Position numbers and translations under genes: made by a program | The notes under the pieces: model-generated | Told to the model about the DNA's origin: nothing | The model's input: the letters and a program-made list of their open reading frames with translations, nothing else | The model's database searches: none | Source of the DNA: Candidatus Zhuqueibacterota bacterium | Lineage (GTDB): Bacteria > Zhuqueibacterota > Zhuqueibacteria > Zhuqueibacterales > Geothermadaptataceae | DNA length: 38,124 nucleotides | Direction: 5' to 3' | Assembly (NCBI GenBank): GCA_015485525.1 | Contig: WFTM01000226.1 | Span: forward strand, 1-38,124 | Part shown: positions 1 to 38,124 of the stretch, in pieces | Position numbering within the stretch: position 1 is the first letter of the stretch | Layout of the letters: every line of letters starts with the position of its first letter

Positions 1-620
1 AGGGCATTCTCAGCGATAAATTTCGTCTCATAACTGATCACACAGACGCCCGGGTTTAAGTCGTGTACGAACCGGCGCGCAGAGGTGAGTTTTGAGCTGC
101 CGACAAGAGAATTGGAGTGAATCACCTGGCGTTGCAGGTTTGAGGTATCGATACGGTCGTCATCGACGATTCCGATCGTGCCAACCCCGGCTGCAGCCAG
201 GTACATCAGTACCGGAGAGCCCAGCCCGCCGGCTCCGATGACCAGGACTTTGCTTTTTCTTAGCTTTCTCTGGCTTTGCATGCCGAATTCGGGCAACGTC
301 AGGTGGCGGATATATTGCTGGATTTCCTCACGGGTGAGCTCAGGCAGGCCGTCCTCGCCGGTATTTTTTTCCGCGAGGGTGAGTTCGATGATGTCGTCTT
401 TTCTCAGGATGGTGTCCGCTCGTGTCAGCGATTCACCGCCGCGGTAAAGAGAAAAGTGATGCCGGATCAGGCCGGAATCGGAGCCCACATTGACAGCCAG
501 TTGCGGATATTCGGCGTAAAGATGCTCCAGCGCAGCCTCAAGAGTTGTGTCCGGCAGCTGGAGTTTATGCGTGTTGCCGGCAAGGTAGTGAAGGATGGGC
601 GGCAGCAGAAGTGTGGCCAT
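1..620 (-). CDS. ThiF/MoeB/HesA-family E1-like adenylyltransferase with N-terminal MoaD/ThiS-like domain; C-terminus truncated by window edge
   Basis: Manual reverse-complement translation from ATG at 620: MATLLLPPILHYLAGNTHKLQLPDTTLEAALEHLYAEYPQLAVNVG...LTREEIQQYIRHLTLPEFGMQSQRKLRKSKVLVIGAGGLGSPVLMYLAAAGVGTIGIVDDDRIDTSNLQRQVIHS; GAGGLGS nucleotide-binding motif and the D..D..NLQRQ E1 signature. Not in the ORF track because it is open at the edge. Confidence 0.88.
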   Translation of the reverse strand, partial: MATLLLPPILHYLAGNTHKLQLPDTTLEAALEHLYAEYPQLAVNVGSDSGLIRHHFSLYRGGESLTRADTILRKDDIIELTLAEKNTGEDGLPELTREEIQQYIRHLTLPEFGMQSQRKLRKSKVLVIGAGGLGSPVLMYLAAAGVGTIGIVDDDRIDTSNLQRQVIHSNSLVGSSKLTSARRFVHDLNPGVCVISYETKFIAENA

Positions 621-927
621 TTAGTTATGTCCGTATCGTTTTATCGGGAAGTGGTGGTAAGTTTATGCACAGAAATTTATTGGCAAAAGAAAGAAATTTC
701 TGTCTGCAAAAGGAGCGAAAAAAACGAAAGCAGCCGGGCTCCAAAAAGTACAGACATACGATTTTTCAATGACAAACGCAAGCAAGAGTGTGCCAGCGCG
801 TGTGCCACCGGTGTTGATGATTTTGTTTTCGGTGTATGGTTGAAATGCGTATATTGCATTCTTTGTTGGAAACCTCGTTGCCATAAGCGGCAGCGGGCAA
901 TCAGAATAGAAAATCATGAGGTGACCC

Positions 928-1149
928 ATGTTGAAGTTTGTCGACCATCTGTCCTGGCCTGTGCTCATCCTTGTCAGCATCTTCATGCTGCTGGCTCCTT
1001 TTCAGCCGATGCCGCATTTTCTTGAAAAGCTGATCATGCTGAAAAATGGCACACTGACCCGCCCGATCGATATATTCGATTTGTTTTTTCACGGTTTTCC
1101 CGCATTCCTGCTGGTGCTGAAAATCGTCCGCAGCCGGAAGAGTGCATGA
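928..1149 (+). CDS. small 2-TM membrane protein (family often annotated 'RND transporter')
   Basis: 73 aa, hydrophobic; characteristic PF.P.PH..EKL.ML..GTL.RPIDIFDL..HG pattern; ATGA stop/start overlap with the next gene. Confidence 0.65.
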   Translation: MLKFVDHLSWPVLILVSIFMLLAPFQPMPHFLEKLIMLKNGTLTRPIDIFDLFFHGFPAFLLVLKIVRSRKSA

Positions 1150-1607
1150 TGCACCTGCGCCTGGTACTGATGGGGATCATTTTTCGGGGCATGCGCGTGC
1201 TGCTCGGTTTGATGCAGCGCATTTTTAATCTGCTGGCTCTGGGCGAATGGCCGCCCTTTGCCGGTGTCGCTGTAATCCTGCGCGACGGTGACCGTGTTCT
1301 GTTCATCGAGCGCAGCGATGGCAATGGATATGGCCTGCCCGGTGGTTTCGTCCGGCTGGATGAAACGGCCGAGGCAGCGGCTATCCGGGAAACGCTGGAA
1401 GAGACCGGCCTGCATGTTGAGCTCGAGGGTATTGTCGGGATTTTATCGGGCGAGCGGGCGGATACCCTGGTGCGCACCGTGGATGTCGTTTACCGGGCCC
1501 GCATTATCGCCGGGGACGTACGGCCGTCGCGCGAGGGCACCTGCTTGTGGTTGGAGCCGGATACGGTCCGCGATGAGATCGCCTTTGGCTACGGCCGGCT
1601 GTTGTGA
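1146..1607 (+). CDS. NUDIX hydrolase
   Basis: Complete Nudix box GGFVRLDETAEAAAIRETLEETGL (GX5EX7REUXEEXGU) with an N-terminal hydrophobic segment. Confidence 0.9.
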   Translation: MMHLRLVLMGIIFRGMRVLLGLMQRIFNLLALGEWPPFAGVAVILRDGDRVLFIERSDGNGYGLPGGFVRLDETAEAAAIRETLEETGLHVELEGIVGILSGERADTLVRTVDVVYRARIIAGDVRPSREGTCLWLEPDTVRDEIAFGYGRLL

Positions 1608-1627
1608 AGAGGTAGGGCTTGCCGGCT

Positions 1628-2080
1628 TCAGTATTCGGTATAGGGCTTGCCGGGGAAGCCGTTTTTGTGCAGAACTTTGAGGCTGTATCTGAGCTGCTTG
1701 TGGCTGCTCAATGGGCCGACGAGCAGCAGATAATTGCTGCCCATGGGATGGATGTTTGAATGGATGCGTCTTTTTTTGAGCCTTTTTTGCATCGCGATGG
1801 CCTCGCCGATGTCGTTGTATTCACCGACGACGATGTTGTACTGGGATGGTGAATGGCCGGGCAGGATGAGCTCACCGCCAGGAGCTTCGAAATGGTCGGG
1901 GTCCGAGCCCTTAAATGATTCGACAAAGTCATGAAAAGCATGCCACAGCCGCGGAAAATAAGCTTTTTCTCCCGCCTTAAAGAAAAATCCGGCAATAAAA
2001 AGCAACCCCAGAACGATCAGAAATTTTCCGACCCCTTCGTTGAACTGGGCAAGAGAAGTGTGTTCATTCTGCGGTGGCAT
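1628..2080 (-). CDS. membrane-anchored SPOR-like domain protein
   Basis: One N-terminal TM helix, then YNIVVGEYNDIGEAIAMQKRLKKRRIHSNIHPMGSNYLLLVGPLSSHKQLRYSLKVLHKNGF, a SPOR-like beta-alpha-beta pattern; AAGGA upstream of ATG. Confidence 0.7.
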   Translation of the reverse strand: MPPQNEHTSLAQFNEGVGKFLIVLGLLFIAGFFFKAGEKAYFPRLWHAFHDFVESFKGSDPDHFEAPGGELILPGHSPSQYNIVVGEYNDIGEAIAMQKRLKKRRIHSNIHPMGSNYLLLVGPLSSHKQLRYSLKVLHKNGFPGKPYTEY

Positions 2081-2233
2081 GTGTAAATCCTTTTTTCACT
2101 GATGCGACAGGGCCGGGTGCTTCCTCGCTCTGGTTCTGATACTGAAAAATTTATGAATCTGGTACAAGGTTGGCCCAACTGTATTTTTGTTAGAAGGTTA
2201 CAGTAAGGCCTGCCGTGGGGTAAAATTTTTCAG

Positions 2234-2286
2234 TTATCCCGGTTTTCCTCGTGCGCAGCGCTCATTGTATGAATGAATCGGGATAA
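2234..2286. repeat. CGGGATAA palindromic repeat, copy 1
   Basis: TTATCCCG ... CGGGATAA, 53 bp; interior shared with copy at 34589. Confidence 0.6.
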
Positions 2287-2657
2287 ATTGCGACAACCTC
2301 AGTCCCTGGGTTGTCTTCTCTCTCGGGTTATATATTTATCAGAACGGAATCGTGTACCAGGTGTGGATTCCTGTATCGATCAGGCTGCGCTGTTTACTCC
2401 ATGCGCGCCGGTTCTTATCTTTTTCCCGATTTCTCTTGGCACATGGTATTACACGCACGGGTAATCGGGAGAACTGAAAAATGCAACAGGGGGTGTTCGG
2501 CTAATCTCATGGTTTCGATTGATTGATGCGGAAAACTTCCGAATTTATGAATTTTCAGATTATCAGCGGATATGGTCCACTTTTCCGGATGCCGTGCACA
2601 AAGCCGGGTTTGTCTGGAGGGAAAGGCATCAGGCCATGAAGTTCCTGCGTACGTATT

Positions 2658-2709
2658 GCTACCCCGGTTTCTTCAAAGATGAACACTTTTCTCCGTAATG
2701 CGGGATAGC
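2658..2709. repeat. CGGGATAA palindromic repeat, copy 2
   Basis: GCTACCCCG ... CGGGATAGC (one mismatch) followed by TGAAAAACTTTGCTC. Confidence 0.5.
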
Positions 2710-2739
2710 TGAAAAACTTTGCTCTGTGATGTGTTTTGT

Positions 2740-2970
2740 CTGGTTATCCGCTTAACTCAGCGCGGTTGCATCTTTTCAATCAGACCACCTGAAACAGCAC
2801 ATGCCTGCACCAGAGCTGTCATTCCGGTTTCCGCGCAGCGCGGGAACCGGAATCTTCCAGACTCCGGCATGTGCCAGAAAAGATGAGATTCCGGCACTGC
2901 GCTTCGCCTGGCCGGAATGACAAATGTCGGAATCTGGGTCAGGCCTGGTTTGCTGAGTAACTGGATACCC
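2740..2970 (-). repeat. MITE-like element, copy A (full length)
   Basis: Ends CTGGTTATCCGCTTAACTCAGC ... GCTGAGTAACTGGATACCC; its reverse complement aligns along its length with copy D. Flanked by TGATGTGTTTTGT / TGATATGTTTTGT. Confidence 0.8.
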
Positions 2971-3256
2971 TGATATGTTTTGTTCTAACGTCTTAATAAG
3001 ATTAAGGTTATAGTGAGATTATCCAGAGCTTGAAAAATTTTCAGGCTAAATGTAGTAAAAACATACAAGATGTTGCAAGAAAATTCTCCGTAACTCTTAT
3101 TTTTCGCATTGTTTATCCCAGTTCATTTACGAGTTTAAGCTGGCCGCCGGGGAAGCCAGGGCAGTACAAAATTTTTGCTCAACGACGTACTTTTCTGCAA
3201 CCGCCGGGAAAAATACAGTTAATCCGGCCCGTTGAGACGTTTTCGGGTTTTTCAGA

Positions 3257-3778
3257 TTACTTGCACATGTCTTTGAGCAATGGCGTCATCAAAGCAGCAC
3301 TCAGATAGCCATCGATAGCCTTCATGGTGGCAACGTTGACGATCATGGTTCTGCGCCGGCCGACATGTTTTTCAACCGCCTCCAGTAACTGGCGTGCACC
3401 AGCCAGAGTATTTCTCGGCCCGACGTAGAGGTAGTAGCGCCCGTCCTCTCCATGATAGCGCAGAAGGTTGATGCGGCTTTTTTTGAGTTCATATTCGAGC
3501 CGAAGACTGGTATGTTCACTGGTGATATCGTAAACGAGAACCACGTAGCATCTGCGGATTGCCTCATCCGGAAAGGCGGTTGCCTGCTGGACCGGCTGCT
3601 CCCTGTTGTCGTATGGCTCATGGTACAGATTGTCCAGAAATGGAATGGGAAAAGTATAGTTGAAGCCGAATCGGACAACGATGATGACAAATACCACCAG
3701 AACCACGATTTTCAGCGCTAACAGCAAAAGGAATTCGATGAAAAACAGCAAAGGATTCTTTTTCGCGTCAAAAGTCAT
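3257..3778 (-). CDS. membrane-anchored SPOR-like domain protein
   Basis: Strong N-terminal TM segment; CYVVLVYDITSEHTSLRLEYELKKSRINLLRYHGEDGRYYLYVGPRNTLAGARQLLEAVEKH resembles SPOR repeats. Confidence 0.65.
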   Translation of the reverse strand: MTFDAKKNPLLFFIEFLLLLALKIVVLVVFVIIVVRFGFNYTFPIPFLDNLYHEPYDNREQPVQQATAFPDEAIRRCYVVLVYDITSEHTSLRLEYELKKSRINLLRYHGEDGRYYLYVGPRNTLAGARQLLEAVEKHVGRRRTMIVNVATMKAIDGYLSAALMTPLLKDMCK

Positions 3779-4029
3779 TTCTTTTGTTAGTCCTCGTCAC
3801 GTGCTGCTGCCGTGTTATGTCCATCCTGAAAATTCACAAACCTGATAAAAATTCGCTTCAACTCTGTCGTTTCTGTCGAGCTCCACTAACGGCCGCGCCA
3901 GACTACGCTGTAGTCTTGGCTTCTCTGTTTATTCGCATGACGCGCTAATTTTGTGAATGCATCCCTTCTCGTGACACCGCGGCAGCACATAAGCGAAACC
4001 AGATTCCGCCAGTACCGGCCGCACCCCTA

Positions 4030-4216
4030 CTGAGGCGATTCCGGCACGTACATGGCTTGGGCTGGAATCCCATCTTTTTTGGCACGTGCCAGAGTCTGGG
4101 AGATTCCGGTCTTCCCCTGTGGGGGAACCGAAATGACGGTTCGGGAGCAGGCACGTGCTGTTATCAGGCGGTCTGGTTGTCAAGATGCAACCGTGCTGAG
4201 TTAAGTGGATAACCAG
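4030..4216 (+). repeat. MITE-like element, copy B (left end degraded or absent)
   Basis: Shares ATTCCGGTCTTCCCCTG..GGGGAACCGAAATGAC, CAGGCACGTGCTGTTATCAGGCGGTCTGGTTG and the terminal GCTGAGTTAAGTGGATAACCAG with copies A and D. Confidence 0.75.
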
Positions 4217-4334
4217 ACCGAACATCGCCTTAATTTTATTTTATCATGAAGTTACGATGATAAACCCCGCGGCGCAATATTTTTCGGCCTTACCTGCTTC
4301 TTTTGTACAAAGCGCATATTACGAAGGCTCCGGG

Positions 4335-4886
4335 TTAATGACCCGGTGACAGAATACGCGCTTCTTCATAGCCTGCAGATTGCACGATCTGCAGAGCCCG
4401 CCTGGCCTGTGACCGGCTGATGAGATCGCTGACAAGAACAAAATAACGCCCCTGCCGGTAAACGGATGAAGCCCAGAGCCTGTTTTGTTTCAGCTTGTAG
4501 ATTGCCCGCGTCGCCGCTGTCCGATCCGCTGTAGTGAAAACCAGAATCCGGTAAGTTGACAGGCGCAGTGATTCGATGGTTTGCGTTGACAGACCGGTTG
4601 GCAGCTCGGGAAAAGCCGTATCCGGAAGCGAAGTGCCGTATGAGTGCAGGCGCTCAGTATTGCCCGGGATGTGTTGGATGAGCCATCCGGGCAAAATTTG
4701 TTCGAGGGGGTTACGTCCGGCTGCGATTTCGAGAGTACAGTAGATGATCAACAACGCCGCACCGGCAGGTACGAGGAAGGCCTTGATGAACTTCCCCAGT
4801 AATTCCCAAAAAGCATCAAACGGAGGTTTGGGTTTTGGTGGGTCTGGTTTGAAGACGTACTTGAATTCACCTGTTGGTAGTAACAT
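4335..4886 (-). CDS. membrane-anchored SPOR-like domain protein
   Basis: Start placed at the internal Met (MLLPTGEFKYVF...), with AAGGGGAG just upstream; TM segment then YRILVFTTADRTAATRAIYKLKQNRLWASSVYRQGRYFVLVSDLISRSQARRALQIVQSAGY. Confidence 0.65.
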   Translation of the reverse strand: MLLPTGEFKYVFKPDPPKPKPPFDAFWELLGKFIKAFLVPAGAALLIIYCTLEIAAGRNPLEQILPGWLIQHIPGNTERLHSYGTSLPDTAFPELPTGLSTQTIESLRLSTYRILVFTTADRTAATRAIYKLKQNRLWASSVYRQGRYFVLVSDLISRSQARRALQIVQSAGYEEARILSPGH

Positions 4887-5239
4887 ATGGCTCCCCTTGG
4901 ATTTGAGTGCAGAACGGTCGTTTGCACATCCTGTAGCGAGACCACGTTGTGCCGGCAAGCTGGAGTCGTCGTGAAGATACTGCCGTACCTCAAATATGGA
5001 AAGTCGTGCCGGTTAGCCCGTACCGGCAAAGCCCGGGGAAGAGGGAGATACAGCATGATGCGGACTCAGGAACGTACCGTGTGATGATCCACGTCCGGAG
5101 TCGAATCCAAACAGGGCGAGGTCAGGATGATTGAATTGTGTAAAATATACGTTTTTTCGATCATTTTCACAAGAAATTTTCGAATTTGCAATGTTTTGCA
5201 CATCTGCACAGAAGCAGCACGACGGCCTGCATCCCAATA

Positions 5240-7561
5240 TCATTCCCCGCTGATTTTCGCATACCACTTTTTAACCACGTTTTCCGCCAGCTTGCCGTTG
5301 GGGGTAAAGCCGCTGTGGCTGCCGCCGCCAGACTCCAGGACTGTGGGCCATTTCCAGAGGTAAATGCCGGCGAGCCACGGCCGCCGGTAAAATGCTCTGA
5401 AAAAGGCGTCGTAAGCCCGCATTTGTGCCTGTTCGTCAGCCGGCTGGCCGCGACCATCGCGATGCGGTTCGATCCACGGCGCGGGTCTGCTGGCATAGCC
5501 TGTCTCTGTTAACAGCACCGGTTTCTGAAATTTTTTGCTGACTGCACCGATACGTTCTGCGACCTGGCGCGCGCCTGCGAGCAGTTCCGCGTCCGAGGCG
5601 TTCGGATTGTCGCTCAAGGGGTAATAGCTGTTGACGCTGATGGCGTCGAGGGCATCCCAGAACGTGATGTTTTCAAACTCCTCTCCCCAGTTGGCGGAAT
5701 AGAGCAGCTTGCCGTGGTAAATTTTCCGGATCCGTCCGATCAGCTCCCGCCATTCCTGTTCATGGCCGATGGTGGTCCTGGCCAGCTCGACGCCAATGCT
5801 GAAACTTTCGGTCTGCAGCATTTCAGCGAGTATGGCGTAGTGCATGATCCAGTCGCTGTAATAGACGAAAAAACGCTGCCAGTCCTGTGCGTTGTTCATG
5901 GCGATGTCTCCGGGCCAACTGCTGTGGGAGACCCAGAGGTGTGGTTTCATCATGATGCGCATGTTTTTCCGCCGCGCCCGGGCAATGGCGACGATCAGGC
6001 TTTCGTCGTTTTCAGAGCCGGCACCGGTGCTCAGGCCGATGGGAACCGGCCGGTTTTTTTCGCGCAGGAAACCGAAAGGGGTGATGGAGATGGCGTTGAC
6101 GTTCAGCTCCTGCAGGCGTTGCAGTGCAGCCTCGGCAGTTGAGCCCATGTAGCCGTTGTAAACCGCATAACCCTCGTGCGCAAAGCAAAAACCGCGGGCA
6201 AACTGCCAGACCGTAGGTGCCCTTCCCGTTTGCGGCCTGGGCAGCATGGCGCGGCTCCAGGTACGCCACTGCTGGATCAGTTTGGGAGAAAAGTAGCGCG
6301 GAAATGTGGCGGCGTCCAACCTGGCCGGCGTTTGTCTGAGAAATTTTTTCAGTTCCTGGGGTGAGTAGTGAAAAAGTACGAGCTGCAGCAGAGTCGCAGC
6401 CTGCACCTCGCTGACGTAGCGGCTGATGCGGCGCTCCGCCGGAGCGAAGATCAGCTCGAATGGCGGAAAGATGGCGTTGTGGAAAAACATCCCCGCCCAT
6501 ACCGGATATCCTTTGCCGCCCCAGGCATCGGAGAACAGCACACCGGCGCCGCGCAGCAGCAGGGGGTTGGGTACCTCTCCGGCAAAGTGCCAGGTGATGT
6601 ATTCAGCGATGGCTGTGTAATCCGCGCCGACCGCATTTTCACTGAACACGATGTGCACGACAGAGCTGCCCGTTTGCCAGTGTGAAAGCCGTGAATTGCG
6701 TGTGGCAATGGTTTTGCTTTCCGAGCTTTCGTAGAGTTTCAGCCGGATCGGCAGGAAACGTCTCCTTTGCTCAGCATCGATTTGCAGGATAGCGCACTGT
6801 TCTTCCACGAGCTGCTTTTGCCGGGCCAGAAAAGCCCGGATTTTTTCCCGGTCAGGTGATCTGCCGATGTAATCTACGATAAATATCGAATCAGCTGAAA
6901 CTCTGCGCAGCGAATGCAGCAGGTTGATTTCCCGGTTCCTGCTGATCACCCAGGGGGCGGAGGGGCGCGGTTGGGACAAAAAACCATAAGCGAGCAGTTC
7001 CTGCCCGCGGCGGATGGTGTAGTCTGCAATCAGCTCAGGGCTGCGCCTGCCGGGTTGAAATTCTGCCAGGATTGCCTGGTCTGAGTTGCCGGTGATGATC
7101 TGCAACCATTGCCCGGGCCGAAGAGGATTGGGCATGCGCAGCAGCAGGCGATCGCCCCGGTTGTCATAGGTGTGACCATTGATGCGAAAACTGTCCCGGT
7201 TCATATCAAAAGGGAGCGCAGGCAGAAGGCGTTGCAGCAGGGGGTTGTTCCCGGGGCGTCCGACCAGTGTTATGGGAGTGTTTGCAGGCAGGGAATCAGC
7301 AGCCGAAACCGGGATGGCTGTAGTGCGGATGTACCGTCCGCGTCGCATCTGACCGAGCCGCTGCTCGTAGAGCGCCGCTGTTTTACCCTGATCCGGGTAC
7401 AGATAAACGATGCGGCGATGTTGCCACAGGCGTGATTGCAGTTCCTGCTTGTCCGGCCATAGGGATGTTTCGCCCTGTCCGCTCAGGAGCGGAGACAGCG
7501 ATGATGAGAAAAACAACAGCCACGAAACGAGGCTGCTTCGATAAAATCGTGGCATAGGCAA
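5240..7561 (-). CDS. glycoside hydrolase family 113-like protein with additional N-terminal region
   Basis: C-terminal half: RGFCFAHEGYAVYNGYMGSTAEAALQRLQELNVNAISITPFGF...IMMKPHLW...IGVELARTT...LLYSANWGEEFENITFWDALDAISVNSYYPL...KPVLLTETGYASR...GIYLWKW, typical of GH113 TIM barrels; signal-peptide-like N-terminus. Confidence 0.82.
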   Translation of the reverse strand: MPMPRFYRSSLVSWLLFFSSSLSPLLSGQGETSLWPDKQELQSRLWQHRRIVYLYPDQGKTAALYEQRLGQMRRGRYIRTTAIPVSAADSLPANTPITLVGRPGNNPLLQRLLPALPFDMNRDSFRINGHTYDNRGDRLLLRMPNPLRPGQWLQIITGNSDQAILAEFQPGRRSPELIADYTIRRGQELLAYGFLSQPRPSAPWVISRNREINLLHSLRRVSADSIFIVDYIGRSPDREKIRAFLARQKQLVEEQCAILQIDAEQRRRFLPIRLKLYESSESKTIATRNSRLSHWQTGSSVVHIVFSENAVGADYTAIAEYITWHFAGEVPNPLLLRGAGVLFSDAWGGKGYPVWAGMFFHNAIFPPFELIFAPAERRISRYVSEVQAATLLQLVLFHYSPQELKKFLRQTPARLDAATFPRYFSPKLIQQWRTWSRAMLPRPQTGRAPTVWQFARGFCFAHEGYAVYNGYMGSTAEAALQRLQELNVNAISITPFGFLREKNRPVPIGLSTGAGSENDESLIVAIARARRKNMRIMMKPHLWVSHSSWPGDIAMNNAQDWQRFFVYYSDWIMHYAILAEMLQTESFSIGVELARTTIGHEQEWRELIGRIRKIYHGKLLYSANWGEEFENITFWDALDAISVNSYYPLSDNPNASDAELLAGARQVAERIGAVSKKFQKPVLLTETGYASRPAPWIEPHRDGRGQPADEQAQMRAYDAFFRAFYRRPWLAGIYLWKWPTVLESGGGSHSGFTPNGKLAENVVKKWYAKISGE

Positions 7562-7562
7562 G

Positions 7563-7964
7563 TTATCCCATTTGTGCAGCAGTACGCATTCCGAAAACCG
7601 TGGCGAGGGGGAAGACAGCGATACCTAGGAACCAGAACCAGCCCGGGTGCGGCAGCATGATCATATTGGTGATACCGGCGATGAGCAAAATCAGGCCGAC
7701 CAGCAGCGCAGGCCTGCCGTTATCTTTACCAGCGATGCGCACTGCCAGCCAGGTTCCTGTAAATGTCCCCAGCCCCCAGCCGGCCAGGACGATAAGAAAC
7801 GCAGTCATCGGCAAGTTATCTATGTGCTTCTGCATCGCAACCGTGTCGTTGATGTCGATGTCTTTTGGCAGAGGGTAGGCCTGGTGCCCGAGCATTTCCA
7901 CGAACATGATGATGATAATTGCACTCAGTGTCCCGGCAAAAGCCGCCATCAGGGAGCGACTCAT
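7563..7964 (-). CDS. conserved 4-TM small membrane protein of unknown function
   Basis: 133 aa, four hydrophobic segments; Shine-Dalgarno AAAGGAAT before ATG. Confidence 0.7.
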   Translation of the reverse strand: MSRSLMAAFAGTLSAIIIIMFVEMLGHQAYPLPKDIDINDTVAMQKHIDNLPMTAFLIVLAGWGLGTFTGTWLAVRIAGKDNGRPALLVGLILLIAGITNMIMLPHPGWFWFLGIAVFPLATVFGMRTAAQMG

Positions 7965-8352
7965 GGTGATTCCTTTCGGATAAGATATTCAAAATAGGAT
8001 GGATCGGTTTTTATTTACCGTTATGTGCTCTTGTTTTTCTGAGTATAAGCAAGTCCGGGCGCTTTGTCAAGAACGGTTCACCGTTCTGTGGGCCACGCGG
8101 AGCAGGCAGGAGAAAAATACCGGGAACGGGTTCGGGTTTGTTTAAAAAACTCTGTCGCTGTTGTCATGAAGATGCGTGCCCGCAAAATTCACCCTGAAAA
8201 AATTATGATGCCGGGGCAGGGTTTTGTAATTTTTTGATTTACAATTCATGCGCGTTTTTACGACATTCCATAGCCTGAAAAATTCATGTCGCGATGCACG
8301 GCTGTGGGCAAAATTCTTCCGCATTCTGACGCTCCCGGCGCGAAATACTCTT

Positions 8353-8392
8353 TTATCCCGATTTACAGTGATCGTGGTAAGAATCGGGATAA
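8353..8392. repeat. CGGGATAA palindromic repeat, copy 3
   Basis: Perfect 11-bp arms TTATCCCGATT ... AATCGGGATAA. Confidence 0.65.
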
Positions 8393-8511
8393 GCCGTATA
8401 TTGCACAGTTTGTGAGTTACACAGGCAATAGGCTTGTGTTCGGCTTTATCAATTTGCAGATTCATACATGCCATGCCCGCAGCAAATCATATCTGAAACC
8501 GGAGAATAACG

Positions 8512-9885
8512 ATGCGAACGATAATCGAACCCTTTCGAATCAAGATGACGGAGGAAATCAGGCTGGTTCCGCGCGAACAACGCGAGAAAGCCCTGAAAGA
8601 GGCGCACTACAATGTCTTTCTCCTCGATGCTGAACTCTGCCCGATCGATCTGCTGACTGACAGCGGCACGGGCGCCATGTCAGCAAAGCAATGGGCAGCA
8701 CTCATGCTCGGCGACGAGAGCTATGCCGGTAGCAAATCGTGGAAAAAGTTCGAGAATGCCGTCCGTACGATCACCGGCTTTAAGCACATCCTGCCCACTC
8801 ACCAGGGGCGGGCTGCTGAGGGCATTCTGGCGCAGACGCAGATTCGTGAGGGGGATGTCATCCCCAACAACAGCCATTTCGACACCACGCGCGCAAATTT
8901 CGAATTTGTTGGCGCCACGGCCCTGGACCTGGTGTGCGATGAAGGTATGCAGCCGGGGTTGGATGCTCCTTTTAAGGGCAATATGGATATCGAAAAACTG
9001 CGTACCTGCATCGAAACCCATGGCAGGGAGCGCATCCCCTTTTGCATGATCACGGTGACCAACAATACCGGTGGCGGCCAGCCGATCTCGATGCAGAATA
9101 TCCGTGAGGTCAAAGCTGTGCTGAAGGAATACGGCATACCGCTGGTGATCGATGCCTGCCGTTTTGCAGAAAACGCCTATTTCATCCGCGAGCGGGAGCA
9201 CGGCTACGGCGATAAATCGTTGCTGGAAATTGCACAAGAGATGTTTTCCTATGCGGATGCTGCCACGATGAGCGCGAAGAAAGATGGCCTGGCGAATATC
9301 GGCGGTTTTCTTGCCTGTCATGATGATAGCTGGGGTGAAGCCTTCCGCAATGCGCTGATCATGCGCGAGGGGTTTCCAACCTACGGCGGGCTGGCCGGCC
9401 GTGATCTCGAAGTCATCGCTGTCGGCCTGATGGAAGCGCTGGAGTACGATTACCAGGTCTATCGCCACGCGACGATCACTTACCTCGGGAAAAAGTTTGA
9501 AGAGCGGAATATTCCTTTTGTCAAACCCGTAGGTGGGCACGCGCTGTTCATCGATGCAAAAGAATTTTTACCGCACATTCCCCCACTGCACTATCCGGGG
9601 ATCGGCCTGGTGAACGCGCTCTACGTCGATGGCGGCATCCGTGGTGTTGAGCTGGGCAGTGTCATGTTTGGTAAAAAAGATGACCAGGGTGTTGAAAAAC
9701 CGGCCCGTCTCGAACTGGTGCGGCTCGCTTTCCCGCGTCGTGTTTACACACAGAGCCATTTCGATTATATCGTCGAGGTCATCGATGATGTTTTGCAGCA
9801 CCGGGATCAGATACCCGGCTATCGCATCACCAGACAACCGCAGTACCTGCGCCATTTTACCTGCCATTTTGAGCCGATGAAGTGA
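8512..9885 (+). CDS. tnaA: tryptophanase (beta-eliminating lyase family, PLP)
   Basis: EPFRIKM...PIDLLTDSGTGAMS..QWAALMLGDESYAGS, PTHQGRAAE, DTTRANFE, TNNTGGGQPISMQNIR, MSAKKDGLANIGGF (PLP lysine), RLAFPRRVYTQSHFD. Closer to tryptophanase (FDTTRA, SAKKD) than tyrosine phenol-lyase by recalled motif comparison. Confidence 0.9.
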   Translation: MRTIIEPFRIKMTEEIRLVPREQREKALKEAHYNVFLLDAELCPIDLLTDSGTGAMSAKQWAALMLGDESYAGSKSWKKFENAVRTITGFKHILPTHQGRAAEGILAQTQIREGDVIPNNSHFDTTRANFEFVGATALDLVCDEGMQPGLDAPFKGNMDIEKLRTCIETHGRERIPFCMITVTNNTGGGQPISMQNIREVKAVLKEYGIPLVIDACRFAENAYFIREREHGYGDKSLLEIAQEMFSYADAATMSAKKDGLANIGGFLACHDDSWGEAFRNALIMREGFPTYGGLAGRDLEVIAVGLMEALEYDYQVYRHATITYLGKKFEERNIPFVKPVGGHALFIDAKEFLPHIPPLHYPGIGLVNALYVDGGIRGVELGSVMFGKKDDQGVEKPARLELVRLAFPRRVYTQSHFDYIVEVIDDVLQHRDQIPGYRITRQPQYLRHFTCHFEPMK

Positions 9886-9933
9886 GACAGAGACAGAACA
9901 GGAAGGGCAACGCCGCAGCGCTGCGCCCGTGAG

Positions 9934-11385
9934 ATGAAAAATTCAGTCGGGACAGATATCATGCAGAGTGATGACAAATTGGGTGCATCCCGGATCGGGG
10001 CGGGGTATGCAGAATTCCACTTCGGTTTTATCAAAGCAGCAATCCTGCTGGCGTTCTGGGGCGGTTTTGCTGTCGGTGCACATTCCATATCTGTGATGGG
10101 GCTCGGCTTTGCACCCGGCCCCGGATTTTTTGCCTTCAACCAGGTGCACGGGCAGCTCCAGCTCATGGGGTGGGTCGGCTTGTTCGTCATGGGCATCAGC
10201 CTGTTCTTTCTGCCGCGTTTTGCCGGCGTGCCGCTGGAAGAACCGCATCGCCAGGGCCAGATCCTCTGGCTCATGGTCAGCGGCCTGCTGTTGCGTTATT
10301 TTTCCCAGTCCCTGCTGCCCTACTTTGATGATCCGCTCTATTGGAATATCCTCGGATTTCTCGCTGTCCTGTCGGCGTTTTTCATCCTTTTTGCTGTCGC
10401 TCTCTATGTGACCACGCTGTTGATGACCATGCACACGGTTTTTGCCGGCAAGGCCCGTCCGGCGGTGCACACGGTTGCGCCTTTTTTTGCAATGATGCTG
10501 GCCGGGTGGTTGCTCTATGTCATGATCAATTTCGCCCTCGTGGCCCTGATGGTCGCCCAGAAAAAAGTCGTTCTGCCCTATGGATGGAACCAGTTCATGA
10601 TCGACCTTTTTGTGCTGCTCTCTCTGGTGCCGATCAGTTTCGGCGTTGGCCTGCGCACCTTGCCTCTCTACATGCGTTTGCCGTCGCAGAACTGGCCGGT
10701 TCGCCCGGCAGCCTGGGTATATCTTGCCGGGGTGGCGGTCAAGCTGCTGGCTGACCTTTTGTTGCTGCTCGGTTGGGATAGCATGGTGCTGCTCTATGTG
10801 AGCCGTGCCGGCACGATTGCATACAGCGCTGTTGTCGTGCTGCTGATCTGGAAGCTGGATGTCCTCACCCGGCTGCAACAACCCTGGACAGAAGGCCGAA
10901 ACGAGCCCGTTAAGCCGGACCGAAAGCCCACCCGCCCGGGCATGCCGGACTATGGCGAATTCGGGGCTTTTGAAAAGCTCATCCGTGCCGCCTTTTTCTG
11001 GCTGCTGTTTGCCGCGGTCTCGGAACTGACGGTGAGCATCGCATGGCTGCTCGGCCACGAACCCATGGCGAGCCGTGACGCTATACGGCACATGTATCTC
11101 ATGGGCTTTATCACCCACCTGATCTTCGGAATGGCACCGAGGATGATCCCCGGTTTTCTGCACAAACGTGCGGTTGCCCGCCCGAGGCTGGTGCAGTTTT
11201 CTTACTGGCTGCTGCTGATGGCCGCTGTTTTCCGCATCATTCCTCTGCTTTTGCCCCTTTCCCTCGAGGAAATGTTGCCTGTGTTGTTTAAATTCCTTAA
11301 AATAGGTCTCTCTTTTTCCGGAGTGTTTGCCATGCTCGCTGTGGCCGTGCTCTGGGTTAATCTACGCGATACCGCGCGCTCTTGA
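9934..11385 (+). CDS. NnrS-family multi-TM haem/copper protein
   Basis: Polytopic; FFAFNQVHGQLQLMGWVGLFVMGISLFFLPRF and RHMYLMGFITHLIFGMAPRMIPGFL, hallmark NnrS segments. Confidence 0.82.
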   Translation: MKNSVGTDIMQSDDKLGASRIGAGYAEFHFGFIKAAILLAFWGGFAVGAHSISVMGLGFAPGPGFFAFNQVHGQLQLMGWVGLFVMGISLFFLPRFAGVPLEEPHRQGQILWLMVSGLLLRYFSQSLLPYFDDPLYWNILGFLAVLSAFFILFAVALYVTTLLMTMHTVFAGKARPAVHTVAPFFAMMLAGWLLYVMINFALVALMVAQKKVVLPYGWNQFMIDLFVLLSLVPISFGVGLRTLPLYMRLPSQNWPVRPAAWVYLAGVAVKLLADLLLLLGWDSMVLLYVSRAGTIAYSAVVVLLIWKLDVLTRLQQPWTEGRNEPVKPDRKPTRPGMPDYGEFGAFEKLIRAAFFWLLFAAVSELTVSIAWLLGHEPMASRDAIRHMYLMGFITHLIFGMAPRMIPGFLHKRAVARPRLVQFSYWLLLMAAVFRIIPLLLPLSLEEMLPVLFKFLKIGLSFSGVFAMLAVAVLWVNLRDTARS

Positions 11386-11404
11386 ATGAACATGTGAGAT
11401 ACCT

Positions 11405-12442
11405 ATGGATAACAAAAAAGTCGCCCGCTGGATGTTCTGGCTCGCAGGACTCGCGGCCGTGATGGTCGTGCTCGGCGGGCTGGTCAGGTTGACCCAGTCC
11501 GGTCTGTCGATGACCGACTGGGATGTATTGATGGGGATTGTCCCGCCCATGACCGAGCAGGGCTGGCAGCAGGAGTTCGAGCAATATAAACAGTTTCCTG
11601 AGTATAAGCTGGTTAACAAGGGGATGGCGCTTTCTGAGTTCAAGTTTATTTTTTATATGGAATATCTGCACCGCATGCTCGGTCGGGTAATCGGCCTGGT
11701 TTATTTTATCCCGCTGGTGATTTTCTGGCGCAGAGGCACAATTCCAGGGGAGCAGCGCCTGGCGTTTTTGGGTATCGGGGTGCTGCTGCTGTTTCAGGGG
11801 CTGTTCGGATGGTATATGGTTAAAAGTGGCCTGGTGGACCGGCCGCATGTGAGCCATTTTCGCCTCACCGGACACCTGTTGCTGGCCATGGCGTTCATCG
11901 CCGCTACCCTGTGGATGGGCATGCGCTGGCTGTACGATCAGACTGCATCTGCTAAGCGTGTGTTTTCAGCGCAAGCTGAGAAAACCACGCGAATCTTTCT
12001 CTGGGTTCTTATCGGACAGGTCGCTCTCGGTGGTCTGGTTGCAGGCCTCAAAGCCGGGTCTGTCTCACCGACTTTCCCCCTCATGCACGGCACATGGATT
12101 CCGCCGCTGGCCTGGTCTTTCGAACCATGGTATATGAATTTTTTTGAAAATCCTGTCATGATTCATTTTCTGCATCGCTGGAATGCTTTTGTCGTCCTCT
12201 TCTTTGCTTTTTATCTCGTCAGGCTGTTGTATCGCGAGCAGCACTTTGAGCTGATAAAGATGCCCGTCATCGTGCTCAGTGTATTGATCAACCTGCAGCT
12301 TCTGCTGGGCATATTCACCGTGTTGATGAACGTCCCGGTTGCGCTGGCGTCGCTGCATCAGGCCGTGGCTCTGCTGTTGTTCGTTTTTACGATAATACTG
12401 CGCTATTCTGTTCGCGCAGAGAACACCGTGTCTGTCAAATAA
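11405..12442 (+). CDS. ctaA: haem A synthase (COX15/CtaA family)
   Basis: GGLVRLTQSGLSMTDWDVLMGIVPPMTEQGWQQEFEQYKQFPEY, EYLHRMLGR, H..RLTGHLLLA, MIHFLHRWNAF, LASLHQAVALLL. Confidence 0.92.
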   Translation: MDNKKVARWMFWLAGLAAVMVVLGGLVRLTQSGLSMTDWDVLMGIVPPMTEQGWQQEFEQYKQFPEYKLVNKGMALSEFKFIFYMEYLHRMLGRVIGLVYFIPLVIFWRRGTIPGEQRLAFLGIGVLLLFQGLFGWYMVKSGLVDRPHVSHFRLTGHLLLAMAFIAATLWMGMRWLYDQTASAKRVFSAQAEKTTRIFLWVLIGQVALGGLVAGLKAGSVSPTFPLMHGTWIPPLAWSFEPWYMNFFENPVMIHFLHRWNAFVVLFFAFYLVRLLYREQHFELIKMPVIVLSVLINLQLLLGIFTVLMNVPVALASLHQAVALLLFVFTIILRYSVRAENTVSVK

Positions 12443-12451
12443 GGATCATCG

Positions 12452-12919
12452 ATGTCGCAAAAAGCCTTTCAGGACTACTACCCCGACCATCTCAGCCATT
12501 GCTACGGTTGTGGCAGGCTCAATGAACACGGCTTGCAGATCAAAAGCTTCTGGCGCGGCGAGGAGGCGGTGTGCACATTTCAGCCGCGGCCCTATCACAC
12601 CGCGGTACCCGGTTATGTTTACGGCGGGCTGATCGCTTCGGTGATCGACTGTCATGCAACGGGCACGGCTGCTGCAGCAGCCTATCGTGCAGCCGGGCGG
12701 GAGATGGGCTCAGAGCCGGCGTTTCGTTTTGTCACAGCTTCGTTAAAGGTCGATTACCTCAAACCAACGCCCATCACCACGGAAATGCAACTGGTCGCTC
12801 GCATTGTTGAGGTTAAGGCGCGCAAAGTCAGAGTTGCTATTGACCTCATGAGCGGCGAAGAGCTCTGCGCCCGCGGATATGTTGTGGCTGTGCAGGTGCC
12901 GGAAGAATGGGGCCTGTGA
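12452..12919 (+). CDS. PaaI-like hotdog-fold thioesterase
   Basis: HCYGCGRLNEHGLQIKSFW...GYVYGGLIASVIDCHATGTAAAAA...TASLKVDYLKPTPITTEMQLVARI. Confidence 0.85.
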   Translation: MSQKAFQDYYPDHLSHCYGCGRLNEHGLQIKSFWRGEEAVCTFQPRPYHTAVPGYVYGGLIASVIDCHATGTAAAAAYRAAGREMGSEPAFRFVTASLKVDYLKPTPITTEMQLVARIVEVKARKVRVAIDLMSGEELCARGYVVAVQVPEEWGL

Positions 12920-13128
12920 TAGGCCGGCAGGAAGGTGGTTTGACGAGTCAGCGAAGAAATTCCCTCGTCCCGTCTGCCTTTGCAAAAAGCGCCGCGTTGT
13001 CAGTCGAGTGTTTAATGTTTGCTTTATTTGAAATGATCGGGTAGTCCATGCAGGGGCCTGCAATGAACAATACGAACGCGTCGCTGGAGCGGCGCATGGT
13101 TTCAGGATCAAGAGAGAGGAAATGCACG

Positions 13129-15204
13129 ATGAAATTCAACCCGAAAAATGTCAGGTTCTCCACAGCGGCCGGTACAGGCCTCTGGCTTGTATTGCTGTTG
13201 TGGGCGGCCAGCCTTGTCGCCGGAGATGTGCTGTCGCCGGATGATCTGCTGCGCATCCGTTCGGTCACTTCAGCGAGCATCAGCCCGGATGGCCAGTGGA
13301 TCGCATACACGGTCTCTGTCCCGCGTGAGGCGGACGAGCCCGCTGGCGGGGCCTGGAGCGAGCTGCATGTTGTTTCCACCCGCAGCGGAGAGTCACGGCC
13401 GTTCATCACCGGTAAAGTATCCATCCGCGCCCTGGCCTGGAAGCCCGATGGTTCGGCTATTTCGTTTCTCACCCGCCGGAATGGTGGCCTGACACAGGTT
13501 TGGATGATTCCGATGGCTGGTGGAGAAGCGCAACAGGTGACCCACGCAGATAATCATATTTTCAGCTATGCATGGCATCCCTCCGGGGAAAAGATCGCCT
13601 GGCTGGCGACACCGCCGAAGAGCGCGCGCCAGCGTGCCCTGGAGAAAAAAGGCTACGGCTTTATCTATTTCGAAGAGAATCTGCGTCACCGCAATCTCTA
13701 CATCGCTGATGCAGGCAGTGCCGCAAGTGAACAACTGACCAAAGACATCACGCTGTGGGATTTCACCTTTTCGCCTGACGGTAACACGATCGCTTTTTCC
13801 GCTTCGCCGCAGAACCTCATCGACCAGCGCTACATCGGCCAGAGTATCTATATCCTGAATCTCGCAGACAAATCCGTACGCCGTTTGACGGATAATCCGC
13901 GCAAGTTGGGCAATTTTCGCTTCAGCCCTGACGGCAGGCAGCTCGCTTTTGCCGCAGCGCTGGACCGCAAAGACAACGCCATCAGTCAGGCTTTTGTTAT
14001 CCCCGTCACCGGTGGGAAGGCCCGCAACCTGACACCGCCGAATTTTCGCGGCCATATCAACTGGGTTGGCTGGAAAGATAAAAAGACGCTGCTGTACATG
14101 GCCGGCGAAGGCACGATGACGACGCTGAGCACGGTGAAAGCCAGCGGCGGCAAACGCAAGGTCATCCTGCATTCAAAGGACAGCGGCATCGTCACTGCGC
14201 CGCCGTCCTACACCCGTGACGTCCGCCATTTTGCCTTTGTTGGCCAGTCACCGCAGATTCCGCGCGACCTGTTTTACTGGCAGCCGGGCAAAGCGCTCAA
14301 GCGCCTGACGACGGTCAACCCCTGGCTGGCCGAGCGTGAACTCGGCAAACAGGAGGTGATCACCTACAAGGCCAGCGATGGCCAGGCCATCGAAGGTATT
14401 CTGATCTATCCGGTCGGCTATGAAAAAGGTAAGACGTATCCGTTGATCGTGCTGGTGCACGGCGGCCCGGAGACGCACTATTCCAATGGCTGGCTGAGCC
14501 GCTATGCAACGCCGGGACAGGTTCTGGCCGGAAAAGGATACGCCGTATTTCATCCCAATTATCGCTCGAGCTCTGGCTATGGCATCGAATTTTCTGCAAC
14601 AGGCTATAACGACGCTGCCGGGCGCGAATTCGATGATATCGCTGATGGTATCGACCACCTCATCGCCATCGGGCTGGCGGATAAAAAACGGGTCGGAATG
14701 GGCGGAGGCTCCTATGGCGGCTATGCTTCCGGCTGGTTTGCAACCTATTACACGGACAAGGTTCGTGCTGTGTGTATGTTTGTCGGCATCAGCGATCTGA
14801 TCAGCAAGCGCGGTACCACGGATATTCCTTACGAAGAATTATATGTCCATTCCGGCAAGAAATTGGAAGAAATGTGGCAGGAAAGCCTGAAGCGCAGCCC
14901 GATCTACTGGGCGCACCAGAGCAAAACCGCGACGCTGATCTACGGCGGTACTGCCGACACGCGCGTGCACCCATCGCAGAGCCTGGAGCTGTACCGGCGC
15001 ATGAAAATGAACGACCACCCAGCAGTTCGCCTGGTGCAGTATCCGGGGGAACCCCATGGCAATCGTAACCAGACCGGCCAGCGCGATGTGGTGTATCGTA
15101 TTCTCGACTGGTGGGACTGGTACGTACGCGATCTCAAGCCTCTGGATGGCCCCAAGCCGCCGCTTGATATCAGCGCACGCTATGGCATAGAGTTGCCACA
15201 GTAA
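13129..15204 (+). CDS. S9-family prolyl oligopeptidase / acylaminoacyl-peptidase-like serine peptidase
   Basis: Internal ATG with GAGAGAGGA upstream; beta-propeller SPDG repeats; GGGSYGGYASG nucleophile, Asp (GTADTRVHPSQS) and His (YPGEPHGNR) of the triad. Confidence 0.92.
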   Translation: MKFNPKNVRFSTAAGTGLWLVLLLWAASLVAGDVLSPDDLLRIRSVTSASISPDGQWIAYTVSVPREADEPAGGAWSELHVVSTRSGESRPFITGKVSIRALAWKPDGSAISFLTRRNGGLTQVWMIPMAGGEAQQVTHADNHIFSYAWHPSGEKIAWLATPPKSARQRALEKKGYGFIYFEENLRHRNLYIADAGSAASEQLTKDITLWDFTFSPDGNTIAFSASPQNLIDQRYIGQSIYILNLADKSVRRLTDNPRKLGNFRFSPDGRQLAFAAALDRKDNAISQAFVIPVTGGKARNLTPPNFRGHINWVGWKDKKTLLYMAGEGTMTTLSTVKASGGKRKVILHSKDSGIVTAPPSYTRDVRHFAFVGQSPQIPRDLFYWQPGKALKRLTTVNPWLAERELGKQEVITYKASDGQAIEGILIYPVGYEKGKTYPLIVLVHGGPETHYSNGWLSRYATPGQVLAGKGYAVFHPNYRSSSGYGIEFSATGYNDAAGREFDDIADGIDHLIAIGLADKKRVGMGGGSYGGYASGWFATYYTDKVRAVCMFVGISDLISKRGTTDIPYEELYVHSGKKLEEMWQESLKRSPIYWAHQSKTATLIYGGTADTRVHPSQSLELYRRMKMNDHPAVRLVQYPGEPHGNRNQTGQRDVVYRILDWWDWYVRDLKPLDGPKPPLDISARYGIELPQ

Positions 15205-15220
15205 CCATGAGGGTATTCCG

Positions 15221-16126
15221 GTGTATCGCTCCCTGAAAAATGACCTCATCAAACGGTTCGGCGAGCCGGTGTTGAAAATCCCCCTCAACGCCGGCTTCAC
15301 CTGTCCCAATCTCGACGGCAGCAAAGGACGCGGTGGGTGCATCTATTGCGACAACGCCGCGTTCAGCCCGGTGGCCCGCAACCGTGATGATGTCATACAG
15401 CAAATGCACGCCGGAATTAAGCGGGCCGGAGACCGTTTCCGGCTGTTTGTTGCTTATTTTCAGCCTTACTCGAATACCTATGCTGCGGTGGACTATCTGC
15501 GGCAAACTTTCGAGCCGGTGCTGCAGATTCCCGGAGTTGTCGGCATCAGTGTTGGCACGCGGCCGGACTGTTTCAGTGCGGAAATTTATGATTATCTGCA
15601 GGAGCTGGCGGAAAAAACCTGGCTCAGTGTGGAAATTGGCGTGCAGAGCGCTCATGAGCCCACATTGCAGAAAATCAACCGCAAGCACACCTTTGCCGAA
15701 AGCGTTGCTGTCTTCCGGGAACTGGCGGCGCGCAACATCGAGAGCGTTGCCCATGTGATGTTCGGGTTGCCGGGGGAGAGCCGGGAACAGATGCTGGAGA
15801 CAGTGGAAAGGCTGGCAGAGTTGCCTGTAAAAGGCCTGAAGTTTCACCAGCTCATGGTCATCCGCAATACAGCGCTGGAGCACATGTATCGGCGCGGGCA
15901 GTACCAGCCACTGGCTGAAGAAACCTACATCACCCTGGTCGCAGAAGCGATCCGCAGGATGCGACCGGACCAGGTCGTGCATCGCCTGATGGCTGACTGC
16001 CGGCCGCAGGACGGTCTGCTGGCACCGCTGTGGAGCATGCAGAAAAAACGTGTTTTAAACGCCATACAGGTGTATTTACAAAAAAATCATATTCAACAGG
16101 GTGAGTATTTCGCCGCCACACCCTGA
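15221..16126 (+). CDS. TIGR01212-family radical SAM protein (YhcC-like)
   Basis: KIPLNAGFTCPNLDGSKGRGGCIYCDNAAFSP; VGTRPDC; WLSVEIGVQSAH...TLQKINR.HTF; HVMFGLPGESREQML. Starts GTG at 15221 or the ATG-like alternative just upstream. Confidence 0.9.
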   Translation: MYRSLKNDLIKRFGEPVLKIPLNAGFTCPNLDGSKGRGGCIYCDNAAFSPVARNRDDVIQQMHAGIKRAGDRFRLFVAYFQPYSNTYAAVDYLRQTFEPVLQIPGVVGISVGTRPDCFSAEIYDYLQELAEKTWLSVEIGVQSAHEPTLQKINRKHTFAESVAVFRELAARNIESVAHVMFGLPGESREQMLETVERLAELPVKGLKFHQLMVIRNTALEHMYRRGQYQPLAEETYITLVAEAIRRMRPDQVVHRLMADCRPQDGLLAPLWSMQKKRVLNAIQVYLQKNHIQQGEYFAATP

Positions 16127-16156
16127 AACCCCCAAACCCAAGTTCTGGAGACCGAT

Positions 16157-17911
16157 ATGATTCGGCCAAACAGTACGCTATCCGCATTCTTCGTTTTATC
16201 CCTGTCTTTTGCTGCCGTTTCTGGGCAGGAAAAGAGCGCCGCCTCGATCCGCTTTGTCAATGTGCTGGAAAAAGCAGAGATTGATTTTGAACACTTCGGT
16301 GAGCGCCACCGCTGGTGCGAAATAGGCCCGCAGGTCAAAGGCGTTGCCACCAATGAGGAGATCATGCTCGAACTGTTCGACAAGCCGTTTGAATTTGCTG
16401 AACGTCACCTCATCCGCATGAACGGTTCAGGTGCCGCCTGGCTGGATTATGACAACGACGGTGACTGGGATTTATATCTCGTCAACGGTGCCGGCGGAGA
16501 AAACATCACCAATGCGCTGTACGAAAACGACGGTGACGGCACCTTTACCGTGCGGCGTTCTGACGCCGGCGTGCTCGACAAGGGCGAGGGCATGGCCGTT
16601 TCAGTGGCGGATTACGACAACGACGGCTATACCGATATTTTTGTCACCAATTTTGGCGGGTTCGTGCTGTATAAAAACGATGGCGACGGCACTTTTACAG
16701 ACGTTACCAGCAAGGCCTTTGATAAGGTCGATGATATCTGGTACGGCGGCTCGGCATGGGGGGATTTCGACCATGACGGCGACCTCGATCTCTATGTCGC
16801 CGGCTATGTCGATCTGCACAAGCGCGAGAAGCAGACCAGCATGCGCTTCCCTATGGATTTTGGTGGCTTTCCCAACAAACTCTATTTCAACAACGGGGAT
16901 GGCACCTTTACCGAGCGCGCCCATGAGCTGCACGTCAGCGACGGCTTCCGAAAATCCATGCAGGTGCTGGTCGCGGATTTCAATGAAGATACCTGGCCGG
17001 ATATTCTCGTGGCAAATGACACCGATCCGAACTCGCTCTATCTCAATACCGGCGGTGGAAAATTCAAGGAATTTTCCGGGCCGAGCGGCGTCAGCAGCAC
17101 CGATGGCTCTATGGGGCTGGCATACGGTGATTACAACAATGATGGTAAGCTCGACCTGTTTATCTCCAACTACACCGGCGAGGCAGATATTCTGCTGACT
17201 CTGGTCGATAATGAAAGTTCTAATGATGGCAAGCTCAGAAATGCTCTGTTCATCGCAGATTTCAACTCGCCGATCATGCAGAAAAAAACCTGGGGTAAAG
17301 TCGGCTGGGGCACAGGATTTTTCGATTTCGATAACGACGCTGACCTCGATCTCTTTGTCGCCAACGGCCACCTCAACGCCATCAGCGGTGACAACCGCGA
17401 TGACAACCTGGTTTTTGAAAACCGCGGTGACGGGACATTTCGTGATGCGACCGCTTCATCGGGCGTGCTCGATGCCGGCAAGCGTATCTATCGCAGCGCG
17501 ATTTTTGCCGACTATGATGGGGATGGCAGGGTGGATATCTACGTCGTCAACAATGGTGAGAAAACCTACGACGCTTCAGAAGACCGGCGAGGTGTATTGC
17601 TGAAGAATATCAGTCCGGCCAAAAACGCCTGGTTGCACGTCCGCTTACAGGGCACGAAGTCAAACCGGGACGCCTACGGTACGCGGGTGTGGGTGACCGC
17701 TGGTGGCAAAACCCAGGTCCAGGAGCTGGTATCCGGAGCCGGCTATTTTTCTGCAGATGCGCGTGAGCTGTATTTTGGCCTCGGCAAAGCTGAAAAAGTG
17801 GATGAACTGCGCATCCGCTGGCCCCTGGGCAGCGAGCAGGTATTCTCCGATATCCCGGTGAATCAGCGTATCCTCATCGTCGAGGGCGATAAGAAGATTC
17901 TTAAAAAATGA
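16157..17911 (+). CDS. secreted CRTAC1-like protein: FG-GAP/VCBS beta-propeller repeats plus ASPIC/UnbV domain
   Basis: Signal peptide; repeated YDNDGDWDLY / DYDNDGYTDIFV / DFDHDGDLDLYV Ca-binding loops; C-terminal NAWLHVRLQGTKSNRDAYGTRVWVTAGGKTQVQEL...FGLGKAEKVDELRIRWP. Confidence 0.93.
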   Translation: MIRPNSTLSAFFVLSLSFAAVSGQEKSAASIRFVNVLEKAEIDFEHFGERHRWCEIGPQVKGVATNEEIMLELFDKPFEFAERHLIRMNGSGAAWLDYDNDGDWDLYLVNGAGGENITNALYENDGDGTFTVRRSDAGVLDKGEGMAVSVADYDNDGYTDIFVTNFGGFVLYKNDGDGTFTDVTSKAFDKVDDIWYGGSAWGDFDHDGDLDLYVAGYVDLHKREKQTSMRFPMDFGGFPNKLYFNNGDGTFTERAHELHVSDGFRKSMQVLVADFNEDTWPDILVANDTDPNSLYLNTGGGKFKEFSGPSGVSSTDGSMGLAYGDYNNDGKLDLFISNYTGEADILLTLVDNESSNDGKLRNALFIADFNSPIMQKKTWGKVGWGTGFFDFDNDADLDLFVANGHLNAISGDNRDDNLVFENRGDGTFRDATASSGVLDAGKRIYRSAIFADYDGDGRVDIYVVNNGEKTYDASEDRRGVLLKNISPAKNAWLHVRLQGTKSNRDAYGTRVWVTAGGKTQVQELVSGAGYFSADARELYFGLGKAEKVDELRIRWPLGSEQVFSDIPVNQRILIVEGDKKILKK

Positions 17912-18079
17912 TGGCCTGCACCAGCTTCAGAGTGAGGCAGGGGGCTGCAATCCCGCGGGAAGATACAGTTAGACTCCTGCTCGGTCACCGGTCCCCGGGC
18001 ATGCGCGACAGATGCCCGCACTTCAGCGCGGGGAATGAAGACGCGCGGCAGGTTACTCCTGTGATGAAAGGGAAAACAA

Positions 18080-18508
18080 GTGAACTATTACGCTTTGCTT
18101 GCTGGAATTGCGATTGCTGTATTTGTGGTAGCCCGATTCAAGAAAACAAAACTTGAAAAAAGAAAATGGGTTTACCCGGTATTGCTTGCAACATTCCCGA
18201 TCTACTACTGGGCATTTGCTCTCTATGCTGCAGACTATGGGGCACTCATTTCTGAAGTTGGAATTGGGCTCGCTTTCTTCTTCGTAGCCATTATCGCGTA
18301 CAGGCTGAACAGCGTAACAGGACTCATATTATTGGCCATTGGATACATCCTTCATGGGGGATATGATGTCATCCACAATTCATTTTTCATCAACCCGGGC
18401 ACACCGGTGTGGTGGCCGGAGTTCTGTGGCGCTGTCGATGTGTTCATCGGTGTTTACTTGCTGTATTTCGGGGTTTCGGTCAAAGGGCGTGCCCCAAAAA
18501 TTGCATAG
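18080..18508 (+). CDS. small multi-TM membrane protein (DUF6010-like)
   Basis: 142 aa, about 4 TM; GYILHGGYDVIHN...GTPVWWPEFCGAVDVFIGVYL. Confidence 0.65.
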   Translation: MNYYALLAGIAIAVFVVARFKKTKLEKRKWVYPVLLATFPIYYWAFALYAADYGALISEVGIGLAFFFVAIIAYRLNSVTGLILLAIGYILHGGYDVIHNSFFINPGTPVWWPEFCGAVDVFIGVYLLYFGVSVKGRAPKIA

Positions 18509-18611
18509 CAAACGCGTCGAGACGGCCTGGCAACCTCGCAGTGTTTCGTTGCCGGCCGGCCATGCGCAGCGATAGCAGGGAAAAGAGTATCGCGCATATC
18601 GCCGGGCAGTT

Positions 18612-19916
18612 TCAGCGGGTGCGGCTTGCTTCGCCCGAGGTCGTGATGCCTGAATTTTCGGGGTAAATTTTTCCCATGCAGTGGGCGGCAAATTGGGATT
18701 CGAACTGATCATTGGAAGCGAAAACACGCCCGAAGGTCTGTTCCCAGATTGCCGCCTTTTCCATGCAGAGATACATGAAAACATGCTCCTGCCACGGCTC
18801 AAAAGCAGAGTACATGGCGCGGAACATGGTCACTTTGATATCGTCCGGATAGGTCAGTTTGCCGTGCGGATCACGGACCAATGCCATCTGGGTGATCTTT
18901 GTGGGGAAGCCTTTGCGGCGTATTTTTTTCAGCACCGGTCTGATGAACGTTACTGATCCGAACGACAGGAACAGCACTTCCTCAGGGGAAAAGAGGCGCA
19001 GCAACCGCTCCGCGAGTGCGGTGTAGTCGGCCTGCCAGGTGTCGTACCAGACCATCGGGTGAAAATGGAAAGCGACTTTGATGCCCTTGTCTGCAACCGC
19101 GCGGGCGGCGGCAATGCGGCGATCGAGGTCTGCGGTAAAGTGTTCTTCGTTGCTGATAATCGTGTCTGTATTCATCGACCAGCTGCAGACGACGTTGGCA
19201 GGAACCGGGTTGTCGAGCAACCAGCGGATATTGTCCGACTTGGTTTTGAATTCCAGCAGGACGTTTGGGTGAGCCGCAGCAAAAGCGCACAGAGCCTCGA
19301 GATTGCCGTTGCGGTTACCCCAGGCGAGGGAGTCAGACGACTGTCCGGTGCCGATGTGGTAATACCGCTCCGGATCGAGCTCGATCTGTGCCAGTTTCTG
19401 CGCCAGCCCGGCGTCGAACACGATAGTGTCCCGGTAAAAAGTCTGGATCGTGCAGTAGCTGCAGCCGAAAACACAGTTCTCCACCGCATCGATAGTGCGC
19501 AGATTGCAGCACACGGTTTTTTCCGAAGCTACCGGGCACATGCCAAAAACATCCTTATCAGACTGTTCTACTACAACCCGGCTCTTTTCCCTTTTTTTGG
19601 GACGTTTTAGCCCGTGCTCGGGATAGTGTTTCGCACTGCCCGCAAGGGACAGCATGAACCGGCGCAAAGTGTCCAGAAGCTCTGTCTTATCCTGGTGTGC
19701 CTGCCCCTGCTTGTGCCACCAATCCTGCAGCGTTCCCTCTCCCCACATCTGCAGATCTCTGCTCGCTTCGACGACCTGGCGGAACTCCTGGAAGGTGAAT
19801 TTTTTTTCAAATGCCAGCCAGCGGATGAAGCTTTGTTCAGCCGGGTCGATGTCTGCAAATAATGTTTGCGGGACAAAGCTTTCGAATTTTTCCTGATATT
19901 CCTTTTCTGTGATCAT
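18612..19916 (-). CDS. spore photoproduct lyase-family (SPL-like) radical SAM protein
   Basis: CNLRTIDAVENCVFGCSYCTIQTFY (CX3CX2C cluster), YHIGTGQSSDSLAWGNRNG, LEFKTKSDNI, VVCSWSMNTDTI, FHFHPMVWYDTW. Confidence 0.85.
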   Translation of the reverse strand: MITEKEYQEKFESFVPQTLFADIDPAEQSFIRWLAFEKKFTFQEFRQVVEASRDLQMWGEGTLQDWWHKQGQAHQDKTELLDTLRRFMLSLAGSAKHYPEHGLKRPKKREKSRVVVEQSDKDVFGMCPVASEKTVCCNLRTIDAVENCVFGCSYCTIQTFYRDTIVFDAGLAQKLAQIELDPERYYHIGTGQSSDSLAWGNRNGNLEALCAFAAAHPNVLLEFKTKSDNIRWLLDNPVPANVVCSWSMNTDTIISNEEHFTADLDRRIAAARAVADKGIKVAFHFHPMVWYDTWQADYTALAERLLRLFSPEEVLFLSFGSVTFIRPVLKKIRRKGFPTKITQMALVRDPHGKLTYPDDIKVTMFRAMYSAFEPWQEHVFMYLCMEKAAIWEQTFGRVFASNDQFESQFAAHCMGKIYPENSGITTSGEASRTR

Positions 19917-20069
19917 AGCCTCTCATGCAGTGAGCCGGTGTCTGGGTCAAGTCGGATTTCCTGCGGCATTCCGATTACTTCTGCGTAGCCAGCAGATAGC
20001 AGGGGGAATGTGTCAATAAATCGTGAAAAAAACAAGGGTGCATGTCCGGGAATGCGACGGGTATGACGC

Positions 20070-20218
20070 TATCTCATCTTTTCCGGCATGTGCCTGAGTC
20101 CGGGGCAGCGGTCTCCCCCTGCGGAGAAGCCGGAATGACGATTCTGGGGTAGGCATGTGCTGTTGTCACACGGTCTGGTTGAAAAGATGCAACCGTGCTG
20201 AGTTAAGTGGATAGCCAG
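20070..20218 (+). repeat. MITE-like element, copy C (partial)
   Basis: TCTCATCTTTTCCGGCATGTGCCTGAGTC...GCCGGAATGACGATTCTGGGGTAGGCATGTGCTGTTGTCACACGGTCTGGTTGAAAAGATGCAACCGTGCTGAGTTAAGTGGATAGCCAG. Confidence 0.75.
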
Positions 20219-20373
20219 TATACTGCTGAGATAAAATCAATGTAAAATATAAATTAATGCTTTTACTCCACAGGTTCTGTTTATATATTAGCGGATTGTC
20301 AGGTCGCCTGAATCGTGTCGGGCTTGACTTACAAGTCTGTACAGACAAGCAGACCCCGATGCCAGCAGCACAT

Positions 20374-20412
20374 GGTTGTCAGGAATGACGTAACTCGACA
20401 TTTATGTCGAGC
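20374..20412. repeat. direct repeat containing palindrome CTCGACATTTATGTCGAG, copy 1
   Basis: GGTTGTCAGGAATGACGTAACTCGACATTTATGTCGAGC. Confidence 0.7.
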
Positions 20413-20440
20413 GCAGGATAGCGCATAAAACAGTTATTCT

Positions 20441-20674
20441 CAGGGTATCCAGTTAACTCAGCTAGCCGGTTCTAATCCAGAAATTGACATCTGTCATTCC
20501 GGCCAGGTGCAGCGCCGTGCTGGAATCTCATCTTTTCCGGCACGTGCCCGAGTCAGGGAGATTCCGGTCTTCCCCTGCGGGGAAACCGGAATGACGGTTC
20601 TGGTGCAGGCATCTCCGTGCTCTGGCGGGCTGGCAGTAAAGATGCGACAATGCTGAGTTAAGTGGATAACCAGA
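20441..20674 (+). repeat. MITE-like element, copy D (full length)
   Basis: CAGGGTATCCAGTTAACTCAGC ... GCTGAGTTAAGTGGATAACCAG; 234 bp, nearly the same length as copy A. Confidence 0.82.
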
Positions 20675-20748
20675 CTGTTATCCCAACAAATCGGAGTTGC
20701 GTACCACGACACTTATGTTGTGACCTTCCCGAGATATCAGGTGCCCAC

Positions 20749-20787
20749 GGTCGTCAGGAGTAGCGTAACTCGACATTTATGTCGAGC
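20749..20787. repeat. direct repeat containing palindrome CTCGACATTTATGTCGAG, copy 2
   Basis: GGTCGTCAGGAGTAGCGTAACTCGACATTTATGTCGAGC. Confidence 0.7.
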
Positions 20788-20838
20788 CGAGATGGCACTC
20801 AAACAAGCTGACGCTGAGATGCCCGTGTGAAAAATCTC

Positions 20839-20885
20839 TTATCCTGATTTTGCTGACATACAGCTCGGGACATAAATCGGGATAA
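20839..20885. repeat. CGGGATAA palindromic repeat, copy 4
   Basis: TTATCCTGATTT ... AAATCGGGATAA; the single non-match is a T/G wobble. Confidence 0.6.
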
Positions 20886-21388
20886 TTCAGCCTGATTTCC
20901 CCGGATTTATGGATTTCTCAGACCATGATGATTGGTGTACACAATATGTCCTTCGTCGCCTCGCCACACATGTTCTTCAGGATGAGGGAAGTCCGCATCC
21001 CCTGAAACGATTATCTTTTCGACTGCCCACATTTCGGACTTTCAGTTCTTGAATGTAGGAATTTTAACATTTTTTTTATCAATGCTGAGAAAAAATCTCC
21101 CTGGCTCGCTGTCATGATATGCAGACTAATAATCTGTTTTTATACTGCAATAGCGCTATATAGTGATTTCACTATACCTGTGGCATGATTTTCGTTAATT
21201 CACATCCCATTTTAGTCCGGTTTTTCGGAAAGAATTTCAACGGGTGCCTTTTTCTGTAACTGCGCTGCGCGCAAAAACACTCCGGTTACCTGAAAAATGT
21301 TCGAATTTCGGGATAATGCAGTTTTCGATCTTTGGCCCGCCAGCCGGGTGCAGAGCTGATTGACCGTTCATACGCTGTGGAGAATATG

Positions 21389-23854
21389 CGCACGACAGAT
21401 GTCAACAATATGGCCGAAGACACGATAGAGCAGGCTGAGCAGACACGATGCTACCACTGTGGGGAGCAGTGTCCGGATCTCTCGCTGCATATCGAGGACA
21501 AATATTTTTGTTGTCAGGGTTGCAAGGTTGTGTATCAGATGCTTTCTGAGAGCGACCTCACCTGTTACTACGGCATTGAGCAGCATCCGGGGGTAACCGC
21601 CCGTGAACCGGCGGATGATGCCCGTTTTGCCTGGCTGGATGAAGCAGAAGTGAGCGCCAAAATTCTCGACTTTGCAGATGGCGAGCGAGCAAAAACGACT
21701 TTTTACATCCCCCTCATGCATTGCAGCGCCTGCATCTGGCTGCTGGAAAATCTTTACAAACTCGATGCAGGTATTCTCGTTTCGCAGGTCAACTTTCCGC
21801 GCAAAGAGCTCACTCTGACTTTCAACCCGCAGAAGACGACGCTGCGCCGCATCGTGACTCTGCTGGCTGCGATCGGTTACGAACCGCAAATTACCCTGAA
21901 TGATATTGCCGGGCGCAAAGAACGGAACAGCAGAAAAAGCCTGTATATGAAACTGGGTGTTGCCGGTTTTGCCATGGGCAACATCATGCTGCTCAGCCTG
22001 CCGGAATATCTCGCCTGGCAAATGGAGCTGCCGGAACATTTTAAACGTTTTTTCGGCTATATCAACCTGCTGCTTGCCCTGCCGGTTCTGTTGTACAGCA
22101 GTACGGACTATTTTAACTCCGCCCTGACAGGGCTGCGCCAGCGCATGCTCACGATCGACGTGCCCATCGTCATCGGTATTCTGGCCCTGTTTTTTCGCAG
22201 CAGCTATGATATCCTGACCGGCAGCGGCGCCGGCTATATGGATTCGCTGGCAGCTTTTGTCTTTTTCCTGCTTCTGGGCCGGTTGTTCCAGCAGAAGACC
22301 TACGAGACGCTGTCCTTTGAGCGCGATTACAAGTCATATTTCCCGGTTTCCGTCACCCGGCTCGAACGCGAGGGCGAGAAAGTCATTTCCATCTCGCGCC
22401 TTCAGGTGGGCGATATTCTGTTGGTCCACAATCATGAGATCATCCCCGCCGATGCGGTGTTGCTCTCCGATACCTGCGAAATCGACTATAGCTTTGTCAC
22501 CGGCGAGGCCAGGACGGTTACAAAACACAACAGCGACCTGCTCTTCGCCGGTGGAAGGATCGTTGGGCCGGCAGCAAAAGTGCAGACCATTAAGAAAGTC
22601 TCACAGAGCTATCTCACCCAACTGTGGAACAACGACGTTTTTCAGGGCAAAAAACAGAGCCGCCTGAAATCGATTTCAGACCGCGTCGCGCAGAATTTCA
22701 CTCTGGCGGTTTTGTTCATCGCTCTTGCCGCAGCGGCATACTGGGCGCGCGTCGATTATCGCAATGCCGTCGATGTTTTTACCGCAGTTCTGGTTATCGC
22801 CTGCCCATGTGCCCTGGCCCTGTCGATTCCGTTTTCCCTCGGCAATGCCCTGCGCATTTTTGGGCGCAATAAGTTTTACCTGAAAAACAGTGATACCGTC
22901 GAACGGCTTGCCGGCATCGACAGTATCGTTTTCGATAAAACCGGTACCCTGACTGAACAGGGCGAGCAGGAGATGCATTTCCTGCGTCTGGATGGCCGGG
23001 GCGACAGGCTGCGGGATGAGGAAGCCGAACTCATTGCTGCTGTGACTCGCCATTCCACGCATCCGTTGAGCCGAAAAATTCGGAGTCTGCTCGCAGGGCG
23101 CGAACAGGAGCTGCTGCCGGTCACACACCTCACGGAGACAGAGGGGAGTGGGCTCTCCGGCCATGTGGGTGGCCACGGAATCCGTATCGGTTCAGCGTCA
23201 TGGACAGGCGCGGGCACGGAGCTCACCGAAAAAATTAAAGGACAAAACGGCTCGCGTGTGTTCGTCGCCATAGACGGAACCGTGATCGGCGTATTCCTGA
23301 TTCACCAGGCCTTCCGCAGCGGCATGCATGAGCAGATCAGACATTTGCAGCAGCAGTATCCTGTCCAGTTGCTTTCCGGAGATAATGACAGCAGCCGGGA
23401 GGAGTTTGAACGCATTTTCGGGCATGGCAGTGTTTTGCATTTCAACCAGAGCCCGGAAGATAAGCTGAGTTTTATCCGTGCACTGCAGCAAGAGGGCCAT
23501 TTCGTCATGATGGTCGGCGACGGCCTGAACGACGCCGGTGCGCTGAGGCAGAGTGATGTTGGTGTTGCCATAGCAGAAAATACTTCGGCGTTTTCGCCGG
23601 CCTGTGACGGCATCCTCGAAGCCGGCTCGTTCCGGCGGCTGTCCACATTTCTGAAGTTTGCCCGCAAGACAGTGCACGTAGTCTATGTCAGTTTTGGGGT
23701 ATCGTTTTTTTATAATATCATCGGTTTGAGCTTTGCAGTAACCGGCAATCTCGCGCCTGTTGTAGCGGCGATTCTCATGCCGATCAGTTCCATTTCGGTC
23801 GTGGCTTTCACCACCCTCGCGACCGGCGCACTCGCAAAAAAGTACGGGATTTGA
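21389..23854 (+). CDS. ccoI: heavy-metal translocating P-type ATPase, CcoI/FixI type
   Basis: N-terminal Cys-rich CYHCGEQC...CCQGCKVVYQML, HMA-like LMHCSACIWLLENLY, ACPCALAL metal site, FDKTGTLT phosphorylation site, MVGDGLNDAGAL; directly upstream of ccoS/ccoN. Exact start uncertain (track ORF begins 21332). Confidence 0.93.
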   Translation, partial: RTTDVNNMAEDTIEQAEQTRCYHCGEQCPDLSLHIEDKYFCCQGCKVVYQMLSESDLTCYYGIEQHPGVTAREPADDARFAWLDEAEVSAKILDFADGERAKTTFYIPLMHCSACIWLLENLYKLDAGILVSQVNFPRKELTLTFNPQKTTLRRIVTLLAAIGYEPQITLNDIAGRKERNSRKSLYMKLGVAGFAMGNIMLLSLPEYLAWQMELPEHFKRFFGYINLLLALPVLLYSSTDYFNSALTGLRQRMLTIDVPIVIGILALFFRSSYDILTGSGAGYMDSLAAFVFFLLLGRLFQQKTYETLSFERDYKSYFPVSVTRLEREGEKVISISRLQVGDILLVHNHEIIPADAVLLSDTCEIDYSFVTGEARTVTKHNSDLLFAGGRIVGPAAKVQTIKKVSQSYLTQLWNNDVFQGKKQSRLKSISDRVAQNFTLAVLFIALAAAAYWARVDYRNAVDVFTAVLVIACPCALALSIPFSLGNALRIFGRNKFYLKNSDTVERLAGIDSIVFDKTGTLTEQGEQEMHFLRLDGRGDRLRDEEAELIAAVTRHSTHPLSRKIRSLLAGREQELLPVTHLTETEGSGLSGHVGGHGIRIGSASWTGAGTELTEKIKGQNGSRVFVAIDGTVIGVFLIHQAFRSGMHEQIRHLQQQYPVQLLSGDNDSSREEFERIFGHGSVLHFNQSPEDKLSFIRALQQEGHFVMMVGDGLNDAGALRQSDVGVAIAENTSAFSPACDGILEAGSFRRLSTFLKFARKTVHVVYVSFGVSFFYNIIGLSFAVTGNLAPVVAAILMPISSISVVAFTTLATGALAKKYGI

Positions 23855-23859
23855 GCTTT

Positions 23860-24027
23860 ATGGAAGTCTTGTTTTTGCTCATCGCTGCCAGCCTGACCGT
23901 GGCAGCCGGATTTCTCGTCGCCTTTATCTGGGCTGTACGCAATGGCCAGTTCGAAGATCGATATACACCATCAGTAAGAATCTTGATAGATGACAAGGAA
24001 CAAACGAACCAAACCGTGGAGAAGTGA
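23860..24027 (+). CDS. ccoS: cbb3-type oxidase assembly protein CcoS
   Basis: 55-aa ORF translated manually: MEVLFLLIAASLTVAAGFLVAFIWAVRNGQFEDRYTPSVRILIDDKEQTNQTVEK; CcoS hallmark F.WAV..GQFDD...P. Below the size cut-off of the ORF track. Confidence 0.92.
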   Translation: MEVLFLLIAASLTVAAGFLVAFIWAVRNGQFEDRYTPSVRILIDDKEQTNQTVEK

Positions 24028-24030
24028 TGT

Positions 24031-26172
24031 ATGGCTGTGGAAACCTTTTATTATGACAACCGGATCGTAAGGAATTTTACGATCGCGACTCTGTTCTGGG
24101 GAGTCGTGGGCATGCTCGTCGGGTTGATCATTGCTATCCAGCTCTATTTGCCCGATCTGAGCTTCGGAATCCAGTATCTGACCTTTGGGCGATTGCGTCC
24201 GCTGCACACCAATGCGGTAATTTTTGCCTTTGCCGGTAATGCTATTTTCATGGGTGTGTACTATTCCCTGCAGCGTTTGTGTAAGGCGAGGATGTACAGC
24301 GACCTGCTCAGCAAGCTGCACTTCTGGGGCTGGCAGTTGATCATCGTGCTTGCAGCCGTCACCCTGCTGTTGGGCTATACCTCGAGCAAGGAATATGCTG
24401 AGCTGGAATGGCCGATCGATATCCTGATCACAGTAGTCTGGGTGATCTTTGCGATCAACATGTTCGGCACGATTTTCAAACGCCGTGAGCGGCACATGTA
24501 TGTTGCCATCTGGTTTTATATCGCAACGGTCGTGACTGTGGCGGTGCTGCACATCGTCAACTCGTTCGAGATTCCGGTGACCTTCTGGAAAAGTTATTCT
24601 CTCTACGCCGGCGTACAGGATGCCCTGACGCAGTGGTGGTACGGGCACAACGCCGTGGCCTTTTTTCTGACCACCCCGTTTCTCGGGTTGATGTACTACT
24701 TCCTGCCCAAAGCGGCTGACCGGCCGGTGTTCTCCTATCGCCTGTCCATCGTGCACTTCTGGGCGCTGATCTTTCTGTATATCTGGGCAGGGCCTCACCA
24801 CCTGCTCTACACCGCTCTGCCGGACTGGGCACAATCTCTCGGGTCGGTTTTTTCCGTCATGCTGATCGCACCCTCATGGGGCGGTATGCTCAATGGCCTG
24901 CTCACTCTGCGCGGCGCCTGGGATCGCGTGCGTGAAGACCCGGTGCTGAAATTCATGGTCGTTGCCGTGACCGCTTACGGTATGTCAACCTTTGAGGGCC
25001 CGATGCTGTCGGTCAAGAGCATCAACGCACTCTCGCACTATACGGATTGGACCATCGCGCACGTGCACATCGGTGCCCTGGGATGGAATGGTTTTCTTGC
25101 TTTTGGTGTAGCATACTGGCTGATCCCGAGAATTTATAACACCAAACTGTACTCGGTCAGCATGGCAAATTATCACTTCTGGATCGGGACGATCGGGATT
25201 CTGTTTTACGCGGTGCCCATGTACTGGGCCGGAATCACCCAGGGTCTGATGTGGAAACAGTTCACCCCGGAAGGTTTTCTGGTCTATCCGAACTTCCTGG
25301 AAACCGTTGTGCAGATTCTGCCGATGTATGTGATTCGCTCCTTTGGCGGCCTGTTGTTCCTGACGGGTATCTGCATCGGAGTGTATAACCTGATCAAAAC
25401 GGCTGCCAGCGGCTCTCTCGTTGCCGAAGAAAAAGCTGAGGCCCCGGCGCTGACCAAAGAGCCGGAAAACAAAGACGATGTGTACTACTGGCATCGTTGG
25501 ATCGAAAGCCGTCCGGTACAGTTTCTCGTGCTGACGCTGATCACGATCCTCATCGGTGGTGCGGTGGAGATGATCCCGACGTATCTGGTCAAATCCAATG
25601 TACCGACCATCGCCAGTGTGCGCCCGTACTCCTCGCTGGAGCTTCAGGGCCGCGATATCTACATCCGTGAAGGTTGCAACAACTGCCATTCGCAGATGAT
25701 CCGGCCTTTCCGCTCTGAGACGGAACGCTACGGTGAATATTCCAAAGCCGGCGAGTTTGTCTATGATCACCCATTTCTGTGGGGGTCAAAGCGTACCGGC
25801 CCGGATCTGCACCGTGTCGGCGGCAAATATCCCGACGCATGGCACTATAACCACATGATACAGCCGACGTCGATGTCACCGGGGTCAATCATGCCGACCT
25901 ATCCCTGGCTGGCGGAGCAGAAGATCGATATTGCGACGACGCCGGCGAAAATCCGCGCCATGCAAACTCTCGGTGTCCCCTATCCGGAAGGCTATGATCA
26001 GAAAGCCAATGATGACCTGATGAAACAGGCCAGGAAGATCGCCGCCGGACTGAAAGAGCAGGGTATCGACGTGGAGGCTGATGCTGAAATTATTGCACTC
26101 ATCGCCTATTTGCAGCGTCTCGGAACGGATATCCGTGGCCTTGCCCCGGAGGATAACACAGCCTCCGAATAG
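24031..26172 (+). CDS. ccoNO: fused cbb3-type cytochrome c oxidase subunits I and II (CcoN-CcoO)
   Basis: CcoN haem-copper oxidase core (PLHTNAVIFAFAGN, WWYGHNAVAFFLTTPFLG, HYTDWTIAHVHIGALGWNGF) followed in frame by CcoO mono-haem domain (REGCNNCHSQMIRPFRSETERYGEYSKAGEFVYDHPFLWGSKRTGPDLHRVGGKYPDAWHYNHM). Confidence 0.95.
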   Translation: MAVETFYYDNRIVRNFTIATLFWGVVGMLVGLIIAIQLYLPDLSFGIQYLTFGRLRPLHTNAVIFAFAGNAIFMGVYYSLQRLCKARMYSDLLSKLHFWGWQLIIVLAAVTLLLGYTSSKEYAELEWPIDILITVVWVIFAINMFGTIFKRRERHMYVAIWFYIATVVTVAVLHIVNSFEIPVTFWKSYSLYAGVQDALTQWWYGHNAVAFFLTTPFLGLMYYFLPKAADRPVFSYRLSIVHFWALIFLYIWAGPHHLLYTALPDWAQSLGSVFSVMLIAPSWGGMLNGLLTLRGAWDRVREDPVLKFMVVAVTAYGMSTFEGPMLSVKSINALSHYTDWTIAHVHIGALGWNGFLAFGVAYWLIPRIYNTKLYSVSMANYHFWIGTIGILFYAVPMYWAGITQGLMWKQFTPEGFLVYPNFLETVVQILPMYVIRSFGGLLFLTGICIGVYNLIKTAASGSLVAEEKAEAPALTKEPENKDDVYYWHRWIESRPVQFLVLTLITILIGGAVEMIPTYLVKSNVPTIASVRPYSSLELQGRDIYIREGCNNCHSQMIRPFRSETERYGEYSKAGEFVYDHPFLWGSKRTGPDLHRVGGKYPDAWHYNHMIQPTSMSPGSIMPTYPWLAEQKIDIATTPAKIRAMQTLGVPYPEGYDQKANDDLMKQARKIAAGLKEQGIDVEADAEIIALIAYLQRLGTDIRGLAPEDNTASE

Positions 26173-26244
26173 GACACTCGCTGATCAATAACCTGAGACA
26201 GACATGGCTGGTGCCCGGCGCCGGCCATGCTGCCGGAGGAAACC

Positions 26245-26424
26245 ATGTTTTCACAAATTTTATCACATATTGCAGAAATCGAGCTGTTCCCGATCATCGG
26301 GCTGGTGATATTTTTCACCTTTTTCATCGGCGTGATCATCTGGACCGTGCGGCTCGACAACAATGTTGTGGACCACATGAAGGAACTGCCGCTTGAGCCG
26401 GATTCCCCGGAAGACAGCTTGTAA
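26245..26424 (+). CDS. CcoQ-like short membrane protein
   Basis: 59 aa, single TM, MFSQILSHIAEIELFPIIGLVIFFTFFIGVIIWTVRLDNNVVDHMKELPLEPD; GGAGG immediately upstream of ATG; located between ccoNO and ccoP. Confidence 0.75.
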   Translation: MFSQILSHIAEIELFPIIGLVIFFTFFIGVIIWTVRLDNNVVDHMKELPLEPDSPEDSL

Positions 26425-26692
26425 CCAGAAAAGTGTACTGCTGCGGATGTAGTCTGAATAACATTTTTCAGGCCCCGGATAACCTGGCGCGATGTGTTGC
26501 ACGAGCCTCAGACCGGGGTAAGGAGCTGTCAGGGCATGTGGCCCGTACACCGGAGCTGCTCTGGTTTCTGAAAAACATAAAGCCTGAAAATTCATCATGC
26601 CGGATGTATTCATGAATCAACCGGCACAATGAGCAGCCCGGGGATAGTCAGAATGAATAAATCGTGACAATTAAACTGTGGAGATGCAGACA

Positions 26693-27367
26693 ATGGCCGA
26701 TCAAGTCGATAAGCTGCTTGACCATAATTATGATGGCATTCGCGAGCTGGATAACAAACTGCCACCGTGGTGGCTGAACCTGTTCTATGTCACCATCATC
26801 TGGGGTGTCGGTTATATTTTCTATTATCATGTTCTGGGTATCGGTGATCTGTCCTATGCGGAATATCAGAAGTCGATCGATCCGAACTGGCAGGAGACGA
26901 CAGACCCGACCTACCGCCCGATGCGGATGGCAAAAGGCTACCATTCGCCATTTTACACCGGCGGAAAAGAGATCACTCCGAAGATGCTGGCAGAACAGGG
27001 AAGCCAGGAAAAAGAAGCTGCGGCAGTTGAGAGCGGGCCTGTTGAATATACTGCTCTGACCGATGCCGAGAGCCTGGATAAGGGGAAAGCGATATTCACG
27101 ACGAATTGTGCCAGTTGTCATGGTATGGCCGGAGAAGGAGGCATCGGGCCGAACTTGACGGATGACTACTGGATTCACGGTAACGGAGATATCAATGGTA
27201 TCGTCGATGTTATTCAGAATGGCGTGCCCGCCAAAGGTATGATTGCGTGGAAGAATTTTCTCCCCGCGGATCAGATTCTGCAGGTTGGCAGCTATGTTCT
27301 GACACTGCATGGTACTAACCCTCCAAATGCCAAGGAGCCGCAAGGCAAAAAAGTATCAGGTGAGTAA
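26693..27367 (+). CDS. ccoP: cbb3-type cytochrome c oxidase subunit III (CcoP), single haem motif
   Basis: LLDHNYDGIRELDNKLPPWWLNLFYVTIIWGVGYIFYYH (CcoP N-terminus); only one CXXCH (CASCH). GGAG upstream of ATG. Confidence 0.9.
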   Translation: MADQVDKLLDHNYDGIRELDNKLPPWWLNLFYVTIIWGVGYIFYYHVLGIGDLSYAEYQKSIDPNWQETTDPTYRPMRMAKGYHSPFYTGGKEITPKMLAEQGSQEKEAAAVESGPVEYTALTDAESLDKGKAIFTTNCASCHGMAGEGGIGPNLTDDYWIHGNGDINGIVDVIQNGVPAKGMIAWKNFLPADQILQVGSYVLTLHGTNPPNAKEPQGKKVSGE

Positions 27368-27369
27368 CG

Positions 27370-28812
27370 ATGGAGACGACTGAAGGAGCTCAAAAGGCTG
27401 CCATAAAAAACGAAAACCAACAACACCAGCCGGATCAGTCTTACCGTGACTCAATTGCAACGGTGGACAAGGCTGGCAAGCGGATTTGGATCTATCCCAA
27501 AAAACCGAAAGGAGACCTGTACAGGGCGCGGACCTGGTTTTCTTATCTGCTGCTCGCCATCCTGTTCGGCATTCCTTTTGTCAAAGTGGGAGGCCAGCCG
27601 CTGCTTTTGTTGAATGTCATCGAGCGAAAATTCATCATTTTCGGCCTGGCATTCTGGCCGCAGGATTTTCATCTTTTCGTTCTGGCGATGATCACGCTCA
27701 TCATTTTCATCATTCTGTTTACCGCTGTGTTCGGTCGTGTTTGGTGCGGCTGGGCCTGCCCGCAGACCGTGTTTATGGAAATGGTGTTCAGAAAAATTGA
27801 ATATCTGATCGAGGGTGATGCCAACAAACAAAGGGCGCTCAATGCATCGCCATGGACGGGTGAAAAGATTCTGAAAAAGGGCTTGAAGCTGACCATTTTC
27901 TATGCGATTGCTTTTCTCATCGGCAACACACTCCTGGCGTACGTTGTCGGTGTTGATCGTCTGGCGCAACTGGTCACACACCCGCCTGCGGAAAACATCG
28001 GATTATTTATGGCAGTCTTCTTCTTCAGTCTGGTCTTCTTCTGGGTTTTTGCCTGGTTTCGCGAGCAGGCTTGTGTCATCGTCTGCCCGTATGGCCGTTT
28101 CCAGTCTGTTCTGCTGGATAAAAGCTCGATCGTCGTGTCCTATGATTTCAAACGCGGAGAGCCCCGCGGCAAGCGTTCGAAAAAGCAGGAGCAGAACCTG
28201 GGCGACTGTGTTGACTGCAAGCTGTGCGTCGCAGTCTGCCCCACCGGTATCGATATTCGCAACGGTACACAGCTCGAATGCATCAACTGCACGGCCTGTA
28301 TTGATGCATGCAATGGCGTGATGGATAAAATCAAAAAGCCGCGAGGCCTGATCCGGTATTCATCGTACACTGCCATCGCAGAAGGGGCTAAAAAGCTGAT
28401 AACGCCAAGAGTGATCGGCTACACGGTCGTGCTCGCTATTCTCATCGTCGCGCAAATTTTTCTGTTTGTGCACCGCAGCGATGTCGAAAGCACGGTGCTG
28501 CGGACACCGGGCGTGCTGTACCAGGAGCTCGACGATGGCTACGTCAGAAATTTGTATAACATCAAGGTCGTGAACAAAACTTTTGCTGCCATGCCGCTTT
28601 CGATCCGCCTGAAAGATCGGGAGGGGCGCATCAAAATGATCGGCAGCGATCAACTCACTCTGCCTTCAGATGGCATCGCTGAAGCCGCCTTTTTTATCGA
28701 TTTGCCCCGTGAAAAACTGGGCAGCGCGAGCAATAAGATCACTCTGGAAGTACTCAGTGGTGATAAAGTGCTCGAGGAACTGAAGACAACCTTTATGGCA
28801 CCGAGGAGATAA
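27370..28812 (+). CDS. ccoG: cytochrome c oxidase accessory protein CcoG (RdxA/FixG), 4Fe-4S
   Basis: CGWACPQTVFMEMVFRKIEYLIEGD; EQACVIVCPYGRFQSVLLD; CVDCKLCVAVCPTGIDIRNGTQLECINCTACIDACNGVMDKI. Confidence 0.95.
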   Translation: METTEGAQKAAIKNENQQHQPDQSYRDSIATVDKAGKRIWIYPKKPKGDLYRARTWFSYLLLAILFGIPFVKVGGQPLLLLNVIERKFIIFGLAFWPQDFHLFVLAMITLIIFIILFTAVFGRVWCGWACPQTVFMEMVFRKIEYLIEGDANKQRALNASPWTGEKILKKGLKLTIFYAIAFLIGNTLLAYVVGVDRLAQLVTHPPAENIGLFMAVFFFSLVFFWVFAWFREQACVIVCPYGRFQSVLLDKSSIVVSYDFKRGEPRGKRSKKQEQNLGDCVDCKLCVAVCPTGIDIRNGTQLECINCTACIDACNGVMDKIKKPRGLIRYSSYTAIAEGAKKLITPRVIGYTVVLAILIVAQIFLFVHRSDVESTVLRTPGVLYQELDDGYVRNLYNIKVVNKTFAAMPLSIRLKDREGRIKMIGSDQLTLPSDGIAEAAFFIDLPREKLGSASNKITLEVLSGDKVLEELKTTFMAPRR

Positions 28813-28814
28813 CA

Positions 28815-29282
28815 ATGCCTGAGGAAAAAAAATCTGCAAAAGGCTGGCCCATCGGCATCGCCGTTTTCTATGCTTCTTTCGTCCTCTTCCTGCTGGCGGC
28901 TCTTTTTCTGACGGCAATGGATCAGGATGATCTCGTTACGAAAGACTATTATGCTGCCGAGCAGCGTTATCAGGAGCAAATTTACCGGCAGCAACGCACG
29001 CGTTCCCTGCATGAAAAACCGCGCCTGTTTTTTTCAGACAATGAGCAGCTGCTGACCCTGTCTTTCCCCGAAGAATTCCCGGCCAGCAGCGTGAGCGGGA
29101 CGATTACTTTCTTCCGGCCTTCAGAGGCAGATCTCGACCATACGATCGCCATCGAGCTGGACGATTCCGGCGTACAGCTCATCGAGACCGCACAGTTGCA
29201 AAAAGGGCGCTGGAAAGTCAAGATGTTGTGGCAGGCTCGCGGTCTTGAATACTATCAGGAAGAGGTCATCGTCGTCAGGTGA
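28815..29282 (+). CDS. FixH-family protein (CcoH-like)
   Basis: One N-terminal TM; LVTKDYYAAEQRYQEQI...; position directly after ccoG. Confidence 0.85.
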   Translation: MPEEKKSAKGWPIGIAVFYASFVLFLLAALFLTAMDQDDLVTKDYYAAEQRYQEQIYRQQRTRSLHEKPRLFFSDNEQLLTLSFPEEFPASSVSGTITFFRPSEADLDHTIAIELDDSGVQLIETAQLQKGRWKVKMLWQARGLEYYQEEVIVVR

Positions 29283-29385
29283 GAACTGTGGATGGTTTGT
29301 CGGTCTTCTGGCCTCTGCAGCAACTCACAGCTTCTCACGGGAAAGGGCGGGATAGAAAACAAGAACGAGAGAACCGGGATAAAGC

Positions 29386-30099
29386 ATGATCAACGACTAC
29401 TGGACAGCTCTGGCACTCGGCTTTGTCGGCAGCATCCACTGTATCGGCATGTGCGGGCCGATCGCCATCTCCCTGCCGGGAACCGCGCACTATTTTAACA
29501 TGCAGTACGCACTCAACCGCGTGCTGTACAATCTCGGGCGCATCATCACGTATGCTGTTCTCGGTGCTGTGATGGGAGCTGTCGGGCATGCGATTATTCT
29601 TGCCGGCTACCAGCAGTCTCTTTCGATTACCCTGGGTGCGGTGCTCCTGCTGTCCTTAGTGCTCCCGGCACGCTGGAGCAGGCGTTTTACCGGCAGACTG
29701 ACGTTTTTTTCGTCTCGTATCCAGTCCCGTTTCAGATCTCTGTTCCGCCAGCGCGGCGGTGGCGCCTTCCTGTTGATCGGCCTGCTCAATGGTCTGCTAC
29801 CGTGCGGCATGGTCTATGTCGCCCTTGCCGGTGCCTCTGCCACAGGAGGTGCGACGGCAGGGCTGACCTATATGGTTTTTTTCGGCCTTGGCACAGTGCC
29901 GGCGCTGCTCACCATTGCTCTGATGGGACGGCTGTTGCGTCTGCGCTTCGGCAGGCTCATGCCCAGGATGATCCCGGTCGCTACTTTTTTGCTCGCCATC
30001 ATCTTGATCCTCCGCGGTCTGTCTCTCGGAATACCGTGGGTCAGTCCGAAAATTTCCGCTACGCCTTCTGCCTCGCATCAGCACCACATGGCACACTGA
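29386..30099 (+). CDS. sulfite exporter TauE/SafE-family protein (cbb3-associated type)
   Basis: LALGFVGSIHCIGMCGPIAISLPG; multi-TM; last gene of the cbb3 cluster. Confidence 0.88.
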   Translation: MINDYWTALALGFVGSIHCIGMCGPIAISLPGTAHYFNMQYALNRVLYNLGRIITYAVLGAVMGAVGHAIILAGYQQSLSITLGAVLLLSLVLPARWSRRFTGRLTFFSSRIQSRFRSLFRQRGGGAFLLIGLLNGLLPCGMVYVALAGASATGGATAGLTYMVFFGLGTVPALLTIALMGRLLRLRFGRLMPRMIPVATFLLAIILILRGLSLGIPWVSPKISATPSASHQHHMAH

Positions 30100-30525
30100 C
30101 CCTCCCGGGGGTTTGTACGCAGCGTGCCATTCCTGTCCCTTCCTCCTGAAACAGCTTGACTTTAGGGGCGTGAATGAATAATTTTTCCACCACTAATTTT
30201 TTCAGTAGCTTAACCTGAAATCTCACGCGTGATCTAACCTGAAAAAATCTCAAATTTTACAAGAATCAGGCTGGTTATGCTGTTCTCACAGCTTTTGGGC
30301 TGAAGACGGGTTTCACCGCAAAGGCGCAAAGTGCGCGAAGAAAGCTGGGCTGAGGGAAAAATCATTGCCGCACTTCCCGCACGGTGATTCTGTTTTTTCG
30401 TCTGAGGCATTTCATGTCAGTCAGCGAATATCACCTTGCTTTGCGTGTTCAAAACATTCGCCCGTGCATCTGACGGATTGGGCTTCCTGCCGGTAAATTC
30501 CGGATAATTTGAAAAGGTTTTATTC

Positions 30526-32079
30526 ATGAAACAGGCCACAGCAGATTTGCTGGTCAAGAACAAGAGCGTTATTCTGCAAAAATGGGTAGAATCAATCCGG
30601 GAGAATAACGCCGTCCGGGCGACGATTCCATCGGCGTCCCTGGCCCAGGTCGTTGAGGAGCTCTATCTGTATGTGCTGGAATCGTTCCGGCAGGAGAAAA
30701 ACGCAAGCAAGCGCTTTGATCGGGTTCTGACTTTGGTGCAGAAGCCGGTGTTGCCGGAGACCCGCTTCGGCTTGCAGGTGTTGCTCAATCATGGCAAGAG
30801 AAAAATGTTTGACCTGCTGGAGCAGGCGCTGCCGGCAGGTGGTGATCTGGCCCGTGTCTTTCGCGCCATCGATGCCTGCTTTGATGATATCTCGCTGCAC
30901 GTGGTCTCGGAATGTGAAAAAAGCCAGGTCACCGAGGACGATGGCACTGCTCACGCCGGTGAAGACGAGCTGACGCCGCACTCCCGTCTGAACTTGTTTT
31001 ACAGCGCTTTTCTGAACAGCACAGATGCGATCATCATCACCAACCTGCATGGGAAAATAACAGAAGCGAATACCGCGTTTCTGGAGTTGTTCGGCTACAG
31101 CCATGACGAAGTCATTGGGCGCACGACCAGCTTTTTGCGATCGTCACGTACCAGCGACGAGCTTTACCGCCAGATGTGGACGTCACTCGAGGAAAAAGGC
31201 GAGTGGAAGGGAGAAATCTACAACCGCACGAAGCACGGTGAGGAGATCCCGGTATGGTTATCGATTACCTCTGTTTATGAAGACGACAAGCGGGTTGGCT
31301 ATATGGGCTTTGAGATCGACATGCGCCCGCAGAAAAAATTGGAAAAACGCATTTTACAGAGCGAAAGGCTGGCTGTGATCGGCAAGATGGCAGCAAAAGT
31401 TGCCCATGAAATCCGCAACCCCCTTTCTTCTATCAGTTTGAATACAGAACTTCTGGAGGACGAAATCCGAACCGAGTTTGGCGGTCTGCCGGAAGAGGCT
31501 GAGACGCTGCTGAAAACGATCATCGGTGAAGTGGATCGGGTGGCGAATCTTTCGGAAGAGTATCTGCAGTTTTCACGCCTGCCCGAGGCAGAAATCACCC
31601 TGTGCCATATAGATGACCTGGTGCGCGATGTGGTAGAATTCATCGAGCCAGAAGCCAATACTGTCGGTATCCAGATCATCACGAAAATACAGGATGATAT
31701 TCCTCCTTTTCCTTTTGATTATCAGCAAATCCGCCGTGTGTTGCTCAATCTGTACCGCAATGCCATCGAAGCGATGAAAAATGGCGGGCTGATCCGCACA
31801 GAAGTGAACCTGCTCGGTGACGATGTGGAAATCCGTATCGCTGATACCGGGGATGGAATACCTGATGAGTATGGTAAGAAGATTTTTGATCCCTTTTTCA
31901 CCACTAAAGACCTTGGTACAGGCCTTGGCCTGGCTATCACCAAACAGATTATCACCGAACATGGTGGTAAAATATCTTATGAGAGTCGGCTCAAAAACGG
32001 GACGACTTTTATCATCCGTTTACCTTTGAATGCCTCGGAAGAAGGCCAGGAAACCCGGGAGAACCAGAGTGTCAGATAA
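30526..32079 (+). CDS. PAS-domain sensor histidine kinase
   Basis: N-terminal helical region, PAS ([40 protein letters not shown]), HisKA ([28 protein letters not shown]), HATPase ([29 protein letters not shown]). No obvious TM helix. Confidence 0.94.
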
Positions 32080-33460
32080 CAGCCAATATACCATCCTCGT
32101 CGTCGATGATGAAAAGAGTGTGCGCGAGTCAATCGGCAGGGTTTTAAAGAAAGAGGGCTACTCCGTCAGCCTGACGTCCAACGGCCACGAAGCTCTCGAT
32201 ATACTCGAGAAAAATCATATTTCTGTAGTCATGACGGATCTGCGCATGCCTGAGATGAGTGGTATCGAATTGCTCGAACATGCGAAGAGGGAATTTCAGG
32301 ACATCGAGGTGATCCTGATCACCGGGCACGGTACTATAGAAAAGGCTGTTGAGGCCATGAAGTTGGGTGCCTATGACTTCATCACCAAGCCATTCAAGCG
32401 TGCTGAAATTCTCAGCTCAGTGCGGCGGGCTATTGAGAAACATACACTGGCTTCGGAAAACAAATTTTTGCGCGAGCAACTGGAAAAGACCAATGAATCG
32501 CGTCTGGTTTTTATCGGCGAAAGCCCGCAGGTTCAGAATGTTATCAAGCTGGTTGATAAAGTTGCACCGCTGCCCTCAACCGTGCTGATCACCGGCGAGA
32601 GCGGCACAGGTAAGGAGATCATCGCACGCATGATCCACAACAAGAGCCCGCGCGCCAATCGCCGTTTCGTTGCTGTCAACTGTGGCGCCATATCGGAAAA
32701 TATCATCGAAAGCGAGCTGTTCGGGCATGTGAAAGGGTCCTTTACCGGCGCGACACGCGACAAGGATGGACTGTTCAAAATCGCATCCGGAGGCACGCTT
32801 TTCCTCGATGAAATCAGTACCCTGCCGTTGAATATGCAGGTAAAGCTGTTGCGAGCCCTGCAGGAACAGGAAATTCGCCCTGTCGGCTCTACACGTTCTA
32901 TCTCCGTTGATGTTCGCATCCTCGCAGCCAGTAACAGGAATTTACAGGATGAGATGGAAGCCGGAAATTTCCGCGAGGACCTGTATTATCGTTTGAATGT
33001 CGTTGCCCTCAATATCCCCCCCCTGCGCGAACGCCGCGATGACATTCCCCACCTGATCAAGCATTTCATCGCAAAGTTCAACCACGAGCTGAACAAATCT
33101 GTTACCGGAGCCAGCCCCGAGACGATACAGATGCTGATGAACTATTCCTGGAAAGGCAACGTCCGTGAGCTGGAAAATGCCATCGAACACGCGATGATTC
33201 TGTGTGATACCGAAGAGCTGCGTCCGGAGAATCTGCCACACCATTTTTTTGCAACCAAAGTCAGTCAGTTGACTCACCAGCAGGGTCTGAAAGAATCGGT
33301 CATGGAGTTCGAACGCTTGCAGATCACCAACACCCTGGCGCGTGTGGATGGCGATAAAAAAGCTGCAGCGGAGTTGCTCGGTCTCAGTCTTTCTTCCCTG
33401 TATAGGAAAATGTCTGAGTTGCAGCTGGATGTCAAAGAATACGGTCACAAGGATTCTTGA
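32069..33460 (+). CDS. sigma-54-dependent response regulator (NtrC/AtoC type)
   Basis: Receiver domain (VVDDEKSVRESI, MTDLRMPEMSG, ITKPF), AAA+ (GESGTGKEIIARMIH, ESELFGHVKGSFTGA GAFTGA-like loop, GGTLFLDEI), C-terminal HTH. GTG start at 32069 overlaps the histidine-kinase stop; the track start at 32030 lies inside the kinase. Confidence 0.93.
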   Translation: MSDNSQYTILVVDDEKSVRESIGRVLKKEGYSVSLTSNGHEALDILEKNHISVVMTDLRMPEMSGIELLEHAKREFQDIEVILITGHGTIEKAVEAMKLGAYDFITKPFKRAEILSSVRRAIEKHTLASENKFLREQLEKTNESRLVFIGESPQVQNVIKLVDKVAPLPSTVLITGESGTGKEIIARMIHNKSPRANRRFVAVNCGAISENIIESELFGHVKGSFTGATRDKDGLFKIASGGTLFLDEISTLPLNMQVKLLRALQEQEIRPVGSTRSISVDVRILAASNRNLQDEMEAGNFREDLYYRLNVVALNIPPLRERRDDIPHLIKHFIAKFNHELNKSVTGASPETIQMLMNYSWKGNVRELENAIEHAMILCDTEELRPENLPHHFFATKVSQLTHQQGLKESVMEFERLQITNTLARVDGDKKAAAELLGLSLSSLYRKMSELQLDVKEYGHKDS

Positions 33461-33700
33461 AAGTGAGAATCACCTGCTGGCCATTTGCCATTATTGGGAA
33501 AGGCTATTAACAATATTTCTAATAACTTGCAGGCATGTTACCGTGCTATAATTTTTTCTTATGGTGGTAGGCAGCTTTGTTTATCGGCGCGGGCGCTTTT
33601 ATTCCATTTGCTCAATCTTGGGGCAGTGGCACTATAATTGTATTAATTGCCACAATTCTTATTTCTCGTACACAATAATTTTGACGATAGATGTGATATG

Positions 33701-33755
33701 AGTTACCCCGATCTATTCGAAATGTACGTACCGGCCAGGGTAAATCGGGATAACT
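33701..33755. repeat. CGGGATAA palindromic repeat, copy 5
   Basis: AGTTACCCCGAT ... ATCGGGATAACT, one mismatch in 12. Confidence 0.6.
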
Positions 33756-33793
33756 GAACCTTCCTTCCGGAGTGTGTGTTACACCAGGAGTTG

Positions 33794-33834
33794 TATCCCG
33801 CATGGTGCACAAAAAGAATGTTTCGCGCGGGATG
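33794..33834. repeat. CGGGATAA palindromic repeat, copy 6
   Basis: ATCCCGC ... GCGGGAT followed by GGCTGAAAAATTTTGCTC, matching the flank of copy 2. Confidence 0.5.
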
Positions 33835-34063
33835 GCTGAAAAATTTTGCTCGACGAGATATTTCATAGTAATGGTCTCATAAAATGTGGCTTACGGCAAA
33901 TTTTTTCGGGTTCGTGAATTTTTCAGGCAAGAACGTGTGTTATGAAGAAGAGTCTCCGGATTAACGAGCTTTTCAGGTTAAGGCCATGGTTATGCATACA
34001 GGAGTAAAAACACGAGAGCCTTATGACGATGGATTACCACCCCAGGGATATGAAGCAAAGAGC

Positions 34064-34438
34064 ATGAACGCCAAATCGGAGCACAAGCGTATCCTCATCA
34101 TCGGAGACGAGTCTGTTTTTCGCCGCACGCTGTTCAAAACCCTTGCAAAAGACGGCTACAATGTCTTTGCATCAGTCAACATCGCTGAAGCCGCCGAATT
34201 CCTCGATTCATTGGACTTTTCACTGATTCTGGTCGATATCGCTGATATCTACAACGGTGGTCTGGATCGGCTGCGGCATATCATGGATATGGCGAAGCAG
34301 GCTAAAGTGATCGTTTTGATTCCTTTCACCAACCAGAAAGCGAAGAAAACCATCGATACTCTCGGGGCGGTGACCAGCCTGGTCAAACCGATCCGCAAAA
34401 AAGTTCTGCTGCGTACCGTCGCCCGCGTTCTGCAATAG
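34064..34438 (+). CDS. stand-alone receiver-domain protein
   Basis: RILIIGDESVFRRTLFKTLAKDGYNVFASVNIAEAAEFLDSLDFSLILVDIADI...VIVLIPFTNQ...SLVKPIRKKVL; conserved DE, phospho-acceptor-like Asp and Lys positions. Confidence 0.8.
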   Translation: MNAKSEHKRILIIGDESVFRRTLFKTLAKDGYNVFASVNIAEAAEFLDSLDFSLILVDIADIYNGGLDRLRHIMDMAKQAKVIVLIPFTNQKAKKTIDTLGAVTSLVKPIRKKVLLRTVARVLQ

Positions 34439-34588
34439 TTCCTGCCGCTTTTCTCACCGAATTAATCCAGAGCATTACTGGACGCCAGCACGATCATCCG
34501 CACTCGCGGTGCTGTCATCGCGTGCTGCTTTGTCTGGTACATGGTTTGCTTTCTTGCTGGTAATGAAACCCGTATTCTGCGCACCAGA

Positions 34589-34638
34589 TATCCCGGCTTC
34601 CCCTGTGCGCGATGCTTATTTTGAAATGAATCGGGATA
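34589..34638. repeat. CGGGATAA palindromic repeat, copy 7
   Basis: TATCCCGGCTTCCCCTGTGCGCGATGCTTATTTTGAAATGAATCGGGATA, clearly homologous to copy 1 including the interior. Confidence 0.6.
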
Positions 34639-34726
34639 GTACGCTTCGAAAAGCACTGCAGAAGTAAACGGTCCCGCACAATTGCGCCATTTTACCGAAG
34701 GATTCGATCCCGTACCGGGAGGCGGC

Positions 34727-37177
34727 ATGAAAAAGCGAAGAAAAACCCGTGAAGTTCTGAAGGCTTTGTTTGCACCCCGTGGTATTGCTGTAATCGGCAG
34801 CTCATGGCAGTCGCCGTTATTTTTGCAAGTCCTCAATAATCTCGCCGCCTCCAGGGGGAAATCCCGGGTCTGGCCTGTCATTCTCGGGCCTGAACGGCAG
34901 ATGCCGCCGGAAATTTTTGCTAACGAAATCGATCTCGCGATCCTCGTGATACCCGTTTCAGAAACCCTGCCTGTGCTGCGGAGCTGTGATGCGGCAGGTG
35001 TCGCAGCAGCCCTTCTCATCCAGAGCCCGGAAGGAACAAGCCAGCAACGTGCTGATGCATACACCGCGTTGCGTGAGGAGCTCACAGACCTGTCTATCCG
35101 CGTTCTTGGTCCCAACAGCGCTGGTCTCATGCTACCCGGCGAAAAATTCAACGCCAGCGTGATCCCCGGCACGGCCCTGACCGGGTCTGTCGCGTTTCTC
35201 AGCCAGAGCGGTGCTCTGTGCAATGCTATTCTCGACTGGAGCCTGTGCGAGCAGATCGGCTTCAGCGCCTTTGTCTCTGTCGGTGCAATGGTTGATATCA
35301 GTTGGGGCGAGCTGCTCACCTGGCTGGGGGATCATGCGGCAACCCGCAGCATCATCATTTATATGGAATCCATCGGAGAAGCGCGCGCTTTTCTGTCGGC
35401 TGCCCGCGAAACGACCTTGAGCAAACCGGTGATCGTGATCAAAGCAGGCAGGACGGAAACAGCAGCCCGTGCCGTGGCCGCACATTCTTTTCATCCGGCC
35501 GGAGACGACGCTGTGCTCGAGGCGGCGTTCAGAAGAATCGGGGTGTTATGGGTCGAGAGTATCGCCGAGCTGTTTTATATGGCCGAAGTGCTCTCCCGGC
35601 AGCCGCTGCCCTCGGGCAACCGGCTGATGATCGTGAGTAATTCCGGCAGTGCGGGTGTGTTGGCTGCAGACTCGCTCACGACCAGAGGCGGTGCGCCCGG
35701 TCATGTGCCGGAAGGAATTGCCGCCGAGCTGCGCGATCGCGTTCTGGTCACCGGTTTCGTCGATATCGGTGAAGACGCCGATGCAGAGCGCTATTCTGAA
35801 GTGCTGGGTGTGCTCCAGGCAGATGCAGATACTGACGGCACTCTGGTTGTTTATGCGCCGACCATTTTTACCCCGGCAGAAGAGGTTGCAGGTGAAGTTA
35901 TCCGCTTTGCACATTCGCAGCAGAAACCGGTGCTGGCAAGCTGGATCGGAGGCAACAGCGTACAGAAGGGCACGGCCATGCTCGAGCGCGCCGGAATCCC
36001 GACGTTTCCCTATCCGGATACGGCCGCGAAAATTTTCAACTATATGTGGCGTTATGCCTATAATTTGCGTGCCCTGTACGAAACCCCTGCTCTGGTTGAT
36101 TCAGAGGAAAAAGCCGGCGAGCGACGTGCATGTGCAGATGAACTGCTGCAGAAAGAGCTCGAACTCGGGAGGGAAGAGCTGAGTGCCGATGCTGCTGCCC
36201 GGCTTCTGGCCGCCTATGGCCTGGATGTATCAGATGAAAAGCCCGCAGGCGGTCAGAGTTATCCCTGCGCCATGGGGTCTTTCGTGGATGCCGAGTTTGG
36301 GCCGGTGCTGTATTTCAGTGCCACAGCACAGGGCCCGGTACCGGCAAGCGACAGAACTCTGGCACTTCCTCCCCTGAACACAACCCTGGCCCGGCGTATG
36401 TTGGAACAGACACGGTTTTATCAGCAGATGCAGGCAGAGGGCAGGGTTGATCTGAATAAACTCGAGCAGGCTCTGGTGGGATTCAGCAGGATGCTGGTCG
36501 AATTGCCGAGAATTCACGAAGTCAGGCTCGATCCTCTGTTTCTGCACATCGACGAAAGCGGAGATGCACGGCCTCTGGTCGCAGCCTGCCGGATTCGTCT
36601 GTTTGGCAAAGAAGTCCCGGACGCCCGCTTGCCACGCCCGGCCATCCGTCCCTATCCGATTCAGTACGTCGGCGAGTGGCACCTGCGGGATGGCACACCT
36701 GTGCTCATCCGTCCGATTCGCCCCGAAGACGAACCTAAGTTCGTCGCTTTTCATAAGCACCTCTCGGACCAGAGCGTTTATTTTCGCTACTTCCACACGA
36801 TTCAGCTCGACCAGCGCATTGCGCACGAGCGCCTGAGCCGAATCTGTTTTGTCGATTATGACCGGGAGATGGCGTTAGTGGTTGAAATTGCCACCGCCGA
36901 TCCCCGGGAAATTATCGCTGTCGGCAGGTTGATCCGCGCCCACGGCGATGATGAAGCCGAGTTTGCCATCCTGGTGGCTGATAAATACCAGCGTTCCGGG
37001 ATCGGAACCGAACTGCTGCGCCGTCTGGTTGCCATCGGTGCCCGGGAAGGCCTGGCACGGATTACAGCGAAAATTCTGCCGGAAAACAGCGGCATGCTGC
37101 AGGTTTGCCGTAAGATCGGTTTTGATGTCCGCTTTAATGCCGATGAGGAAGTGTATGATGCCGTGATTGCGTTATGA
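34727..37177 (+). CDS. Pat-like protein: ADP-forming acyl-CoA synthetase-like alpha region, shortened ATP-grasp-like region and C-terminal GNAT acetyltransferase
   Basis: CoA-binding (APRGIAVIGSS), succinyl-CoA ligase-like (GPNSAGLMLPGEKFNAS, SGSVAFLSQSGALCNAILDW, KAGRTETAARAVAAHSFHPAGDDAV), remnant FGPVLYF...LALPPLN; GNAT GEWHLRDGTPVLIRPIRPEDEPKFVAFHKHLSDQSVYFRYF...FAILVADKYQRSGIGTELLRRLVAIGAREGL. SD GGGAGGCGG before ATG 34727. Confidence 0.88.
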   Translation: MKKRRKTREVLKALFAPRGIAVIGSSWQSPLFLQVLNNLAASRGKSRVWPVILGPERQMPPEIFANEIDLAILVIPVSETLPVLRSCDAAGVAAALLIQSPEGTSQQRADAYTALREELTDLSIRVLGPNSAGLMLPGEKFNASVIPGTALTGSVAFLSQSGALCNAILDWSLCEQIGFSAFVSVGAMVDISWGELLTWLGDHAATRSIIIYMESIGEARAFLSAARETTLSKPVIVIKAGRTETAARAVAAHSFHPAGDDAVLEAAFRRIGVLWVESIAELFYMAEVLSRQPLPSGNRLMIVSNSGSAGVLAADSLTTRGGAPGHVPEGIAAELRDRVLVTGFVDIGEDADAERYSEVLGVLQADADTDGTLVVYAPTIFTPAEEVAGEVIRFAHSQQKPVLASWIGGNSVQKGTAMLERAGIPTFPYPDTAAKIFNYMWRYAYNLRALYETPALVDSEEKAGERRACADELLQKELELGREELSADAAARLLAAYGLDVSDEKPAGGQSYPCAMGSFVDAEFGPVLYFSATAQGPVPASDRTLALPPLNTTLARRMLEQTRFYQQMQAEGRVDLNKLEQALVGFSRMLVELPRIHEVRLDPLFLHIDESGDARPLVAACRIRLFGKEVPDARLPRPAIRPYPIQYVGEWHLRDGTPVLIRPIRPEDEPKFVAFHKHLSDQSVYFRYFHTIQLDQRIAHERLSRICFVDYDREMALVVEIATADPREIIAVGRLIRAHGDDEAEFAILVADKYQRSGIGTELLRRLVAIGAREGLARITAKILPENSGMLQVCRKIGFDVRFNADEEVYDAVIAL

Positions 37178-37345
37178 TCAGAAAAGCTCTCGCCTGCTGG
37201 TGTTCTGTAAACACGCGTGCAGGAGGATTTTCGGCATGTCCCGCTTCCATGCCCGGCGTTAATCTGTACGACAGGAACCGTAAGCTTTGGAATACCATAT
37301 TTCACTAAAATTCGACGGGGTGTACTTTCAACCGGGAGAAGTGAG

Positions 37346-37816
37346 ATGAAAAAGATGACAGCACATGACATCATGAACAAAAACATCATCGTCGTGCCAC
37401 AGAACTGGACGATTGCCGAACTGGCCAGGTTCTTTCTGGAAAAAGCGATCACCGGCGCACCAGTTGCAGACGGGGACGGGAAACTGGTCGGCGTGGTTTC
37501 TCTGATGGATATTGCCCGCTATGAAAGCTACAGCGCGCGCAAGGCAAAGTCAGAAAAAACACACCATTATTATCTCCATGGCTGGGAAGATGCCATGGAC
37601 AGCGACGACATGCGCGCGTTCCACGTCGAAGACTATCCTGATACGACCGTTGAACAGATCATGACGCCGATGATTTTCAAAGTCCCGGCAGAAATGGCCA
37701 TCCCTGATGTCGCCAGAATGATGGTGATGGGGCGCATTCATCGCGTTCTTGTCGTCGATGAGGATAAGCCGGTGGGCATCATTACCACGATGGATTTGCT
37801 CAAGCTGCTGTATTGA
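37346..37816 (+). CDS. CBS-domain-pair protein
   Basis: AHDIMNKNIIVVPQNWTIAELARFFLEKAITGAPVADGDGKLVGVVSLMDIA and VEQIMTPMIFKVPAEMAIPDVARMMVMGRIHRVLVVDEDKPVGIITTMDLLKLL. Confidence 0.93.
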   Translation: MKKMTAHDIMNKNIIVVPQNWTIAELARFFLEKAITGAPVADGDGKLVGVVSLMDIARYESYSARKAKSEKTHHYYLHGWEDAMDSDDMRAFHVEDYPDTTVEQIMTPMIFKVPAEMAIPDVARMMVMGRIHRVLVVDEDKPVGIITTMDLLKLLY

Positions 37817-37870
37817 GTCGCTGCCTGCGTCAATGGTTGTGGGGACAGGCCCCCGGATACCTGCTTTTCA

Positions 37871-37944
37871 GTATCCGTCCAGTGCCCCCCACCTTTCTTC
37901 AGTATCTCCCCTTCACGCTGGCTCGAATGCAGCCATGAGTCAGG
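37871..37944. repeat. 180-bp-period direct repeat, unit 1
   Basis: Matches 38051-38124 at 68 of 74 positions by direct comparison; 37911-37944 identical. Confidence 0.85.
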
Positions 37945-38050
37945 TACTGCTACGGAAGAGAAGTAGCCGAAGTGGCAACACTTCGGGCGCCCGGGAGGCC
38001 GGAACTCTTGCGAGTTCCGCTACAGGATGCAAAGTGTTTGCTCGAGCACG

Positions 38051-38124
38051 GTATCCGTTCGGTTACCCCCGCCTTTCTTCAGTTTCTCCCCTTCACGCTG
38101 GCTCGAATGCAGCCATGAGTCAGG
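38051..38124. repeat. 180-bp-period direct repeat, unit 2 (runs to window end)
   Basis: See unit 1; the window stops inside this copy. Confidence 0.85.

Follow-up and report, generated by a model that had tools for sequence, protein, structure and literature searches.

A large MITE family of Calditrichota with 9-bp target duplications and host-specific interiors

The short dispersed repeat described here is very probably a MITE, apparently of type II, the ends of which would be recognised by a trans-acting DDE transposase, with 9-bp target duplications as the outcome. It represents a new and large MITE family in the phylum Calditrichota, of a kind that is itself well known, with activity after two close species diverged. 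Good descriptions of MITEs are confined to a few model phyla. Calditrichota is an uncultivated phylum in which the MITE ends are common to several families and the interiors have been replaced. The ends, the 9-bp duplication and a weak target preference together provide a precise handle for finding the enzyme. The MITE family also accounts for some of the repeats by which these metagenome assemblies are probably broken up.

Copies in the window

The window is the whole stretch of DNA that was analysed (38,124 nucleotides) and belongs to a genome of 4.55 Mb in 493 contigs (G000). The element is 235 bp long, non-coding and bounded by imperfect terminal inverted repeats (TIRs) of 22-23 bp (YNNGGNTATCCANTTAACTCAGC). 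The following features were assigned, partly by comparison with a genome of the same genus (G001):

2730-2738, no strand: left target duplication of copy A, TGTGTTTTG, 8/9 against the right copy; a single TGTGTTTTG in G001
2739-2973, plus strand: MITE copy A, full-length (235 bp), with TIRs, an 8/9 target duplication and a clean empty site in G001
2818-2921, no strand: interior of copy A, with a pair of REP-like hairpin modules that face inward (GTCATTCCGG ... CCGGAATC / GATTCCGG ... CCGGAATGAC), from invariant blocks in a 31-copy alignment, motif positions and free-standing GTCATTCCGG hairpins in relatives
2974-2982, no strand: right target duplication of copy A, TATGTTTTG, 8/9 match to the left copy
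4064-4217, minus strand: MITE copy B, lacking the left end and with a 44-bp deletion against the G001 orthologue, right TIR intact, from repeat alignment and pairwise alignment to G001 contig C25
20064-20219, minus strand: MITE copy C, 5'-truncated near 20064, right TIR intact, from repeat alignment and sequence
20431-20439, no strand: left target duplication of copy D, CAGTTATTC, 7/9 match to 20675-20683
20440-20674, minus strand: MITE copy D, full-length (235 bp), orientation opposite to A, with TIRs, a 7/9 target duplication and an empty site in G001 contig C28
20675-20683, no strand: right target duplication of copy D, CTGTTATCC; a single CTGTTATCC at the G001 empty site

A sequence-only reading of the window had aligned A with D from end to end. 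This was confirmed: once reverse-complemented, A can be aligned with D over its whole length as two blocks free of gaps, one of 113 nt with 81% identity and one of 101 nt with 79%. Its coordinates needed correction, since the target duplications fix the true ends at 2739 and 2973 for A and at 20440 and 20674 for D, 1-3 bases further out. Copy A is oriented so that the long-arm TIR, TCTGGTTATCC, comes first. In copy D, the left end (CAGGGTATCCAGTTAACTCAGC) is identical to the inverted right end (CTGGTTATCCACTTAACTCAGC) at 19 of 22 positions; the TIRs are imperfect as had been reported, with one more identity than the count of about 18 given at the time. The 9-bp flanks of copy A, tgtgttttg and tatgttttg, agree at 8/9 positions as read from the sequence and were confirmed by the empty site, and those of copy D, cagttattc and ctgttatcc, agree at 7/9. 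Both B and C, earlier described as partial, are truncated in the repeat alignment. No ORF of at least 100 aa overlapping A, B, C or D was found, in agreement with the intergenic position that had been proposed for them.

Several other features of the window were recorded. Copy D is bracketed by a 55-bp direct repeat (82%; 20358-20412 and 20733-20787) with the palindrome TCGACATTTATGTCGA inside it; in another MAG, DRR093004_bin.59, the core GACATTTATGTC recurs as a dispersed hairpin. Copies A and B lie between the genes of three short, probably membrane-anchored proteins that are encoded close together on the minus strand (1628-2080, 3257-3778 and 4335-4958) and are seemingly similar in their C-terminal halves; the first matches SPOR (PF05036) and the other two have no Pfam match. 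An ORF of 713 aa (24031-26172) resembles the cbb3 oxidase subunits CcoN and CcoO fused into one protein, with a haem-copper oxidase and, after it, a cytochrome c part containing CNNCH. A 74-bp direct repeat (92%, 180-bp spacing; 37871-37944 and 38051-38124) reaches the contig end, so that the contig breaks in a repeat.

Target duplications and empty sites

Target duplication was analysed at the flanks of 80 unique elements with both ends, drawn from several genomes. Perfect 9-bp duplications flank 35 of them, compared to a mean of 0.33 and a maximum of 3 perfect matches in shuffled pairings of the flanks. Mean flank identity was 0.75 at 9 bp versus about 0.24-0.33 at 4-8 and 10-13 bp. A weak, symmetric TTA/TAA target preference was found 4-6 bp outside the duplication. 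The elements of DRR093004_bin.59 apparently have 8-bp duplications (two perfect cases and one of 7/8).

Empty orthologous sites, which the sequence-only reading had proposed to look for in relatives, were found for A and D in G001. Contig C25 of this genome aligns to window positions 1000-2739 and 2971-19827 with 96% identity and at site A reads TGTGTTTTG followed by TTCTAACG, only the element and one target copy being absent. At site D, contig C28 carries a single CTGTTATCC and no element, and the 30 bases to the left are diverged. Because the element is absent and the target single in G001, A and D were most likely inserted after the split of the two species; their precise loss in G001 is a less likely alternative. 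Copy B is older than A and D, since it is present in G001 as well and had already lost its left end there. At the place of copy C the G001 contigs stop on both sides. Compared to the G001 orthologue, the 44 bp of copy B following position 4063 are missing from the window's lineage; GGAAT is found at both edges of the deleted stretch (window 4063-4064), which suggests a deletion between short repeats.

Copy number and conservation

When at most 1 mismatch is allowed, the TIR core TATCCNNTTAACTCAGC occurs 283 times in G000, 141 times forward and 142 times reverse, and the reversed-pattern control not once. A BLAST search with copy D gave at least 42 matches among the 40 of 289 candidates that were scored. 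The core count, set against its control, and the BLAST matches show that the repeat is far beyond chance. The 283 cores correspond to an estimated 140 or so two-ended copies, more if some lack one end, and by estimate the element makes up about 1% of the genome. Copies that can be aligned end to end (31 in G000) have a mean column identity of 85% and pairwise identities of 77-97%, with conserved ends. By script, one of 32 two-ended elements of G000 lies wholly within an ORF of at least 100 aa with a margin of more than 60 bp on each side, and 17 of the 32 partially overlap such an ORF.

Occurrence in both orientations, earlier noted for the window, holds for A (plus) and D (minus) and for the large number of copies in the genome. 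Few copies, unconserved boundaries and a lack of empty sites had been named in advance as findings against mobility, and each was looked for: the genome-wide search returned many copies with conserved boundaries, and empty sites exist. Of the properties by which a MITE is recognised, TIRs at both ends, a duplication of fixed length, a short body without a transposase gene and empty sites are found here; a matching transposase, as the last piece of the case, was sought without success. Together with the high copy number and the absence of coding capacity they support the earlier view of a non-autonomous, MITE-like element.

Distribution and interiors in other genomes

Of 82 genomes from the phylum Calditrichota, 9 carry these ends, as does one further MAG. 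TIR-core counts were 444 in G001, 65 in G003 and 12 each in G005, G038 and G044. End pairs confirmed in fetched loci lie 117-353 bp apart, the script covering spacings up to 360 bp and wider spacings being checked by eye. In other genera and families the same TIRs enclose interiors of unrelated sequence, as seen in G003 (types of about 217 and 300 bp), G038, G044 and DRR093004_bin.59. Interiors differ completely between host lineages, with hairpin-rich types in G038 and G044 and another set in DRR093004_bin.59, and the assignment to type II is based on this sharing of sequence with relatives at the ends only. The interiors examined most closely are largely lineage-specific hairpins. Two of these hairpin types were also found on their own, the first in relatives and the second within the same genome. 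The low-copy genomes G035, G037, G006 and G005 contain MITE-sized elements or lone ends, without an IS. TIRs at contig ends of G038 had raised the suspicion of IS copies but turned out to belong to further hairpin-rich MITE interiors.

A GTDB-wide scan with one exact form of the TIR returned records only in Calditrichota/KSB1-type MAGs and in three MAGs with other labels: HyVt-473 (Bacteroidetes), one 'bacterium' and one uncultured-bacterium. The HyVt-473 elements share their interior with those of the window, and HyVt-473 is probably the same-genus genome. A TIR match in a viral contig lies inside a 4303-aa ORF and was dismissed as chance.

Most likely, the element is transposed in trans by a DDE transposase. 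Such an enzyme would recognise the MITE ends and excise or copy the element, which would then be joined to a staggered target cut, resulting in duplications of 9 bp or, in one distant host, apparently of 8 bp. New interiors would have arisen when other non-coding DNA, in many cases hairpin repeats, became enclosed by the ends. It has also been considered, and is regarded as unlikely, that one conserved end pair was repeatedly fitted, in different genera and families, around unrelated non-coding interiors made of the host lineage's own dispersed hairpin repeats; the hundreds of copies, in a genome with no identifiable transposase, would then be an ends-only system that recruits REP-like hairpins under an unrecognised or unusual transposase.

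Interior hairpins and folding

In the genus of the window the interior consists of two inward-facing GTCATTCCGG...CCGGAATC hairpins. The motif GTCATTCCGGYY has 277 sites in G000, about equal to the TIR-core count, and 9 to 41 sites in each of the relatives without this interior. None of 14 such regions examined (G003, G005 and G006) has a TIR, and most are free-standing hairpins. The GACATTTATGTC hairpin of DRR093004_bin.59 likewise occurs inside elements and alone. In G000 the hairpin was seen only near TIRs, in fetched loci that are biased towards MITEs. Hairpins standing alone in relatives, and the strong folding of the element (z about -6), would fit a REP/REPIN-like palindromic repeat mobilised by a RAYT (Y1 tyrosine) transposase. 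The element, however, has clear 9-bp duplications and exact TIR boundaries. Y1 enzymes are not known to make target duplications. A REPIN/RAYT origin is highly improbable and, for the element as a whole, was ruled out by the empty sites together with the duplications of 9 bp; such an origin could still hold for the inner hairpins taken by themselves.

The folding (z -6.2 and -5.7) and the high conservation of the hairpin columns would also be compatible with a selected regulatory or structural element, an RNA-processing or insulating hairpin retained because it serves the host and not as a mobile parasite. This is improbable: RNA covariation gave no support (term +0.51; double changes in only 3 of 52 pairs), there was no Rfam match at gathering thresholds, and the positions differ between sister species. 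A strong fold without covariation is as expected of inverted symmetry and not of selected RNA structure. Host function and mobility are compatible rather than exclusive.

Search for the transposase

None of the TIR-positive genomes, plasmids, phages or viral contigs yielded an element in which these ends enclose a transposase, and plasmids and phages gave no match to the TIR. In G000 the search by transposase family covered DDE_Tnp_1 and Transposase_mut, and neither was detected. Multi-copy IS elements are often lost from MAG assemblies, so that this absence is weak evidence, but the G003 assembly has few contigs and is 98% complete. Among the unpaired ends of G003 listed at 3 mismatches, the surrounding loci contain no recognisable transposase ORF.

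Three transposase genes near MITE ends in other genomes are separate elements or probably coincidental neighbours. The IS4-type transposase at locus L158 of DRR093004_bin.59 was rejected as a partner, being part of a separate IS with its own ends that is inserted inside a MITE. This IS (L158 1-1580) encodes DUF4372 and DDE_Tnp_1 and has ends CAATGCTGTCCCAACG and a 9-bp duplication GTCTGGGAT. Homologues of an IS701-like gene beside a MITE end in G038 (L088) lack these TIRs; one of them, the C-terminus of an IS701-like transposase without MITE ends, lies at a contig edge in G000 (contig C263 8-130, L198). An IS5-type gene beside a G003 MITE (L078) has ends of its own (GAGCCTATCCG). Derivation from the IS256 family was rejected as well: Transposase_mut has no match in G000, and in G003 and DRR093004_bin.59 no such TIR lies near it.

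The element might instead be a type I MITE, an internally deleted derivative of one IS that is missing from the assembly, most plausibly of the IS4 superfamily (IS4Sa/IS10/IS50-like, 8-10 bp duplications). A duplication of 8-9 bp fits IS4Sa, IS10 and IS50, the 9-bp duplication lies within the 8-13 bp range of the IS4 family, and the bases at positions 12-17 resemble conserved IS4/IS231-type end positions. However, the ends do not fully match the conserved termini of any tabulated IS4 subgroup (PMC2266710): YNNGGNTATCC does not fit the CAT/CA/CT/AATR termini of that table, and no transposase family was therefore assigned. Moreover, DDE_Tnp_1 was not detected in G000 or the same-genus genome, and the DDE_Tnp_1 matches looked at in other genomes are not bounded by these TIRs. 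Since the interiors are wholly different between host lineages, they are probably not what remains of a single IS. Derivation from a single IS is thus possible but on the unlikely side, and a type II MITE mobilised in trans is preferred.

Comparison with known systems

The Chunjie MITE of Geobacter uraniireducens, as described in a review (PMC10969869), is 235 bp at full length and mostly intergenic, has TIRs and direct repeats and occurs in tens of full and many partial copies. By that description it is alike in length, intergenic sites, TIRs, direct repeats and the presence of full and partial copies. The GTDB-wide scan for one exact TIR form returned no Geobacter record. MITEAba12 of Acinetobacter (113 bp, 16-bp TIRs, proposed parent ISAba12) is likewise non-coding, with 9-bp target duplications that are detectable in about 40% of copies (PMC6382973). 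It is shorter than the 235-bp element and has a proposed parent, whereas none was found here.

The Correia/NEMIS elements of Neisseria resemble the family in having more than 100 dispersed copies and a strong stem from pairing of the ends, but they have other ends. Correia elements duplicate TA, in contrast to the 9 bp found here.

Duplication lengths in the IS4 group are 8-10 bp for IS4Sa, 9 bp for IS10 and 8-9 bp for IS50 (PMC2266710). The IS4 family is alike in a duplication of about one helix turn and in a loosely similar inner TIR; the element differs in having no attached transposase and in not fully matching a subgroup end signature. The inner hairpins are REP-like dispersed palindromes, as in REPINs and RAYT-mobilised REPs (PMC3116915, PMC2817692), from which the element is set apart by its TIRs and 9-bp target duplications.
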